DNA of 64,000 nucleotides from Akkermansia sp. RCC_12PD (GTDB lineage: Bacteria > Verrucomicrobiota > Verrucomicrobiia > Verrucomicrobiales > Akkermansiaceae). The stretch is from the NCBI RefSeq assembly GCF_036417355.1, contig NZ_CP143889.1, positions 3,100,001 through 3,164,000 on the forward strand, given 5' to 3'. The first letter of the stretch is position 1; each line of letters begins with the position of its first letter. Positions 1-64,000 of this stretch are shown piece by piece. The position numbers and the translations under genes are program-made. Under the pieces are notes generated by a model. That model was not told where the DNA came from and did not search any database. It saw only the letters and a list, made by a program, of their open reading frames with translations.

Positions 1-138
1 GGCCTTCCCCTGGAAACAGGGGAGGTCGGTCTGGAAATGTCTCTTCAACTCCGTCAGGACCTCCGGATTCCTGAAAGCATCCCGGAAAACCCTTCTGCGG
101 CGTTTCATGATCTGTTCGTACTCTGCTTCCGTCTTCAT
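1..138 (-). CDS. Bbp19-like phage protein, N-terminal fragment (runs off the window)
   Basis: The first 46 codons of a gene that continues left of the window. Its ATG overlaps the portal stop codon (ATGA), so the two are translationally coupled. The visible peptide begins MKTEAEYEQIMKRRRRVFRD and continues with a pattern of the form VF-x3-F-x-NPEVL-x2-LKRHF, ending in LPCF. This pattern and the position just after a podovirus portal resemble the small Bbp19-like family of phage BPP-1 relatives, whose role is unknown. The reading frame is clear; the family assignment rests on a short stretch. Confidence 0.55.
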   Translation of the reverse strand, partial: MKTEAEYEQIMKRRRRVFRDAFRNPEVLTELKRHFQTDLPCFQGKA

Positions 139-1784
139 GATGCTTGTAAAGCCTGCTGTGCCTGGGCGTTATTCCTATTTGCTACGGAGGACTGTTCCGC
201 CAGCATCGCCTGCAGGGCGGCTTCCTGCTGCTGTTTTCTCTCGTCCTCCTTCTTCTTCAGCTCTTCCTCCGTCGCCTTGCACTCCATCGGAGCGCCCTTG
301 GAATCGTAAATCAATTCCCCCGCCTTATTGAGATTCACAATATCCAGCAACTCCGGCCGCCCGGTCAGCTGTGACAAAGTGCCAATGGACTCAAGAGCCG
401 TCATCAGGCCGTCCGTCTGCGTCCGGGCAATCGCCTGGGCAATCTTGCCCATGAACAGCACTTGAGGTACAGCCAATCTGGTGGGCGCTCCCCTCCGGTT
501 AACCTCAAACACCCCCGGCACCGGATCCGGCATCTTCCCTGCCCGGTACAGCAAGGCCATAATACGTTGGCACATCGCCCGGAAATCAGACACAAACAGT
601 GTAAAAGAAGGGGTAAATCCAAGAACCTTCTCGGCTTCCCGGGCCGCCACCTCCGTGGCCGTCATCTGGCGGTCAATACGGGAAACGGTCTCCAGCATGG
701 GAACGTAAAAAGCCTCTTCAATCTTGGCGTACAGGCCGCGCAGATACTCAAGACCAATATCATACTGCCCCTGCGTCCCCCACTCTTGGGGAAGTTTGAG
801 GGAAGCCGCCTTCTCGGAAATAACTGTCTGTCCTCCAGCCCTCAAATCCACGTCTCCGTACTGCTCGGCCAGCAGGAAAAGCCTCGGATACGCTTTCACC
901 TGCCCCAGCGTATAAAGAATCTTCTCCATATCAATAGCCATGCGGATGGTACGCCGGGCGTGCCATGCCGGACTCACCCCATAAGGACTATCGCCCCAGC
1001 GCAGGAAACGTGTCACCAGGAACGGAAACTCGTAAAAACCGCTCTCAAACACAATCCTCTTATCGTCCAGGGAAACAATCACATCCTGCCATGGCCTCTT
1101 CTTGGCTGGCAGATTATTGGAAAGCAGCCTGCCCTTCGGATTGGGAAGCACGCACTGCACAAACTCGAAAGAATCCGTGTACCGTCGCTTTTGGTCTTTC
1201 AAGGCTCTCCTGACCTTGGGCCCCAGCGCTTCTTCTCCCCACTTCTGCGCGGCTTGGTGGGCGGTTAGCCTGAACCAGCGCACCAATGTGTCCACATCTC
1301 CGGACTCCGACTCCGCAATGGCATAAGTGCCCGTGGGAATGTGCCGGAAAATCAGCTGCTTGTTAAGACTCATCTCGGCGAACATGCAGCCGGTCCCCGT
1401 CAGGCATCGGTCCAGGTAAACCTCGTGCATGACGCTGTAGAAATTGGAAACGGCAAGTTCCCTCTCCTTCACTTCCGTAGCCTTGCTGTACCAGTCATTC
1501 AGTAGCTGATTCCCATCCTTCTGATACCCGACAGGGCGCAACGTGAACCAGCGCCTGTCCAATGGCGTGATGTACGTCAGGTGGGCGGACGCCAGCTTTT
1601 TCAGGCAGGTATTGGCAACATCGCTATGCTCCAGGCCGCCGCCGTTATCCGGTACGCTGTCTGGATGGGCATTGCCCGTAGCCCTGGGCATGATGATGCG
1701 GCGCATCTCGTCCCAGCCGCCTTCAAAAGCAGCGCGTTCCGTGCGCAGATTCTCTGCCAGTGCAATATAATCGCGTACCTCCAT
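135..1784 (-). CDS. Podovirus-type portal (head-to-tail connecting) protein
   Basis: A 549-residue protein of the usual podovirus connector length. The N-terminus (LAENLRTERAAFEGGWDEMRRIIMP, spanning about residues 9 to 33) matches the start of the family. It is followed by a conserved core around TPLDRRWFTLRP and LDRCLTGTGCMFAE, then a segment around WGDSPYGVSPAWHARRTIRMA where the family has its YG-x-GP-like motif. The C-terminus (about residues 505 to 549) is charged and Gln/Ala-rich and probably helical. In this family twelve copies form the ring through which DNA enters the capsid and to which the tail binds. It lies downstream of the lysis genes and is coupled to the next gene by ATGA. 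The capsid gene is 38 kb away at the other end of the window, which is unusual. Confidence 0.9.
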   Translation of the reverse strand: MEVRDYIALAENLRTERAAFEGGWDEMRRIIMPRATGNAHPDSVPDNGGGLEHSDVANTCLKKLASAHLTYITPLDRRWFTLRPVGYQKDGNQLLNDWYSKATEVKERELAVSNFYSVMHEVYLDRCLTGTGCMFAEMSLNKQLIFRHIPTGTYAIAESESGDVDTLVRWFRLTAHQAAQKWGEEALGPKVRRALKDQKRRYTDSFEFVQCVLPNPKGRLLSNNLPAKKRPWQDVIVSLDDKRIVFESGFYEFPFLVTRFLRWGDSPYGVSPAWHARRTIRMAIDMEKILYTLGQVKAYPRLFLLAEQYGDVDLRAGGQTVISEKAASLKLPQEWGTQGQYDIGLEYLRGLYAKIEEAFYVPMLETVSRIDRQMTATEVAAREAEKVLGFTPSFTLFVSDFRAMCQRIMALLYRAGKMPDPVPGVFEVNRRGAPTRLAVPQVLFMGKIAQAIARTQTDGLMTALESIGTLSQLTGRPELLDIVNLNKAGELIYDSKGAPMECKATEEELKKKEDERKQQQEAALQAMLAEQSSVANRNNAQAQQALQAS

Positions 1785-1789
1785 GACTG

Positions 1790-1999
1790 TTATCCCAGGG
1801 TTTTGCGCAGCGTGGAAAGGCCGCCGGACAAATTCGGATTATTCACCGTGTCAGACAACTTCAATCTTCGCTTGCTCTTGGTCTGCACATCCTCGGACGC
1901 GTCGGAAACGGACATCTCCGTAGCCGTCGGATTCAAAGGCTCTTCCACCACCGGCGGGGCCGGAGCCTGCGTGACTTTTGGTTTGAAAATAGATCCCAT
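1790..1999 (-). CDS. Small proline-rich phage protein between lysin and portal
   Basis: A 69-residue ORF starting MGSIFKPKVTQAPAPPVVEE. An upstream in-frame ATG would overlap the amidase; the start at 1999 lies just after the amidase stop at 2007 and gives a compact operon. The first third is rich in Pro and Ala, and the rest is charged and polar with no membrane segment. I do not recognise a function. Its place next to the portal suggests a virion or assembly role, but that is only inference. Confidence 0.6.
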   Translation of the reverse strand: MGSIFKPKVTQAPAPPVVEEPLNPTATEMSVSDASEDVQTKSKRRLKLSDTVNNPNLSGGLSTLRKTLG

Positions 2000-2006
2000 G
2001 ATAATA

Positions 2007-2594
2007 TTACTGGTTGAGGGTGTAGGCGTCCACGCCTTGTGCAATAGCGCGGGCAATGGCGCCGGGGGTGTCGCGCAACACGGAAGCGTCTCCAGGGTTG
2101 GTCAGAAAGCCACACTCCACCAGCACGGCGGGCGGCACGGTCTTACGAAGCACATAGAGGCTGGACTTATTGGGCCGGCAGGAGCGGTCAGGGCGTGCCT
2201 GAACATGGTCAGTGCGGCCCGGCATGAGCTTGCAGAGAGGCCCGGCAATGGCTTTGGCCAATGCTTTGCCCCGCGCAGAATCCGTGTAAGAACCGTCGCC
2301 GTGGTAATTGCGGTGGTGGCAGACGTGCGCCCCGCAGGCTGTGGCAGAATCCGAAGAATCACAGTGAAGGGAAATGGAAATGTCGAAGCATCCGGTATTG
2401 ATGACCCTGACGGTATGGGCAAGGTCATCGTCGTTGTCCATACGGGGGAAGTCGATGATTTCCACGTTGTGCCCTTGGGCTCTCAGCATGGGGGCCAGAT
2501 GGTCGGCGATAGTTTTGGCCGTGGCGTGTTCTTCCAGGCCGTTGCCGCGGGAGCCGGTATTGTTGGCATGTCCGATGTCTAAAGCGATATTCAT
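2007..2594 (-). CDS. N-acetylmuramoyl-L-alanine amidase (phage endolysin, Amidase_3 type)
   Basis: A 195-residue enzyme that should cleave the amide bond between muramic acid and the peptide stem. The zinc ligands of the Amidase_3 family are visible: H9 in IALDIGHA, E21 or E22 in NGLEEHA and H77 in SISLHCDS. The catalytic Glu is E160 in PPAVLVECGFLTN. The single catalytic domain fills the protein, and there is no signal peptide or cell-wall binding domain. Export would therefore depend on a holin, and a candidate lies 250 bp upstream (2847-3131). The start overlaps the upstream 61-residue ORF by four bases (ATGA). Confidence 0.92.
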   Translation of the reverse strand: MNIALDIGHANNTGSRGNGLEEHATAKTIADHLAPMLRAQGHNVEIIDFPRMDNDDDLAHTVRVINTGCFDISISLHCDSSDSATACGAHVCHHRNYHGDGSYTDSARGKALAKAIAGPLCKLMPGRTDHVQARPDRSCRPNKSSLYVLRKTVPPAVLVECGFLTNPGDASVLRDTPGAIARAIAQGVDAYTLNQ

Positions 2595-2776
2595 TTGTTC
2601 AGGTATTGGTTAATAAGGTGTTCTGGTACGTCGTACTCCGCGTAGATGCTGTTGAGGTGCCATTCTTCGTGCTGGGCCTTGTAAGCTGAACGCTGCTTCC
2701 TGCTGGGCAGGATGTGCATTTCCTGCTTGCGTCCGGGAGTGTTGATAACGAGAAGGTAAAGGTATTGTTCCGGCAT
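2591..2776 (-). CDS. Small phage hypothetical protein
   Basis: A 61-residue ORF starting MPEQYLYLLVINTPGRKQEM, overlapping the lysin start by ATGA. It is basic and hydrophilic after a short hydrophobic start, with no membrane segment of full length. I do not recognise it. Its tight coupling to the lysin suggests that it belongs to the lysis or late cassette. Confidence 0.55.
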   Translation of the reverse strand: MPEQYLYLLVINTPGRKQEMHILPSRKQRSAYKAQHEEWHLNSIYAEYDVPEHLINQYLNK

Positions 2777-2846
2777 GGTTAATTAAGTTATAAACTATTT
2801 CCTGTAGAACTGGTTAGAACTGGTAAGAAAAACTTTACAGTTGGGG

Positions 2847-3131
2847 TTAGTTTTCGTCGTCAATGAGGGCTTTGTTGGCCGCTTTGGCGAGGTCGCAGTT
2901 TTTGCAGTTGCTGATGAGCTGCATGGTGAGTTCCCTGATTTGGCGGTCGCGGGCGTCGATGATGTCGTCTTTCCGCTTGAGCAGTTTGATGGTGTAACTG
3001 ACGGCGTAGACAAGGACGCCGAAGCCTCCGAGGGATCCGACTGCCGATACCCAGCCTTCGAGTTCCGTTGTGGCCGGAACGGTGGCAAGTATGGAGCCGA
3101 CAATGTAGGAGGCACGCGAGATGTTATCCAT
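2847..3131 (-). CDS. Holin-like small membrane protein
   Basis: A 94-residue protein. Residues about 8 to 20 are mildly hydrophobic, and residues about 28 to 48 (VSAVGSLGGFGVLVYAVSYTI) form a convincing membrane helix. A Lys-rich, then charged, coiled-coil-like cytoplasmic tail follows. Size, topology and the position immediately before the endolysin fit a holin or a holin partner. Holins have no diagnostic sequence motif, so the call rests on context. Confidence 0.5.
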   Translation of the reverse strand: MDNISRASYIVGSILATVPATTELEGWVSAVGSLGGFGVLVYAVSYTIKLLKRKDDIIDARDRQIRELTMQLISNCKNCDLAKAANKALIDDEN

Positions 3132-3140
3132 GTGCAGGGG

Positions 3141-3623
3141 TTATTTTTCCTGTTTGATGACGACGGGGGCTTGTTCCGCGGAGGCCGGAGGTTCCGGTGC
3201 ATTCTGGCGGTAGGTGATGCTCTGGCCGTTTTTGTCCAGGACGAGGCAGGAGCCGTCTTTGCAGATTTCCGTATGATCAGGCGTGATGGTGACGTCATGC
3301 CCGCATCCAGCAAGGGAGGATGAGATGCCAAGAACAGCCAATCCGGCGACAATGATGGAGGCTGCCCAATAGAGGGCTTTCTTCCAGCCGGACGTTTCTG
3401 ACGCCTTGACGCCGAGGTAGTCCTTCACGTCCTTAAGCGCGTGCTTGCCGATGATGGGGAGGGCAGTATTTGCTACTGCAATCCATCCTTTCTGTTCGTT
3501 TTCGGTCAGGTCTGGCCAGTGAGGGATTGGCGTGTTGGACTCATTATGTGCCTGGGCTGCATAGTACATGTGCATTTCCCTGGCGATAGCCTCGGCGTGA
3601 TTGCATTGATTATTAGTAGTCAT
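3141..3623 (-). CDS. Membrane-anchored phage protein with internal lipobox-like site
   Basis: A 160-residue protein. The N-terminal 80 residues are soluble, with a stretch around IPHWPDLTENEQKGWIAV. Residues about 85 to 108 form a hydrophobic segment preceded by lysines (KKALYW) and ending in LAGC, which looks like a lipobox. The C-terminal 50 residues are polar and end in a Pro/Glu-rich tail. It sits upstream of the holin candidate and the endolysin, where spanins are often found. A bitopic membrane protein is the safe reading. No strong ribosome-binding site marks the start at 3623. Confidence 0.5.
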   Translation of the reverse strand: MTTNNQCNHAEAIAREMHMYYAAQAHNESNTPIPHWPDLTENEQKGWIAVANTALPIIGKHALKDVKDYLGVKASETSGWKKALYWAASIIVAGLAVLGISSSLAGCGHDVTITPDHTEICKDGSCLVLDKNGQSITYRQNAPEPPASAEQAPVVIKQEK

Positions 3624-3627
3624 ATGG

Positions 3628-4038
3628 TTATGGTTGTTTGGTGAAGTGTTTGAAAAACGCCACGGAGGCGGAATCCGTGATCACAAAAACCGGGTAGTCG
3701 CGGGAAGTGAACACCCTGCGCCCTCCTTGGGGATTGACGGCCTCAACATCAAGCGCAACCTCGTCCCGTTGCCCGGTGGGGGTGTAAGGATCATCCTCAC
3801 TGTAGATCGTCGCCGTCATCAGATGCGCCCACACCTGAGACGCCTGCCACGGCTCGGCCAGCCCTACCAGCGCGGCCACAACGGCGGCCATGGCCGGGGC
3901 TTGATCGGCGGGGATCTCGTCCTGCGTATAGCGGTCCGTGCGGATGTAACCCTCCGCATCCCGGTACACGGCGGTCATCGTAAACTCCTCCCACACTCCG
4001 GGCCGGGGAAACTGAATTTGTAATTGTCTTTCACTCAT
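3628..4038 (-). CDS. Hypothetical protein downstream of the tail fibre
   Basis: A 136-residue protein with no signal peptide or membrane helix. It is 4 bp from the tail-fibre stop. I see a beta-rich start (LQIQFPRPGVWEEFTMTAVY), a helical middle (PAMAAVVAALVGLAEPW) and a beta-rich end. No family is recognised. A tail-fibre chaperone or accessory tail protein is plausible from position alone. Confidence 0.55.
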   Translation of the reverse strand: MSERQLQIQFPRPGVWEEFTMTAVYRDAEGYIRTDRYTQDEIPADQAPAMAAVVAALVGLAEPWQASQVWAHLMTATIYSEDDPYTPTGQRDEVALDVEAVNPQGGRRVFTSRDYPVFVITDSASVAFFKHFTKQP

Positions 4039-4042
4039 AACT

Positions 4043-5974
4043 CTAACTGGCCTGAATCAAACTGCACCACTCTCCCACAACAGTCCCTCCATAATACCGG
4101 GGAGCATGGACTCCCATAGCCGCATGCCATCCTGTCTTTGCCAGAGACAATCTATTATTGGATAGTACCCCACGATAGGAACTCCCTTCAAACGTCTCCG
4201 GCAAAACCTTATAGGAAACAAGACGGCCAACCTTCTTATCAAAACCAACCAGCCATACCCCGGAAAACTCACTCGTCATGGACAAGGCCACCCCCCGCAA
4301 CGCAAGACTGTCAGGAACTGAAGAGCGATACTCGGTATTGACGAGACTGTTGGAACCACGATCCCACCAGAACATGCGGACAAACACGCTGCACTGAGCA
4401 TTGGCCGGACGGCCAATCTGAACATCAACCCAATACCTCATATAATCCGCGGGCGTGACAAACGGATCTCCATCCAGGCTCGCGTAATCCGCATTGAAAG
4501 CAACATTGCCGATGGCGATGGAATCGAAACACCGTCCAAACCCCAAACCGCAGGACATCGGAAAATAGCAACTCGTCAAGCTGTCGTAATCGAAATTGAA
4601 ATAGTCAGGACTGATCTGGGAAAACTCGGCCGTGGCTACTGTCCATGCCGGCATATTATCTCTGTTGGCAGCCCACCAAAAACGGTCCAGAAGCACGCCA
4701 AAGGGAACAGGGTTGGGAGACTTGAAATAAGTCCTCAACGGAGAAAACTCCATCTCCTGAAGAAGCTGCACCTCGCGGAATCTGGCCGCCTGCGTATCCA
4801 TGGATGGCGCTACGGGAATATTAATCCCCCCGTTGGCGTTGATCACGGCGGCCGTGGTCAGCCCTCCGGCCAGCGTCATGTTCCCGGCAGCGTCTACTTG
4901 AGGAATGGCGTCCAGGGCCTGCTGGGCCGCCGTGGCGGCACTGGCCGCGCTGGTGGCGGATGTCCCGGCTCTTTCCGCTGCCGCTTCTGCTGCTGTCTGT
5001 GCCGTCTGTGCGGTAGTGCTGGCATCAGTAGCTTTTTGGACCATTCCGCCAATGGACGACTCCGCCGTTGCCTGCGCTGTTTTCACCGCCTGTACTGCTT
5101 CCGTCTCCGCCGTCCCCACGGCGGTGACAGCGGCGCTTTGGGCGCTGGCAACACTCTGCTGTGCCGTCTGCGAGGCCCTGCCTACAGCAAGCACGGAATC
5201 AGCCTGCTTGCCTTGGATAGCGGTAACGGCTTCCTCCCTGGCCGTGCTGATCGTCTGCTCCGCATTGCTGACCGTCTGCGGCCAAGTGGAGGAAATCCCC
5301 ACCACCTCCGCCCTGGCATCGCTGGCGGTCTTGGCATCACGGGCGGCCTCTGCCGCGGACGTGCTGGCGGCGGACGCGGAATTGCCTGCCTCTACCTTGG
5401 AGACCGCGGCGGATCCGGCATAGCCCTCCGCCTCCTTGGCCCGTTCCGTGGCGGTGGAGGCAGCGCCGGTTGCCGTCGTGGCGGCCTGTCTCGCTGTTTC
5501 CGCGTCTGTGTGGGCGCTGGAAGCATCCTGCTGCGCCTGCTGGGCGGCGAGAGAAGCCGCCGTGTTTGAAAGCCACTGCGCCTTAATCGTCTTACCTGCC
5601 TCAATGGGAATCGCAATACCCATCACCGGAATATCGTACACCGTTGTAGCCTCGAGGGGAGCCACAGACTCCACAGCACCAATGTAACCGGAAAACAACC
5701 TCAAATCCTCACCGGACTCGTCCTGGGCATGAATGGCATAAGGCCAGCGCCCGATAGGCAGCGCCGGAAAAGTAAGCTTCAGGTAATTCTCCTGTTCGCC
5801 GTGTTCAATGGTGATAGGCAGGTCTCCCTGTTCGGTCTTCACCGCGCCCGTGAAGGAAACCCCTGTCACCGGAAAAGGAGACTGTGTCACATCCTCACGC
5901 AACAGCCAGCCAATGCGTTTCGCATAGCCGGCGGTCGTGGACAAATGGCGTGTAATCCCCAAAAAATTAAGCAT
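4043..5974 (-). CDS. Tail fibre / receptor-binding protein with long Ala-rich coiled coil
   Basis: About 643 residues. The first 110 residues form a beta-rich head (FPVTGVSFTGAVKTEQGDLP, then YAIHAQDESG) similar to the N-terminal domains of phage baseplate or fibre proteins. Residues about 145 to 360 are Ala/Thr/Ser/Glu-rich heptad-like sequence and should form a long trimeric coiled coil. The last 270 residues are Trp/Tyr/Phe-rich and beta-like and probably bind the host. I chose the ATG at 5974 rather than an upstream TTG at 5992: it follows an AAGGAGG sequence and lies exactly 32 nt from the conserved late motif, as in the capsid and tail tube A genes. Confidence 0.8.
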   Translation of the reverse strand: MLNFLGITRHLSTTAGYAKRIGWLLREDVTQSPFPVTGVSFTGAVKTEQGDLPITIEHGEQENYLKLTFPALPIGRWPYAIHAQDESGEDLRLFSGYIGAVESVAPLEATTVYDIPVMGIAIPIEAGKTIKAQWLSNTAASLAAQQAQQDASSAHTDAETARQAATTATGAASTATERAKEAEGYAGSAAVSKVEAGNSASAASTSAAEAARDAKTASDARAEVVGISSTWPQTVSNAEQTISTAREEAVTAIQGKQADSVLAVGRASQTAQQSVASAQSAAVTAVGTAETEAVQAVKTAQATAESSIGGMVQKATDASTTAQTAQTAAEAAAERAGTSATSAASAATAAQQALDAIPQVDAAGNMTLAGGLTTAAVINANGGINIPVAPSMDTQAARFREVQLLQEMEFSPLRTYFKSPNPVPFGVLLDRFWWAANRDNMPAWTVATAEFSQISPDYFNFDYDSLTSCYFPMSCGLGFGRCFDSIAIGNVAFNADYASLDGDPFVTPADYMRYWVDVQIGRPANAQCSVFVRMFWWDRGSNSLVNTEYRSSVPDSLALRGVALSMTSEFSGVWLVGFDKKVGRLVSYKVLPETFEGSSYRGVLSNNRLSLAKTGWHAAMGVHAPRYYGGTVVGEWCSLIQAS

Positions 5975-6006
5975 GCCTCCTTCATGAGGCAAAACCGGAA
6001 AAACCT

Positions 6007-6037
6007 CAAGTTGGCGAGTGTCACTACTTTTTGCCGG
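6007..6037 (-). promoter_or_regulatory. Conserved late-gene motif, copy 1 (tail fibre)
   Basis: The minus strand contains GTGACACTCGCCAACTTG preceded by GGCAAAAAGTA. It ends 32 nt before the tail-fibre start at 5974 and overlaps the stop codon of the small terminase gene. The same element stands before four other phage genes (see 6555, 33522, 38607 and 40185). Confidence 0.7.
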
Positions 6038-6521
6038 ACTTCACGGGAGGATCAAAAGGCAGGGATGCCAAAAGACTCATAAAGTTCTCTCCTGCATCTA
6101 CTTCCATCTTCTGTGGCGTGTAAGCTCCATCCATCTTATTGAGCTCAGAAATGGCTGCAATTTTTGACGGCATCTTGAATTTCATGCCATCTTCGCCACA
6201 GGAATACTCCTGACAAAGCTCTGACGATTTATCAATATCACCGATGGGAGTCATCACAACACGGGAAAGCCACTCCATGCGCTGCTGCTTGGTCAGCACT
6301 GTGGATTTATCCAACTGCTTGTTCAACTCGTCGGTCATCCGCACAACTACATCATCTTTGGACAATCTGTAGGCCGCCTTATTTGCCGCATCAGTGCTTA
6401 AATCCTTGCGATTGTACGCCTTGCGGTATGCGTCCGCCTTGGACAATTTTGCTTCCACCACAAGCCGTGCAAACTCCTTCTTCTTCTCCGTTGCCTTGGA
6501 TTTGTTACCCTCTCTCTTCAT
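6024..6521 (-). CDS. Terminase small subunit (Terminase_2-like)
   Basis: A 165-residue basic protein. The first 70 residues carry a helix-turn-helix-like region (FARLVVEAKLSKADAYRKAY, then ANKAAYRLSKDDVVVRM) typical of small terminases that bind the packaging site. A helical stretch follows (LTKQQRMEWLSRVV), then a C-terminal segment with AISELNKMDGAYTPQK, which matches the end of Terminase_2 proteins. Its large-subunit partner is 27 kb away (33559-35172). An AGGAGG sequence lies about 12 nt before the start, and a copy of the late motif lies further upstream. Confidence 0.75.
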   Translation of the reverse strand: MKREGNKSKATEKKKEFARLVVEAKLSKADAYRKAYNRKDLSTDAANKAAYRLSKDDVVVRMTDELNKQLDKSTVLTKQQRMEWLSRVVMTPIGDIDKSSELCQEYSCGEDGMKFKMPSKIAAISELNKMDGAYTPQKMEVDAGENFMSLLASLPFDPPVKSGKK

Positions 6522-6554
6522 ACCAATATTTTACCCTCCTGTTTTTCGGCGTGT

Positions 6555-6583
6555 CGAGTTGCTGAGTGTCACTACTTTTTGCC
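6555..6583 (-). promoter_or_regulatory. Conserved late-gene motif, copy 2 (small terminase), divergent
   Basis: The minus strand reads AAAAAGTAGTGACACTCAGC followed by AACTCG. It differs from the other copies at a few bases in its downstream half. It ends 33 nt before the small terminase start at 6521 and just follows the stop of the winged-helix gene. Confidence 0.65.
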
Positions 6584-6590
6584 TGCTGCC

Positions 6591-6872
6591 TCAACCTGCT
6601 GGCTTTGAATCCTCTAAACTCTCCAAAAAATCACGCCCCTGCCTGCTGATGTAAAACACACAGGGGCGTGATCCGGTCCTGGTCACGTCGCCAGTCTGAA
6701 CCAAATAAGCCAGCCGATGGGACACATTGCTTGGATCCAGATGGCATCTGGCGGCAATCTCCCGTGACATCCTGCCCGGATGGTCCCGGATTTCCATCAG
6801 GATCAGCAACTGGGAAGGACTCACCTTTCGATTGATGATGTTCCGTAGTAGGTTCTTGTGTTCTGCGCTCAT
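6591..6872 (-). CDS. Winged helix-turn-helix regulator (MarR-like fold)
   Basis: A 93-residue protein consisting of one winged-helix domain. The helix-turn-helix is around residues 20 to 55 (LLILMEIRDHPGRMSREIAARCHLDPSNVSHRLAYL), followed by the wing (GDVTRTGSRPCVFYISRQG). It has no ligand or dimerisation domain of full MarR length. It overlaps the end of the replication protein gene by ATGA and precedes the late gene block, so a role in the early-to-late switch is a reasonable guess. Confidence 0.65.
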   Translation of the reverse strand: MSAEHKNLLRNIINRKVSPSQLLILMEIRDHPGRMSREIAARCHLDPSNVSHRLAYLVQTGDVTRTGSRPCVFYISRQGRDFLESLEDSKPAG

Positions 6873-7915
6873 ACTTCACCTCCCAATCCCATTTCTTCTC
6901 TCAATGCTCGAATCTCCGCTGCGGCGGTGTCAGTGTCCACGACGGGCCCTTCCGGCTGCTGGGGTTCCGGTTCGGGCTTCGGCATCTTGCGAGCGGCTGC
7001 GGGCTTCCATCGCGTCTCTTTGGCCCACCTATCGGCATGCGTCAAAACGTCCCCGAAGCACTCCCAGAACTTCTTGCGGCTGTCCGGCCTCCAAAAAGCC
7101 TTGTCGTGCCGGTCACGAGCCAAGGGGCTGGCGTAGTAGGCCCGCAGCATCTCCATGTCCCGCGGAGTAACCCGGCCCTGTGCAGACTGGTACGCCTCAA
7201 TCGCAGCGGCCTGCTCAATGGCGGTTGGCAATGTCCGAGCCCAGGACGGGTTGATGTCCAGGCATGCAGCCATGAATCTGGCAGCGCCGGGAGAAGCCCC
7301 CAGATCCGCGTGATTGTCGGCGCAACGCATCCCCCGGACGTCGTTCAGTCGTTCCCCAGCCGGGAAAGACTGGGCAGGCAGAACAGGAGCGGCGGCCGAT
7401 TCTCCCCACGGTGTATTGTTCACCGTAGTAGTTTCTCCCCCTATATTCCTTTCTTCCTTTCTTTCTTTCTTCCGGTTTTGGACGTTGGCCCCTACATTGG
7501 TTCCTATTTCGGTTCCTACGTTGGTTTCTGAATTAACCGACGTAGGTTTTTCTTCGGTTTCAATGTCGGTTCCTACATTGGTTTTCTTGGGACGTCCGCC
7601 AAGCTTCCCATTTTCGCGCGCAATAACTCGCTTTCGCTCAAGAAGTTCTTGCACGCCTCCGGGGTAGCCAAAAACAACAAGGTCGTCGCCGTCGAAGTGG
7701 TATAGTTCCCCACCGTTCATGACTTCCTTGTCCATCACACCGCAGGTTTGCATCCAGCGGCGCATGCCCCAGGTCCGGCAGCCTTCGATGATGCCGCCGT
7801 TTTCCTGGGTGCAGCACCACGCCAGCAGGGCAATCCATGTAGCGCGCTGGATTGGTTCAGCCCCGATGAATTCAGGGCTGGAAAACAAGGCTGTTGGTAC
7901 GTTCATGTATTCCAT
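6869..7915 (-). CDS. Phage replication initiator / replisome organiser-like protein
   Basis: About 348 residues from the ATG at 7915 (MEYMNVPTALFSSPEF), which lies 6 bp after the upstream stop; a longer frame into that gene is unlikely to be used. The N-terminal ~110 residues look like a winged-helix replication protein domain (RATWIALLAWCCTQENGG, then GGRPKK). A low-complexity linker rich in NVGT repeats and RKKERKEER follows. The C-terminal ~150 residues contain a segment of primosome-protein type (MLRAYYASPLARDRHDKAFWRP). The DNA of the linker carries four copies of a 12-bp motif next to a pyrimidine tract, which is how lambda-type initiators embed their origin. No helicase gene is visible nearby. 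Confidence 0.6.
   Translation of the reverse strand: MEYMNVPTALFSSPEFIGAEPIQRATWIALLAWCCTQENGGIIEGCRTWGMRRWMQTCGVMDKEVMNGGELYHFDGDDLVVFGYPGGVQELLERKRVIARENGKLGGRPKKTNVGTDIETEEKPTSVNSETNVGTEIGTNVGANVQNRKKERKEERNIGGETTTVNNTPWGESAAAPVLPAQSFPAGERLNDVRGMRCADNHADLGASPGAARFMAACLDINPSWARTLPTAIEQAAAIEAYQSAQGRVTPRDMEMLRAYYASPLARDRHDKAFWRPDSRKKFWECFGDVLTHADRWAKETRWKPAAARKMPKPEPEPQQPEGPVVDTDTAAAEIRALREEMGLGGEV
7491..7583. repeat. Candidate iterons (possible replication origin) inside the replication gene
   Basis: Four copies of CCTACRTYGGTT: 7491-7502, 7515-7526 and 7572-7583 on the plus strand, and 7535-7546 inverted. A pyrimidine-rich tract (TTCCTTTCTTTCTTTCTTCC-like) lies at about 7447-7473. The direct copies encode Thr-Asn-Val-Gly. 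The inverted copy encodes Pro-Thr-Ser-Val-Asn, so the DNA motif is kept although the peptide differs. Confidence 0.5.
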
Positions 7916-7920
7916 ATATA

Positions 7921-8445
7921 CTATATCCCTTCTTTCTCTTTTGCTTCTGCGCCAAATACAGGGGAGAGCTGTATTTTCCTGCCTTGGACAGTATTGATTT
8001 TTAGCGGCTTCTGGATGTACAAACATGCGGTCAAAAGGCTCCTTTCAGCGGCGTAGTTTGCCTCACGGAAATATCTGCTGTACCGAACTATCCGAACCCG
8101 TCCGCCAGGGAGGACATACAGTAATCCCCACCGTTCCGGCAGGTCATCTTCTGTGATGATCCCCGGCTCACAGATGTAGTATCGGCAATACCCCATACCC
8201 TTTTGAGGATAGATGCGGAACGGCTTTTTGAGGTCTGCCAAAAAATCCGCCCGGCTGGTTTTAGCCTCAACGAGGATGCTATACGATCCCTTGAAACCTA
8301 TAGCGTCGGGCTGCTCGTTTGTGACGATGCAGTTCGGTTCCGCGATCGCCACCCGGCAACGTTGAGAGCCCATGAGCCAACCCTCGGCTATCTCGCATAG
8401 TTCCCGGTGCGTTCGTGGAATTAAAGATGTTGGTTTATGTGCCAT
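7921..8445 (-). CDS. MmcB-like PD-(D/E)XK nuclease-fold protein
   Basis: A 174-residue protein with a single domain. The putative catalytic core is PDAIGF followed by ILVEAKTSRADFLADLK, giving the D, E-x-K pattern of PD-(D/E)XK enzymes. The segment GMGYCRYYICEPGIITEDDLP and WGLLYVLPGGRVRIV match the remainder of the MmcB DNA-repair family layout. It probably acts on DNA during phage replication or repair. The activity is inferred from the motif. Confidence 0.55.
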   Translation of the reverse strand: MAHKPTSLIPRTHRELCEIAEGWLMGSQRCRVAIAEPNCIVTNEQPDAIGFKGSYSILVEAKTSRADFLADLKKPFRIYPQKGMGYCRYYICEPGIITEDDLPERWGLLYVLPGGRVRIVRYSRYFREANYAAERSLLTACLYIQKPLKINTVQGRKIQLSPVFGAEAKEKEGI

Positions 8446-8457
8446 ATCAAAAAAGCG

Positions 8458-8928
8458 TCAGTTGGGGGTTGTAGATTTCATGAATACAAGAAAGACGGTC
8501 TTCCCGCGGCGGTGTCCGAACAAAGGCTCATGGCTGGCCAGCTTCAGCACATCTGCCGTGCTGACCTGATCCTCACACCACTTGAACACCAGAATGCCGC
8601 CCGGCTCCAGGACCCGGAAGCACTCCCTGAACCCGGCTTTCAAATCCTCCCGCCAGGTCTTCCGGTCCAGCTTGCCGTACTTCTTGGCCAGCCAGGATGA
8701 TTCCCCGGCATGAATCAGGTGGGGAGGATCGAACACGACAAGGCGGAACGTCCCGTCGCTGAAGGGCATCTCCCGGAAGTCTCCGACGACGTCCGGCTTG
8801 ATTTCCAGGGTGCGCCCGTCGCAAAGAGTATGGGATTCATTCCTCTGGTCCATGAACACCACGTCAGGATGGCGGCGGTTAAACCAGAACATTCGGGAGC
8901 CGCAGCAGGCGTCAAGCACGGCTTTCAT
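8458..8928 (-). CDS. Class I SAM-dependent methyltransferase with DPPH motif
   Basis: About 156 residues starting MKAVLDACCGSRMFWFNRR. The ATG at 8928 overlaps the stop of the upstream cytosine methyltransferase (ATGA) and has a GGAGG six to seven bases upstream. The glycine-rich SAM motif is DACCGS. An acidic loop (MDQRNESH) and VVFDPPHLIHAG resemble motif IV of DNA amino-methyltransferases. LEPGGILVFKWCE is the expected beta-5 region. It most likely modifies adenine or cytosine amino groups in DNA. A target-recognition domain is not obvious at this size. Confidence 0.7.
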   Translation of the reverse strand: MKAVLDACCGSRMFWFNRRHPDVVFMDQRNESHTLCDGRTLEIKPDVVGDFREMPFSDGTFRLVVFDPPHLIHAGESSWLAKKYGKLDRKTWREDLKAGFRECFRVLEPGGILVFKWCEDQVSTADVLKLASHEPLFGHRRGKTVFLVFMKSTTPN

Positions 8929-10448
8929 GCCGCCATCCTCCTTTCCACGATTTGAATTCTGCGCCCGATATACCACATGACGGGCACGGCCATGCTGTTT
9001 CCCACGGCCTTATAGCGGTGACTGTCCGGGCAATCCTCGGCAGGTTTGCCCCGCCACGGTATCAGCGTCCAGTCATCCGGGAAGCCCTGCAAACGCTCGC
9101 ATTCCCGCGGCGTCAGGCGGCGCACGACGAAGTGGTAAACGGGGTTGCATACTAATATCATATTGTTGCCTTGCCCGGCCTTTCCTCCTCCGCATGAGAC
9201 TGTCGGCTGTACTCCATCGTAGAGCCTCATTTCCGCCCTCTGGTTTTCATAGAGTCCATAACACACGTCGGGGATCTTCCCGCCGGCCGTCAAGGTGTAC
9301 ATGGGGTCTCCCACGTCTCCCCAGCCTTTCCCGGTCACGTCGTTATCGCTCTGCCGTATGGCGTTGCGTATGTCCACAGGGAGACAAACGCATTGATTGA
9401 CGGCTCCGCCGCCATGCCCGCTCCGCAATGTCGGAGCAACGTCAACAGCGGCGTCCCGTCCCGCGTCGTTTTGGGTAAATACCACAATCGGCGTATTTCC
9501 GCCCCCCGTGCCGTACTTGGCCGACACCGTGGAGCAGACATCACCCATTTCACGGACGCGTGAATCCTGGGCGTGATTTTCATAGACAAAAAATCCATCA
9601 CGGAAACAATACTGATCGCCTGTCCATTTGTCGCCATAGCTGGCGTCAAGGGTGGGAGCCACATCGGGCACCAGATAAGCCCCCCGCTGCCTGAAAATCT
9701 CCTGGTCGCTCATGCCGACTCCTGACTTGTGGGCGTACAAGGTAGGGTGGACTCTTCCTCCATCCCAATGCGAGCCTTCAAAGCGGCTTCCAGCATTTCC
9801 GGCAGCTTCTTTCCACGCTTGGCGGCACGCCTCAAGATTCCCCGGCACGCGTTCGCCGACAGGTAATAGCGCGTCGGCACTGGCCCAGTTTCCAGCACCT
9901 GCCACAGCCAGGACAAACACACGTTTTCGTCGCTGGGGAACTCGGTGCCATTGGGCGTCAAGCACCCTCCATGCCACGGTTCTTTTTGGCCCGGACACCA
10001 CACCGCTATTTGGGTGCTTCCTCCCTCCCCCTGGAGGGATGACGGGGGCGTCAGCTCCGCAAAGAGCGCCCAGGAAGCATCCAAACGCATTATCCGGCGT
10101 AGATAAGACTCCGGGGACGTTTTCCCACAGCACCCATTTAGGGGAGAAATGGTCTGCCATGCGGCAGAAGGTAAGGCAGAGGTTTCCCCGGTCGTCGGCG
10201 AGGGAGCCTCGCTTTCCGGCGACACTGAATGCCTGGCAGGGGGTTCCTCCGACCATAAGGTCAATTGCTGGTATGTTCCATTCATGGTATTTGGTCATAT
10301 CGCCGAGGTTGGGAACGTCCGGGAACCGCTCGGCGAGTACGGCGGACGGAAAGGGTTCGATTTCTGAAAATGCCACGGGGTCCCATCCAAGGGATGCCCA
10401 CGCCACGGAGGCGGCTTCAATGCCGGAGCAAACGGAAAGGTATTTCAT
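8925..10448 (-). CDS. DNA (cytosine-5-)-methyltransferase
   Basis: A 507-residue Dcm-type enzyme. Motif I is LSVCSGIEAASVAW (residues 4 to 17) and motif IV is GGTPCQAFS with the catalytic Cys at about 71. Motif VI is ENVPGV (109 to 114), motif VIII is VPQRRKRVF, and the C-terminal motifs are RLTPRECERLQGFPDDW and AVGNSMAVP. A long variable region between VIII and IX should be the target-recognition domain. There is no cognate restriction endonuclease next to it, so it is an orphan phage methyltransferase, probably protecting phage DNA from host restriction. It overlaps both neighbours by four bases. Confidence 0.93.
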   Translation of the reverse strand: MKYLSVCSGIEAASVAWASLGWDPVAFSEIEPFPSAVLAERFPDVPNLGDMTKYHEWNIPAIDLMVGGTPCQAFSVAGKRGSLADDRGNLCLTFCRMADHFSPKWVLWENVPGVLSTPDNAFGCFLGALCGADAPVIPPGGGRKHPNSGVVSGPKRTVAWRVLDAQWHRVPQRRKRVFVLAVAGAGNWASADALLPVGERVPGNLEACRQAWKEAAGNAGSRFEGSHWDGGRVHPTLYAHKSGVGMSDQEIFRQRGAYLVPDVAPTLDASYGDKWTGDQYCFRDGFFVYENHAQDSRVREMGDVCSTVSAKYGTGGGNTPIVVFTQNDAGRDAAVDVAPTLRSGHGGGAVNQCVCLPVDIRNAIRQSDNDVTGKGWGDVGDPMYTLTAGGKIPDVCYGLYENQRAEMRLYDGVQPTVSCGGGKAGQGNNMILVCNPVYHFVVRRLTPRECERLQGFPDDWTLIPWRGKPAEDCPDSHRYKAVGNSMAVPVMWYIGRRIQIVERRMAA

Positions 10449-10801
10449 TCTCCCTCCTTTCCCGGCTCCCAGTTACTAGGTATTTCATCATCAATTCCTG
10501 GGCAATCATAACAAGGGGAACCAGATTTGGTGTCACGATGAAGGTGCATGCAGTTGTTGCAATTTCTCTCTTTTAAAGGCACCCACGCCCTGCACGCGGC
10601 CCGCTTCTGCCGGACGCATGCAATGATGCCTTTGATGTTAAACTCATTCCAAACAAGTTCTCTTACGGGGAACACTACTTCACCATATCTGGCTCCATGT
10701 CTCTCCCACGCTCTGCGCCGTATGGTATCAATGGCCATCCTCAACCGGCCTTTCTCAAATCCATACTCAAAAGAAGCTTCCTGTTCAGGCGTCATCTTCA
10801 T
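10445..10801 (-). CDS. Phage hypothetical protein with Cys-rich C-terminal motif
   Basis: A 118-residue protein starting MKMTPEQEASFEYGFEKGRL. The C-terminal half has a cysteine cluster (CNNCMHLHRDTKSGSPCYDC), which could bind zinc. The N-terminal half is helical. It overlaps the methyltransferase start and the upstream 58-residue gene, as part of a chain of coupled small genes. No function is recognised. Confidence 0.6.
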   Translation of the reverse strand: MKMTPEQEASFEYGFEKGRLRMAIDTIRRRAWERHGARYGEVVFPVRELVWNEFNIKGIIACVRQKRAACRAWVPLKERNCNNCMHLHRDTKSGSPCYDCPGIDDEIPSNWEPGKEGE

Positions 10802-10961
10802 TTTCGGCCTCCTGTTCTATTTCTTCGATTTTAAAATCTTCGCAGGCATTTGCATCTCCATCTCGATCATTTAAATAATTGAGGCTGTGACTGCACCAGC
10901 AACATCCATCAAACTGACTCCAATAGGTGCATTCAATGCAGGTTTTCATTGCCTTAATCAT
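10785..10961 (-). CDS. Small Cys-rich phage peptide (58 aa)
   Basis: A short ORF starting MIKAMKTCIECTYWSQFDGC and ending in an acidic tail. Cysteines are spaced C-x2-C-x8-CCWC, suggesting a metal site. The motif CIECTYWSQ resembles the CNNCMH region of the next gene. A GGAA precedes the ATG. The ORF overlaps the upstream 56-residue gene and the downstream 118-residue gene, as expected for a real gene in this compact array. An alternative start is the Met at position 5 (10949). Confidence 0.6.
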   Translation of the reverse strand: MIKAMKTCIECTYWSQFDGCCWCSHSLNYLNDRDGDANACEDFKIEEIEQEAENEDDA

Positions 10962-11124
10962 TTCCTCGGTAAAAGTCTTTAATTAAACTATCTATAATAT
11001 CTAAAGCATCTGACACATAGCTTTTTGCGTTATTAAGTCTGGAATCATAATAACTTCCAATAGTTGATTCAACATCCTTCAAATCTTCACGAATTGAAAT
11101 CAGATCAGATATTGTTAATCTCAT
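10954..11124 (-). CDS. Small helical phage protein (56 aa)
   Basis: A short ORF starting MRLTISDLISIREDLKDVES and predicted to be helical throughout. It has a clear ribosome-binding site (GGAG about 9 nt before the ATG). The ATG overlaps the stop of the ASCH gene (ATGA), and its stop overlaps the start of the next small gene. The function is unknown. Confidence 0.55.
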   Translation of the reverse strand: MRLTISDLISIREDLKDVESTIGSYYDSRLNNAKSYVSDALDIIDSLIKDFYRGND

Positions 11125-11540
11125 TTCATTCTCCTTTCCAGCATCTCCGCTTGCTCGTCAGTGATGTACTGCCAGGACTGCGGCGGACGGGTCATGCCGA
11201 TGGCAGAGAGCGGCACGGCGGCGGGCAGCCTCACGGGCTTTCTCACAAGCCAGCCATAACAAGGGGCATAGTTCATAAGATGATCTTTTTCAACCCGCGC
11301 CTGCGAGACAACCCATTCAATAACGCGGAAATCCAATAACTCGGAAACACTTGCATACCCTGAATAACGGCACTTCCCGACTATTGCGTGTTCTCCGCCT
11401 TTACCTGATTCGTAAATCCACAAAGTTATATCATCTTTTGTACTGATTTTTGGATGATTTTTCCTAAGCTCAATAGTTTTTTTACCATCCAAGATAAGCC
11501 CGGAGAAAGGCTGCCTGACGGATAAGAGGATGTTAATCAT
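11121..11540 (-). CDS. ASCH-domain protein
   Basis: A 139-residue protein. The N-terminus NILLSVRQPFSGLILDGKKT followed by IELRK is the classic start of ASCH domains, which share the PUA-like fold and bind or process RNA or modified nucleic acids. The domain covers residues 3 to about 115. Phage copies are common between recombination genes and small accessory genes, as here. It overlaps RusA and the next small gene by ATGA. Confidence 0.75.
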   Translation of the reverse strand: MINILLSVRQPFSGLILDGKKTIELRKNHPKISTKDDITLWIYESGKGGEHAIVGKCRYSGYASVSELLDFRVIEWVVSQARVEKDHLMNYAPCYGWLVRKPVRLPAAVPLSAIGMTRPPQSWQYITDEQAEMLERRMK

Positions 11541-11926
11541 TGTTCCCTCCTTTCAAACACGATTTCCACCTGTCCGGCTTTTGCCAGGTCGTGAACCCGG
11601 TCAATCCCGGCACAATCCAGCGTCCGGTCGTCAATGCCCATGGCCTTACAGGCTCCATCCAGGTACGCCTTGCAGCGGGCAAGGCAGTTGTCCGCATCCG
11701 GGCGCGGTCCCTTGTAATACCAGATCACCCGGTAATGCGTGGGGACCATCCTGCGGCTATTCAGGGCTTCGTAGGTTCGGCCCCAGGCTATGTTCCGGGC
11801 GCGGCTCTTGGCAGCCGTCTTCTTGTAGCTGGCCACAATGGCCCCCCTCTGCGTGAGGGGAACCTTGGCGTTAGGAGACAGGCAGCGCGGCGTGTGAGGC
11901 AAGGTAATGGTCAGCGTGGTCATCAT
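11537..11926 (-). CDS. rusA: RusA-like Holliday junction resolvase
   Basis: About 129 residues from an ATG at 11926, which overlaps the exonuclease stop and has GGAGG six bases upstream. The N-terminus (TITLPHTPRCLSPNAK) matches the RusA fold. The metal-binding acidic motif is PRPDADNCLARCKAYLD (Asp77, Asp79, Asn80), followed by GIDDRTL with further acidic residues. It should cut recombination junctions, acting with the RecT and exonuclease genes upstream. Confidence 0.85.
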   Translation of the reverse strand: MMTTLTITLPHTPRCLSPNAKVPLTQRGAIVASYKKTAAKSRARNIAWGRTYEALNSRRMVPTHYRVIWYYKGPRPDADNCLARCKAYLDGACKAMGIDDRTLDCAGIDRVHDLAKAGQVEIVFERREQ

Positions 11927-12861
11927 GCCGCACCTCCTTCCAATTTGCGTTCCCAACGCGGGATGCGGTAATACCGCGGCAGAACCACGGCCCCCGGATA
12001 AATCCCCGTCGCCACGCACTCGGCGAACTGGCGCAGGGCGGCCATATACTGCCCCCGGTAATGCTCCAGGGCCTCCTGGTCCATCCGGACCTCGGAAATG
12101 CAGTAAGGGGCCACAGACTCCATAAATTCGAACATGAAATCACGGCGTATGCCAAAGATCGCCTCATACAAATCGCAGTACAAGGCAGCCTGCCAGCCGT
12201 AACCGTAGCGGGCCATGTCTCTATCAATCAGGCCGGAATCTTCCACGGGCGTGGAGGTCGTCTTCATGTCGATGATCGGCAAATCGATATCATGGGGCAG
12301 AATGTCAATCATGCCCGTGATCGTGATCGGAACCGGCGGCTTGTCCGGTGCATATTCAATGAGCAGCGTTTTGTACATCGCCACTTGGGATTCAAACGAT
12401 TCCCCCAGCACCAAGCCGTGTTCCGTCTTCAAATAGTCATTGAAAATCCCCACGGCCTTCTGTGCTTCGGCGTATTCTTCCGGCGTCAACACGGCTCCCC
12501 CACGGTCGGCAAACGCCGCCCAGCGAGCTGCTTGCCCGTCGTCCTGCTTTGTCTTGGACACGGAGCCGTTCTTGTTCACCCCCGGTTGCCATTCCTCCAC
12601 CAGATAGGAGTTCTGGAACTGCTCCGGCGTCAGGGCCAGACAATCCACCAAACTGCCAAACCGGAACCCCAGGGAAACCTTCTCAATTCCTTCATCCTGC
12701 CGGTACTTCCATTTATAGGGATTCCGGGCAAAATCCATCAGCATGGACTTGGAAACGCAATGAGGAATACCCTTCTTGGAATCGTGGTACGCCTGGGGGT
12801 TATCCACCCGGCCATAAGCCACGCCGGAAGCTGTAAAACCCGATAAATCTAAAACATTCAC
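11923..12861 (-). CDS. RecE-like PD-(D/E)XK exonuclease
   Basis: A 312-residue nuclease resembling the catalytic domain of exodeoxyribonuclease VIII. The N-terminal YHDSKKGIPHCVSKSMLMDF and the LGFRFGSLVDCLALTPEQF block are family hallmarks. The catalytic core includes MIDILPHDIDLPIIDMKTT, where the D and the E/D-x-K positions fall. The downstream YGWQAALYCDLYEAIFG is the conserved QxxxY-type motif. It precedes RusA and follows RecT, so the three form a phage single-strand-annealing recombination module. Confidence 0.8.
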   Translation of the reverse strand: MNVLDLSGFTASGVAYGRVDNPQAYHDSKKGIPHCVSKSMLMDFARNPYKWKYRQDEGIEKVSLGFRFGSLVDCLALTPEQFQNSYLVEEWQPGVNKNGSVSKTKQDDGQAARWAAFADRGGAVLTPEEYAEAQKAVGIFNDYLKTEHGLVLGESFESQVAMYKTLLIEYAPDKPPVPITITGMIDILPHDIDLPIIDMKTTSTPVEDSGLIDRDMARYGYGWQAALYCDLYEAIFGIRRDFMFEFMESVAPYCISEVRMDQEALEHYRGQYMAALRQFAECVATGIYPGAVVLPRYYRIPRWERKLEGGAA

Positions 12862-12889
12862 GGTTAAATGTCCTTTCTATCTTGTGCGC

Positions 12890-13990
12890 TTACTTCCCGG
12901 AGGCTCCCACCCAGGCAATCACCTGGTTGAAATTCGCTACCAGCCATTCCAGCGTCTTGGGAGGAAACGTCTCTTCCCGGCTGGCTCCCTGCACGTAGTA
13001 AATCTGCTGGCTCTGACAGAACTTCACCACCTGAGGCATGCTCACGCCATGGGCTTGCAGCAGCTTTTCCAGGTCCGCCACGCTCACAGACGTTTCCGGT
13101 TCCAGCTTCAAATCGGCAGCAGGAGGGGGAGAGGAAACCACTTCCGGCTCGATGGGCTTTTCTTCTTGCTTGGGAGCCGCCGCCACTGGCGGAGGAACTG
13201 CCGCCCCGGCGAGAGGATTGCCGGCCTTCGGTTTCTGCGTTCCGGAATCCGGAGTAGCATTCCGCATTTCTCGTCCGTCTTCCACCTCACCATCGGAAAT
13301 AATCGTGTCGGTCAGGTGGGAATAAAGCCATGCCTTGGCCTTGCGTTCCGCCTTGCCAATGATGGCATCCTGGCTCATTCCGTTATTCACACGAATACAG
13401 AACTCAAGAGTCTCGGAATCCGGAACACCCTTGAACTCCCAGCTCATATCTACTCTCACCAATCCTTCCCGTTCAATCTTCTGGTACTCTTTACCTTGCT
13501 TGCTGATGCCGGAAGTGGAGGACTCTTTGATTTCGGCGGGATGATAGACCATCTTCAAATTGGTCAGGCCATCCAGATTTTTCAGCAGGTAGGTCATGCC
13601 TTCCTTGGTCACATACGTGCGCCCGGCAAGGATGTTCCATTGATTGCCCACCGGAGAAAGCCCCATGCAGGTGGCTACAATCAGGCATTCCCTGACCGCA
13701 TCCACACCATAGGAAATGCCTTCCTTGTATTGTGTCGGCTGGCATTCATCGGTGCGGAAGCCGAGCTGGGAACCTTTCAGCTTCATGATGGATTTCATGA
13801 TTTCTGGCGTCAGGGCGTCGCGCAGCCGGTTCATGGCAATGCCCATGTTGATGGCCTTTTCAAAACTGCCCTTACAGCTCAACGCCTGTTGGGCTTCCAA
13901 GGCCAGATTGTCCAGGCTGACGGCAAGCTCGGTGGACTTGGAGGGAGCCATTACTTTCTCTTGCCGCGTGGCTTCACTTGGTGTATTCAT
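12890..13990 (-). CDS. RecT-like single-strand annealing recombinase
   Basis: A 366-residue protein. The central domain (about 80 to 245) contains VRECLIVATCMGLSPVGNQW, NILAGRTYVTKEGM, FCIRVNNGMSQDAIIGKAER and KAKAWLYSHLTDT, in the order seen in phage RecT relatives. The C-terminal third has a Pro/Ala/Glu-rich linker (about 265 to 310) and a final small helical domain ending in VANFNQVIAWVG. It should anneal single-stranded DNA exposed by the downstream exonuclease. The gene starts after a strong inverted repeat (14033-14062). Confidence 0.75.
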   Translation of the reverse strand: MNTPSEATRQEKVMAPSKSTELAVSLDNLALEAQQALSCKGSFEKAINMGIAMNRLRDALTPEIMKSIMKLKGSQLGFRTDECQPTQYKEGISYGVDAVRECLIVATCMGLSPVGNQWNILAGRTYVTKEGMTYLLKNLDGLTNLKMVYHPAEIKESSTSGISKQGKEYQKIEREGLVRVDMSWEFKGVPDSETLEFCIRVNNGMSQDAIIGKAERKAKAWLYSHLTDTIISDGEVEDGREMRNATPDSGTQKPKAGNPLAGAAVPPPVAAAPKQEEKPIEPEVVSSPPPAADLKLEPETSVSVADLEKLLQAHGVSMPQVVKFCQSQQIYYVQGASREETFPPKTLEWLVANFNQVIAWVGASGK

Positions 13991-14032
13991 AACTCGTTAC
14001 TAATTGTAATTTTGTAGGTTGCATTCGTAACA

Positions 14033-14062
14033 GGCCGGGGACCAGTTGGAGCTGGCCCCGGC
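14033..14062. repeat. GC-rich inverted repeat before recT
   Basis: GGCCGGGG and CCCCGGCC arms, extended by CCAG/CTGG with one unpaired base, flank a short loop. It lies in the 80-bp gap between the 145-residue gene and recT. On the minus strand no run of T follows, so it is not a standard intrinsic terminator. Confidence 0.6.
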
Positions 14063-14070
14063 CAACTGAA

Positions 14071-14508
14071 TCAGTCTTCGCATTCCTCGCATCTGCACCC
14101 GGCGATTCCGAGCATGGCCGCAATGGGATTCATCCCCCTTTTCATTTTCTCTTTTTGCTGTTGTTCAAGGAACAAACGGACGCCTTCTCCCATAGTTTTT
14201 ACATTGCCCTCAAAGCATTCGTTTGCTTTGAGCAAATAGCCGCAGGCTCCAGTCCATCCGTAAACTTTGGTATTCATTCCCTCGGACTGAAAAACGGCAT
14301 CGGAGGCTTCGAATAAACGGCGAGTTTTTCTTTCTTCCGTGTCTTCAAAGAAGGCGGAAAAAATAGCGCACCCATCGTAACGCTTAATCAAATCAATAAG
14401 GTTATCCAGCGCGGCGTTGATTTCTTCCTTTGTGGATGCAGCAGTATCGCAGCAGCAGGCTTCGTCCGGCGTGCAGGGCTGCTCATTCTTTTCTTCGGTA
14501 TTGTCCAT
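14071..14508 (-). CDS. Phage hypothetical protein with terminal Cys motifs
   Basis: A 145-residue acidic protein. The N-terminus has Cys clusters (CTPDEACCCDTA), and the C-terminus ends AGCRCEECED. Between them is a helical domain with NLIDLIKRYDGCAIFSAFFE and VRLFLEQQQKEKMKRG. I do not recognise it. It lies in the early operon upstream of recT. Confidence 0.55.
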   Translation of the reverse strand: MDNTEEKNEQPCTPDEACCCDTAASTKEEINAALDNLIDLIKRYDGCAIFSAFFEDTEERKTRRLFEASDAVFQSEGMNTKVYGWTGACGYLLKANECFEGNVKTMGEGVRLFLEQQQKEKMKRGMNPIAAMLGIAGCRCEECED

Positions 14509-14520
14509 TGTATTGGTTTT

Positions 14521-14724
14521 CTATTGGTTATTGTTCCTCATACCGTGAGGGCGGGACGGTTTTTCAAAACCGTCAAAAGCTTTCGGGCAGTCGGGAGTAA
14601 ACCCGGAATGCGGAGACTTGCCCGCCTGGAGCTCGGCGTTGTCTATCTCCACGGCCAGCCAGAACGACAATGCCATAAACAGGCCACTGGCTGCGGCTGC
14701 CAACATTTCCAGCAACGTCTTCAT
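14521..14724 (-). CDS. Small single-span membrane protein
   Basis: A 67-residue protein with one hydrophobic helix at about residues 5 to 25 (LEMLAAAASGLFMALSFWLA) and a polar, Pro-containing tail. The start overlaps the stop of the upstream 72-residue gene. The function is unknown; small membrane proteins in early phage operons often act in exclusion or lysis control. Confidence 0.5.
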   Translation of the reverse strand: MKTLLEMLAAAASGLFMALSFWLAVEIDNAELQAGKSPHSGFTPDCPKAFDGFEKPSRPHGMRNNNQ

Positions 14725-14939
14725 TTGCTCATTCCTCCGTTTCCGTATTCCCGCAGGAGCGCTCTTCGGAACTGCTTGCCGTGCACCTTCAGCTTCCCTT
14801 GCTTACCCCAGTTCAACGTGTCGATTACATGCCCCTTGGCTTTTAGCTCGATCACCGTCTCCTTGATTTCGTCGCGGCTGGAGTCGTACATTCTGGCCAA
14901 TGTTATGCAGCTTAAATATTCTGATTCAGGGTAGGTCAT
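14721..14939 (-). CDS. Small helix-turn-helix-like protein
   Basis: A 72-residue basic protein. LSCITLARMYDSSRDEIKET followed by VIELKAKGHVIDTLNWGKQG has the layout of a small winged helix with a wing of about 10 residues. It overlaps the next gene by ATGA. It may be a transcription factor or an excisionase-like protein; the sequence does not decide. Confidence 0.5.
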   Translation of the reverse strand: MTYPESEYLSCITLARMYDSSRDEIKETVIELKAKGHVIDTLNWGKQGKLKVHGKQFRRALLREYGNGGMSK

Positions 14940-15008
14940 AGTGTTTCATTGGGTTAAAGCTCGTGCCAGCCAAGCAGCTTGAGCACATCAATCAGTTCGG
15001 GTTCCAGG

Positions 15009-15203
15009 TCAGTCATGGTGTCCGTCAGGGTTGGGCCCGCAGCTCTTTGCATGTGGGGAACGGCCCATTTCAAACATGGCATCATCCAAATCAGTGAGTT
15101 GTTCCCGCAACGTGGCGGCATACTCACCCGCCTGGTCCAAAGTCATCCAGCGGTCGTCTGCCCAGATAAGGCCCACTTCTTCGTCGTATTCGATAGTTGG
15201 CAT
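15009..15203 (-). CDS. Small acidic phage protein (64 aa)
   Basis: Starts MPTIEYDEEVGLIWADDRWM at the ATG at 15203, three bases after the antirepressor stop. A longer upstream frame runs into that gene and is unlikely. The protein is acidic and helical (YAATLREQLTDLDDAMFEMG) and ends in a His-rich tail. The function is unknown. A possible 20-codon ORF (15017 down to about 14955) overlaps its end; I cannot support it further. Confidence 0.5.
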   Translation of the reverse strand: MPTIEYDEEVGLIWADDRWMTLDQAGEYAATLREQLTDLDDAMFEMGRSPHAKSCGPNPDGHHD

Positions 15204-15205
15204 AT

Positions 15206-16108
15206 CTAATCCTCCACGTCTGCATAGGCTATATAGTCCTTCATATCCGGGCGGAGGCAGGACCCTTTCCCGACAAAAGGCGTAAAGACTTCGGGAGTCG
15301 TATTCCACAGCTTGTAGAACTTATTGGTGAGCCAAATTCTGCCCTTGGGTGTAAGATAGGGCGTTACGCTTGATTCCTTGACGCCGTTTGTTCTGGTAAA
15401 AGTTGTGATAGAAACCCGGAAATATCCCATCTCAATGCAGTGCTGATTAGGTTCGTTGTTACCCTTGCCGGTTTTGCCAAGGATACCAAGCTCTCGGAGA
15501 AGAGCGAAAAGCCGTCTTTCTCCGATAATCATTCCTGCCTGGGTAAGTAATTTTGCATAAGTCCTCACCAGTTTGCTACCTTCTGCAACCTCTACGGACT
15601 TTCCATAAATCACGTAAGGAGCATTCTTCTCTGCGTTGACTTCAAGAGCTTTTCTCTTTTGCCTTTCTTCTTTAAGGGTCGTGAGTGTTTGAATAAGAAA
15701 GTCGGGATTCTGTAAAAGCTGTTCAGGATTCATCTTGCTATTCAATTCAGCTTCCATCCGGTTGAACTCGGCAATGTAGGCTTCCTTGAATTGGGCTGCC
15801 TTCGCGCCGGTGAATCCCATGGCAAGGAAGGTGAAGCCGTCGCGAGTCATCAGAACTTCGGGAAGTTTTCGTCCCGTGGAGTCTGTATATTCACTGGGCG
15901 CAAAATTGCGCTCAGTGAAACTCGTTGAGCAATCAAGGTTTTTGACGGCTTTGAGAATATCCTTGTGAAGCTTTCCGAACTTGTCGGCCACGTCCCGGCT
16001 GGAGACGACGACCTTGCCTTCACGGACGGAGAGCCCCAGGGAAGACGGGGCGGTGATGTGATTTTGAGTGTTCATATATAAATGGTGGAGCGTTGCGCTT
16101 TCGTTCAT
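15206..16108 (-). CDS. Phage antirepressor: Rha domain plus KilAC domain
   Basis: A 300-residue two-domain protein. Residues about 20 to 120 form a Rha (pRha) domain (VVVSSRDVADKFGKLHKDIL, then VLMTRDGFTFLAMGFTGAKA and FKEAYIAEFNRME). A coiled region follows, then a KilAC-type domain from about 170 (VIYGKSVEVAEGSKLVRTYA, ERRLFALLRELGIL, TPYLTPKGRIWL). In this class the C-terminal domain drives oligomerisation and antirepression. The start overlaps the upstream gene by ATGA; an internal Met12 is a possible alternative. It is the second gene of the operon that diverges from the repressor. Confidence 0.85.
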   Translation of the reverse strand: MNESATLHHLYMNTQNHITAPSSLGLSVREGKVVVSSRDVADKFGKLHKDILKAVKNLDCSTSFTERNFAPSEYTDSTGRKLPEVLMTRDGFTFLAMGFTGAKAAQFKEAYIAEFNRMEAELNSKMNPEQLLQNPDFLIQTLTTLKEERQKRKALEVNAEKNAPYVIYGKSVEVAEGSKLVRTYAKLLTQAGMIIGERRLFALLRELGILGKTGKGNNEPNQHCIEMGYFRVSITTFTRTNGVKESSVTPYLTPKGRIWLTNKFYKLWNTTPEVFTPFVGKGSCLRPDMKDYIAYADVED

Positions 16109-16311
16109 GCCGCCGGCTTCCTGGGTTCGGGGTTACTCTTCCGGGGCTGCGGAATCTTGCTGGAAGGAGTCAGCACAAATCCCAGCCGCCGGGCTTCTTG
16201 GATAAGAAGGGACTTGATCACTTCTTTGGGGCGAACTCCCTGCTCGGCGTAGGCCAGCAGGCAATTCTTGATGCCGTCCTCCATTTTATCTAGTTTGATG
16301 ATTGAGTACAT
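16105..16311 (-). CDS. Small basic protein, first gene of the early leftward operon
   Basis: A 68-residue protein. The first half is ribbon/helix-like (YSIIKLDKMEDGIKNCLLAY, then GVRPKEVIKSLLIQEARRLG) and the end is basic and Pro-rich. It is the gene directly divergent from the repressor, the position of Cro or a Cro-like regulator. The sequence does not show a classic helix-turn-helix, so that role is only positional inference. Confidence 0.5.
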   Translation of the reverse strand: MYSIIKLDKMEDGIKNCLLAYAEQGVRPKEVIKSLLIQEARRLGFVLTPSSKIPQPRKSNPEPRKPAA

Positions 16312-16406
16312 GGTGAGTTGCGTTTGATGAATTCAAATTGCACCATCTGTTGACATTTTGCAAGAACTATTTACACCGTTAGATGACAAATCTTTTACAT
16401 CACGCG

Positions 16407-16434
16407 TTGACATGTCATCAAAATGTTGTAATAT
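16407..16434 (+). promoter_or_regulatory. Promoter of the prophage repressor, leaderless arrangement
   Basis: TTGACA at 16407-16412, a 16-bp spacer and TAATAT at 16429-16434. Only six bases separate the -10 box from the repressor ATG at 16441, so the expected transcription start is the A of the ATG or its neighbour. Confidence 0.65.
16408..16417. promoter_or_regulatory. Candidate repressor operator
   Basis: TGACATGTCA is a perfect 10-bp palindrome overlapping the -35 box of the repressor promoter. Related TGACA half-sites occur at about 16351 (TTGACATTTT) and 16384 (GATGACAAAT) in the same divergent gap, as expected for an array of operators. Confidence 0.4.
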
Positions 16435-16440
16435 CAACGC

Positions 16441-17253
16441 ATGACGCCAACAAAAGAGGATATAAAAAAATGGATTAAAGCCTCCGGCAAATCTCGTGAA
16501 TGGGTCGCGGAACAATGCGGAGTCGGTAAAAGGACGCTCGATAACTGGTTAAGTTCAGCTCGCCCCGTTCCTTCAAAAGTTATTTTGATCATTCAGCGTC
16601 TCATGGCAGAAAAGGTCTCTCCCATCCTTCCCGAGGTAGAACTTGATTTTACAGATGAAGAATGGGAGGTGATAAGTGCGGCCATGACCTCCACCCAGCA
16701 AACATTCATGGAGTTCATCAATAGTGCGTTCCGTAACGCACTCAAAGAGTTCGCAGATATAGCGCTTCAAAACGCAGCCAAAGAAAAAGAAGCAGCCCGC
16801 AAGCAGTTTGTCCCGGTGGAAACATTCCCTTCTATAGTGTCAACCAGCAACGAAAGGTACAATCTGTCCGTGATCGGCAATATCGCTGCTGGCGGATTGC
16901 AAGCTGGTGACACCATTCCTTATCACATCACCGCAAACCGCCCTCTCGGCAAGGATGAATATGTCCTGCGTGTAGAAGGAAAATCTATGGAACCCATTAT
17001 CCCAGACGGGGCCCTTGTCATTATGCGTAAGCACACCATCCCACCGGTTCCCAAAGTGGGAACAATCGTGGAATACTACGATGAACGAGGAGTAACACTT
17101 AAAAAGCTGGCCCGGAAAAAGAATCCGGAAACTGGGAAGATGGACTACGTCCTGCATCCCCTCAATCCAAAATTCGGGGATATTGAACCAATGGACGGGG
17201 GCAAAATCTCCGGTGTGTATGTAGAAACCCTCGAGAAATGGGAAAAGGTGTAA
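16441..17253 (+). CDS. Prophage repressor: helix-turn-helix plus S24 (LexA/CI-like) peptidase
   Basis: A 270-residue protein. Residues 5 to 55 form the DNA-binding domain (SREWVAEQCGVGKRTLDNWL). Residues about 60 to 130 are a helical linker. Residues 141 to 270 form the S24 peptidase. The self-cleavage site is Ala150-Gly151 in GNIAAGGLQAG, the nucleophile is Ser182 in EGKSMEPIIPDG, and the base is Lys221 in GVTLKKLA. These residues predict RecA-stimulated self-cleavage and hence SOS induction of the prophage. It diverges from the Rha/KilAC operon. No ribosome-binding site is seen and the promoter reaches the start codon, so the mRNA is probably leaderless. Confidence 0.92.
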   Translation: MTPTKEDIKKWIKASGKSREWVAEQCGVGKRTLDNWLSSARPVPSKVILIIQRLMAEKVSPILPEVELDFTDEEWEVISAAMTSTQQTFMEFINSAFRNALKEFADIALQNAAKEKEAARKQFVPVETFPSIVSTSNERYNLSVIGNIAAGGLQAGDTIPYHITANRPLGKDEYVLRVEGKSMEPIIPDGALVIMRKHTIPPVPKVGTIVEYYDERGVTLKKLARKKNPETGKMDYVLHPLNPKFGDIEPMDGGKISGVYVETLEKWEKV

Positions 17254-17276
17254 ATACCGAAATAATGATAAACGTG

Positions 17277-17304
17277 TTGCAATTTGTATCTTTTGTGGTA
17301 TATT
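17277..17304 (+). promoter_or_regulatory. Candidate promoter downstream of the repressor gene
   Basis: TTGCAA at 17277-17282, a 16-bp spacer and TATATT at 17299-17304. A strong terminator follows only 25 bp later, so this promoter would make a very short RNA or be attenuated before reaching the nuclease gene. Confidence 0.4.
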
Positions 17305-17329
17305 ATACGCCTTTACGTTAGAATGCTTC

Positions 17330-17361
17330 GCCCCTTGGCCTTCGGGCCAGGGGGCTTTTTT
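17330..17361 (+). terminator. Intrinsic terminator after the repressor
   Basis: GCCCCTTGGCC, a TTCG tetraloop and GGCCAGGGGGC form an 11-bp stem with one G-U pair, followed by TTTTTT. A decayed copy of the same region (17319-17349) is found at 19418-19448. Confidence 0.9.
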
Positions 17362-17397
17362 GTTTGATAGAGATGGATACATGAGTACTCTAGCGTT

Positions 17398-19275
17398 GTG
17401 CGCGTTCTTCTTCTTTATTTCCTAACAACCTTTTCCGTTATTGCTTCGACTCTTACAGGAAAAGTTATAACGGTTGCTGACGGTGATACGGTTACAATTC
17501 TTGATGACGCCAAAACGCAGCACAAAATCCGCCTTTGGGGAATTGATGCTCCTGAATCGAAACAAGATTTCGGACGACGTGCTAAGCAAGCCTTGTCCGA
17601 TATGATTTATCTCAAGAATGTTAGGGTGGAAATTGAAGATAAGGATAGGTATGAGCGGAAAGTCGGTAAGATATACCAAGATAAAATTTATATCAACTTG
17701 GAGATGGTTAAGAAAGGCCTTGCATGGTGGTACCGACAATACGCAAAGCAAGCAACGGATATTCAAGAAGCTGAAAAGCAAGCTCGAGTCAATAAGATAG
17801 GAATATGGTCACATGAAAATGCGATGCCACCATGGGAGTTTCGACGAATTAAGCAACAACCTACGGCAACAAAACAGAATGCAGAAATTAGATATTGGGT
17901 AACTCTATCAAGTGGGAGAGTCCATAATTCATCATGTCGGTGGTATCAAAATAGCGATGGATATTTTGAAAAGACTCCTACAGGGCCTAATTGTAAAATA
18001 TGCGGTGGCTCCAAGACTCCTGCATCTGCCATAAAAAAGGAGAATGACATGTCTTCTTTTATACCTTATGCCGAACCCATATCAGACGGGAATTTTGTGC
18101 ACCAACAGGATTTTATTCCAGAAGCTGAACCTATTCCTGGAGAAACGATAGTTTATGATGATAATTATGAACAACGAATGATTTCTTCTAAAAAACGTAA
18201 TAAGTTAGAAAGAGAGGAAACTGATGTTATTTTAAAGAAATACATGCCTAACGCAATCAATCCGTGTGAAAGTCAGTTTTCTCCAGATAAAATAAATAGG
18301 CAACTTTTTAGTGCTAAAAATTATTGTGATAATTTAGAGAATAATGAGTATTTGAGAGATAAAGATCACAATTATACCATTAACTTTCCTACATCGAAAA
18401 ACGATAATCATAATTCATCTACCGGTTTACGAACTTCATATACAGGAAATATTAAAAAAGACAAATTGCATTCAGAATTGTATTCATCAGCATATAAAGA
18501 TAGTTACCCAAAAAAAGAATACTACGAACGTAAGAATTACAATCGGTTTTCTGCATGTAAATCAAAAACACCAAATTTTGTACGAGATAAAATTGGTTTT
18601 ATGTTTCAAGGTTCGTTCTGGAGTGGAGCAAAAGAAATTGTCAGTATAATAGCATTGTTTTTTATCTATCTATGTTTGTTGGTAAATTTGTTTTCCAAAA
18701 GAGATAAGATAAAATGTTATATGGGAGAAGAAAATTGCTCTCAATTTTTGAGAGAGATTATCGCACGACATAAGGATTATGTGACACGATTTGTAAAAAA
18801 AATAGAAAATAAGAGATTTATAAAAAATAAGCTGATAATTATTTCTTTCATAATATCATCAATAATAATTATCTCCATTTTTAAAGGAGAAAAAACGCCG
18901 TCAATGTTCTTAAAGATACATTTTGGAGTTGGAATGTTATTTTTGATTATCGTATCTTCTTCTGTTAGAATGAAAGATATTTATTTTTATAATTTTGAAA
19001 AAGAAAATAAATTATTTATATGTTTTAATATTGATGATTTTATTAATAATCCCGCCTATTACAAAAATATTTTTGATTTTAATAAATATTGTTTTAAGAA
19101 TATTGATTTTAATAAAAATATGGTGATTAAAATAGAAGAATTAATTATTTATATATGTCTATTTAGGGATGAGCGTTACTATAGCTCAAATATATATGGA
19201 GAAAAAAATGTTACAACAAAGCATCAAAGGGCAGAACAAGTATTAAAAAAATTACATTCCTTGTACAAGGAATGA
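17398..19275 (+). CDS. Secreted/membrane staphylococcal-nuclease-like protein with AT-rich membrane extension
   Basis: 625 residues from a GTG. Residues 1 to about 19 form a signal peptide. Residues 20 to 145 are an SNase domain: VADGDTVTILD, KIRLWGIDAPES (Arg45 and Glu53) and KDRYERKVGKI (Arg87 region) hold the catalytic residues, and LEMVKKGLAWWY and NKIGIWS complete it. A Cys/His motif (VHNSSCRWYQ, then CKICGG) follows, as is common in nucleases of this type. Residues about 210 to 400 are polar and of low complexity. Two hydrophobic regions (about 412-430 and 480-520) and a long Lys/Asn/Ile-rich tail follow. The tail is far more AT-rich than the phage genes, so this is probably a fusion or an imported gene. 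A role in blocking incoming phage DNA is inference. Confidence 0.75.
   Translation: MRVLLLYFLTTFSVIASTLTGKVITVADGDTVTILDDAKTQHKIRLWGIDAPESKQDFGRRAKQALSDMIYLKNVRVEIEDKDRYERKVGKIYQDKIYINLEMVKKGLAWWYRQYAKQATDIQEAEKQARVNKIGIWSHENAMPPWEFRRIKQQPTATKQNAEIRYWVTLSSGRVHNSSCRWYQNSDGYFEKTPTGPNCKICGGSKTPASAIKKENDMSSFIPYAEPISDGNFVHQQDFIPEAEPIPGETIVYDDNYEQRMISSKKRNKLEREETDVILKKYMPNAINPCESQFSPDKINRQLFSAKNYCDNLENNEYLRDKDHNYTINFPTSKNDNHNSSTGLRTSYTGNIKKDKLHSELYSSAYKDSYPKKEYYERKNYNRFSACKSKTPNFVRDKIGFMFQGSFWSGAKEIVSIIALFFIYLCLLVNLFSKRDKIKCYMGEENCSQFLREIIARHKDYVTRFVKKIENKRFIKNKLIIISFIISSIIIISIFKGEKTPSMFLKIHFGVGMLFLIIVSSSVRMKDIYFYNFEKENKLFICFNIDDFINNPAYYKNIFDFNKYCFKNIDFNKNMVIKIEELIIYICLFRDERYYSSNIYGEKNVTTKHQRAEQVLKKLHSLYKE
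19255..19274. repeat. 20-bp perfect palindrome at the end of the nuclease gene
   Basis: CATTCCTTGTACAAGGAATG is identical on both strands and overlaps the nuclease stop codon. It has no loop and no adjacent T run, so it is a candidate protein-binding or recombination site rather than a terminator. Confidence 0.6.
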
Positions 19276-19309
19276 TAATATAGAATTATCGAAGTGGTAA
19301 ACTGGAAGT

Positions 19310-19417
19310 ATGGAAGCTTTAAAATGGAAAGTACCATCTCTGTCCATGAATTCCGTCCTCCTGAAGCCTGAGAAAGTGGTGGATATTGATGAATGGGTGA
19401 GGAAGAAAATGGAATGA
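19310..19417 (+). CDS. Small ORF (35 aa), possibly the remnant of a gene
   Basis: Encodes MEALKWKVPSLSMNSVLLKP and ends IDEWVRKKME. It lies immediately before a decayed copy of the terminator region that follows the repressor. It may be a small gene or the tail of a lost one; there is no clear ribosome-binding site. Confidence 0.3.
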   Translation: MEALKWKVPSLSMNSVLLKPEKVVDIDEWVRKKME

Positions 19418-19448
19418 TAGAATGCTTTGCTCCTTAGCCTTCGGGTCA
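19418..19448 (+). repeat. Decayed duplicate of the post-repressor terminator region
   Basis: TAGAATGCTTTGCTCCTTAG and the following CCTTCGGGTCA match 17319-17349 at most positions, but the second stem arm is lost, so it should not terminate. The two copies flank the nuclease gene. Confidence 0.55.
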
Positions 19449-19487
19449 TTGAAAAAAAATCAGGAGAGAGCATGGGTATTTATATAT

Positions 19488-20177
19488 TCATAAATATATT
19501 AAATATACTTTAAGTAGTTCAAAAAAAGTAAATCCATAGGAAAAAAGGCATGTCATATAATTAAGTATAGTAAACCATGATATTAACAGCAATAAAACAA
19601 TCAAAAGACAGGATAAGGATTTTTCAGGACTTTCTTCTTTATAAAATCTTATTCCTTTATTAAGGATATTTTTGATAAATGGGATAATGAGAGCAAGGAA
19701 TACAAACCAAGCTAAAACAAATGTTGCACCTCCATGCTTATGAATGATGGAAGATGAGTATTGATCAATCAAACACTCACTTGTAAATACGTACAATCCA
19801 CAACCGATCAAGATAATAGCAACTTGTAGCCATCTTATAGGTTTAATTGCAGTAGAATATTTTTCTTTCTTTTGTTCTACAGGTGGTCTTTGCTCAGAAT
19901 CCTGCTCTCTATTTTTCCTCCTACTCAACTCCCTGATTATCCATGGAACCAGAATCCATGCGCCAATCCCTGCTCCCCACACAATCAACCCACCCAGCTG
20001 GATTCCCTCTCTTCTGAAAGCTTCATATACCCCCATCACAACCATCACGCCGAAGAACCGGGCCAGCCATAAGAACACACGGTGCGGTTTGCCGGCTCGC
20101 ATGCGCTTGACGGCCAGCCAGACAAACACGGCGCAGATGACCAGGCAGAACAGGGTGGGGAAGAGGAAGGTGTCCAT
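19488..20177 (-). CDS. Polytopic membrane protein of unknown function
   Basis: A 229-residue protein with about six hydrophobic helices: residues about 3-22, 35-50, 58-80, 118-135, 148-170 and 190-215. A charged loop follows the third (RELSRRKNREQDSEQRPPVE). It lies on the minus strand in the middle of the plus-strand accessory block. No family is recognised. A signal-like membrane ORF in another frame (start 20323, reading LFQLVFLFVLLWFIAP) overlaps its 5' end. It could be a separate small gene or the N-terminal part split off by a frameshift. Confidence 0.55.
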   Translation of the reverse strand: MDTFLFPTLFCLVICAVFVWLAVKRMRAGKPHRVFLWLARFFGVMVVMGVYEAFRREGIQLGGLIVWGAGIGAWILVPWIIRELSRRKNREQDSEQRPPVEQKKEKYSTAIKPIRWLQVAIILIGCGLYVFTSECLIDQYSSSIIHKHGGATFVLAWFVFLALIIPFIKNILNKGIRFYKEESPEKSLSCLLIVLLLLISWFTILNYMTCLFSYGFTFFELLKVYLIYL

Positions 20178-20323
20178 GGCGGAGAGAATAGGCTATCAAA
20201 AATATCCTGGCAAGCTTGTGGTGCGATGAACCATAGAAGCACAAAGAGAAAAACTAATTGAAAAAGCGGCAGGGAAGCTACACTTTTTCTGCTCCCTTGG
20301 CGAGTATTTTTTTTAGAGTTCAT
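20178..20323 (-). other. Possible frameshifted or separate membrane-segment ORF upstream of the 229-residue gene
   Basis: The frame starting MNSKKNTRQGSRKSVASLPL has one strong membrane helix (LFQLVFLFVLLWFIAPQA). It runs on in a different frame under the downstream gene until 20045, where its composition becomes implausible (Ser/Pro/Cys-rich). I read only the first 48 codons as meaningful. Confidence 0.3.
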
Positions 20324-20451
20324 TCTATTTGTTGGATAGTTTTGCAAATAATTTATTTATAGATTATTATATACTATAATATATTATTATATTGCAGTAT
20401 AACGTGTAATAAGTGGTTGATTTCATTGAGAATGTAGCTATAACTGTGTGC

Positions 20452-20586
20452 ATGTCTAAGATTCATTTGCTGCTGGTCTTTTTCGCGGCTCTTGTTGCCG
20501 TTCCTGCGCAAGCCCATCCGGGGCGTCTGGATTCCCAAGGCGTTCATTGGGATCATAAATCCGGGACTTATCATCGACACAGGTAA
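20452..20586 (+). CDS. Secreted YHYH-type mini-protein (44 aa)
   Basis: Encodes MSKIHLLLVFFAALVAVPAQ with a signal peptide cleaved near Ala-Gln-Ala, followed by HPGRLDSQGVHWDHKSGTYH and RHR. The mature peptide is almost exactly the YHYH-type motif found next to or fused with secreted nucleases, where His residues may bind metal. The upstream 80 bp are very AT-rich (TATACTATAATATATT region) and could hold its promoter. Together with the SNase gene 1.2 kb upstream it suggests a split nuclease-accessory pair. Confidence 0.65.
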   Translation: MSKIHLLLVFFAALVAVPAQAHPGRLDSQGVHWDHKSGTYHRHR

Positions 20587-20719
20587 ATTTAGTTATATGA
20601 AATAACTGATGTGAACCAAGTTTTAGGCGTCATATACTGTCATTTAAATAACGATTTGTGCATTAAAACTTTCTATTTGAATAGAGATTAAAGGATTTTT
20701 ACGGAAGAACAGTTTTAAT

Positions 20720-21358
20720 ATGGATGCGATTACTGAGAAAAAAACAACTATTTGTTCCTCTTTTTTTAGAAAATTTATTTTAACGAAAAAGAGGGTATCG
20801 GCTGCTTATAAATATGATGCGGATGTTCAGATTGGTTTGTATTTTTCTGATCAGGATATGAGAATTCCAAATCCAGATCCTGATCATACAAGTGTTTTGT
20901 TAGAATTATTTTTAAAACACGCTAAAGAGAATATTAGAATATATTGTAACCAGCTTGCTGGTGAAGTATATGATAGTCCAAGTGTTATTAAAATGTTGAA
21001 AAAGGTAAAAGATAAAATTAATATTCAGATTATAACTGAACGAAATATTTCTGGAGAAAACAGGGAGTTTTTAAAATACATACCTTTATCAAATATTAGA
21101 TTTTTGGACAGAAAAAAGAATTATGGTGACCATTTTTGGGTAATGGATTCTAGAGCTTATCGACAGGAAAAAGACTCCGAAAAAAGAATTGCATGGGTAC
21201 ATACTAATGATCCTGATGGCGCCAAAGAAAGGATCATTAAATTTGATCAAATGTTTTCACAAGCAAAAGGCCCTAGTTTAGACTATTCATATAATCCGAG
21301 ACATTCATATTGCCAGAACTATTTAAATCGCTCTGTTTCTTACTTAGGTGATTTTTAA
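20720..21358 (+). CDS. PLD-like fold accessory protein (uncertain)
   Basis: A 212-residue AT-rich gene. The layout suggests one half of a phospholipase D-like fold: an N-terminal basic helix, VQIGLYFSDQDMRIP, a helix ENIRIYCNQLAGEVYDSP, a strand INIQIITERNISG, then YGDHFWVMDSRAYRQEK and IAWVHTNDPDGAKERIIKFD. The H-x4-D-x3-YR pattern is seen in nonclassical PLD-like proteins. The canonical H-x-K-x4-D motif is absent, so activity is doubtful. It is followed 12 bp later by a membrane protein gene, and both differ in base composition from the phage core. The pair looks like an accessory (moron) cassette, possibly for phage exclusion. Confidence 0.45.
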   Translation: MDAITEKKTTICSSFFRKFILTKKRVSAAYKYDADVQIGLYFSDQDMRIPNPDPDHTSVLLELFLKHAKENIRIYCNQLAGEVYDSPSVIKMLKKVKDKINIQIITERNISGENREFLKYIPLSNIRFLDRKKNYGDHFWVMDSRAYRQEKDSEKRIAWVHTNDPDGAKERIIKFDQMFSQAKGPSLDYSYNPRHSYCQNYLNRSVSYLGDF

Positions 21359-21370
21359 ATAAATATTATA

Positions 21371-22081
21371 ATGGACAAAGGTCTTGTTATTTTATTATAT
21401 CAGTTGGGTATTACCTTAAATCTGATATTTGCTTTTCATACTGTTATAGTAGGAATCGTATTATCGATTCTCAATACTATTGTCAAATCTCATAATAAAA
21501 TAGTAAAAATTCCGTTTAACATTGATGAAATAAATAGCCAGTCTCTCTATCCTTCTGATTGGTTAAAATCATTTAAAGGTCAGCATCTAACATTGATGGA
21601 ACTTATTGAAGGATTGAAATATAAAAATACCACAAGTTTGACGTTCGTAGGAAAAATTTTAGCTATTATATCTATTATTATTTCTACCACTATCTTGTGT
21701 TATTATTATGTAGACTTAAAATCTGGAAGAGAGATAGTACCAAGCCTTCTTCCATTATTGCTGTTGTTAATTCCGTTAGCATATTGGTTTTTATTATTGT
21801 GTATTTTATCCTTATTAAAGATATCTATGTTATTTCTTGTGAAATGTTTGACATGGTTATTCAATAGGGATTATTCTCATCAAAACATATCCTATGCGGT
21901 AAACTTACTATTAATCATTGTTTTAAATACATTATTTGTAATCATTTCTTCTATTTTAGAAAAATTTATAGAAATATTCATGGTTAATTTTTCTGGGAAA
22001 ATTCGAAATTTCATTAGGAAAAATGAAATAGAGCATCTTACGCCTTGTATGAATTGTTCTCATCATTCTAAATTTGATTAA
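21371..22081 (+). CDS. Polytopic membrane protein paired with the PLD-like gene
   Basis: A 236-residue AT-rich gene with hydrophobic helices at about residues 8-32, 95-115, 122-148, 150-165 and 180-200. The C-terminal tail is charged and contains CMNCSHH, a possible metal site. The start is 12 bp after the PLD-like stop, so the two are probably one operon. Its 3' end overlaps the 3' end of the 2,409-residue late gene by 14 bp on the opposite strand, meaning the accessory cassette abuts the late operon with no spacer. The function is unknown. Confidence 0.6.
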   Translation: MDKGLVILLYQLGITLNLIFAFHTVIVGIVLSILNTIVKSHNKIVKIPFNIDEINSQSLYPSDWLKSFKGQHLTLMELIEGLKYKNTTSLTFVGKILAIISIIISTTILCYYYVDLKSGREIVPSLLPLLLLLIPLAYWFLLLCILSLLKISMLFLVKCLTWLFNRDYSHQNISYAVNLLLIIVLNTLFVIISSILEKFIEIFMVNFSGKIRNFIRKNEIEHLTPCMNCSHHSKFD

Positions 22082-25000
22082 TTACAGTCTTCACCGGATT
22101 CATCAGCGCAGCCCCCAAAGTGACATACTGCCCGGCAGCTTGAACCGCCTTCGGCCCCCACTTGCTGGCAACCCCTCCCACAGCGCCAAAGAATCGGCCC
22201 AGCCGGATTACCTGCTTCATGTAATCCCCGGCTTCATGGCCTCCCTCCTGTATCATCTCACCCAATTTCCAGGCGGCATTCCAGCCTGAGCGGAAATCAA
22301 TCATGGCACGCCCTGCGGAACCCGTATAAACCTTGGCTCCCAGCAACTCGGAAAACATCCACTCCACGGCTTCCCCTACCAGCGGCATCCCGGCAAACGG
22401 CCCGGCCAGCGCAGCATAAAGATACCCCTGCCAACCCCGCTTCTCCCACTCCTCCTCATCGTCCTTCATGCAATCCAGCATGGCGCCGATAATCGCGTTA
22501 AACGCCCCATAGGCCAGCCACACCTTCCCGGCCTTGGACAAAGATGCCCACCGCTGCCTGGACGTCACCCCTGGGGCAAACCCGGCCCTGGCCAACCCGT
22601 AAATCGCGGCCGTCTTATTAAAATTCTCGCTCATCATGTAAAAAATGGCGCGTCCAAACGCCCCGCGGTGCAGCCCGCCAAACGACTTGTCAATCCACGT
22701 CTGGGGCTGGGCGGAATGCAGCGCATTCCTCACGGCCTGCCACGCCTCATCCCTCGCCCTCCCTTCCTCCACGCCGGCCTTCACGGCCTGCCGGAACTTG
22801 ATATTCCACAGCGCGGCGGACCCCACGGCATTAAAAAACACATCCGTGTACTCAATCCCGTTCATCCCCCACACCAGCGCGGCCTCCGCCAGCGTGTAGG
22901 AAGAATCATCCCTCAGCCGGGACAACCTCTCCACGTCAACCCGGTCATTCAGCCGCGCCTGGAACTCGGCGCTCTTCAACATCTGGATCACCCCCATCTG
23001 GGCCGTCCCATTGCGCAACATCGCCATCGTGCCCAGGTAATCCAGCAACCCGATGCTCGGATCCCCGATCCACGCATTCAGCACGGCGGAACCCTGCTTC
23101 ATCAGCGTCTCAAACCGGAACGCCAGAATCGCCTTCGCCTGTCCGGAATAAATCGCATTGAGCAACTTATCCAGGGAACCCACCGCCTGGCCCTGGACCA
23201 CCCCGGCCCGCTCCAGCAAATCCACCCAGCGGCGCAGCCTCACAAAATCATCCTTCCCCAAATTCGCCACCAGGCTCTCCGCCACCTCCCGGCGCCGCAG
23301 CAGCCCCCGGAAATCTGCCGTAACATCCTGCGTGTAATACCAGTGATCCGTGATGTCCGTCGCCTCCCAGAACACGGAAAGCGCCCCCACGCTCGTATCC
23401 AGCCTCCGGTGGTGCTTCGTCCTCACCCTCTGCCAGCCCTGGTTGCCTCCCTTCGTGTTCGGCACGCCGGAAATCATATCCGCCGCATCCGCGTCACTCA
23501 TCGCATCCAGCGCCCAGAACCGGGCCGGGAAATAATTCTCCACGCGGGGGAAGGGGACGCCCGTCACCTGCTCGTACAGCCTCCCGATCTTATCCCCCTG
23601 GGCCTTCAGCAGCTCCCGCAGCCCGTAGCCGATCGCCATCCCCTCCTCACCCACATACTCCCTCAGGGCGGCAACCACCTCCGGCGTATACCCCTGCTGC
23701 TTCATCATCTCCCGGTAACTCTCCTGCTCGGACTGCAGCACCAGGTACAGGGCATTATCCCGGCTCAGCACCAGCGGGGAACCCTCCTCGCCCTTGAAAG
23801 ACACGTTCGCCGTCACATACTTCCGGTAGCGCGGCCTCTTCCCCTCGGCCTTCGCCCGGGCCGCGGCATCCTCATGCTCCTTCAGGCGGGCCAGCAAAAC
23901 ATCCAGCGTCTCTTCGGAAAAAAACTCCATCCCCTCCTCCCAGCGCTTCCGGACAAACTCCCTCCTCTGCCGGGCATCCATCTCCCGCACCTCGCGGGCC
24001 TGCTCCAAAGTCAGCTGGGCCGTCTGCGTAACCCACCCATTCAGCCGGATCCCCGTATCATGGCTCGTCTTGAACCATGCCACCCAGCCGGCCATATTGC
24101 CAGCCTTCCGGGCCTTCATCACCTTCTCCGTAAGATGCCTCTCATACAAATCCTGCACGGCCGCCGCCCGCAGCCCGCGGGCATCCCTCATCTGCTGGAA
24201 CGCATTCGTCAGCCGGCTGCGCATATCGGCCGTGAACTCCTGCAGGGCGGGCATCTTCCCCATGCGCGTCAGCAGCTGGTCCATATTCTCCATGAAATCG
24301 CCGAAATTCTTGAAACTCACCTTCCCGTGGAACTTCTCATTGGCAGCTCTCAAGGAATTCTCATCGGCCTTCTTCCCGGTCTGGTTAAACCTCTCCACAA
24401 TCTTCCGGCCAATCGCATTCAACCGCTCGGCAGCAGCCTCCTGCACGGTGGCCCATCCCTCCTTCTCCGTATTAATATAAATCTCCAGCGCCTTCGCGGC
24501 GGCCTCCGCCTCGTCCACGCTCATCCCCTCCAGATTCCCGTACAGGGCCAGGCGGGTCAGCTCCTCATTCAGCTCATCCATCCGGGCCACAGCCTCGCCA
24601 TCCATCTGGTCGGGATGCCCCTTCTCCAGCCTCTCCATCTCGGCGGCAGCCTCATTCATCGCCGCCTCCTTCTCCTCCGCCGTCATCCGTAGCAGGGGAA
24701 CCACCTGTTCTTGAAGATAGGTGTAAGCCTCCATGGAAACCTTCCCCCTCTGCTGTTTCCCCTTCTTCTTGCGGATAATGAGAACCTGGTCCAGCATCCT
24801 CGCAATCCCGGCGGCAATCCCGTCCCTGGCCAGAGCCTCCAGCCTCCCGGCGGCCTTCTCCATCATCTCGGCCATCAGCTCATGCAGGCGGTTCTCCGCC
24901 CAAGCCTTGCGCACCTTCTCCATCTCATCCTCAAACACCTCCCTGGTGAACTTTTTGGTAGGACCACGCCCGGTCATCTTTCCTGCTACGCGGGCGGCAA

Positions 25001-28000
25001 TGCCGGCAGTCTCTTCCGCCTCCTCTCTCCACTCTTCACTCTCAATCCTCCACTCTCTCATCATCTCTCGGCGGGCAAATATATTCACCATCCTCGTCTC
25101 GTCGATCTTCCCCTTGGCCGCCAGCTCCGCCAACATCTGCAACCGGTCGATGTAGGGCTTCACGGCCACGCGGTACCCGGCGGGCAGGTGCATCAGGGCG
25201 CTCTTCACCATGGAGATATTTCTGCCTACATTCACCAGAAACGCCGCCTCATCCGTCTTCCCGGCGTAGCGCCCCCAGGTGGCGGCGTCTGCACGCAGGT
25301 CGGCGGCAATCCGGTGGACCACCTCCAGACTCTGTGTTCCGCGGCTCACGGTCAGCAGCGGGGAATCTTCGGACAGGGAAAGGGAAACGTCATGCTCCCC
25401 GCTGCTGTCATTGACAGCCCGGCTGGAATCTGCTATTAAAAAAACGTCGTCAAGAGCAGAAAGGCTTCTGCCGGGGGCTTCTTTGGAAGTCTGACTGATT
25501 GTGACCGGGCCGTCCACAGACGATGACTCCTTGATCTCCAGCCGTTTTAAATTGGGATAAACCTTCCCCTTACGGTTGAAAAACGTCTTGTGGAGAAACA
25601 GCTTGCCGGAATCATTTTCTCCCAGCTCAATAACTACAACACCCGTTCTTTTAAGGCGTTTAATAAAAATAAACTTGCTTCTTCCTTCGGTTCGGTCATC
25701 AAGAGCCACTTCGTCAGGAGCTGATAAAATCCTATGAATATCCGCATACTCATGCGGAAAAACCTCCGGATGATGGTTCACGGCGTGATCAATAAAATAC
25801 CCTTTTCCGGAATACACCCGGTTATCCATGACATCGGAACCGAACATGCGGACATACTTGTCCGGAATAACGGCAATCGGCTCCAACTCATTTCCGAAAA
25901 GCCGGAAAATCTCTTCCCGGCTCTTTCCTCTTGCCATTTCCATACTCTCAGGAGAAACCCACTCCTTCAAACGTTGTTGGATATCCAGCATTTCTTCCGG
26001 AGTCACACCTGACCCTTCGCGGAGAGACAGGGAAACCCCGCTGCCGGCCACCTCCTTCACTATCTGCTCAACCGCAGTCTCTCCCTGCCGTGCCCCCTCC
26101 TGCATCCAGTAGGATTCCAGGTTATTGGAAAGCGCATACACCGTCTGGGCGAAATCCGCATCAATCGGCACGCTCTCCCCCGCCAGCCGGCGGCGCTCCA
26201 TCTCGTGCAGACCCGTTCCCAAATCCAGCAGAGCCTTGGCGGAAGAAACCCACTGGCGCACCATCTGCAGAAAATCCTTCATCCACTGGGGCAGCCTCAT
26301 ATCCGCGGCCCGGGCCAATACGTCGCCCTTGGCCAGCATGCTCATCCCCTCAATCACATCTTTCACGGAAACCTCCCCATCCTTCCGGATCAAACCCTTC
26401 CCGTGGGACAAAAACCCCTCCTTCTGCAACGCGTCCTGAAGGGCTCGCAGATTATTCGCATACCAATCCAGACTATGCTTCGTATGCTCCATATCCTCCG
26501 TCAGATGCGTCTCCAGCACCTCCTCCAGCAACTCCGGCACCGTCACCTCCCCCTTGTGAAAACGGATCAGCGTTTGTCCGTTCCTCATCGCCACACGGTA
26601 CGCATTGCTCCGGGCCCGTTTGGCGGAAGCAACCTCTCCGCGCTCCACGCCCAATTGCACGCGCCCCTCAAACGTACTATCCATCCTGGCCGCCTGCCCA
26701 TATGTCATCCGCGTCCCCAGGTCCGCAGCCTCTGCATTTACACCCGCCCCTTCGGCAATGCGCAGCCGGGCGGCCTCGGCCAGCTTCCGGGCCGTCTCCA
26801 CTGTCTCGGCACGGCCCATATCCTCAAACACGTACTTCCCGGAACCCTCCAGCTGCCCAATCGTCCTATTCACGGCAAACGCCTGCTGGGCCTCCAGCAT
26901 CCTCAGGCGAATCCCGTCGTGCAGCAGGGCTTGCATCCGTGCCGTGGCGTCCTGTTCGCTCAGCTCCAGAACATCGTAAGACTCTTGCCCCTCCGCATCC
27001 CTGACTGTCGTGGTAAACCTCCAATGACCATCCCCCAAATCCTCCACGCGGGGAAGGTTGAGAAGCTCCACCTCCGCCTGGTAGGCTTCCTGCCGGGCTA
27101 GCCAAGAGTAATCCTCCTTCATGGAAGAAAAACCCTGGCGCACGTTCTCCAGCTGGGCCGCCCGGTCAGACATGCTCAACGCGGCCTGGAAAATCTCCCG
27201 GTTCTTCTCCACGGGGTCCACAATATTGGCAATCCTCTCCGCTTCGGCGCGGTTCACACCCAGCCCCATAATCTTCGGAGCACTCACCCGGGAAACCTGC
27301 GCCTCCCGTGCAAACGCCGGAATTTGGGCTCCACCAGCTACGGCTCCGAACATGATAGACGCACCGATAAACTCAGGATCAGCAGCCTGTTTGGCCTGCT
27401 CCCACCAATCATCCACACTCATCCCGTCCTTGCTCCCAAATGCCCATGCAATGGCATTATCAACAGGGTACAACATGGTCGGGGAAGTCACCTCCTCCAT
27501 GGACTCCGCAAAACCTGATCCAAGCATAAACGCCCCCGTGCGCGCCCAGGTGCGCCGGAAAACCTCCCTTCTAATAGCATCCACAGGACCGGCAATCACC
27601 GCGGCGGAGCTCCGCATAAAAGGAAACCTCTTGGCCAGCCACTTCATATTCCTCTTAAAAAACAACCCGCCCCCCATCTCGGAAGCCCACTCCGCTACGC
27701 CGGCAGCCGTCCCTCGCAAGTAAGACTCCGCATCGGAATGTCCGCGTGCCTGCATCTCAATCGTCTGATCATTAGTCACAGTTGCAAACATCCCGGCTCC
27801 TCTGGTCAATGCAAAATCAAGAGAATAAGCACCTATGGAACCAAGCATATCAAAAGACCCTCGCAGCCAGGAAGCTCCGTCCGGAGAATCCTCCATGGAC
27901 TTCTTAATCTTCACAATCTCATCCACCACCTCGCGCTCGTACTTGGTCTCCTTCCTGTAATTGTCCTCATTAAACTGCTGGGTACTACTCCATAAGCTAT

Positions 28001-29297
28001 TTGCGTAGGACGAATGGACATTGGGCTGATATGCCTCCGCCGGATTAAGACTCACGGAGGCGGCTCTGGCCGCCTTCTTGTAAAAATCAGCCGTACTGTC
28101 CAGCGTATGTTCCAGCGTCCTCGCAAAAGTAGAAACAACAGGCAACCCGTTATTGCGTCTCTCATCCGCTTCCATCATCGCCAACCCAACCACGATGCGG
28201 TAAGCCTCCTCGTTCTTCAGCTTTAACTCCGCAAGATCGCGGCCAAGCTCATAGGCGGAATCATCCGTAATGGAAGGCAGCTCATCCAGGACCAGAGCCT
28301 CCTCGCTCTTATTAAATGAAAATCCTCTCTTTCTGCTCAGCATCACTGCCCCTGCCGGCGTCTTGCTCAACCTCTCCCTTTCCGCCTGAAGCTCATCCAC
28401 TTTATCCTGCACAGCCCGGTCATCCAAAAAGCCGTAGCCGCGCGCCTTAAGCCAATCACCGGCGTCCATGATAGCCTGCCTCCACTTGGTTCCATATCCA
28501 CAATTCAGCATTGCCCAATTCCTTTCCTCCGGAGTCAATCCCGGATGACGGTCCAGGGCGTCAGAAAGGCTCTCCCCATTCAACAAAGCGTGCATCACAG
28601 GTACGGACTTGCCAAAAAAAGAATTGCCTAGGGCCACTTCCTTCTCCTGCGCCTTCATAAAAGGTTTTCGCCTCGCAAACCATCTATCCCACACGTCTTT
28701 GCTCCCGCGGATGCCTTCCGGAGCATCCACGGAAGACAAAAACCGGATCATGGAATCACCGTCCCTATCCCCCGGTTGTGCGTAAAACTCCTCTAAAACC
28801 TTCTCTCCGCGCACCCGCCCTTTGTACTCATCCGGAGTAGCCTCAAAAGCCTGTGTCCACTCCTCGCCATAAGCCTCTACAACCTTCTTCCTGGCCTCGG
28901 GATGTGCCTTCCAATCCATCCCCAGGGCATCCATCCGTTCAATCTTCTCTTGATACTCTCTCCGCTCCCTCTCTCCCAGCGGACTCTTGTAATCCTCCAG
29001 TACCTGCCTGCGCTCCCACCTATCCAACTCATTAAGTAAAGCGAACTTCGACGGTCCATCCTCCAACGTATCGTAAACCTCAAGAGCATCCCCAAAATCC
29101 AGATCGCTCCCGATAGGAGGAGGCGGTTCCATCACATCAATGCCCTTAAAATTCTGCTGTTCAATCTCACTGATAGGCTCAAGACCTGTGACGCGCGCAG
29201 CATCTTCTACCTGCAACTGAGGTGCAAACACCTCCTCTTGGAGTCCTTCGATAGGCACACCTGCCAAACTACCTTCAGAAAAAGAAAAATCATTCAT
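22068..29297 (-). CDS. Giant polyvalent internal virion / ejection protein (2,409 aa)
   Basis: The last gene of the late structural operon. Most of the protein is charged, helical and coiled-coil-like (for example MEKVRKAWAENRLHELMAEM). A segment at about residues 1145 to 1290 (DKYVRMFGSDVMDNRVYSGK, FIFIKRLKRTGVVVIELGEN, LFLHKTFFNRKGKVYPNLKR) resembles the Barnase/EndoU/RelE-type nuclease domains found in phage polyvalent proteins. Near the C-terminus are hydrophobic stretches (KVWLAYGAFNAIIGAMLDCM, LYAALAGPFAGMPLVGEAVE). Size and operon position match T7 gp16-type and other giant proteins injected with the DNA. The exact role and the nuclease assignment are inference. Confidence 0.7.
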   Translation of the reverse strand: MNDFSFSEGSLAGVPIEGLQEEVFAPQLQVEDAARVTGLEPISEIEQQNFKGIDVMEPPPPIGSDLDFGDALEVYDTLEDGPSKFALLNELDRWERRQVLEDYKSPLGERERREYQEKIERMDALGMDWKAHPEARKKVVEAYGEEWTQAFEATPDEYKGRVRGEKVLEEFYAQPGDRDGDSMIRFLSSVDAPEGIRGSKDVWDRWFARRKPFMKAQEKEVALGNSFFGKSVPVMHALLNGESLSDALDRHPGLTPEERNWAMLNCGYGTKWRQAIMDAGDWLKARGYGFLDDRAVQDKVDELQAERERLSKTPAGAVMLSRKRGFSFNKSEEALVLDELPSITDDSAYELGRDLAELKLKNEEAYRIVVGLAMMEADERRNNGLPVVSTFARTLEHTLDSTADFYKKAARAASVSLNPAEAYQPNVHSSYANSLWSSTQQFNEDNYRKETKYEREVVDEIVKIKKSMEDSPDGASWLRGSFDMLGSIGAYSLDFALTRGAGMFATVTNDQTIEMQARGHSDAESYLRGTAAGVAEWASEMGGGLFFKRNMKWLAKRFPFMRSSAAVIAGPVDAIRREVFRRTWARTGAFMLGSGFAESMEEVTSPTMLYPVDNAIAWAFGSKDGMSVDDWWEQAKQAADPEFIGASIMFGAVAGGAQIPAFAREAQVSRVSAPKIMGLGVNRAEAERIANIVDPVEKNREIFQAALSMSDRAAQLENVRQGFSSMKEDYSWLARQEAYQAEVELLNLPRVEDLGDGHWRFTTTVRDAEGQESYDVLELSEQDATARMQALLHDGIRLRMLEAQQAFAVNRTIGQLEGSGKYVFEDMGRAETVETARKLAEAARLRIAEGAGVNAEAADLGTRMTYGQAARMDSTFEGRVQLGVERGEVASAKRARSNAYRVAMRNGQTLIRFHKGEVTVPELLEEVLETHLTEDMEHTKHSLDWYANNLRALQDALQKEGFLSHGKGLIRKDGEVSVKDVIEGMSMLAKGDVLARAADMRLPQWMKDFLQMVRQWVSSAKALLDLGTGLHEMERRRLAGESVPIDADFAQTVYALSNNLESYWMQEGARQGETAVEQIVKEVAGSGVSLSLREGSGVTPEEMLDIQQRLKEWVSPESMEMARGKSREEIFRLFGNELEPIAVIPDKYVRMFGSDVMDNRVYSGKGYFIDHAVNHHPEVFPHEYADIHRILSAPDEVALDDRTEGRSKFIFIKRLKRTGVVVIELGENDSGKLFLHKTFFNRKGKVYPNLKRLEIKESSSVDGPVTISQTSKEAPGRSLSALDDVFLIADSSRAVNDSSGEHDVSLSLSEDSPLLTVSRGTQSLEVVHRIAADLRADAATWGRYAGKTDEAAFLVNVGRNISMVKSALMHLPAGYRVAVKPYIDRLQMLAELAAKGKIDETRMVNIFARREMMREWRIESEEWREEAEETAGIAARVAGKMTGRGPTKKFTREVFEDEMEKVRKAWAENRLHELMAEMMEKAAGRLEALARDGIAAGIARMLDQVLIIRKKKGKQQRGKVSMEAYTYLQEQVVPLLRMTAEEKEAAMNEAAAEMERLEKGHPDQMDGEAVARMDELNEELTRLALYGNLEGMSVDEAEAAAKALEIYINTEKEGWATVQEAAAERLNAIGRKIVERFNQTGKKADENSLRAANEKFHGKVSFKNFGDFMENMDQLLTRMGKMPALQEFTADMRSRLTNAFQQMRDARGLRAAAVQDLYERHLTEKVMKARKAGNMAGWVAWFKTSHDTGIRLNGWVTQTAQLTLEQAREVREMDARQRREFVRKRWEEGMEFFSEETLDVLLARLKEHEDAAARAKAEGKRPRYRKYVTANVSFKGEEGSPLVLSRDNALYLVLQSEQESYREMMKQQGYTPEVVAALREYVGEEGMAIGYGLRELLKAQGDKIGRLYEQVTGVPFPRVENYFPARFWALDAMSDADAADMISGVPNTKGGNQGWQRVRTKHHRRLDTSVGALSVFWEATDITDHWYYTQDVTADFRGLLRRREVAESLVANLGKDDFVRLRRWVDLLERAGVVQGQAVGSLDKLLNAIYSGQAKAILAFRFETLMKQGSAVLNAWIGDPSIGLLDYLGTMAMLRNGTAQMGVIQMLKSAEFQARLNDRVDVERLSRLRDDSSYTLAEAALVWGMNGIEYTDVFFNAVGSAALWNIKFRQAVKAGVEEGRARDEAWQAVRNALHSAQPQTWIDKSFGGLHRGAFGRAIFYMMSENFNKTAAIYGLARAGFAPGVTSRQRWASLSKAGKVWLAYGAFNAIIGAMLDCMKDDEEEWEKRGWQGYLYAALAGPFAGMPLVGEAVEWMFSELLGAKVYTGSAGRAMIDFRSGWNAAWKLGEMIQEGGHEAGDYMKQVIRLGRFFGAVGGVASKWGPKAVQAAGQYVTLGAALMNPVKTVINQI

Positions 29298-29316
29298 AAC
29301 GTGTTAAAAATAAAAA

Positions 29317-31908
29317 TTAAAGAGAATTGTAATACTTGCGTACGCCCTTGGCCCAATGCTGATTGAGATTCCGAGGGTCATTATCCGCTCCCACTGGAGC
29401 ATACTTCCCGCCAATGGCTGCAATCGTCGTCAACCCTTTGTCCAGGTAATGTTTTCTGAGAAGGCGAGCGGCATAATCAATACTCTCCTCCACGGATGAA
29501 AAATCGCGCGGACCTCCTCCGTTGGGGCTGATCCCCATGGCGTTGTTCTTGCGGAGAAAGGCAGGGCTCGTCCCTTTGTCGGTTTCGTGCATGGCAATAG
29601 CTATCAATAGCTTCGGGTCCACGCCGTACTTCTTCCCTGCATCGTAAAAAGCCTGCTCGTAAGGGGCCAGTCCACGTAGAGCGGATTTATTTATCTTTAC
29701 TGCCTTACCAGTAGGAAGGGCTGCATCCTGCTGCTTCATCAGCTCATCCGTATCTCCTTTAATAATCCTCATATCCACAGCAAAGGACCTGCCGGCATCA
29801 TAAAAACCCTGTCTCGCAACGGCATAAGACATCTGAGGAGAATCCCCTTCACATGTGCCCACGACGCGGAAGCGGCGGAAATGCTCATTATCGAACGTTG
29901 CTTCAACCACATAATCCTTTAACCCATCACCATAAAGAACATCTTGTCCCTCGTGGAGCCGTCTGGCATACGCCGTGGCGTCCTCCGGAGAATCGAACAC
30001 GCCCAGGTGTTTGCCCGTCTTCTTGAACTGCTTCACGGCATCGTCCTCGGAAAGAACCTTGCCATCCTCGGAAACAGTGGGAATCAGATATTCCTTCCCG
30101 TCAATCCCCACGGAAATGGAACGCACCGTGCTGATGGAGCCGTCGGCATTTCGGACGACGGGACGTGCACTCAAATCAATATTGCCGGACTCGATCATTC
30201 CTTTGGCATGGGTAGGAAATAAATCTTGAACCATCTCTCTGGGTAACAAAATACCGGCAGGCAAATCCTTTCTGGTGGAATCAAACCCCAGGCTCACGCG
30301 CTGCATGGGGGCTTCCTGAGCGGAGGAATCCACCCAATATTTCCTGCCGCTCTTCACAGCCCACTGGGCAAACCTGCTCCTCTGAGCATCCCTGGCATTG
30401 GCAATATTGGAATCCATCTGATTCACCCCTTCATCCACAAAAGAAATATCCCTGTTCCCGGTAATCTCCCGGGTAAGACTGATCAGTTTCGCCTGCTGCT
30501 CCGCCTGGGTGGCGTCCTTGCCGTCATTCTCCCGCCAGGAGTGGAACCGCTCGGAAATCTGGGAGCGCAACCCGGCGGCATGATTAGCCCGCGCATACGC
30601 CATATACTTGGCCATGGCGCTTTTATTTGTCTCCGTTGGAGTCAATCCCAACTGCCCCATAAACTCATCACGGAACTTCCCCCCGGATTTCCATCCTTCC
30701 TCATCGCTGTAGGGCTGATTCTCTGCATTGAAAGCTTGCTGATTCAAAAGGGTTCCCTTTTTCTCCAGTAGATTCAGACGTCCTTTAATGTCAATAGTGG
30801 GAGTCTTCAGCTTCTTACGCATGTCATCAGCGGCAGTCCATTGTCTCCCCAGCCACTCCTTCTCCAACCCAAACCGGGAATACTTCTGAATATAGGCATC
30901 CCTGGCTACCTCGCTTTCCTCTTGAGACAAGGAAGGATTAAATGCCCTTGCCTCTTCGGCAGCAGCAGCAGCAATTTGTGGGCGCACTATAGCTCCTTTC
31001 CCGGCTTCAAAAGCACGGATCCATCCACATTCTTTCTTTGTGTAAAATCCTGTCCACTCCGGTCCATCATTCTTTGTCCCAGATTTCCCTTTATCCTTCT
31101 TGCGCGTCAAAACAAAGGAATTGAAAAAACTATCCGCGGCGGCTGGCCTTGCCTGGCTGGCCAGCTTCCGGCGCATCGCATCAAGTTCGTATGGAGAAAA
31201 TCGATTCTTGTAATCCTCGCTATCCAGTAAATCATAAGCACCTGCCGGATTGGTTGCAGCCAGATTATTAAAATTCTGGAGAGAAGCCTTCTTTCTTCCT
31301 CTCAGCAAACGCAATTCTCCCTCTGCCGGAGAAATCACTTGGGACTGGACGCCGCCCATGACGGAAGACTCATACCCTCCCCAATCCTCCTTCTCCTCGG
31401 CCAGCTTCAAATTGGTCTCAAAAGCCTGCCGGGCCACGCTCAACTGGTGCTTGGCCGCCAGCCCCCAATAGCGTTCCGGCAGGCTCGCCTTCACGGACTC
31501 CATCACGCCACGGGCCTTCATGGCAACCTCCGGACTGAAAAACGTCCCGCCCAAACTCTCAATCCGCTGACCGAACTTGAAAGCCAAATCATCAAGCCGC
31601 CCCTTAATAATCGACCCGTCATTATTAAAAACGCTATCCTTCGTCCCCGGAGCATAGGCAAGCATCCGGGAAAACTCGGCATCGGACTCGTCCCGGATGC
31701 GGCGCAGCTCCACCTCCTGGCGCTGCATCTCGCCAAAATCGGAAATCCTGGCAAACGCCTCGGCGCTCCCCTGAAGGGCCTCTTCGGCCTTCTGAATGGA
31801 ACCACCCAGCATCTGCCCCTGGTCCCCGTTGGCGGCTCGTGCCGCTGTACCAGGATCAGCCTTCGCCGTCCGCAGGGACGGCCCTCCGTATAAAGGAATC
31901 TCTTTCAT
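29317..31908 (-). CDS. Internal virion protein with C-terminal lysozyme-like domain
   Basis: An 863-residue protein. The N-terminal 540 residues are largely helical and virion-like. Residues about 565 to 650 carry a phage domain (NIDLSARPVVRNADGSISTV, then DGKEYLIPTVSEDGKVLSED and KTGKHLGVFDSPEDATAYAR). Residues about 743 to 863 form a lysozyme-like or glucosaminidase domain (AFYDAGKKYGVDPKLLIAIA, MHETDKGTSP, NNAMGISP) with the Glu of HETDKG as likely catalytic acid. It should cut peptidoglycan locally to let the ejection tunnel cross the wall. It is coupled to the upstream gene by ATGA. Confidence 0.8.
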   Translation of the reverse strand: MKEIPLYGGPSLRTAKADPGTAARAANGDQGQMLGGSIQKAEEALQGSAEAFARISDFGEMQRQEVELRRIRDESDAEFSRMLAYAPGTKDSVFNNDGSIIKGRLDDLAFKFGQRIESLGGTFFSPEVAMKARGVMESVKASLPERYWGLAAKHQLSVARQAFETNLKLAEEKEDWGGYESSVMGGVQSQVISPAEGELRLLRGRKKASLQNFNNLAATNPAGAYDLLDSEDYKNRFSPYELDAMRRKLASQARPAAADSFFNSFVLTRKKDKGKSGTKNDGPEWTGFYTKKECGWIRAFEAGKGAIVRPQIAAAAAEEARAFNPSLSQEESEVARDAYIQKYSRFGLEKEWLGRQWTAADDMRKKLKTPTIDIKGRLNLLEKKGTLLNQQAFNAENQPYSDEEGWKSGGKFRDEFMGQLGLTPTETNKSAMAKYMAYARANHAAGLRSQISERFHSWRENDGKDATQAEQQAKLISLTREITGNRDISFVDEGVNQMDSNIANARDAQRSRFAQWAVKSGRKYWVDSSAQEAPMQRVSLGFDSTRKDLPAGILLPREMVQDLFPTHAKGMIESGNIDLSARPVVRNADGSISTVRSISVGIDGKEYLIPTVSEDGKVLSEDDAVKQFKKTGKHLGVFDSPEDATAYARRLHEGQDVLYGDGLKDYVVEATFDNEHFRRFRVVGTCEGDSPQMSYAVARQGFYDAGRSFAVDMRIIKGDTDELMKQQDAALPTGKAVKINKSALRGLAPYEQAFYDAGKKYGVDPKLLIAIAMHETDKGTSPAFLRKNNAMGISPNGGGPRDFSSVEESIDYAARLLRKHYLDKGLTTIAAIGGKYAPVGADNDPRNLNQHWAKGVRKYYNSL

Positions 31909-32258
31909 CGTGTTGTGTAATTGGTAAATTGATCAATGGAAAAAACATGCACCTGCGGCCCGCGCAAAAAACGCTGCCAGGCCACATGCGTAAAACCTCG
32001 GCGGGCAAACTGCCGCGCCAGGCGGGCCAGCTCCCGCGGCCTCCCGGCAGCCCACCACACAAACAGGCATCTGTCTGGAAGCGCCGGCATCTCTTCTGGA
32101 GGAAAACACAACTCGCCCAGCCTGTCGGCAGGCAGAGCCAGACACACCTCGTCGGGAGAAACAAAAGCCAGCCCCATGGACGCGCAATCCTTCACATCCG
32201 TCCACAAATCCCGGCCCACCTCTGCATAAGCACTCACGGTCGCATCAAACGCATTCAT
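31905..32258 (-). CDS. Small virion-associated protein, T7 gp13-like position
   Basis: A 117-residue protein. It begins MNAFDATVSAYAEVGRDLWT and contains a central segment LFVWWAAGRPRELARLARQF and the end HVAWQRFLRGPQVHVFSID. The strand-helix order and RGF-x-HVAW-x-RFL pattern recall the acetyltransferase-like gp13 proteins of T7 relatives. Its start and stop overlap both neighbours (TAATG and ATGA), the same order as T7 13-14-15. The similarity is weak, so this is a positional call. Confidence 0.45.
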   Translation of the reverse strand: MNAFDATVSAYAEVGRDLWTDVKDCASMGLAFVSPDEVCLALPADRLGELCFPPEEMPALPDRCLFVWWAAGRPRELARLARQFARRGFTHVAWQRFLRGPQVHVFSIDQFTNYTTR

Positions 32259-32938
32259 TATCTCAAGAAAGGGTTGAACTTCTGTGCATAACTATAAAAA
32301 CTGAAATCACTCTTGGCCGGACTCGCCGCCCAGGACCCCAGCTCCATCATCCCCATGCGGGAATCTGCCGTGGAACCGGGAAACACGCTCCCGGCCAGCC
32401 CTCCCAAATTGAACCCGGCAAAAGCCCCCTGGGCGGCCGTGGTGGAACCAAACGCCCCCATCCCGGCCCCAATGCCGCCAATCAACGCCCCTCCAAGCTG
32501 AATCCCCGTGGAAACCAGGGCTCCATTCGCCGCGGACCTGTAAGCCGCCGCCTGATTCTGCGCGCTCACCAGCGCGGCATCCCCCTCCCATCGCTGCATG
32601 GCTGCCTCATGGCGCTTGCCCTGGTCATTGATAGCCGCTCCCAGGGACATATCGGAAATCTGCTTCTCCAAAATCTCTGCGGTAGTGAGCTCCGCCTTCA
32701 GCCCGCTTCCCTCCGCCGTCAGGCCGGAAGCCCCGCGGGCGGCGCGCACGGAAGCCGTGGCCGCCGTCTGATTGCGTCTGGCTGTTGCCATATTCTCGGC
32801 GGCAAGCCGCAGGGCGGAAGCGGACTCGGCCTCCGTATTGGCCGCATTCACGTAAGCGGCCTCCCTGGCCGCGCGTCCCTGTGCCAGGGCGCTCTGCGCG
32901 ATGCCCCTATTCGTTGCGTATGAACCAATGCTACCCAT
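32258..32938 (-). CDS. Internal virion protein, T7 gp14-like
   Basis: A 226-residue Ala-rich protein. Residues 1 to about 125 are helical (NRGIAQSALAQGRAAREAAY, EILEKQISDMSLGAAINDQG). Residues about 142 to 190 form a Gly/Ala-rich hydrophobic hairpin (GALIGGIGAGMGAFGSTTAA). This layout, with a helical stem plus glycine-rich membrane-active part, is typical of gp14-like ejection proteins that form the outer-membrane end of the DNA channel. It precedes the lysozyme-containing internal protein. Confidence 0.65.
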   Translation of the reverse strand: MGSIGSYATNRGIAQSALAQGRAAREAAYVNAANTEAESASALRLAAENMATARRNQTAATASVRAARGASGLTAEGSGLKAELTTAEILEKQISDMSLGAAINDQGKRHEAAMQRWEGDAALVSAQNQAAAYRSAANGALVSTGIQLGGALIGGIGAGMGAFGSTTAAQGAFAGFNLGGLAGSVFPGSTADSRMGMMELGSWAASPAKSDFSFYSYAQKFNPFLR

Positions 32939-32943
32939 GACAT

Positions 32944-33489
32944 TTAAAAAATGGAACGGTTTAAAATACCCTTCAGGGGATGCTGGTCATTGCTCCCCCG
33001 CTGGCTCACGTCCTGGTGCAGGGCGTCGGCAATATAGCGCCTGTACAAATCCAGGAACACGCCCACACTCTGCGGCTTGCCCGTCACCGTCGCGGCAATC
33101 CTGGCAGCCAGCAAACACTTCACGGCCTCCACAAACAAAGGCTCGTTATCCGGCAGCCTCTCCCCCAGGGCCAAATCATTGGACAAAAACCGCACCTGCA
33201 GGCGGGAGGGGCGCTCCTCGCAAACCACCGTGCGGCCGGCCATGCGCCAATGCCTCGCCTCCACCCTCAACAACTTCAGGCAATCCTCCGGCACCTCAAA
33301 CCGCCCATTGCCCTCCGGGCACTCCAGCACGGCCTCCTTCGTGGCAAACGACCACGGCCCGTAGGACACGGCCTCCAGCATCACGGAGGGGAACCACAAA
33401 TCGCACGCCCTGGCCGCAGGAGAATCAAGCACATACTCCTGCTCCCCCAGCAGGGAAAGGCACTGTGAAAAAAACGTCAGCTTATCCAT
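32944..33489 (-). CDS. Tail tubular protein A-like (T7 gp11-like)
   Basis: A 181-residue protein. The start MDKLTFFSQCLSLLGEQEYV and the segment ACDLWFPSVMLEAVSYGPWS, followed by FATKEAVL, fit the family signature of a small ring protein that joins portal and nozzle. FEVPEDCLKLLRV and EPLFVEAVKCLLAARIAATV are also conserved in type. The gene has its own late motif (33522-33552) ending 32 nt before the ATG. A GAGGG abuts the start codon. Confidence 0.75.
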   Translation of the reverse strand: MDKLTFFSQCLSLLGEQEYVLDSPAARACDLWFPSVMLEAVSYGPWSFATKEAVLECPEGNGRFEVPEDCLKLLRVEARHWRMAGRTVVCEERPSRLQVRFLSNDLALGERLPDNEPLFVEAVKCLLAARIAATVTGKPQSVGVFLDLYRRYIADALHQDVSQRGSNDQHPLKGILNRSIF

Positions 33490-33521
33490 CCCTCAAAAAT
33501 CGCATGAGGGCGCACTTCGTT

Positions 33522-33552
33522 CAAGTTGGCGAGTGTCACTACTTCTTGCCGG
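33522..33552 (-). promoter_or_regulatory. Conserved late-gene motif, copy 3 (tail tube A)
   Basis: The minus strand reads GGCAAGAAGTAGTGACACTC then GCCAACTTG, located after the terminase stop and ending exactly 32 nt before the tail tube A start at 33489. Confidence 0.7.
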
Positions 33553-33558
33553 AGTCCA

Positions 33559-35172
33559 TCAATAAAGCATCCCCCTCAAAACATCGGGGCGTTTATGCGG
33601 CCTCTTCTCCCTCTCCGGCACGCCGGCATGCCCGGAAACCAGCCCGTGGCTCACCGCCTCGGCAAACGTCCTGGCGGCATCCGCCCCATGGGAACACTCG
33701 TCATGCAGCGGCATCTCCCTCACGCACCCGTTGGAACCCGGCGGCAGGCTGCGGTAAAACTCCAAAGACCCCAGCCCGGAAATATACTTCTTCCCGTTAA
33801 TCTCCGGCCTCCTGCTGCAGCGTTCATGAAACGTGCAAAACCGCAGCATATTGCGCAGCGCATTAATCCCTGTCCACACATCGGACGTGCGCGGCACAAT
33901 CGCCGTGCGGAACCCCGCCTTCTGTAAAACGGACTCAAAAGACGTATTGGAAAAATCCCTCCTGGCCGCATCGTGTGGCAGCAGGTGCAGGGCAATCGGG
34001 CCATAATCCCTCTCCCTCATCCGTATCTGCCCCACATAAAAATCAACCGCCTGATTATTCCCGGCAATATAATCCAGCGCGTAATACTTCCCCCCAATCA
34101 CCTGCCACAGCCAAATTGCCGTGGAATCGCTCAACCCCAAATCCCAGGAAGCATAAATCGGAGCCACCTCATCCGCCTCAAACTCGGCGGCAACCCTCCC
34201 CTCGGCACGCAGGGCGGAAATCCACCTGCCGTAAATCGCCCCCTCCACGGACGTTTGAAGAGCCTCTTCGGGCACCGTGGGAAACTCCTGCTTCACCTCC
34301 GGCCCGTTGGCCCTGTACTGGGTCGCGTACCACGCCTTCTGCCCCTCGGTCAGCTCAATCCCGTAGCGCTTCTTCAAATCGGCAAAATACTCCACCAAAA
34401 AATCATCCAGCCTCGGCTCCACTCCCTCCAGGCAATACTCCTTGTGCCGGATCCATGAAAAAAAGAAAAACCTGAAATCCAGACTGGAAAGAGGCTTGCC
34501 CACCATCTCCATGGCCTGCTCCATCAGCTGGTAGGCCAGCCCGGCCTTGCCCCCCTCGTGGGTGGACTCCATCACCACCACGCTATTCTTCCCGACGGCA
34601 TTCAAAGCCCCCGTCCGGATCTTCTTCGCCCGGGCCGGATCATGTAAAGCTGTGTAGGAAAACTCGGAAATGTGGAGAAATTGAAGGGTGGAACCGCGCA
34701 GGTTCGTACCCACATCCACGGAGCCGTTCGTGGACCAGGCCATGCGCTGGGTCCGGCTCTCCACCAGCGGGCAGCTCTCCTTAATCTTCTTTCCCAAGGC
34801 AGCAAGAGCCCGGTCCTCCATCGTCGGACTCTCCGGCAAAAAATCCAGATGCTCGTAGGCAAAAGCAATCTTGCGCAGCTTCGCCTGTCCGTCGGGCAAA
34901 GTCTTATCAATAATCCCGCAATGCTGGTTCTGCCCGAACAGGCACAAATCCAGCATATAAATCGCGCAAAACGTGGAAATCCCCAACTGTCGCACCTTCA
35001 GGACAGTATTGCGGTACCAGAGATTATTGTACAAATCCTGCTGCGCCCAATTCGGGCGGAAACGCACCATGCGGCCATCCTTATCCTCAATCCAGTAAAG
35101 ATGATTCAGCCGCCACCAGCGATCGGCCAGCAGCTCCTTCCAATCCGGTCTTGTATCCGCAGGCTCCGTCAT
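33559..35172 (-). CDS. Terminase large subunit
   Basis: A 537-residue packaging motor. The N-terminal ATPase has LKVRQLGIST in the Walker A position (residues about 58 to 67), a variant form used by several terminases, and SVVVMESTHEGGKAGLAY in the Walker B/coupling region near 200. The C-terminal nuclease starts at about 340 (YASWDLGLSDSTAIWLWQVI), with further acidic positions and SDVWTGINALRNMLRF. It overlaps the tail nozzle gene by four bases and so is translated with it, an unusual gene order. The small subunit is at 6024-6521. Confidence 0.88.
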   Translation of the reverse strand: MTEPADTRPDWKELLADRWWRLNHLYWIEDKDGRMVRFRPNWAQQDLYNNLWYRNTVLKVRQLGISTFCAIYMLDLCLFGQNQHCGIIDKTLPDGQAKLRKIAFAYEHLDFLPESPTMEDRALAALGKKIKESCPLVESRTQRMAWSTNGSVDVGTNLRGSTLQFLHISEFSYTALHDPARAKKIRTGALNAVGKNSVVVMESTHEGGKAGLAYQLMEQAMEMVGKPLSSLDFRFFFFSWIRHKEYCLEGVEPRLDDFLVEYFADLKKRYGIELTEGQKAWYATQYRANGPEVKQEFPTVPEEALQTSVEGAIYGRWISALRAEGRVAAEFEADEVAPIYASWDLGLSDSTAIWLWQVIGGKYYALDYIAGNNQAVDFYVGQIRMRERDYGPIALHLLPHDAARRDFSNTSFESVLQKAGFRTAIVPRTSDVWTGINALRNMLRFCTFHERCSRRPEINGKKYISGLGSLEFYRSLPPGSNGCVREMPLHDECSHGADAARTFAEAVSHGLVSGHAGVPEREKRPHKRPDVLRGMLY

Positions 35173-38100
35173 AGCACATCAACAGCTAAAAACTCAAGAG
35201 GACGGTCCCCGGAAACCCGGATGCCAAACCGTGCGCCGCGGCTCCAGCGGGAACCGGTCAGCACCTCGTGCCATCCACGCTCCATCATCCGTGTCTTGCC
35301 CAGCCTGTCCCAGGCGGCGCCATCATTGGAAACCTCCACCCCGGACGGATCCGTATCGGAAGCAAAAAACACGCGCACAGATGCGGCCTGCCTATCCTTG
35401 CCCAAACTCTCCACCACATCCAGCTCATTAGTCACCACGGTGGACGTAAACTCCCATGCTCCGGCATCCACAAACGGACCGTCCGGATCAAACACCTCGA
35501 TAAACCGGCCGTCCTCGCGCTCCACCACTACAAACAGCAAATCATCACTGTTCCCATTGGGAAGCACCACGGCATTGGACATCCTCCCTTCCGTTCTGTG
35601 CCGGTGCCACGCGTGAACCTGATGCATGGAATTGTAGGTCATCAAAGCCATCGTGCCGTCCGCCAGGGTCATCACGGCGCGCGGATGGGGCTTCCTCATA
35701 AAATCGCCGGAAGTCACTCCACCTCCCTGGGCCAGCACATGATCGGCAAACACGGTCAAGTCACGGGAAACAAAGCCGTCCGTCTCATAATCATACCCGA
35801 ACTGATAAGCCCTCCCTCCGCCGCGCTCCACATACAGCACCTTATCGGTTGCCATCAGGGCCGGCACATCGGAAGACCCCACAAACCCGTGACTATCCGC
35901 CCTGGCATTCTCATGCGTCATCACCCCCTGGCCGCCGGAAACCACCCACTCCGCGTCCGCCGTCCCCAGCAGCAAGCGGGAACTCTGGGCCATCAGCCAG
36001 CAAACCCGGTTCTGTGTCGTCGTGGAAAGCGTCAGGGCCAGCGCGGAATCATCCTGCTTGCCCACCTCAAAACTATTAAGATCATCCGTCTTGCTCAACC
36101 ACACCGTCTGCGGCTGGGCCTGCGTGGCGGCCAGCACCAACCGCTGCTGAAACACATCCACCAGGGACGGAAACCCATACACGCCCCGGAACGCGGCAAA
36201 ACTCCACATCAGCGACTCCCCGGACGGCGGTACCCCCTCCGGAATCACGGAAACATTATCCCACAGCGAATACTCCGCGGAAGCAACCAACTCGGAAACC
36301 TCCGCCTCGAAGTGTCCAGTACAGGCCGGAATAGATGCAGAGGCGGAAGCCCACTGCACGACATTTGCCGGAAACCCCAGGGGAACATAAATCAAATAAT
36401 GGCCGTCCGCCGGCGCTCTCCATGTTCCCGACATGGTGTAATACGCTATATCCCCCTCCTTGTTGGCCTGGAACCAGTACTTATACACACCGACGCCGGC
36501 AGGCAGCTCATTGCGCGTGCCGGCGTAGTTATCAATATGCCCTTTCAGTGAGACGACAGTACCGGCAGGCAAAAACCTCGTCAGCCACCGGGTCCCAGTC
36601 TGCTGGGAGGTCTTGGCGCTGAAACTCTCGGCGGCCTGGGCCCACTCGATGCGGACGGTCTGCCCCTGGGCAATATCATCCGTTGTCAATCCCGTGGGCT
36701 TGATAATCAGATTATCGCCATCTACCAACCCCTCGCACTCGATTGTCTTGCGTACTCCATCAATCACCAGTGCCTTGATCGCGGGAACGCCATATGTGGA
36801 AAAATGAGCCTTGGCCGTGGGGGAAAGGGGCAGCGTAAAGCGCAGCACGTCGCAGGTGGACAAGGCGGCCGGACTCGGCGCATCCTCCTGGACATCCGGC
36901 TTGACCACGGCGGAAGCCACGCCTGAAATCTCCGCCTGACACTCGGTGGCCTCAAGCGTGCTGCCGTTGTTGGCAACAATATACAGTGTATAAAATCCGC
37001 TGGAAGGAGTGGTATAAATATCCGTCCTGCTCTCCCAAGTCGTCGTGTATTGTACATCGGCGGAAGAAAAAGCAGTCAGCCTTACCACAGCGCCCCGGCC
37101 CCGTCCAAAATTCGCGCCCAGGTTAACATCGAACTTGGCCCCTGCAGGAAGATAAACCGTCTTCATCCCCCGGAAATCCAGCCCGAAAATCCTCCCCGTC
37201 TTCCTGGGCTCGGTCCAGGCAAACCGGACTGTCTGCCCGTCGGCCAGGGCATCGGCAGCCAAACCTTTGGGCGTCACGTCGATGCCCGATTTGCCCAGTG
37301 TCAGCACGGCGGAGGCCCCCACCTGCTCCACATCATCCACCCACACGCGGCTTGCCTTGATGGATGAAACCGTATTAGTCAGGAAATGCCGCAGCGTAGC
37401 CGTGGCGGGAATCGTAAACCGCTGAACCGTGGCAGGCCGTCCGCCGGAACGCAGCTGTAGCACCACATCCTTGCGGTAGGCATCCACCACCAGCTTATTG
37501 CCGCAGGAATCAGGAGGAAACCCGTTGGAAGGATCCGTGGATGACCCCAGCTTGGACTCATAAAGCATCAGCCGTAAATAACACTCCTCTTCGCTCTCGT
37601 CCCCGGTAATCTGCATGTTGGATGCTGCATCAATACGCGAAGTAGAAGTACCCAGCAACTGCCAATCATCTCCGGGATAGCGGCGCTCCACAGCGTAGGT
37701 ACCATACCATTCCTTGTTGCACCAGAACTTCCAGGTACCCTTGCAGGTAATCGTATTGGAATGGCAAACAACCCCCTTGTGGAAAAAATCAGGATAATCC
37801 GCCGGTGACGTGAGACCGTCCACGAAATCCGCCGCACCATTGAAATCCTTGTCACAGGACCACCAGGACCAATAACTCCCCTCATTCACGCACAGCTTCT
37901 TTCCGGCGGCATAAGTCGATGCCGCAGTAAACGCCTTGGCAATCACCCAGCCCTGGCGGATCACAGCACCCGTACTATACCCGGTCTGCTGGGGTACCGT
38001 CACCTGAACGCGCATCACGTCCCCTTCGTTGGTGGCCGCGTCAGGATCCTCGGAATGCTCCCCGAAGGAAAGCCTGTAGCAGCCATCGTCCAGCGTCAGC

Positions 38101-38570
38101 CGGACCGGGAACTCGCGGTACTCCTCGTAGCGCCAGGGACGGGCCTTAAACTCATAGGGAGCCAGGGAAAACGTGCCGTCATCATCTCGTTTGAGCACCA
38201 TCAACTCGTGCGTGGGGCAGGCCAAAAACAGCATCGAATTCACCTGCTTGTGCCGCAACCGGGAAACATCCCCCGCTGCCCAAACGGAAGGCAGGGAAGC
38301 CACCACATCGCCATCAACGGACAACACGCGCAGCAGCGCGGGGCTCACCTCAACCAGAAACCGGTCAGCCGTCGAATACACATAGGGAACCATCACGGAC
38401 CCCTCCAGGGCGGCAATCACCCTCTTCATCCCGTGCCTGCGGGCAACTCCACCCGTTTGGGAAACATCCACATTCTCCAGCACGGACGCCCCCCGATGGT
38501 ACACGTCCAGGTCAGGCCGCCCACCAATGCCGGGTGACACCTCGCCCCCATTAAAAGAAATCCTCTTCAT
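35169..38570 (-). CDS. Tail nozzle / tail tubular protein B-like (T7 gp12-like)
   Basis: A 1,133-residue protein. The N-terminus MKRISFNGGEVSPGIGGRPD, then GASVLENVDVSQTGGVARRH, is the family signature of nozzle proteins (FNGGE-SPGL-x-GR, NG-x2-GG-x-RR). The C-terminal third returns to typical nozzle sequence (SLMWSFAAFRGVYGFPSLVD, QRLVLAATQAQPQTVWLSKT, LLLGTADAEWVVSGG). The middle (about 170 to 760) is a large insertion of beta-rich domains, two of them related to each other (FTIPATATLRHFLTN and FTLPLSPTAKAHFST). It follows a terminator and a late motif, so it starts a transcription unit. Confidence 0.82.
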   Translation of the reverse strand: MKRISFNGGEVSPGIGGRPDLDVYHRGASVLENVDVSQTGGVARRHGMKRVIAALEGSVMVPYVYSTADRFLVEVSPALLRVLSVDGDVVASLPSVWAAGDVSRLRHKQVNSMLFLACPTHELMVLKRDDDGTFSLAPYEFKARPWRYEEYREFPVRLTLDDGCYRLSFGEHSEDPDAATNEGDVMRVQVTVPQQTGYSTGAVIRQGWVIAKAFTAASTYAAGKKLCVNEGSYWSWWSCDKDFNGAADFVDGLTSPADYPDFFHKGVVCHSNTITCKGTWKFWCNKEWYGTYAVERRYPGDDWQLLGTSTSRIDAASNMQITGDESEEECYLRLMLYESKLGSSTDPSNGFPPDSCGNKLVVDAYRKDVVLQLRSGGRPATVQRFTIPATATLRHFLTNTVSSIKASRVWVDDVEQVGASAVLTLGKSGIDVTPKGLAADALADGQTVRFAWTEPRKTGRIFGLDFRGMKTVYLPAGAKFDVNLGANFGRGRGAVVRLTAFSSADVQYTTTWESRTDIYTTPSSGFYTLYIVANNGSTLEATECQAEISGVASAVVKPDVQEDAPSPAALSTCDVLRFTLPLSPTAKAHFSTYGVPAIKALVIDGVRKTIECEGLVDGDNLIIKPTGLTTDDIAQGQTVRIEWAQAAESFSAKTSQQTGTRWLTRFLPAGTVVSLKGHIDNYAGTRNELPAGVGVYKYWFQANKEGDIAYYTMSGTWRAPADGHYLIYVPLGFPANVVQWASASASIPACTGHFEAEVSELVASAEYSLWDNVSVIPEGVPPSGESLMWSFAAFRGVYGFPSLVDVFQQRLVLAATQAQPQTVWLSKTDDLNSFEVGKQDDSALALTLSTTTQNRVCWLMAQSSRLLLGTADAEWVVSGGQGVMTHENARADSHGFVGSSDVPALMATDKVLYVERGGGRAYQFGYDYETDGFVSRDLTVFADHVLAQGGGVTSGDFMRKPHPRAVMTLADGTMALMTYNSMHQVHAWHRHRTEGRMSNAVVLPNGNSDDLLFVVVEREDGRFIEVFDPDGPFVDAGAWEFTSTVVTNELDVVESLGKDRQAASVRVFFASDTDPSGVEVSNDGAAWDRLGKTRMMERGWHEVLTGSRWSRGARFGIRVSGDRPLEFLAVDVL

Positions 38571-38606
38571 TTGCTTTCAACTATAAATGGAGCGCGGGAA
38601 CGGGCG

Positions 38607-38637
38607 CAAGTTGGCGAGTGTCACTACTTCTTGCCGG
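38607..38637 (-). promoter_or_regulatory. Conserved late-gene motif, copy 4 (tail nozzle)
   Basis: GGCAAGAAGTAGTGACACTC then GCCAACTTG on the minus strand, ending 36 nt before the nozzle start. It lies directly downstream of an intrinsic terminator (38645-38679). This arrangement suits a promoter, because the gene would otherwise not be transcribed. Confidence 0.75.
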
Positions 38638-38644
38638 GCGGCCG

Positions 38645-38679
38645 TAAAAAAAGGGCCGCCCCATGCAAGGACGGCCCTA
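38645..38679 (-). terminator. Intrinsic terminator after the decoration-like gene
   Basis: AGGGCCG and CGGCCCT arms, with a loop containing CCCATGCAAGG, followed on the minus strand by seven T residues. It should end transcripts from the capsid gene. Confidence 0.88.
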
Positions 38680-38700
38680 TGGACAAACCAACGAAAAAAA

Positions 38701-39156
38701 CTACTGGATTCCGTAGGCAATGGAAAAAACAAGCTTCTTGCCGGCAGTAACCGCAGGTGTACCGCCTACCTTGGCATAAAGCATCGTCGTGGAATCCATC
38801 GGCTTGATGGAAACCGCCTGGGAGCCTTTGGCCAGCTGGTACGTACCGGCGGCTGTCACAGTCAGAGAAGCGGAATAGGCGTCCGCCGCATCCTGCGTGC
38901 CTACGGTCAGCTGCAGCGTCCCCACGCCTTCGGAAGCAATGTAGGAAAGCTGGGGCAAAACACGGGCTCCGCACGGAACATTGCAAATGGCGATCAAATC
39001 GCCGGCCGCCACGGAAGCGGGCATCGTAAACTCCGCCGTAGCCACATGGACTCCGGCTCCGGTATGAATAGCCGCAAGCTGCGGAACAGTAGCCAGACCG
39101 GTACGGTCCGCCAGGGCGATTTGCTTTTCAGCGATATTTGTTTTAAGTGTTGCCAT
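38701..39156 (-). CDS. Small head protein, probable capsid decoration protein
   Basis: A 151-residue Ala/Thr/Val-rich beta protein starting MATLKTNIAEKQIALADRTG. It lies 27 bp after the capsid gene and before a terminator, the usual place of a decoration or head-fibre protein. The strand-rich sequence (VHVATAEFTMPASVAAGDLI, TLQLTVGTQDAADAYSASLT) fits a jelly-roll or Ig-like fold. No catalytic motif is present. The function is inferred from context. Confidence 0.6.
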   Translation of the reverse strand: MATLKTNIAEKQIALADRTGLATVPQLAAIHTGAGVHVATAEFTMPASVAAGDLIAICNVPCGARVLPQLSYIASEGVGTLQLTVGTQDAADAYSASLTVTAAGTYQLAKGSQAVSIKPMDSTTMLYAKVGGTPAVTAGKKLVFSIAYGIQ

Positions 39157-39183
39157 GATAATTCAATAATGGGTTAGGGGTTC

Positions 39184-40152
39184 TTAGGACAAGGGCTTGC
39201 ACTTGATCTGTACGAAAGCCTCTTCACGCATGCGGGTGGAACCCATAATCGTCTTGAGGCCGATCTGGATGGTATCTTCTTTGTCGGTGCGCTTCTCCAC
39301 CGTCACCTTGCTCTGCTTCCAGGAACCGAAATACAGGGAATTCTTCATCCACATCGGACAAATAATATTCCCGCTCTCATCCAGGGGCAAATTCGGCGAA
39401 ACAACAAACTGAATACCCATGACAGGATCCAGCGCTCCATTAGTCTTGCGCAGGGAGGCAAACCCGAAATCCGCCTTCTGCAGGCGCTCGTCATTAATCA
39501 AAGCCTCACGCATGCGGGGAGTAATCGCGCAGCACACCTGATCTCCGTAAGCATTGGAAGCATCATCCAAAATGCCGGCCTCCTGCAAAAGCGTAATGCC
39601 GCGGTTAAGCTTCTCGATAGTCATCGGGCAATCCTTGGCCGTGCCGCCTGTATGGTCAACCGGAACAACATTGGAAGCAAGAAGCTCCAGCTGGTCCATG
39701 CCGTCATTGCCGGCAAACGCCGTGCCGAAAATGCCGCCCTTGGAAGGAACGTAAACGCCGCCCTGCTTGCGCAACCCAAACAGAACATCGTCCATCTTGC
39801 GGGCTGCCGCATACTTCAGGGCATTAATCGTCTGCGTAACGGGAGCATCCAGCCCGTGAAGGAAAATATCATCGTCCTCATCGTAGCCCAGGTGCTTGGA
39901 AAAACTCACCGGAAGCATCCGGCGCTTGAAATAATTAAGCTCATCCAGAACAATATCCTGCATGCGCCCGCGCTTCTCTTCCAACTCCGTGGCGCCCACG
40001 AAATTGAACTCCATAAGCTTGCCGGTCAGGCCGGACTTAACCACACAAAAGCGTTCCAGGCGGGAAGTCGCCTGCTGAACCTGCTCCTGCCACTGGTTAT
40101 CGTAAGTCTCCTGATAAAGATCGGAGATGGGAAGGGTATAATTACTTGGCAT
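39184..40152 (-). CDS. Major capsid protein
   Basis: A 322-residue protein starting MPSNYTLPISDLYQETYDNQ. The sequence has an N-terminal arm, then a HK97-fold-like core (FVGATELEEKRGRMQDIVLD, RRMLPVSFSKHLGYDEDDDI, INALKYAAARKMDDVLFGLR) and a C-terminal strand region ending FVQIKCKPLS. Its position at the head of the structural operon and the following decoration gene support the call. A GGAGG stands one base before the ATG, within a CCTCC/GGAGG inverted repeat. A late motif copy ends 32 nt upstream. No scaffold gene is visible next to it. Confidence 0.8.
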   Translation of the reverse strand: MPSNYTLPISDLYQETYDNQWQEQVQQATSRLERFCVVKSGLTGKLMEFNFVGATELEEKRGRMQDIVLDELNYFKRRMLPVSFSKHLGYDEDDDIFLHGLDAPVTQTINALKYAAARKMDDVLFGLRKQGGVYVPSKGGIFGTAFAGNDGMDQLELLASNVVPVDHTGGTAKDCPMTIEKLNRGITLLQEAGILDDASNAYGDQVCCAITPRMREALINDERLQKADFGFASLRKTNGALDPVMGIQFVVSPNLPLDESGNIICPMWMKNSLYFGSWKQSKVTVEKRTDKEDTIQIGLKTIMGSTRMREEAFVQIKCKPLS

Positions 40153-40184
40153 GCCTCCTTCATGGAGGAACCCCGGAAAAATCT

Positions 40185-40200
40185 CAAGTTGGCGAGTGTC
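40185..40200 (-). promoter_or_regulatory. Conserved late-gene motif, copy 5 (capsid), truncated on its upstream side
   Basis: TGACACTCGCCAACTTG on the minus strand ends 32 nt before the capsid start. The GGCAAGAAGTAG part of the other copies is missing. The sequence changes abruptly at about 40200, which may be the prophage edge. Confidence 0.65.
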
Positions 40201-40429
40201 AATTCAGTTGCAGATTTGACAATTCACACATCAATCACTGTCATACAGGCGTTACAAAAACGTTACAGAACAAAGTAAATTGCTTACATAAAATTAATTA
40301 AAACCCACTCTCTCCGCCAGTTTGTTTTCCCATGTAAAGAGATAGGGTATCCCTGGGTATAGGACAACGCCTCCCCCGGAAGCCTGTTCCGGAGAAATGC
40401 ATTCCGACACCCAATTTTGCGTTATGGAC
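40201..40429. other. Gene-free junction between prophage and glycan locus
   Basis: No convincing ORF, tRNA or integrase is present. It has an AT-rich part (40240-40310) with GTTACAAAAACGTTACAG, and a small inverted repeat CCGGAA-GCCTG-TTCCGG (40375-40391) that could end the glycan operon, although no T run follows. It is the expected place of one attachment site. Confidence 0.45.
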
Positions 40430-41239
40430 TTAATTCAGGGACAGATCCACATACGAACTGTTTGCCTTCTGAAGCAACGGAAGGATATGAGTCCGGAAAC
40501 GATTCACCAAATCAGGATTTTGAGAAAGAGGTGTGATTTCATTTTCCTGAAAGTCCCGGATAACGTTTCCGTATCTGGCTTTTCTCATGAAGTGCATCCA
40601 GCAGGTATTAGAATAGGGTCTTATCCAGGGGTGACGGGTTATATCCACTTCATAAGGCGCGGCAATTCCATAACGGGGCAAATTGTTCATGCCACAAATA
40701 AATGAATCTCCTCCTCCATTTCCCGGTCGCGGCCCATAAATCATTAACCTTTTCTGGAAAACCAAAGTATTATGCCCCCGGATAGAAACACAATCATCCG
40801 GTTTGCCTATCATTTGGTATGCAGCTTCCAATTCCTGTGTAAAATAAATTTGATCAGCATCAACTTTGCCGACACAGAATGATTTCCCCGCATAGAGATT
40901 ACCAATGAAATCCATTCCGAAATTCAAGTAGGTGTCAATTCTGTTTTCTTTGGGAAGAGCCCTTAAATCATCAACTGAATGAGGAGGAACCACATGATGC
41001 GGATAATGAAGAAAACTCAGGCGACACTCATATTTATCTTCAATATACTGTTTCCATTCTTCCATGAGCTCAATAGTGCGGTCCTCCGTATCCGACCAAA
41101 GAATAACGACATGATCCAGAACGGGAGCTACGCTTAAAAGACAGGGAATAACAGTATTTTCTTCATTAAGAATACGGAGAAAGCCTACCCGTTCCAAATA
41201 TCCTTTCGAGGAACCCGTTTCTTGTACGCCAGATTGCAT
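40430..41239 (-). CDS. Putative glycosyltransferase (GT-A-like, family unclear)
   Basis: 269 residues. The sequence begins with a GT2-like start (LRILNEENTVIPCLLSVAPV, DHVVILWSDTEDRTIELMEE) and has KVDADQIYF, a D-x-D-type motif, at about 131 to 139. VSIRGHNTLVFQKRLMIYGP and GGGDSFICGMN follow in the acceptor half. No membrane segment is seen. It is the last gene of the glycan operon and ends about 230 bp from the prophage edge. The fold is likely, the donor unknown. Confidence 0.6.
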   Translation of the reverse strand: MQSGVQETGSSKGYLERVGFLRILNEENTVIPCLLSVAPVLDHVVILWSDTEDRTIELMEEWKQYIEDKYECRLSFLHYPHHVVPPHSVDDLRALPKENRIDTYLNFGMDFIGNLYAGKSFCVGKVDADQIYFTQELEAAYQMIGKPDDCVSIRGHNTLVFQKRLMIYGPRPGNGGGDSFICGMNNLPRYGIAAPYEVDITRHPWIRPYSNTCWMHFMRKARYGNVIRDFQENEITPLSQNPDLVNRFRTHILPLLQKANSSYVDLSLN

Positions 41240-41277
41240 TTTAACTTCAATAGTTTTTAAACATTAATGATATTATC

Positions 41278-44200
41278 TCAGGCAGATATGCTCATTACAG
41301 ATTTATTTGAATTTTCTCCGCATTCACTTTGTATCATTTTCTGAAACATTTCCTTCATCCATGATTGGATCAATTCCGGTTTTTGTTTTACCAATTGTGT
41401 GATTTTTCCATGAACGTGGGCAATTTCCTCATTACCTTCAGCCTGATGAACATATGTTTTTGTCAGATAAGGCTCCAATCTTTTTGTGGCGTCTGCATCA
41501 CAGAACCAATGTGGATTTGAACTATAAAAGCCAAATAGGTGAAGACCGGAGGATGTTTCCTGCCGCAGTATCGCCAGGGGGTCTCCATAATGTTGAAAAA
41601 GAGATGAAAACGTTTTTTTCTCCCTTATTTGTGCATGCGCCGGAGAAATATACTTTCCCTGATGCATAGGTGATTTGCCACTGAAATCGAGCGGCCACGG
41701 ACACCCCCAAACGCCCATGTGGAGATGAGGAAAATCTTTTTTCAACCGGACCGCCAAAATCAGCGCTACGAGAGCATCCTTGCAGATACCTGTCAGAAGA
41801 ATAGATTTGAGGGAGGGCATCTTTCTTATTTCACGTTCTATATCAAGGCACATGCGGTCCAGCAGAAGAAGCCCTTCCCATTGATGATACTTCATGCAAA
41901 TAAAGGGATGCCGAAAGTTCAGCCATACGGAATTAGTGCCGTCACAGGGATTGATGAGCAATTCATCCGCGTACTTGTTCACTTCATTGATGGAAGAAGT
42001 ACAATGATAACTGAGATACTGGTAGTTGCCCTCTTCCATTTCATAAAATTCCTCCCTTCCCCAGTTGTCCCATTGAAGAACAAGCTTCTCTTCATCATGC
42101 TGTAGAATGACTGCAGCATCATTGCGGTGGAGCCTGCGTCCCCGTTTTCCCTCTATATGGAATTGGTCCGTCCACTGGGGATGCCTGATGACGATGTCCT
42201 CTGCAGGTTCCTCTTTCATTGAGGGGGACTCTGAAGAAGCAGAACCTGGCAATAGAGGGGAGGAATAATAAAACTCCCCGGCCTCGTCCTCCAGAATGGG
42301 AATTATCCTTCCATGATCGATGAGGGACTGAATATAGGCATTTTCCACAGATGCATGATGCTTGGGACTCCCGGAAGCCCTCAAATTCATATCCGTATCT
42401 CCCAAATAATAGAGTTGGGCATCCGGAAATAGATAATCCGCCAGGCAAAGAGCTTTGCTCAATGTTGTAAAGTTGGGCGTACTCCGATGAACTGCTCCCG
42501 GCATGAATTTCCAGTTTTTCAGTCCTTCCCGGCAGGCAAATTCATTGGAGCACCCCAATTCTTCATTATTGAAATAGATTTCCGGGATTTCAGGAAGCAT
42601 ATCCATATGCCTTTCCGCAGGAGAAAAAGCCAGATACCCATAAAAGCATGAAATCAAAAGGATATCCGTTCTCGTTCCCGCCAAACCGGAATTCAGGTTA
42701 TCCATTTTATTAACCCTCATGATTTTATCACAGGAATCAACAAACGCTGAATAATTGCGTTTCAAGTTCCGTTTATTAGAGACGATGCATATTCGTTTCT
42801 CACGTCCTTCAGAAGCCAGCAAACCCTGATATTCTTCATTTCCGCTCAATCTTGCCAACAGCTTCCATTCCTCTTCCGTATCAATTTGCAAACAACACGG
42901 AAAATCGTTTAAATACGGGCGCGAATCATTATCAAAGAGAGTTCCGGATTCCTGAAAATGCTTTTGTGTGATAGCATTAATATTGCCATCAAAGAAATAG
43001 AAAAATTTCCTGGCATCCTGTTCGCGATGAGCCACGTGGAATTGTCCATCCAGATGGCCGATCATTTTAATTCTATGGGCCGTATAGGCTGAGTGAATTT
43101 CTCCTTTTTCCATGTCTTCCGCCATCTGGCGCAGAAGCCCGGCCCTGCGAAAAGGAGAAGTCGGCTGAAGAATGGCAAACATTTTGCAAGAGATCCCGGA
43201 CAGAACCTGATGAATGCAATTTTCCATTCTCTTATCATTCACCTTTTCCCGGACATAACGGATACCTTCCCGGCGGCAGTATTCCATAATTTCTTCACTA
43301 TCAGTACTGACAATCGGCATGAATCCTTCCTGAAGGGCATATGAAACGGAATACTGGAACAAGGGACGCCCTGCAAATAATCGGCAGTTTTTGCCGGGGC
43401 AGCGTTCCGAGTCTTTCTTGGCCGGAATAACGGCCAGTTTAGGAATCAAATGCGAGGCTGCGTCTTCTTTAGCTGGCTTAAAGATAGAAGAAACGGATTT
43501 TTTCAGTAACCGGGGCAGCCTGAGTTCCATTTTTCCCGACCATTGCTTGCCGTCGTCATACCGGGGCATGATGGGATGGCCGTGATGCAAGCATGTCACC
43601 TTGAGGCGCGGCCTGCATTCACGCAGTATGTTCCCATTGGAAGCCACCATGGAAAAAAAATTCTCCAGACGGCGCATGTATTCCTTAATATCCGGCCTGC
43701 CGGGAGCAAAGACGGGGCCATCCATGTAACTGAGATAAAGTTCCTCATCCTGGTCAAGCCGGATAATGTATTCAGCCAGGGCTTCCGGGGATGAAAAATC
43801 CCCGGCATTGACAAAACGGGAAGGGTTGACTTCTTTTTCGGCGTCCGGTGCCCCCCAATAAATGGGAAGGGAAAGGGCGGCCAGGGAATCAATCAGTTTT
43901 TCAGTCGTGTAGCCGGCAGCGGGATAGTTTTCAAAGGCAATCGTGAATTTATAGGATGAACAGAAGGCAATCTTATCCCGAACACGTTCTCCCATGTTGT
44001 TCAGAACCGTACCCCCGCAATCTACGGTTTTGTATTGGGAAAGAAGGCGCATAAAATAAATTCTTTCCGGAGAGTTGCCATTGGAATATACGAAGTTGCA
44101 AAAACGGGTATGCCTGGACAAAAGGGATCTTTTATCCTTGGGATACTGTTCCACAACCCCTGTCTGCTTTATATAATTCCTTTCCATCCAGTTGGGAAGA

Positions 44201-44490
44201 CGCAAATGGCATTCGGGATAGGGGACATCCTCCCTCATGAATGAAATGGCATAATCGCATTCATCCCACAACGGCTTTACGGATTCGGCCGTATAGAAAA
44301 CCCGGACGCCTTTAAAATAGTGGTGCGCATTTCCAAAAACGGAGTAAATCAGCAAATCTGCTTCATCCTGATTATCCACAATAACCATATTCAGCCGTTC
44401 CTTTAAAACTGCTGATAAAATAAAATCATGCGGATTAAATCCCTGCCAAAAGTCGGCAAAGGCCACGCGAGTTAATTTTTTATTATTCAT
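41278..44490 (-). CDS. Trifunctional fusion: GT10 fucosyltransferase, CMP-sialate synthetase, GT29-like sialyltransferase
   Basis: About 1,070 residues. I start at the ATG that overlaps the upstream stop (ATGA, 44490). Residues 1-290 resemble GT10 alpha-1,3/4-fucosyltransferases: the donor motif is FTIAFENYPAAGYTTEKLID then SLPIYWGAP (182-214). Residues 351-560 resemble CMP-N-acylneuraminate cytidylyltransferase (LAVIPAKKDSERCPGKNCRL, VSTDSEEIMEYC, LQPTSPFRR, IDTEEEWKLL). Residues 566-735 resemble GT29: ICIVSNKRNLKRNYSAFVDS then KIMRVNK and GTRTD match sialylmotif L, and TTLSKALCLADYLFPDAQLY with HHASVE resembles the S and VS region. Residues 767-826 hold the shared HPQW/WDxWG module. The last 240 residues (SILLTGICKDALVALILAVR) are unassigned and hydrolase-like at best. 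It would load and transfer sialic acid and add fucose. Confidence 0.75.
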   Translation of the reverse strand: MNNKKLTRVAFADFWQGFNPHDFILSAVLKERLNMVIVDNQDEADLLIYSVFGNAHHYFKGVRVFYTAESVKPLWDECDYAISFMREDVPYPECHLRLPNWMERNYIKQTGVVEQYPKDKRSLLSRHTRFCNFVYSNGNSPERIYFMRLLSQYKTVDCGGTVLNNMGERVRDKIAFCSSYKFTIAFENYPAAGYTTEKLIDSLAALSLPIYWGAPDAEKEVNPSRFVNAGDFSSPEALAEYIIRLDQDEELYLSYMDGPVFAPGRPDIKEYMRRLENFFSMVASNGNILRECRPRLKVTCLHHGHPIMPRYDDGKQWSGKMELRLPRLLKKSVSSIFKPAKEDAASHLIPKLAVIPAKKDSERCPGKNCRLFAGRPLFQYSVSYALQEGFMPIVSTDSEEIMEYCRREGIRYVREKVNDKRMENCIHQVLSGISCKMFAILQPTSPFRRAGLLRQMAEDMEKGEIHSAYTAHRIKMIGHLDGQFHVAHREQDARKFFYFFDGNINAITQKHFQESGTLFDNDSRPYLNDFPCCLQIDTEEEWKLLARLSGNEEYQGLLASEGREKRICIVSNKRNLKRNYSAFVDSCDKIMRVNKMDNLNSGLAGTRTDILLISCFYGYLAFSPAERHMDMLPEIPEIYFNNEELGCSNEFACREGLKNWKFMPGAVHRSTPNFTTLSKALCLADYLFPDAQLYYLGDTDMNLRASGSPKHHASVENAYIQSLIDHGRIIPILEDEAGEFYYSSPLLPGSASSESPSMKEEPAEDIVIRHPQWTDQFHIEGKRGRRLHRNDAAVILQHDEEKLVLQWDNWGREEFYEMEEGNYQYLSYHCTSSINEVNKYADELLINPCDGTNSVWLNFRHPFICMKYHQWEGLLLLDRMCLDIEREIRKMPSLKSILLTGICKDALVALILAVRLKKDFPHLHMGVWGCPWPLDFSGKSPMHQGKYISPAHAQIREKKTFSSLFQHYGDPLAILRQETSSGLHLFGFYSSNPHWFCDADATKRLEPYLTKTYVHQAEGNEEIAHVHGKITQLVKQKPELIQSWMKEMFQKMIQSECGENSNKSVMSISA

Positions 44491-46850
44491 ACCAGCTTCC
44501 TCAACCATGCATGCCCCCCATATTTGGAAAGCGATTTATCCTTCACCAGAATTTTAACCCTATGTTTAAGCCCCATAAGATAATAACGGTTAAATACCAA
44601 AGTCTCAGGGAACAAATATTCCGGTCCTAGAACAAGGGGATGTCTGCCAACCACATATTTGTTGAGGTGGCTTTCATCATGCCAGACAGCTATAATTCCA
44701 TTGTCAAGATCCCGTTTAACAGCCCCGGCCAGTTCCCGGCACATGGAAAGAAAGTCCTTAGTCCTTCCTCCATTAAATCCTCCAGCGACATAGTATTCCC
44801 CCTGTTCGGGAAGAATCCGCGCTTCGGACATTCCGTTCTTTTCATAGGGATAACAGGAACGGGTGTTTCCGTAATATCCCGGATGAAGAGTTACTGCAAT
44901 CCCCTGCCGGTCATTCGGAAATATTTCTTCTCCAATGGGGGAAACCGGCAATAACGTACCATTCATAAAGTAAATGTAGTCATATTCCTGCAATTCTTTC
45001 TGAACACTTAAGAAAGTTTCAAAACGCCTTAAGGTTTCCATCGGCCAGGGATAGAACGGCTTGATGACAAGCGTTACGTCATCAGGAGTTTTAACTTCAT
45101 TATGATCCGTGAACAAAAAATAGCGGACGTCATGGCCTGGAAGGAAATATTGTTTGGCGGCTGCATAAAAATCTTTCCAAAACGCCATATAGCGTCCCGT
45201 GGCGATATATAATACGGCCACTTTCTTTCTCTGTGAGGAAGGAGAATTCTGTTGTTCCCCGTTTCCTGAAAGGAAAAACGAACCATCATCCCTCCTTCTG
45301 AATGTCTCCGTTCCCCATTGGTCCCACTTAAGAGTCACTTCTTCATCGGTCAAGGAAAGAACGTCAGCCCAGTCATTCCTTTGAAAACGGCATGCCCTGC
45401 CGCCAAAAATACGTACGATGTCGTACCATTGGGGATGACCGATTTCCATGAAGGATTCGGCATTGAACCGGCTGTGAGAGATCTGCCAGTTTCTTCCCCG
45501 GAAGTCCCCCGGCACCAGTCCCCCCCGCATCACGGAAGCATTGTTGGTCTGAATAACCAGGTGCATTGGAAGAGACATCTCCTGCACGTAACGGATACGG
45601 TTGCAGCTTCCGGTGTCAATCATGAGCTTGTGCATGAGATTGTCTTCCGTAAACCCGTATCCGGAATGTCCCAGCCTGGGAGAAATCTCGGAGATCCTTC
45701 CGGGATCCTGTTCACAGGTGATTAATTTTTCAAGGACATCCCTGCTGAATACCATGGTGGGTCCAAAACAGCTGAAAAAGCCATTCCCGCAAAGTGGATA
45801 ACCCCCACGGGCGTTCAGATATTGGCCGAAGCCGCAGTAATAACTGCTGAATTCCCGTGGAAGATGTTGATGGAAGTCATTGATGGATTTAAAATAGTCT
45901 CTTCCGTACAAGTCATCGTCGTCAATTTTGGCAAAAAGGTCGTAGTCGGAAATATCCAGATCCCGTATTGCATCCAAAAAGTTGGAAAGCTGGTTTTTAT
46001 TCGGGAACAGTCTCATTGTCAGGCGTCCTTCCTGGATGAAATGTTCAAAAAGAGGAAGAACAGTCTTTCGGTATGTAGCTTCCGGTATGCCTTTAACAGC
46101 GGCAAAAACATGGAAATTCTCATAGCTTTGATCCATCATGCACCAGATTTGCCTCTGTAAGTCCGTTAAGCGCCTGTAGGAAGAAAGACAGGCCGCAATA
46201 CGGCAGGCCGGTCTTTTTTTTGTCCGTTCATGCTGGTAGAATAAATTGTGACGGGCAACCCGGATATGAAGCTCCCCGTTGCTGTTGGCCGCCTCCAAGG
46301 CAATATCCGTTGGCAGCCGATAATCGGCAAAAACCTGAATGACTTTTTCCCGTTTGCAAGAGGGGATTACCATGGCATGCGTTCCCCATACATAGGGAGT
46401 ATTGAAGTCGGTCTTTCCCGTTTTGAAATCTTCAAACAAAAGTTCATCAGACTCAAATGGATTTCCCTGAGGCGACCAGACGGCATGGTGAAAAAGCCTG
46501 AAAATATCCGTTTCCGGGTGTTCCTTCATCTCTTTCCTCAAAGCCGCCTCCAAACGTGATGAAGCTACCATGGGAACGGCATCGCTTTCTCCGAAGATGA
46601 TCAAATCATTTCCGGCATATCTCCTGTCTTCCAGCATCCGTATGAAGGATGCTCTCAGGGAACGCACATGGGAGCGTTCCGCGGAACAAGGATCCCGTCC
46701 GATAAATGCGGCGCTTTCCTTCTCCCGTGTATCCTTCAAGGATGAAAGATCCCGGGTGGAAGGATAGAGCTCCAATTCATATCCCATCCGGTGCAGTTCA
46801 GAAGCTCCTTCCGCCATCTCTCCGGAAGATATAATCAAGACGCATTTCAT
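44487..46850 (-). CDS. Fusion glycosyltransferase: GT25-like, GT2, shared module and GT6 (ABO-type)
   Basis: 787 residues. Residues 1-210 look like a GT25 domain (SAERSHVRSLRASFIRMLED, NDLIIFGESDAVP). Residues 216-440 form a GT2 domain (RIAACLSSYRRLTDLQRQIW, FAKIDDDDLYGRDYF with its acidic metal motif at 310-313, and EDNLMH). Residues 468-527 hold the shared module (GHPQWYDIVRIFGG, RNDWADVL, LKWDQWGTETF). Residues 541-787 are a GT6 domain: VAVLYIATGRYMAFWKDFYA, YIYFMNGTLLP, EYYVAGGFNGGRTKDFLSMC and the highly diagnostic AVWHDESHLNKYVVGRHPLV then LGPEYLF. GT6 includes the animal blood-group A and B transferases. The DxD of animal enzymes is replaced by MNGT, as in metal-independent bacterial members. 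It overlaps the next gene by ATGA. Confidence 0.8.
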   Translation of the reverse strand: MKCVLIISSGEMAEGASELHRMGYELELYPSTRDLSSLKDTREKESAAFIGRDPCSAERSHVRSLRASFIRMLEDRRYAGNDLIIFGESDAVPMVASSRLEAALRKEMKEHPETDIFRLFHHAVWSPQGNPFESDELLFEDFKTGKTDFNTPYVWGTHAMVIPSCKREKVIQVFADYRLPTDIALEAANSNGELHIRVARHNLFYQHERTKKRPACRIAACLSSYRRLTDLQRQIWCMMDQSYENFHVFAAVKGIPEATYRKTVLPLFEHFIQEGRLTMRLFPNKNQLSNFLDAIRDLDISDYDLFAKIDDDDLYGRDYFKSINDFHQHLPREFSSYYCGFGQYLNARGGYPLCGNGFFSCFGPTMVFSRDVLEKLITCEQDPGRISEISPRLGHSGYGFTEDNLMHKLMIDTGSCNRIRYVQEMSLPMHLVIQTNNASVMRGGLVPGDFRGRNWQISHSRFNAESFMEIGHPQWYDIVRIFGGRACRFQRNDWADVLSLTDEEVTLKWDQWGTETFRRRDDGSFFLSGNGEQQNSPSSQRKKVAVLYIATGRYMAFWKDFYAAAKQYFLPGHDVRYFLFTDHNEVKTPDDVTLVIKPFYPWPMETLRRFETFLSVQKELQEYDYIYFMNGTLLPVSPIGEEIFPNDRQGIAVTLHPGYYGNTRSCYPYEKNGMSEARILPEQGEYYVAGGFNGGRTKDFLSMCRELAGAVKRDLDNGIIAVWHDESHLNKYVVGRHPLVLGPEYLFPETLVFNRYYLMGLKHRVKILVKDKSLSKYGGHAWLRKLV

Positions 46851-46862
46851 AAAATTTAAATG

Positions 46863-49118
46863 TTAAAGTTTAATCCAGGAAGGGCAGAAAATATCCTGTT
46901 CATCTTCAATATTTCCGGTAAACCACTGTTTTTGAATGAAAACCCGTTGCTGGGAGCCCAGCCACGCCCCCCACCAGGAAAAGGAGGAGCAAGAGAGGAC
47001 AAGTTCCTGCATGGCCGTTAATTCCCGGAGGGCATCCAGTGTTTCATGTTCATCCATGACTATTTCAAAACGCTTGGCTTTCGGGACACTTTCCACCAGC
47101 TTCCGGGCCAGTTCAGGAGAGTCGGAGAAAACAACCAGTGTTCTGATATTGTCGGAAAGTCTTTTAAACGCCTCATTAAGGAAGGCGCCATCCGGCGTGT
47201 GATACATATCCGCTCTCTGAAGGTAATCTCCTATCCTCAGATGAACGCCGGCAGTTCCTTCCTGCACGGGCGCTATGAGAGACTGGAACAGGGAACGTAT
47301 TTCTTCAGCAAAATCCTCAAAATACCGTTCACTCTGAAAGTAGCCGCTCAACGCGCCACGACGGACCGTATCCGGAATGGGCCTGTAAGAAAATCCGGGT
47401 TCCCGGTATGTTACAGGATCGGAATAGCCGCCATCCGGGCATGGAGAACACGCACTTCCCAAGTAAGACATCAGGTTCCAGGTGTTCAAATCGTGCCTCC
47501 AGGGAATGCGGCATCCAACGTCCGTCCTAAGCGCATGGGCATAAGTTGCGGCTATCTGGAACAAATGCCGGCCTGTACGTGAGTTTGGAAGGAATTGAGT
47601 AGTCACGTATTCAGGAGAAATCTTTTCTGAGTCAGAAGACAAAGAAAGAAACCTCCTGGAGCTGCTCTTCTTCGGTTTTCCCGCATCCAGACAAACGGCG
47701 CCCAGCAGATCAAAAGGATGTTCGTCCCGGTCGATGCGTCTTTCAAGACATTGAAGATGCAAATACCGGGATTCCCCCGGCGCATGCTGTGAAACGTAAA
47801 ATCCGAATTCCTTCAACAGATAGCTTAAAAAATCGGTATTCCACAGGGACTGATGCTGGTAGGCTTCCATAAGCATGCACAAGTCATGTTCCGGAACCGG
47901 CTTTTCCCGAAACCGTTTCTTCATGTATTGCTTGAAAGCGGGAGATATCACTCCGTGCATCAAACGAATATCACGGAAACTCAGACGCAAAAAGCCTCCC
48001 GGTTTTAAACAGCGGAATGCCTCTGCAAAAAAATGGCAGGCCTCCACGGGCGTAACTTTGTCAATCCCATATTCCAGATAGAATGCATCTACCGAGTCAT
48101 CTTTCCACGGAAGCGGACGGGTAATGTCATAGTTGGGGGAGTCCAAATTCAACCAGCCATTCAATCTCCGGTTACCGCACCCCAAATGAATATACTGCAG
48201 AGGAGATTGATCCATGATCTCGGCGCTGCTGGCAGAGAGTTTGCTTTCAGACCACAATCGGTACAGGGAAGGCATGCCGGGGCGCTGGTGAATCTCCATT
48301 TCCGACCCAATATAGGCATCTCCTTCTAAAAGAAGCTGTTCCATCGGCCACATTTGCCATTTCAACGTTAACTCCCCTTTATGCCCAATACTCCACCACC
48401 CATAGCAGGACGTGTCACGGCGCCGGAACACTCCGTTGGCATAAAACAGCATTTCACCCTTCCAGTGGAGATGAGTCACGTCGCAGACAACTGAAGGAAC
48501 CCTGTGGTTGAAAGTATACAGGGCATTCATAATGGCAGGCGTGCACCAGTGCGCCGTTACCATGTCATTCCCGGCATCCGGGTAATGGACATTGCTCATG
48601 TAAAGACGGCCTGTCGACTTCAGCCTCCCTTCAAGTTTCCCTACCAGTTCACCCACGATCACATCCTCCGCCCCGCAATCCGCAAAGCCGGGCGCCTCCA
48701 CAAGCTTCTCCACCATGCCCCTTTTCAGAAAATAACCCGCTCCCCCACTCGGAGAGTTGCGCATGGACACCAGCGCATCCCCGATCAAGTCGTACTCATC
48801 ATCCACCACGGATTCCAAACGTTCCAAGTCCACATACGTATCGTCATCACACTTGAACAGCCACTCAAAGTCGTAGTTCTCCAGCGCATACCGAAAGAAA
48901 GACTTCACCTTCCCCGGTAGCTCGTCGTAGCCATCCGCTGTGTCCAGCACCACCGTATCCCCCCTTTCCTCTTCCAGTCCTTCCTTTCCTCCCACAAAGA
49001 ACACGCATTCTATCCCATCCGCCGGATGCTCCAGCCACGTCTCCCTCACCGCATCCCTCTTTTCCTTCATCCGCTGGCACGAGCAGATTCCTACCAGTAT
49101 CTTCACTTGCTTTTTCAT
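46863..49118 (-). CDS. Fusion: GT31 galactosyltransferase-like, shared module, SAM methyltransferase-like, GT11 alpha-1,2-fucosyltransferase
   Basis: 751 residues with AAAGGAG before the start. Residues 5-205 resemble GT31: ILVGICSCQRMKEKRDAVRE, WLFKCDDDTYVDLERL (DDD at 91-93) and GAGYFLKRGMVEKLVE with ED at 151-152. Residues 212-271 are a divergent copy of the shared module (LTLKWQMWPMEQLLL). Residues 308-470 are methyltransferase-like (YIHLGCGNRRLNGWLNLDSP, FRCLKPGGFLRLSFRDIR). The HLGCGN SAM loop is intact, and I infer no substrate. Residues 504-751 match GT11: TGRHLFQIAATYAHAL, GVHLRIGDYLQRADMYHTPD (626-632) and LSCSSFSWWGAWLGSQ (708-723). It may add beta-1,3-Gal and then alpha-1,2-Fuc, an H-antigen-like order. 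Confidence 0.75.
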   Translation of the reverse strand: MKKQVKILVGICSCQRMKEKRDAVRETWLEHPADGIECVFFVGGKEGLEEERGDTVVLDTADGYDELPGKVKSFFRYALENYDFEWLFKCDDDTYVDLERLESVVDDEYDLIGDALVSMRNSPSGGAGYFLKRGMVEKLVEAPGFADCGAEDVIVGELVGKLEGRLKSTGRLYMSNVHYPDAGNDMVTAHWCTPAIMNALYTFNHRVPSVVCDVTHLHWKGEMLFYANGVFRRRDTSCYGWWSIGHKGELTLKWQMWPMEQLLLEGDAYIGSEMEIHQRPGMPSLYRLWSESKLSASSAEIMDQSPLQYIHLGCGNRRLNGWLNLDSPNYDITRPLPWKDDSVDAFYLEYGIDKVTPVEACHFFAEAFRCLKPGGFLRLSFRDIRLMHGVISPAFKQYMKKRFREKPVPEHDLCMLMEAYQHQSLWNTDFLSYLLKEFGFYVSQHAPGESRYLHLQCLERRIDRDEHPFDLLGAVCLDAGKPKKSSSRRFLSLSSDSEKISPEYVTTQFLPNSRTGRHLFQIAATYAHALRTDVGCRIPWRHDLNTWNLMSYLGSACSPCPDGGYSDPVTYREPGFSYRPIPDTVRRGALSGYFQSERYFEDFAEEIRSLFQSLIAPVQEGTAGVHLRIGDYLQRADMYHTPDGAFLNEAFKRLSDNIRTLVVFSDSPELARKLVESVPKAKRFEIVMDEHETLDALRELTAMQELVLSCSSFSWWGAWLGSQQRVFIQKQWFTGNIEDEQDIFCPSWIKL

Positions 49119-49132
49119 GTCTTTTCTCCTTT

Positions 49133-50179
49133 CTAGGCAGGAAGCTGTTCCACCGCTTCAAAGATTTCCTCCCAGCTGGATACCGACGATTCCAGCCCTC
49201 CAAGTTCCAATCCCCGCTCACGAGCCGCCTCCGCCATGTCCCTCCTCAGGTTCGGTTCGTAGGCCATCTTGCTGGCGTAGTAGATGAAGTCCCTTTCATG
49301 GTCGCACAGCCATCCGGTTTTGCCGTGCTCCACCATCTGGCGCCAACCTCCGCGGTTGTCCACCACCAGCACGCTGCCGCTGGCCATCGCCTCAAAGCCC
49401 ACTCTCGGCCAGTTTTCCGTCGTGTCCGTGGGCTGAAGCACTATTTCACAGTGCTTGTAGAAGTCCTGCTGGCTCACCTCCCTCTGGTCGCGCGCCGTGC
49501 GTATCCACCCGTAGGGTTCTCCGATTTTCTCCCGGCTCCTCTGGTCGAAGCCCAAAAACAGGCCACGCTTGAAGAGGGGGGAGACGAAGTATTCGTAGAT
49601 GTGGAGCGTGTTGGCGGCGAATTTGTCCGCGTCCTGCCGGGAGATGCGCCCGCAGCCGAAGTATTCCCCGCTTCTCTCGGCGATGAAGGGGAAGGAGTCG
49701 TTGTGGAAGTAGGGCTTGAAGGTCATGAACGCAATGGAGGGGTCGTCGTTGCAGCGCTTGAGCAGGGGCATGTTTTTCTGGCGGACTTCTTCGTTTTGGT
49801 AAAGGAACATGGCAATGAGCCCCTGCTTCATGAGTTCCTTTTCCTTGTTGAAGAGCCAGGTCATGCAGTTGACGAAGATGGTGCGCCTGGTTTTTTGGCG
49901 GATGGCGGGGAGGTTTTCCAGGTATTCGCCGTTGCAGAATCCGATGATGGCATCCCCTTCTTCCAGGACGGACCAGTCGTTGGGAGCGTGGATATGAACG
50001 CCCAGCCCCAGCATTTCCAGGTAGAGGGCTTCGTTTTGGAAGCCGTCGTTGGTGGGGATGATGTGGACGTCAATGTCCATGTGTTTCCAGACCAGTATCT
50101 GGTGGTGGAGTTCAGTTCCGGCTCCGCCGTAGAGGCTGGGGAAGCCGTTGACATAGATTTTCTTTAAGGAGGTGCTCAT
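49133..50179 (-). CDS. GT4-family glycosyltransferase
   Basis: A 348-residue GT-B enzyme. The N-terminal NGFPSLYGGAGTELHHQILV is the acceptor-side glycine loop, and the C-terminal ENWPRVGFEAMASGSVLVVD then GGWRQMVEHGKTGWLCDHER is the nucleotide-sugar site with the E-x7-E-like pattern. It is the first gene of the operon and is more GC-rich than the next three. It lies 14 bp before the GT31/GT11 fusion, suggesting cotranscription. The donor sugar cannot be told. Confidence 0.85.
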   Translation of the reverse strand: MSTSLKKIYVNGFPSLYGGAGTELHHQILVWKHMDIDVHIIPTNDGFQNEALYLEMLGLGVHIHAPNDWSVLEEGDAIIGFCNGEYLENLPAIRQKTRRTIFVNCMTWLFNKEKELMKQGLIAMFLYQNEEVRQKNMPLLKRCNDDPSIAFMTFKPYFHNDSFPFIAERSGEYFGCGRISRQDADKFAANTLHIYEYFVSPLFKRGLFLGFDQRSREKIGEPYGWIRTARDQREVSQQDFYKHCEIVLQPTDTTENWPRVGFEAMASGSVLVVDNRGGWRQMVEHGKTGWLCDHERDFIYYASKMAYEPNLRRDMAEAARERGLELGGLESSVSSWEEIFEAVEQLPA

Positions 50180-50339
50180 GGGTTAATTCTCAAGTGGATT
50201 CACTGAGCGACGCTAGCACGCGAACTTTTATCCTGGCAATGGACAAGTTTTGAAAATATGGCAAAGAAATACCTGCCACCGGCAAGGGATACCTTCTCTT
50301 TTCGCATGTTGTCATCCGCCTCAAAAATTCACCAAATAT

Positions 50340-52803
50340 CATAACGTTTCCGGCGTGTTTACTTTGCTGGTTTCTGTTAGCCGCATTCCCACTTCGGAGA
50401 TCACAGCTGAATCACTGGTCGTAAACGGGGTTAGCGTAAGCCAGACTGACCATGAAGGCATTCATTCTTCACAACGGCGCTCCTGCATCTCTACAGGGAT
50501 GTTTCTGGAAAAAAACCGATGGTAGCGGCAACACCATTATGGAGGAAACGGACGTAGCCGGACGCCCCGGCTAAGACTACTGATCCTGCGGGCCATGTCA
50601 CCACCACCAGCTATCTGCCCTGCTGTGACAATCCTGCCTGCATCACCGACGCATTGGGAGGAACAACCTGTTATACCTACGACATACGCGGCAGAAAGAC
50701 GGCAGAATATGGCACCGCCATTCAGCCGGCCTGCTTCGCCTACGACGAAGCCGACCGCATGGTGGCCCTGACTACCTTCCGTGCAAACGAAGGCGACATC
50801 ACCACCGATCCTTCCGGCCGAACCGACGGAGACACCACCACCTGGCTCTACGATCCAGCCACCGGTCTGGAGCTGAAAAAAGCCTATGCCGACGGTTCCT
50901 GTGTCTCCAAAACCTATGACGATCTCAATCGTCTGAAGACATTGACCAAGGCCAGATGTATCACCACCACCTGTGCCTATGCTCCTCTCACCGGGGAACT
51001 CGTCTCCCCTCCCACAATGACGCTACTCCCGGATGGAAGTTCACCTACAACCACATCGGACAAATGACCTCCGTCCGGGACGCTTCAGGAACCAGGGAAT
51101 TTTCCTACGATGCTTATGGCCGCATGATTCAGGACACTTCCTTTTGAACCGTGGAAAGCTGCACCCAGGAAGAATACGATGCCTTGGGGTGTTCCAACGG
51201 ATACCGCCTGATGCTCGGCACACGCACGGTGCAGCACTCCCATCTTGACTACGGCCATCAGGGAGGCATTATTGGGATGAATCTGGAAGGCATCGCTTCT
51301 CCCTTTACATGGCAGTACGATCCAACCAGCGGCTTCCTCCACTCTCTCACCTACCCCAACGGCATGGTCCGCCAAAACACCTACCATCCTGCCCTCAACC
51401 TCGTAACCGCTATTGGTTACAGGAAGGGAGCGGACGGCGAATTGGCGGCCGGCCACGAATACGACTACAACGCGCTGATGCGTCCCACTCAACGACGGGA
51501 CTCATGGGATGCTGCCACTCCCGCGACGATAAGAGGTTTTACCTATAACAGCCGCAGTGAACTGCTGGAAGATCGCATCAGCTGGGGAGGAAGGTTTGCG
51601 TCCTGCTATGACAACATCGGCAATCGCAAGACCGCCCGGGAATTGGAGGAAGACATCTCCTACGAATCCAACCGGCTCAACCAGTACACGGATATTGCCG
51701 AAGGGGTAGAAGATTTTAACCCCGTCTACGATGCCGACGGCAACCAGACCAGGATCAAGACTTCAACGTGTGTCTGGGAGGTATCCTACGACGCCAACGA
51801 CCGCCCCGTCGTCTTCACCAGCCAGGATGGCAGAACAACCATCACCTGCGGTTACGACTACCGGGGAAGGCGCCTTGAGAAGAAGGCCACGGTCAATGGG
51901 GCAGTATCCGGCCACTCCCGGTTCCTGTACCGAGGCTATTTGCAGGTAGCCCAACTGGATTTGATGCATCCCGAACCCTTGCTGGTGAAGAGCTATTTGT
52001 GGGATCCGACAGAGCCCACGGCCACGCGCGTCCTGATGATGACATGCAGGAAAGACAACATTTCACAGCAGGAAGAGCATCTCTACTTCATCCACGATGC
52101 CTTGAAGAATGTCACTTCCATCCTTGACGGCCAGCAGAAACAAAAAGCCCGCTACGAATATGCACCTTTCGGAGGCCTGCTCACCGCTGAAGGGGACATG
52201 GCCCGGGAGAACAAGTTCAGGTTTTCCTGCGAGTTCTCGGATGACGAACTGGAACTTGTCTACTACAATTACCGCCATCTCAATCCCGCAGACGGCAGAT
52301 GGATTAACCCCGATCCTATCCAGGAACAAGGAGGTGGAATTTATACGGTTTTGTTTCAAACAAATTGTTCATTACAGACCTTCTTGGATGTGCCATCTAC
52401 GTGGTTGCCTGTCTAGATAAAAACAAAGAAAAAGACATAGAAAAAAATAAAATATTTATAAAAAACTCTAAAAAATATTACAGAGGAATATGATACATTA
52501 GCAGTAATCTCCCATGATGAATATTCAACAGCTACGGGAATAAAAAAGTCTACAATCAATTAATTATAGAAAAAAAAGGAAAATAAATCTAAAATATATG
52601 CCGACATGGGAAAATTTAAAAAATTCTTATCGTCATTGTATCCATCGAATGCAACAAATGGATATGGTATTTATTTAGTGGCATGCCATCAAGATGGTGT
52701 AATTTCCGATGGAGGCTGGAGAATTTATTCTAATGTTGAAGGAATAGTTGTACCTGATATCTCCGCATTATATGATTCCGATACATATTTTTTATCTCAA
52801 TGA
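50340..52803 (+). pseudogene. Decayed RHS-repeat (polymorphic toxin) gene
   Basis: RHS-type sequence is spread over several frames. Parts seen: IPTSEITAESLVVNGVSVSQ (from ~50370), TDGSGNTIMEETDVAG, then TTDPAGHVTTTSYLPCC in another frame, and 50654-51000 (CYTYDIRGRKTAEYG, WLYDPATGLELKKAYADGSC). A frameshift near 51000 and a TGA at 51145-51147 follow. The main open part is 51148-52330 (YRGRRLEKKATVNGAVSGHS, FRFSCEFSDDELELVYYNYR). The core ends RWINPDPIQEQGG. One extra base near 52335 shifts the true continuation NLYGFVSNKLFITDLLG. The variable tip (KKYYRGIYDTLAVISHDEYS, then YGIYLVACHQDGVISDGGW at 52606-52803) is split by more frameshifts. No intact toxin should be made. Confidence 0.8.
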
Positions 52804-53014
52804 TTCTTTACTGAAAGCAGAAGATTTATCCAAATTCGACTGTTGTGTAAAATGCAAATTAAAAAAAGATCCTACTTTAAAATTTGTTCACAAATCATAA
52901 AATATTATTTATCTATTTTAAGCATAACAAAAATCTATGCATGATTCTTGTTTTTTTCATGAAAATCATGCACATGAACTTTAAAAATTATAAAAGTAGC
53001 ATAAATTATTTAAT

Positions 53015-53539
53015 ATGAAAACTAATATTATATTTCCTTCGGTTATTTTGGCATTAAATTTATTAGGGTCCTGTACATTCATATCCCAAAAAAAAGAAGA
53101 AACAAAAAACTCCTATATTCCTCCTTACTACCTACATTACAATACTCCTGCCTACATTGTAGGAAAAGATATGATTAGAAATTCATTAAAATCATACTGG
53201 GATTTGTCATCAAATACGACTCCACAACCAAATCTTAATCCATATGATAAAAAATGGAATGGAAGCGAAACAGCTCTTATGCTGGCGGCAGCTATCGGGG
53301 ATATTGATACCATGAAGAAATTACTCGAATTTAAGGCTGATATTAATGTAGCTTCAAATGAAATGAAGCTCCCCTCTATGACCTTTCCCTACAAAGAAAC
53401 TGCCTTACATTATGCTGCTCGTACAGGACAAATAGGTGCCTACAATTTTCTAATTAAACAAGGAGCTAACCAGAATTTGAAAAATACTGATGGAAAAACA
53501 GCCCAGCAATTACTGGAGAATGAAGTAAAAAATAATTAA
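53015..53539 (+). CDS. Ankyrin-repeat lipoprotein, candidate immunity protein
   Basis: 174 residues. The N-terminus is a lipoprotein signal (LALNLLGSC, Cys20) following MKTNIIFPS. Residues about 90 to 165 contain two to three ankyrin repeats (ETALMLAAAIGDIDTMKKLL, then ETALHYAARTGQIGAYNFLI and KQGANQN). Ankyrin proteins directly downstream of polymorphic toxins often act as immunity proteins, and a lipoprotein would protect at the envelope. The cognate RHS gene upstream is broken, so this may be an orphan. It is AT-rich, like the surrounding region. Confidence 0.7.
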   Translation: MKTNIIFPSVILALNLLGSCTFISQKKEETKNSYIPPYYLHYNTPAYIVGKDMIRNSLKSYWDLSSNTTPQPNLNPYDKKWNGSETALMLAAAIGDIDTMKKLLEFKADINVASNEMKLPSMTFPYKETALHYAARTGQIGAYNFLIKQGANQNLKNTDGKTAQQLLENEVKNN

Positions 53540-53867
53540 AATTATAGAGTAACATACAGGATCGAAATAGGAGGGATAGGCCTGCCGGACAGTAACAGGA
53601 TAAGAATATATACAGGACAATTTCTTCCAAAAAAAGATTTTCAGAAAGAACTTATTAAGTTAAAATTATCCTGTCTATAATAAAATAAAAGGGCAGCAAA
53701 TTGACATCCTCTATCTTCCCCATACTCCTTTTTGTGCCATGATTAATGATTTTCCATATGGACTGGGATAGGTACTGGCCCGGGGAACCATTCTTGTAGC
53801 TTTATTTTCTGCATTTATACTTTATGTATTGCTGCTGAAATGGGAAAATAATGATACGACGAAATAG
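53540..53867 (+). pseudogene. Remnant of a membrane protein gene
   Basis: Broken frames read VTYRIEIGGIGLPDSNRIRI, then after two stops and a shift QQIDILYLPHTPFCAMINDF, then VALFSAFILYVLLLKWE, which is a membrane helix. The order of a beta domain followed by a transmembrane helix resembles the end of the DUF3592-like gene downstream, so it may be a decayed relative. I see nothing further between 53868 and 54039 except AT-rich sequence. Confidence 0.4.
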
Positions 53868-54039
53868 AGGTGATTTTTCCATGCCCTATATAATAGATAT
53901 ACTCAATAATTTATCCCCAGGAAGTGCTATTTACGAATTTAAAACTCCTGCATTGGAATTTAAATAAGTTATTTATTTTTAACAATATTGACATAAATTA
54001 ATTAAGTATATAAAATACTTTTTTGAATTGAAATATGTT

Positions 54040-55206
54040 ATGAATACAATAATTTTTAATAACAGATGGATTTCAGGAATTAAGCCGATAGTGATCGTGG
54101 TTTTCCTATTCCTCTGTTTCATCTGCATATTCTTTCCCGTCGTTTTCTATTCATTTATCATCGAATTAAAGAAGGAAACCAATGGCCATTTCATAATTCT
54201 GGGAATCACGTCTTTTTTTTCTCTGATTTTCATTATTACAACTCTCTATATTAGTTTGCTGCTTGTTTTTGGTAAATTACACATTGTTTTAGATCATTTT
54301 AAAATTATTGTTGACCAATATGTGCTGGGAATACGCATGACATCACAGCAGATTCCTTTAAGCGGCGATACCCGTATTATTCTGGAAAGCGGTCCTTTCG
54401 GTTCAAATGCCCATATCTTTAAAAACAATGGTAAGGTTCAGGCATTCCCGATGGCTCCAGTCGTATACAGTATCAAAATTCAAGAGGCAGGCAGATCAGA
54501 CGTTATTCTTTCATCAGGTAATTATTCACTGGTATTAAAATTATTCCGCCAGATCTCCGGCCTATATCCAGAATTAACGGCTGAAATTGATACGAGCAGT
54601 GAAAAAAGATTACTTGATGAATACAGAAAGCGGATAAATTCCATAAAAAAACGGTCCGCATTGGCGCTTTCTCTTTTATGTTTTTTTGGCACAATATTAA
54701 CGGGTCTTCCTTTGTCCCTGGAATACATGAATTATAAATATTCCAGGAACTGGGTTGAAATCCAGGGGAGAGTGGAGGAAATGCAGAAAGCTGAAAACAA
54801 GGATGGATTCCGCGTAGCATATTCTTGGAAAGGGAAAAAACGGTACACATCCCCGTATGAAAAAAGTTTCCTGTCGGACCAACATGAAGAAAATGCTACG
54901 GAAGGAAATCTGGTCCGTCTCTATGTTAATCCCGAGGACCCGGAGCAATACACTTTTGGCAGTTCCATATTGTCAAGTATGATAGGGCTCATTATTTGTT
55001 TTTGCTTATTACTACTATTTTCCCTATTACTATTCTGTGCGTTTTTGAAGCTTAGAAAAACAAATCTTGAACATAAAGTATTTAAAATGAATACTTTGTT
55101 GTACTATTTCCAGAAACCTTCCAAAACGATTGCTTTTCCGGAAACTGAAATACCCGCCTCCTTTGAACGGCGGCATATTCAAGCATGTAGTACCAGAACA
55201 TCTTGA
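54040..55206 (+). CDS. DUF3592-like membrane protein
   Basis: About 388 residues from the ATG at 54040 (MNTIIFNNRWISG); a TTG 12 bp upstream is less likely. Hydrophobic helices lie at about residues 16-35, 50-75, 205-225 and 310-335. Between the last two is a DUF3592-type beta domain (RNWVEIQGRVEEMQKAENKD, RVAYSWKGKKRYTSPYEKSF, GNLVRLYVNPEDPEQYTFGS). These proteins have no proven role. The final 25 residues (IPASFERRHIQACSTRTS) are unlike the rest and may come from a late frameshift. Confidence 0.65.
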   Translation: MNTIIFNNRWISGIKPIVIVVFLFLCFICIFFPVVFYSFIIELKKETNGHFIILGITSFFSLIFIITTLYISLLLVFGKLHIVLDHFKIIVDQYVLGIRMTSQQIPLSGDTRIILESGPFGSNAHIFKNNGKVQAFPMAPVVYSIKIQEAGRSDVILSSGNYSLVLKLFRQISGLYPELTAEIDTSSEKRLLDEYRKRINSIKKRSALALSLLCFFGTILTGLPLSLEYMNYKYSRNWVEIQGRVEEMQKAENKDGFRVAYSWKGKKRYTSPYEKSFLSDQHEENATEGNLVRLYVNPEDPEQYTFGSSILSSMIGLIICFCLLLLFSLLLFCAFLKLRKTNLEHKVFKMNTLLYYFQKPSKTIAFPETEIPASFERRHIQACSTRTS

Positions 55207-55399
55207 ACCGACCAACATTTGTCCTCCTTTTTAAAATTATGAAATCATAAAATACTTTGTCGTAATATTATCAATATTGGTTACAATTTTTATAATTGGG
55301 CATAGTATTCTATTTTGTCCGTCTTTGTAAGATCCCTTTAATCTACACGGTCGTAATATTTATAAAGACTAATATTTATACTATTTTCAAGAAGGAGAT

Positions 55400-55615
55400 A
55401 TGCATGTCCTGTGGAAAAAGTATTCCTCGTTGCCTGACATACCCTTTAACCAGGCAGTTTCCTGTATTTATCGAAATGATATTCATACCATTTCCGTGTG
55501 TATAGACAATGAATGGTATGAAGTAGATATGATGAATGACAATATTAAAAAAATATCTGGAAATATTTTAACACCACATTCTGTACCCTCACCTATTTTC
55601 TATAAACAATTATAG
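55400..55615 (+). CDS. Small ORF of unknown function (71 aa)
   Basis: Starts MHVLWKKYSSLPDIPFNQAV with AAGGAG seven bases upstream. The sequence (CIYRNDIHTISVCIDNEWYE, VDMMNDNIKKISG) looks beta-rich and soluble, like small immunity proteins downstream of RHS genes. No signal peptide or family is recognised. The 190 bp before it show only AT-rich sequence. Confidence 0.45.
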   Translation: MHVLWKKYSSLPDIPFNQAVSCIYRNDIHTISVCIDNEWYEVDMMNDNIKKISGNILTPHSVPSPIFYKQL

Positions 55616-55650
55616 GAGCCATCTGACAAAATCGGCCTTTGTCCATACAT

Positions 55651-55685
55651 AAAAACGCCGTTCCGAAAAAATCCGGAACGGCGTT
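55651..55685 (-). terminator. Intrinsic terminator of uvrA
   Basis: AACGCCGTTCCG and CGGAACGGCGTT form a perfect 12-bp stem around a short AT-rich loop. On the minus strand it is followed by TTTT and lies 14 bp after the uvrA stop. Confidence 0.9.
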
Positions 55686-55698
55686 GCAGATGTTACGG

Positions 55699-58600
55699 CT
55701 ATTTACTATCAACCAACTCCCGGCGTATGTATTCCGCTGTGGGCGAATCCTTTTGAGCGATTTGCTCCGGGGTGCCGCTGGCTACGATGCGGCCGCCTTC
55801 CTCTCCTGGTCCGGGCCCCATGTCGATAATATAGTCCGCCTCCGCCATGATTTCCGTGTTGTGCTCAATGACAATGACCGTATTTCCCTGGTCCGCCAGG
55901 CGGTGCAGCACGTCGATAAGAAGACGCACGTCCCGCGGATGCAGGCCGATGGAGGGTTCCTCAATGAGGTACAGGTCACCGGGCAGTTCCTTGCCTTTCA
56001 TCAGGGCGTTCCGGCTGACGCGCCGGCCCTTGATGAGTTCCGTCACCAGCTTGAGCCTCTGGGCCTCCCCGCCGGAGAGCGTGTTGGAGGCCTGCCCCAG
56101 TGTCAGATAGCCCAGGCCGGTTTCCGCCAGCAATTTGAGGGGATCTGAAATGCGGGGCTGGCTTTCAAAGAATTCCGCCGCCTCCGAGAAGTCCATCCGC
56201 AGCACGTCCGCAATGGTTTTCCCCTTGTACCTCACGGTCAGGGTGGCGGCGTTGTAACGCTTGCCCCGGCAGGTTTCACACGGCACGTAGCAGGGAGGCA
56301 GGAAGTCCATTTCCAGCTTCTGCATGCCTGTTCCCTTGCAGGACTCGCAGTTGCCCTGCCCCGTGTTGAAGGAGAAGCGGCCGCGGTCGAAACCCAGCCG
56401 CCGGGCATCCGCCGTCTGGGCGAACAGGGTCCGGATATCATCCAGAAACCCCACGTAAGTGGCCGGAGTGGACCTGGGAGTCTTGCCGATGGGACTCTGG
56501 TCCACCCCGTACACCATCCGCAGGGAATCAAACCCGGAAGAGGATTTCCACAGCTTCTTCTGTTCACGGGTCAGTTTGTCCCCCAGCGCCTGGCGCGCCG
56601 CCAGGCGGATGGTTCCGGTCATCAGGGAGGTCTTGCCCGCTCCGGAAACGCCAGTCAGTACGGTAAGGCGCCCCTTGGGAATAGCCACGTCCACATTCTT
56701 CAGGTTATGCAGGCAGCAGCCCTCCACCCGGAGCCACGCGGTTTCATCCTTGCGGGCAGGTATCCGGCGCCGTTTGCCGCGGTACGGATGGTGCGGCTTG
56801 TGATGCAGGGCCAGCCCGGTAACGGAATCCGGCATTTCCGCCAGTTCCTCAAAGGTCCCCTGGGCCATGACGCGCCCACCGTGGACGCCCGCTCCGGGGC
56901 CCATGTCCACAATGCGGTCCGCACGCTTCATCGTGTCCTCGTCATGTTCCACCACCAGCAGCGTATTCCCCCGGCGTTTGAGTTCATCCAGCGTGCCCAG
57001 AAGCAGTTCATTGTCCCGCGGGTGCAGCCCGATCGTGGGTTCATCCAGAACGTACAGTACGCCCCGGAGATGAGAGCCAAGCTGGGATGCCAGGCGAATG
57101 CGCTGGGTTTCCCCGCCGGAAAGCGTCGTCGCACTGCGGTCCAGGGACAGGTACCCCAGCCCCACGCGCTGGAGGAAGCCGAGCCGCTGCGTCACTTCCG
57201 CAACTACGTCCCGGGCGATCAGGGCTTCTTCACGTTCAAACTTCCAGCCCTCCACCAGTTTGGCGGCCTCCATGGCCGGCAATGAGGCAAGCTCGCCAGG
57301 CGTCACGCCCTGGAGCCTGACGGCACGGGCAAATTCATTCAGGCGCACACCGCGGCAGGCAGGGCATGTTTTTACCTCCTTTTCGTCATCCACCTGCTTG
57401 GCAAGCTCCTTGTCGTATTTCAACTCCGCTTCCAGCAGGGACTGGGCCTGGTCTTCCTTCATCTTGCGCTTGCCCACCACGCCGTGCCCCCGGCAGACGG
57501 GGCACCAGCCGCGGGGAGAGTTGAAGGAAAACGTGTACGGCTCCAGTTCCGGGAAAGACTGGCCGCAGGAGGCGCAAGCCAGCTTCACGCCCATCAACTC
57601 CGGAGAGGAGGAACCGGGGGGAAGCACCTGCAGGAAACCTTCCCCCATGTCCAGCGCGGCGTGAACCGCCTGCGCCACTTCATCCGGGGTCCAGGAACTT
57701 TCCGGACGGCTCATCACCAGGTCCAGATCGTGGCTGGAATAACGGTCCAGGGGCTGAAAGCCGCTCAGCGGCACCAGGCCTCCGTCCACCCACAATTCTT
57801 CATACCCCTTGCCTTCCGCCCAGCGCGCCAGATCGGCGTAATGCCCCTTGCGCCCGCGCACCAGGGGCGCCAGCAGGGCCAGCCTGCCATGCTTTTTCAA
57901 CTGCCGGGAAACGAGTTCCACCACTTCCGATTCCGAACGCTTGCCTACCGGCACTCCGCACTTCGGGCAATAGGCCTGCCCCAGCTTGGAATACAACAGG
58001 CGCAGGAACTGCCAGATTTCCGTAACCGTCCCCACCGTGGACTTGGTACCGCCGCGGGACATGTTCTGCTCAATGGCCACCGTGGGCGGCAGACCCGTAA
58101 GGCGGTCAATGTCCGGACTTTCCAGTTGCTCGGTAAACTGGCGGGCATACGGAGACATGACGTCCATGAAACGCCTCTGCCCTTCCGCAAAGAAGATATC
58201 GAAGGCCAGGGAGCTTTTTCCCGATCCGGACAAGCCGGTCAGCACGGTCATTTCTCCGCGAGGCACGTCCAGATCCACGTTCTTCAGGTTGTGGTGCCGC
58301 GCCCCCCGCAGGGCCATGACGCCTGCCGGAATATCCATATCCGCGGAATCCGGCATGGCGGCGTCCTGCGGATCGTAAACGGAGGGAAGGCCTTCGAGCA
58401 CGTCCTTGAGGTACTTGCCCGTGTAGCCCTTGCCGGCCGCCACGATTTCCTCCGGCGTCCCGGCCGCAACCACATGGCCGCCGCCCGCTCCGCCTTCCGG
58501 CCCCAGGTCAATCACGTAATCCGCGGACTTGATAAACTCCGGGTTGTGCTCAATCACCAGCAGGGTATGCCCCTGCTCCACCAGCTCCCGGAAAACGGCC

Positions 58601-61221
58601 AGCAGCACTTCAATATCGGCAAAATGCAGCCCCGTTCCCGGCTCGTCCAGAATCAGCATCTTGGGATTGTTTTTGCCGGAGCCCATCTGGTCCAGCAGTA
58701 TCTTGGCCAGCTTCAGGCGCTGGTTCTCCCCGCCGGACAGCGTATTCAGCGGCTGTCCCAGCGTCAGGTGGCCCAGCCCCACGCGCCGGAGCACGCCCAG
58801 CTTTTCCGCAATGCGTCTGGCACGCGCACCCTTTTCCCCACCGAAGTATTCCAGGGCGGCCGTCACGGTCATGCCCAGAACGTCGGCAATATTCCTGCCG
58901 TCGCGGTACACGCTCAATACCTCGTTCCCGTAGCGGGCACCGTGGCACAGGGGACACTGGACGAAAATGTCTGAAAGAAACTGCATCTCCACCTTCTCGC
59001 TGCCCATCCCCATGCAGCGGGGACAGCGCCCGTCGCCGCTGTTGAAGGAAAAGAATCCCGGCTTCATCCCGCGGGCGCGGGCCGTTTCCGTATCCGCAAA
59101 CAGGGCGCGGATTTCCTCAAACACGCCGGAATACACGGCAGGAGTGGAACGGGGTGTGCGCACGATGGGACTCTGGTCCACCATCACCACTTCATCAAGC
59201 AGCTCCCAGCCCTTGACGGACTTCACGTGTGCAGGCTCTTCCTCGCACACGCCGCCCTTGGCCACCAGCGCGTTCAAATACACCACGTCGTGTGCCAGCG
59301 TGCTCTTGCCGGAACCGCTGACGCCCGTCAGGCAGGCGAACACGCCCAAGGGAATGTTCACGTCCAGTTTTTTCAGGTTGTGCCGGGTAGCGCCGGAAAT
59401 CTGCAAAAACTTTCCGGGCTTGCGCCTCTTCTGCGGAATGGAGATGCGCCGCCTGCCGGACAGGAACGCCCCCGTCAGGGATTCCGGCACCTCCGCAATA
59501 CGGTCCGGAGCGCCGGAATACACCAGGCGCCCCCCTTCGCGGCCGGAGCCGGGGCCCATGTCCACCAGACAGTCGGCGGCGCGCATCACGGCTTCCTCGT
59601 GCTCCACGACCACCAATGTGTTTCCCCGTGTCTTGAGACGGTTCATGGCGGAAATCAGGCGGGAGGTATCCCGGGGATGCAGGCCCACGGTCGGTTCATC
59701 CAGCACGAACAACGTATCCGTCAGAGAAGCCCCCAGGCAGGTAGTCAGACTGACGCGCTCGATCTCCCCGCCCGAAAGGGTGCGCGTGGCGCGGTCGGAA
59801 CTCAGGTAGCCCAGTCCCACTTCATTAAGATACTCCAGGCGGCTCCGCAATTCGGCCACGGCATGCTTCAGGCCGGGGTCTTCATGGGAACGCGGCGTCA
59901 CATGCTTGTCCACCCAGGCCAGCAACTCATCCATGGGCATGCAGAACAGATCCGGCAGGCTTTTGCCGCCCAGCTTGAACTGGAGGGCCTCCGGCCTCAG
60001 GCGCTGTCCATGGCAGGACGGGCATTCCTGATAAACCCGGAAGCGGCTCAAATACACCCTGACATGCATCTTATGCGTCCGGCTCTCCAGATACTTGAAA
60101 AATCCAGCGATGCCGTACCACAGTCCGCGTTCGTACATTTCATCCGGGTCACTGCCGTCGCCATACATCAGCCAGTCCCGTTCCCACTGCTTCAAATCCT
60201 TCCAGGGCACGTCCAGACGCACCTGCCGGGGGCTCTTGCGCCAGGCGCGCATCAGGTCCTTCTTGCATTCGGAAAAGACCTTGCCCTCTCCCTCGAAAAT
60301 ATGGATGGCCCCGTTCCTGACGCTCAATTCCGGCTTGATGCAGCGGTTGTAGTCCACCGTGATCACGCGGCCGTAGCCCCGGCATTCCGGACAGGCGCCC
60401 AGGGGTGAATTGAAGGAAAACAGGCCGGGCCGCGGCTCCATGAGCGGATACCAGTCTCCGCGGAACTTCATGGCCGGCAGCCAAATTCCGTCCACGCGCG
60501 GAACCACGTGGGCCACGCCGCCGCCCAGGCGCATGGCCGTTTCCAGAGCCTCCAGACGGCGTTCCCTCTGTTCCTCATTCAGCCGAACACGGTCCTGAAT
60601 GACCAGCAGGGATTCGCCTTCCGGCAGGGACCAGTCATCGTCCTCCAGCCGCAGCATCTCCCCATGCGCGAAAACGCGCAAATAACCCTGCGCCACCAGG
60701 TTCATCTTGAGCGTGGACAGGTCAATGGACTCCGTACGGGGCACCTCCAGGCAAATCATCAGCTCCGTGCCCGGAGGCAATTCCGCATTCAGCTTTTCGT
60801 CAATGGAACCGGGCGTCTCCGGCCTGATCTCCCGGCCCGTCTCCGGATCAAATCCGGACGCCAGCCGGGCGAAGACGAACTTCCAGTAATCATTCAGTCC
60901 CGTCATCGTTCCCACGGTAGAGCGGGAAGTCCTGACGGAATTGCGCTGGTGCAGCGCAATCGCCGGAAGAATATTCTCTACGGTATCCACGTCCGGCTTG
61001 TCCATGCGGTCCATGAACTGACGTACGTAGGGGGAAAAGGTTTCCATATACCGCCGCTGCCCTTCCGCGTACAGCGTATGCATGGCCAGGCTTGTCTTTC
61101 CGGACCCGGAAGGCCCCGTCACCACCGTCAAACGCCCCAGGGGAATATCCACATCCACATTCTGCAAATTATGCTCGCGGGCGCCCCGGATGCGTATGCG
61201 CCCATCATCGCAATGACTCAT
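55699..61221 (-). CDS. uvrA: Tandem-duplicated excinuclease ABC subunit A
   Basis: 1,840 residues, about twice the usual 940, with two complete UvrA units in one chain. Each half has two ABC ATPase domains. Walker A motifs include GPSGSGKTSLA, GVSGSGKSTLA, GLSGSGKSSLA and GVSGAGKTSLM. Four signatures are TLSGGEIERVSL (~484), TLSGGENQRLKLA (~828), TLSGGETQRIRLAS (~1370) and TLSGGEAQRLKLV (~1713). Zinc-finger Cys pairs appear repeatedly (CPECRGYG, CPSCHGQR, CPRCMGMG, CPVCRGHG, CPACRGVR, CESCKGTG). Three Walker B motifs read LDEP, but the fourth is YLIEEPSIGLH. UvrA scans DNA for bulky damage and loads UvrB. The double form is known from Chlamydiae and fits the PVC group. Confidence 0.93.
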   Translation of the reverse strand: MSHCDDGRIRIRGAREHNLQNVDVDIPLGRLTVVTGPSGSGKTSLAMHTLYAEGQRRYMETFSPYVRQFMDRMDKPDVDTVENILPAIALHQRNSVRTSRSTVGTMTGLNDYWKFVFARLASGFDPETGREIRPETPGSIDEKLNAELPPGTELMICLEVPRTESIDLSTLKMNLVAQGYLRVFAHGEMLRLEDDDWSLPEGESLLVIQDRVRLNEEQRERRLEALETAMRLGGGVAHVVPRVDGIWLPAMKFRGDWYPLMEPRPGLFSFNSPLGACPECRGYGRVITVDYNRCIKPELSVRNGAIHIFEGEGKVFSECKKDLMRAWRKSPRQVRLDVPWKDLKQWERDWLMYGDGSDPDEMYERGLWYGIAGFFKYLESRTHKMHVRVYLSRFRVYQECPSCHGQRLRPEALQFKLGGKSLPDLFCMPMDELLAWVDKHVTPRSHEDPGLKHAVAELRSRLEYLNEVGLGYLSSDRATRTLSGGEIERVSLTTCLGASLTDTLFVLDEPTVGLHPRDTSRLISAMNRLKTRGNTLVVVEHEEAVMRAADCLVDMGPGSGREGGRLVYSGAPDRIAEVPESLTGAFLSGRRRISIPQKRRKPGKFLQISGATRHNLKKLDVNIPLGVFACLTGVSGSGKSTLAHDVVYLNALVAKGGVCEEEPAHVKSVKGWELLDEVVMVDQSPIVRTPRSTPAVYSGVFEEIRALFADTETARARGMKPGFFSFNSGDGRCPRCMGMGSEKVEMQFLSDIFVQCPLCHGARYGNEVLSVYRDGRNIADVLGMTVTAALEYFGGEKGARARRIAEKLGVLRRVGLGHLTLGQPLNTLSGGENQRLKLAKILLDQMGSGKNNPKMLILDEPGTGLHFADIEVLLAVFRELVEQGHTLLVIEHNPEFIKSADYVIDLGPEGGAGGGHVVAAGTPEEIVAAGKGYTGKYLKDVLEGLPSVYDPQDAAMPDSADMDIPAGVMALRGARHHNLKNVDLDVPRGEMTVLTGLSGSGKSSLAFDIFFAEGQRRFMDVMSPYARQFTEQLESPDIDRLTGLPPTVAIEQNMSRGGTKSTVGTVTEIWQFLRLLYSKLGQAYCPKCGVPVGKRSESEVVELVSRQLKKHGRLALLAPLVRGRKGHYADLARWAEGKGYEELWVDGGLVPLSGFQPLDRYSSHDLDLVMSRPESSWTPDEVAQAVHAALDMGEGFLQVLPPGSSSPELMGVKLACASCGQSFPELEPYTFSFNSPRGWCPVCRGHGVVGKRKMKEDQAQSLLEAELKYDKELAKQVDDEKEVKTCPACRGVRLNEFARAVRLQGVTPGELASLPAMEAAKLVEGWKFEREEALIARDVVAEVTQRLGFLQRVGLGYLSLDRSATTLSGGETQRIRLASQLGSHLRGVLYVLDEPTIGLHPRDNELLLGTLDELKRRGNTLLVVEHDEDTMKRADRIVDMGPGAGVHGGRVMAQGTFEELAEMPDSVTGLALHHKPHHPYRGKRRRIPARKDETAWLRVEGCCLHNLKNVDVAIPKGRLTVLTGVSGAGKTSLMTGTIRLAARQALGDKLTREQKKLWKSSSGFDSLRMVYGVDQSPIGKTPRSTPATYVGFLDDIRTLFAQTADARRLGFDRGRFSFNTGQGNCESCKGTGMQKLEMDFLPPCYVPCETCRGKRYNAATLTVRYKGKTIADVLRMDFSEAAEFFESQPRISDPLKLLAETGLGYLTLGQASNTLSGGEAQRLKLVTELIKGRRVSRNALMKGKELPGDLYLIEEPSIGLHPRDVRLLIDVLHRLADQGNTVIVIEHNTEIMAEADYIIDMGPGPGEEGGRIVASGTPEQIAQKDSPTAEYIRRELVDSK

Positions 61222-61241
61222 GGGCGGATAATATCATCAAT

Positions 61242-61256
61242 TTGGAATCATTCCAA
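61242..61256. promoter_or_regulatory. Inverted repeat upstream of uvrA
   Basis: TTGGAATCATTCCAA has 7-bp arms around one central base, about 21 bp before the uvrA start. It is well placed for a repressor operator. I cannot say whether it is a LexA site in this group. Confidence 0.4.
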
Positions 61257-61463
61257 TGACGTTACATGTCATGATTCCGAATTCATTCGCCCTGCGGGTT
61301 TCCCGTTGCTTCCTTTATTTTCTCTGCCTTTTTCCGTGTATTCCCTCAGGAAAAATTATTCTGGAACCGTCCCCTTCCACCCTTTCATGAACCAGCCTGC
61401 TTTAACCTTATTCCGACTTGGAGCCCCCGAAATTTCCTGCTCCTCTTCTGGAGCATCCTCCCC

Positions 61464-61622
61464 ATGGCCATCTATTACTGGCTGCGGTCCCGCAACAAGG
61501 AAAAACCCGTCACCGGCACGGAATATCTAGTCACCATTCCTCTTTTCCTGCTTTTCGGCTGGTTCACCCTGTTCTGCACCTGGCTCATCCATCTTGCCCG
61601 GAACAAGCCGGCCGGCCGTTGA
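61464..61622 (+). CDS. Small membrane protein (52 aa), possibly N-terminally frameshifted
   Basis: Encodes MAIYYWLRSRNKEKPVTGTE, then one strong membrane helix (YLVTIPLFLLFGWFTLFCTW) and a basic end. The same frame upstream, without a start codon, reads WSPRNFLLLFWSILP, a second helix. A preceding ATG at 61387 (MNQPALTLFR) would join it if one base were added near 61420. Either the internal ATG is used or the gene is frameshifted. Confidence 0.45.
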   Translation: MAIYYWLRSRNKEKPVTGTEYLVTIPLFLLFGWFTLFCTWLIHLARNKPAGR

Positions 61623-61649
61623 ACATCGCCCTCCCTCCGCTGCCGGCCT

Positions 61650-62021
61650 TTACTCCTTTGTCCATGCATCCAGCTTCATGCCGCAGAGGTTGACCTCCAC
61701 GGAGGCGGCATTCTCCGGCCAGGGAATGACCAGCTGATAACCGCCCGCATAGAGCAGCTTTCCGGAAGTCCTGCCCGCAGGCCGGGTGTAGAGGAACACG
61801 TTGACCTCATCGCCTTCCGGCTGCATCTCCACGTACAAGTCTCCCTGATACTGGGTATTCAAGTCAAAATGAAGGGAAATATTCCCTTCTTCATTAATTT
61901 CCCCGGATATCAAATGAATATCGTCCTTGCACACGGTTCCGTCCTCATGGCAGCATCCCGCCAGCGTACAGGCGAGGGCCATGGGAACCCAGCAGGGAAG
62001 TTTGTGGAAAACATGAGGCAT
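61650..62021 (-). CDS. Small secreted lipoprotein
   Basis: 123 residues from the ATG at 62021, which has GGAG about 12 nt upstream; the longer frame adds an implausible N-terminus. The signal is MPHVFHKLPCWVPMALACTL ending in the lipobox LAGC, followed by CHEDGTVC. The mature part is beta-rich (GNISLHFDLNTQYQGDLYVE, KLLYAGGYQLVIPWPE) with Cys residues. No family is recognised. It is transcribed away from secA. Confidence 0.65.
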   Translation of the reverse strand: MPHVFHKLPCWVPMALACTLAGCCHEDGTVCKDDIHLISGEINEEGNISLHFDLNTQYQGDLYVEMQPEGDEVNVFLYTRPAGRTSGKLLYAGGYQLVIPWPENAASVEVNLCGMKLDAWTKE

Positions 62022-62155
62022 AAAACGTTCTCTCCTTTCTCCTGTAACATCTTGCAGGGAAAATAAGGATGCAAGGAAAATCAGGTCCAACGCCCCGGCA
62101 TGTCATTCAAAAATGAACCTATCACGTCATGATTTGCCCAAATCGCGGGCCGTGC

Positions 62156-62183
62156 TTGCATTTCTTTCCGCACCCGCTAGTAT
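62156..62183 (+). promoter_or_regulatory. Promoter of secA
   Basis: TTGCAT at 62156-62161, a 16-bp spacer and TAGTAT at 62178-62183, about 60 bp before the secA start. The leader between them shows no obvious SecM-like ORF. Confidence 0.6.
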
Positions 62184-62242
62184 TTTTCGATTCTTAGATC
62201 GCTGAAAGCGCCTCTACCTCGTCAATTTTCAACAAGACAAAG

Positions 62243-64000
62243 ATGATTAAGTGGATTCTAACCAAGATTGTCGGTACCAAAAACCAGCGTGAAGTGCGCC
62301 GCCTGCGCCCCATTGTGGAACAAATCGTCTCCATTGAGGAATCATGGAACGGCAAGGGACAGGACTTCCTGCTTGAAAAAACAAGGGAATGGCAGAGCTA
62401 CCTGCACCGCTTCCTTCCCATGGACCTGCCGCCCGTGCGCATCGTGGAAGCCGCGCCCAAAGAAGAACTGGAAAGCATCGCCTCCCGGCTGAATGCCCGC
62501 TTTGAATCCCTGAAAAACGAATTCGCCGCCCTCCCCACGGTGGAAGCCACTCCGGCCTCCATTGAGGAAGGCAAGGCCGCATGGAACAACATCACGCCCC
62601 AGTTCGACAAACTCCGGGAACGTTACCTCAACCAGATCCTTCCGGAAGCGTTTGCCGCCGTCAAGCACGGCGCCCGCCTGCTCTGCGGAGAAGAACGGGA
62701 AATCTGCGGACAAAGACAGCTCTGGGACATGATCCACTTTGACGTCCAGCTGCTCGGCGGCATCGCCCTGCACCGCGGCTACATCGCGGAAATGGCCACG
62801 GGCGAAGGCAAAACCCTCGTCGCCACCCTTCCCGTCTATCTCAACGCCCTCACCGGCATGGGGGTACACGTGGTAACGGTGAACGACTACCTGGCGCGCC
62901 GCGACTCCGAATGGATGGGCATGCTCTTCCAGTTCCTGGGGCTGACGGTCGGCTGCATCCAGAGCATGATGCCTTCCCAGCTGCGCCGCGAACAATATGC
63001 CTGCGACATCACCTACGGCACCAATGCCGAATTCGGCTTTGACTACCTGCGCGACAACGGCATGGCCACGTCCAAATCAGAGCAGGTTCAGAGAGGCCAC
63101 TACTTCGCCATCGTGGACGAAGTGGACTCCATTCTTATTGACGAAGCCCGTACGCCGCTCATTATCTCCGGCCCCGCCGTCGTTACCCGTGAACAGCAGT
63201 ACGACAACCTGCGCCCCTCCATCGAACGCGTGGTGAAGGCCCAGACCGACCTCTGCAACGAACTGATGACCCAGGCCCTGAAAGCCCAGGAAGAAGGCAG
63301 GACGGAAGAAGTGGGACGCAACCTGTTCAAGGTGAAAATGGGCCAGCCCCGCCACCGCGCTTTCATGCGCGCCATGCAGGACCCGGAACTGCGCCGCATC
63401 GTGGAAAAATACGAACTGACCCTTTACCAGGACACCCGCAAGAAGGAACTCTACAAGCTGAAGGAGGAAATGTACTTCACCGTGGATGAAAAAACCCATG
63501 ACGCGGACCTGATGGAAAAAGGCCGTGAAATCATCTCCCCCGGACACCCGGAAGACTTCGTTCTCCCGGACCTCGGCACCGCCTTTGCGGAAATGGATGA
63601 AAATCCCCGCCTGACGGAAAAAGACAAGCTCCGTCTTAAAAACGAACTCACCAAAAAGCTGGATGAAACGGGCGCCCGCCTGCACACCACCTCCCAGCTT
63701 CTCAAGGCCTACTGCATTTACGAAAAAGACGTGGAATACGTCGTCAAGGACGACAAGGTCATCATCATCGACCAGAACACGGGCCGTGAAATGCCGGGAC
63801 GCCGCTGGAGCGACGGCCTGCACCAGGCCGTGGAAGCCAAGGAAGGCGTGGAAGTGGAACGCGAAAACCAGACCTATGCCACCATCACCATCCAGAACTA
63901 CTTCCGCCTGTACAAAAAACTGGCGGGCATGACCGGCACGGCGGAAACGGAAGCCGCGGAATTCCACGACATCTACAAGCTGGACGTGCTTCCCATCCCG
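62243..64000 (+). CDS. secA: Preprotein translocase ATPase SecA, N-terminal part (runs off the window)
   Basis: 586 codons of an open frame that reaches the right edge without a stop. It starts [20 protein letters not shown], preceded by ACAAAG. Nucleotide-binding fold 1 has the Walker [17 protein letters not shown] (about 183-198), [35 protein letters not shown] and [20 protein letters not shown] (DEAD-like). The preprotein-binding domain follows, with a longer insertion than in E. coli (about 310 to 460). [12 protein letters not shown] lies just before the edge. SecA drives post-translational export through SecYEG. It is a conserved host gene. Confidence 0.95.

Follow-up and report, generated by a model that had tools for sequence, protein, structure and literature searches.

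We found that a single open reading frame on an Akkermansia chromosome encodes, in order, a GT10 fucosyltransferase, a cytidylyltransferase (CTP_transf_3), a GT29-like domain, then a beta module shared with upstream proteins and, at the C-terminus, an unnamed domain, and that this fusion is real, conserved and unusual. Tentatively, and a little short of an even chance, we read its product as a multi-domain enzyme of a chromosomal surface-glycan operon that would combine fucose transfer with the activation and transfer of a CMP-linked acidic sugar, yielding host-like caps. The window, by which we mean the whole stretch of DNA analyzed (64,000 nucleotides from Akkermansia sp. RCC_12PD), carries the gene and its domains as follows.

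41278..44508, minus strand: fusion gene, 1076 aa, single uninterrupted open reading frame, supported by relatives
43609..44472, minus strand: GT10 fucosyltransferase domain, residues 13-300, with the FEN...GYTTEK motif (Pfam, alignment)
42841..43455, minus strand: cytidylyltransferase (CMP-ulosonate synthetase-like) domain, residues 352-556 (Pfam, profiles, alignment)
42289..42813, minus strand: GT29-like domain, residues 566-740, with N578, D591, R598, T614-D615, T681-T682, H717 and E722 (profile, motifs, model)
42004..42201, minus strand: shared module, residues 770-835, predicted all-beta with pLDDT about 60-73 (module comparison, model)
41290..41991, minus strand: C-terminal domain without an assigned fold, residues 840-1073 (relatives, model)

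The first-pass annotation had described one open frame with four parts, starting at 44490. The single frame is borne out and its four parts occur in the proposed order, but a separate C-terminal domain at about residues 840-1073 had been overlooked and the start probably moves to 44508, 18 bases 5′ of the earlier one, which is Met7. All six relatives that retain the N-terminus have an open frame and a start codon at this place (ATG in G037, G047, G017, G057 and G075; GTG in G004), whereas Met7 is present only in the window's genome (G000) and G004; 44508 is therefore the likelier start. With this start, the gene shares 22 bases with the end of its upstream neighbor.

The full fusion occurs in 5 of the 192 genomes searched (G000, G004, G037, G047 and G017), all of them Akkermansia. 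Because four other genomes have the complete architecture at 70-85% identity, with variant forms elsewhere, an assembly slip, a frameshift or a chance frame is ruled out. Among the variants, residues ~32-351 are missing in frame from G057 and G075, where the first ~31 residues remain as a scar; G013 (A. glycaniphila) joins the cytidylyltransferase, the GT29-like domain, the module and a CgtA-like domain in one chain of 782 aa (L043/L073); and the copy in G009 is interrupted by a stop. Matching loci were found in A. muciniphila CSUN-56, which has the form lacking GT10, in A. glycaniphila Pyt and in Akkermansia MAGs, and on one further 5-kb contig labelled Clostridiales; 10 of 76 genomes of the genus carry the GT29-like domain itself. 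Both the cytidylyltransferase and the GT29-like domain are under purifying selection (dN/dS of 0.07-0.19 in five of six pairs, the value for the G013 pair being saturated), with 0.17-0.69 in the linkers. Consequently, the cytidylyltransferase domain must be used for something.

A phage capsid gene lies 1.1 kb from the fusion gene and phage-borne, unfused homologues exist, as might be expected if the fusion were a lysogenic-conversion gene carried as cargo by the adjacent prophage. The boundary between the two makes that highly improbable, and we reject it.

40301..40319, no strand: prophage attachment repeat, end of the prophage and outside the cassette, 18 of 19 bases identical to the 3′ end of tRNA-Ser

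The 42.5-kb prophage, with its capsid gene at 39184-40152, ends at 40319 in this 19-base repeat of tRNA-Ser(TGA), and homology between the window and both G004 and G037 begins at 40301. G004 has the same tRNA and cassette with the prophage absent, an empty site. The cassette is therefore chromosomal.

The fucosyltransferase assignment made at first pass holds. Pfam places FucT_N at residues 15-108 (1.5e-17, 64.3 bits against a cut-off of 27.2) and Glyco_transf_10 at residues 136-262 (1.8e-20, 73.8 bits against 23.9), and the FEN...GY.TEK motif, which we take to be the donor-site motif of GT10 fucosyltransferases, aligns with that of the alpha1,3-fucosyltransferase 2nzw. At the other end of the protein, the module that had been called shared does recur, at residues 466-529 of the upstream GT2+GT6 protein and weakly at residues 212-265 of the GT31+GT11 protein (i-E 1.1e-4). 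Together with the C-terminal domain it also forms standalone 386-aa proteins in G047 and G017 (37-38% identity). Pfam gave no match to the 386-aa form and one chance-level match (HTH_TANC1, E 0.1) among the C-terminal domains of five relatives; the model of module plus C-terminal domain was poor (pLDDT 40) and its fold gave no name. From its letters alone, we thought the C-terminal domain might be a degenerate alpha/beta hydrolase (G-x-C).

The activating domain matches CTP_transf_3 (PF02348) over residues 359-479 (7.2e-12, 46 bits against a cut-off of 22.6); besides this family and the two of the GT10 domain, the sole Pfam match is NTP_transf_3, over the same stretch and below its cut-off. 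The family's cytidylyltransferase profile aligns at full length with three of the five listed CMP-Neu5Ac synthetases (1eyr 1.3e-10, 1qwj 1.6e-10, 6ifd 1e-6), whereas against KdsB only its first part aligns, and none of the 13 listed KdsB proteins extends beyond profile position 130. No NCBIfam equivalog cut-off was reached: the best model was PseF, far below at 55.5 of 205.7 bits, and no NeuA-named model was among the matches.

Beyond full-length homology, the domain shares with the Neisseria CMP-Neu5Ac synthetase (NmCSS; 1eyr) the equivalents of Gln104 (Q448, kept in six of seven relatives), of Lys142, Gln166 and Phe193 (7/7), and of Asp211 (D543, Asp in 7/7); its KN and PTSP motifs are likewise invariant (7/7). 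It differs in that Tyr179 is not kept and that Q541, a Gln in all seven relatives, occupies the place of Asp209, so that of the two metal-binding Asp residues of CMP-Neu5Ac synthetases one is retained and the other always replaced. The Arg165 place aligns to a Glu, in a register uncertain by 1-2 residues. In four cytidylyltransferases of the phylum encoded near GT29-type genes (three were scanned, all with CTP_transf_3 above cut-off), Asp209 is kept in 4/4 and Asp211 in 3/4, with 0/4 for Gln104 and 1/4 for Arg165; the latter two places therefore say little.

According to excerpts of PMC2901514, the Asp209Ala mutant of the Neisseria enzyme has no measurable activity and Asp211Ala lowers kcat 15,000-fold. 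If the domain had given up catalysis and become a partner to the GT29-like domain, structural or for binding the CMP-sugar, an Asp ligand essential in the Neisseria enzyme could well be lost throughout, as is seen. We consider this distinctly unlikely, since dN/dS is 0.07-0.15, the motifs and the Lys142, Gln166 and Asp211 equivalents are invariant, the same Gln is found in an unfused prophage gene, and the genome has only two CTP_transf_3 places at E <= 0.001, the fusion and a KdsB-like gene (labelled from its sequence). That the domain activates sialic acid, as first proposed, is plausible: it resembles CMP-Neu5Ac synthetases, but the Asp209 place holds Gln in 7/7 and the genome gave no NeuB match, so this step of the proposal remains our inference.

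At E <= 0.001, no NeuB match was obtained for G000 or for G004, G009, G013, G014, G017, G037 or G047, the other genomes bearing the GT29-like domain that were covered by the search (G057 and G075 lie outside it). Any sialic acid would thus need to be scavenged. G000 has three places above the BNR_2 cut-off for sialidase-type proteins and, for GDP-fucose supply, one gmd above cut-off; with sialidase-type genes present and NeuB not detected, the most likely sugar would be Neu5Ac scavenged from mucin. Excerpts of PMC10067855 state that A. muciniphila frees sialic acid and that this sugar does not support its growth. In the available portion of an account of A. muciniphila lipooligosaccharide (LOS), three Kdo and fucose are described and neither 'sialic' nor 'Neu5Ac' is mentioned (PMC13135019), for a strain that may lack the fusion locus; 'sialic' is also absent from the excerpts of a paper on other capsule loci (PMC13343947).

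The three Kdo, the missing NeuB, the replaced Asp209 and Tyr179 and the PseF name at the head of the NCBIfam matches would all suit the same architecture acting on a different 3-deoxy-ulosonic acid, for example Kdo made by the cell. We judge this rather unlikely, because full-length profile matches favor CMP-Neu5Ac synthetases over KdsB, the fusion has LQPTSP where the KdsB type has QGDEP, and a separate gene reads as KdsB-like. Scavenged Neu5Ac remains the sugar we favor.

The third domain had been proposed to be a GT29-like sialyltransferase, and we call it GT29-like, a member of the GT29/GT42 superfamily, on the strength of profile, motifs and, weakly, fold. Because it misses the Pfam GT29 cut-off, we do not file it in GT29: HMMER gave no PF00777 match at E up to 10 for the window's domain or for 10 members of its family, and a HMMER search of the PDB with the domain gave no match. 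By hhalign, however, the family aligns with six bacterial GT29-type sequences (all reached by PF00777, one of them, L098, below cut-off) with probability 94 and E 1.2e-7 over 156 columns. The score was 52.9; column shuffles (199) reached at most 19.5 and block shuffles (200) at most 45.3. Of the block shuffles, 12 exceeded probability 50, so that short motif blocks can score by themselves. Leave-one-out scores were 44.9-55.7, the lowest falling under the best block shuffle, and several of these runs covered 47-51 columns with the L motif only, from which the profile signal mostly comes. The window's sequence by itself reached probability 46 and E 2e-4.

In the reverse direction, an HMM built from the six bacterial sequences ranked members of the GT29-like family as its top 11 of 1132 open reading frames; each is weak (E 0.008-0.94; window 0.049), and as homologues of one another they are not independent. 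A profile of ten GT29-like domains (A1) matched 13 of 337 genomes of the phylum at E <= 0.1; seven of these are Akkermansia, and the remaining six had E of 3.7e-7 to 0.03. A protein of G428 was reached by both profiles (PF00777 1.4e-9, A1 0.02), and L101, found with A1 at 3.7e-7, has PF00777 as its sole Pfam match, below cut-off (E 0.0043). Adding L101 improves the window's E to 8e-5, a gain that is partly circular because L101 was found through the family's own profile.

As to the sialylmotifs, the L pattern is present, with N, D..D, R and G..T/C-D/T columns in common with bacterial GT29-type sequences (L098 lacks the N), but motif S keeps only its Thr-Thr, the following Gly being replaced by Leu, Val or Phe. 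The expected His/Glu active-site pair is in place as H717-x4-E722 of motif VS; H-x4-E occurs in 7/7 family sequences (L048 in a shifted register) and in 4/6 bacterial GT29-type references, with one more x5 and one having none. A model of the domain (pLDDT 68, pTM 0.70) gave moderate fold matches: VIA-align placed sialyltransferases among three of its top eight chains (human ST6GALNAC2, Z 7.9 over 143 residues; ST6GAL1, Z 6.0; C. jejuni CstII, Z 5.8), but the first row was SteA, no sialyltransferase, level at Z 8.0, and by the tool's own note Z under 8 may reflect a common arrangement. Foldseek found nothing in the PDB at E <= 0.001 (best E 0.07). The claim of a cytidylyltransferase fused to a sialyltransferase-like domain is upheld. 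The domain has the L motif and VS pattern of the bacterial GT29 sialyltransferase-like proteins described in excerpts of PMC5811610, where Akkermansia and Verrucomicrobia are not mentioned, and differs from them in falling below the Pfam cut-off, in its motif S without Gly and in being fused. Like the Akkermansia pair, the GT29-type genes of L075, L095 and L096 have cytidylyltransferase genes nearby.

The fusion gene is the fourth of five genes on one strand, separated by gaps of at most 38 bases or by short overlaps. Its neighbors, in operon order with the fusion before the last, are these.

49133..50179, minus strand: GT4-type (Glycos_transf_1) glycosyltransferase, 348 aa (Pfam)
46863..49118, minus strand: GT31, weak module, methyltransferase-like (matches below cut-off) and GT11, 751 aa
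44487..46850, minus strand: GT2-like (read from sequence, no family match), module and GT6 (blood-group A/B-type family), 787 aa
40430..41239, minus strand: CgtA-like, 269 aa (19.3 of 21 bits, below the Pfam cut-off)

The same order is found in G004, G047, G017, G057 and G075 and over the stretch fetched from G037; beyond about residue 155, the CgtA-like frame of G017 is broken. Promoter and terminator scans did no better than shuffles, and a search of 40200-54000 for tandem repeats that might switch the cassette gave one match, at 52414, outside the genes.

The operon resembles a histo-blood-group kit, and we picture the fusion protein as one of its cytoplasmic enzymes. The GT10 domain would attach fucose from GDP-fucose, the cytidylyltransferase would produce a CMP-activated acidic sugar, most likely mucin-derived Neu5Ac, and the adjoining GT29-like domain would move that sugar to the growing glycan, the fusion perhaps holding the labile CMP-sugar near the transferase. 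With the GT31, GT11, GT6 and CgtA-like neighbors, the product may be like host histo-blood-group or sialyl-Lewis caps, and the sialyl-Lewis-like structure suggested at first pass would be among the outcomes; the carrier is probably lipooligosaccharide. A broader and unlikely extension is that mucin degraders rebuild mucin-like surface caps from the sugars they strip, with a self-contained polypeptide that activates and attaches scavenged sialic acid and adds fucose, within an operon of histo-blood-group families. Phage and host would then trade a host-mimicking sialylation module, since the activating and attaching pair also occurs as neighboring genes in Akkermansia phages.

In C. jejuni, cgtA/neuA1 encodes one polypeptide, and engineered CMP-Neu5Ac synthetase-sialyltransferase fusions apply the same coupling idea, being man-made, with another transferase family and without a fucosyltransferase. 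To our knowledge the C. jejuni gene (orf5/10) is the closest natural parallel: according to excerpts of PMC7248181, this gene of a host-mimicking LOS locus joins a CMP-Neu5Ac synthetase with the CgtA N-acetylgalactosaminyltransferase. The A. glycaniphila chain likewise includes a CgtA-like domain. Unlike in Akkermansia, the C. jejuni sialyltransferase, neuB1 and neuC1 are separate genes; Akkermansia has a GT29-like transferase and an added GT10, and NeuB was not found. Among the titles and abstract openings listed by literature searches, none dealt with a naturally occurring fusion of a synthetase to a sialyltransferase or with the Akkermansia locus described here.

If the proposal is true, a widely studied genus of beneficial gut commensals would show blood-group or sialyl-Lewis-like glycans of host type, which would bear on immune tolerance, recognition by lectins and the binding of phages, and it would offer a natural self-supplying sialyl- and fucosyltransferase of use in glycan synthesis. 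The invariant Asp-to-Gln change would provide a clean test of metal handling by cytidylyltransferases.

Coupling between donor supply and transfer also fits an Akkermansia prophage in which the two domains are encoded by unfused genes that lie side by side and overlap. G017, besides its fusion, has a pair of this kind, a cytidylyltransferase gene and a GT29-like gene with a 26-base overlap. At L049 the unfused pair lies between genes that read, from their sequences, as tail genes, and the locus holds the phage capsid gene phrog_212 (one of eight proteins scanned matched). Three scans of viral contigs gave no relative, and a collection of phage records gave matches to the GT10 part only (9 records) and none for the unfused GT29-like gene. 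In G038 (L076), a GT29 gene that barely passes the Pfam cut-off (23.5 of 23 bits) occurs with an integrase gene and adjoins a gene that reads as cytidylyltransferase-like, with no Pfam match. Among viral proteins, the GT29-like model best matches one of 170 aa from Myoviridae sp. ctZYN8 (E 5.4e-10, 32% identity), and phage-borne genes of this kind suggest a route by which such modules spread.

GT29 or GT29-like genes lie close to cytidylyltransferase or cytidylyltransferase-like genes at other loci, including phage-like regions in which the two are separate genes:

L075 3508-8770: GT29 protein of 549 aa, with two CTP_transf_3 genes close by, in a genome within the genus Akkermansia
L049 7241-8333: a cytidylyltransferase gene and a GT29-like gene, not fused, with a 26-base overlap
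L076 1283-3168, minus strand: GT29 gene, by Pfam match, in a second phage-like region

A comparable pairing is found in two loci from elsewhere in the phylum (L095 and L096). The unfused pair of L049 sits in an Akkermansia prophage, whose capsid gene is phrog_212. The L076 gene, which lies near an integrase gene, barely exceeds the Pfam cut-off (23.5 versus 23 bits). As read from sequence, further genes in this region appear to be cytidylyltransferase-like (without a Pfam match) and glycosyltransferase-like. The contig that carries the unfused GT29-like gene of another Akkermansia genome (G014) has a second gene (L048 2673-3257) that, by SPTTG and H..E, reads as GT29/GT42-like; a Pfam scan of this gene returned no match.

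A partial copy of the fusion itself, covering residues 209-1076 at 70% identity, is present on a 5-kb contig titled Clostridiales (L070), which is probably mis-binned.

Around the fusion gene, we find the following features:

window 44487-49118: two more multi-domain proteins, GT2-like+GT6 and GT31+GT11, by Pfam and module comparison, the GT2 label coming from sequence reading
window 55699-61221: UvrA-type protein of double length (1840 aa), with four ABC_tran and two UvrA_inter stretches
window 1-40319, running on beyond the left window edge: prophage of 42.5 kb (G000:C1:3097792-3140319, both repeats included)

The fusion's predicted all-beta module recurs in the GT2-like+GT6 protein and, weakly, in the GT31+GT11 protein; GT6 is the blood-group A/B family. 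The UvrA-type gene is 5.5 kb from the cassette. The prophage is inserted at tRNA-Ser(TGA), and in G004, a relative with the cassette, this site is empty.
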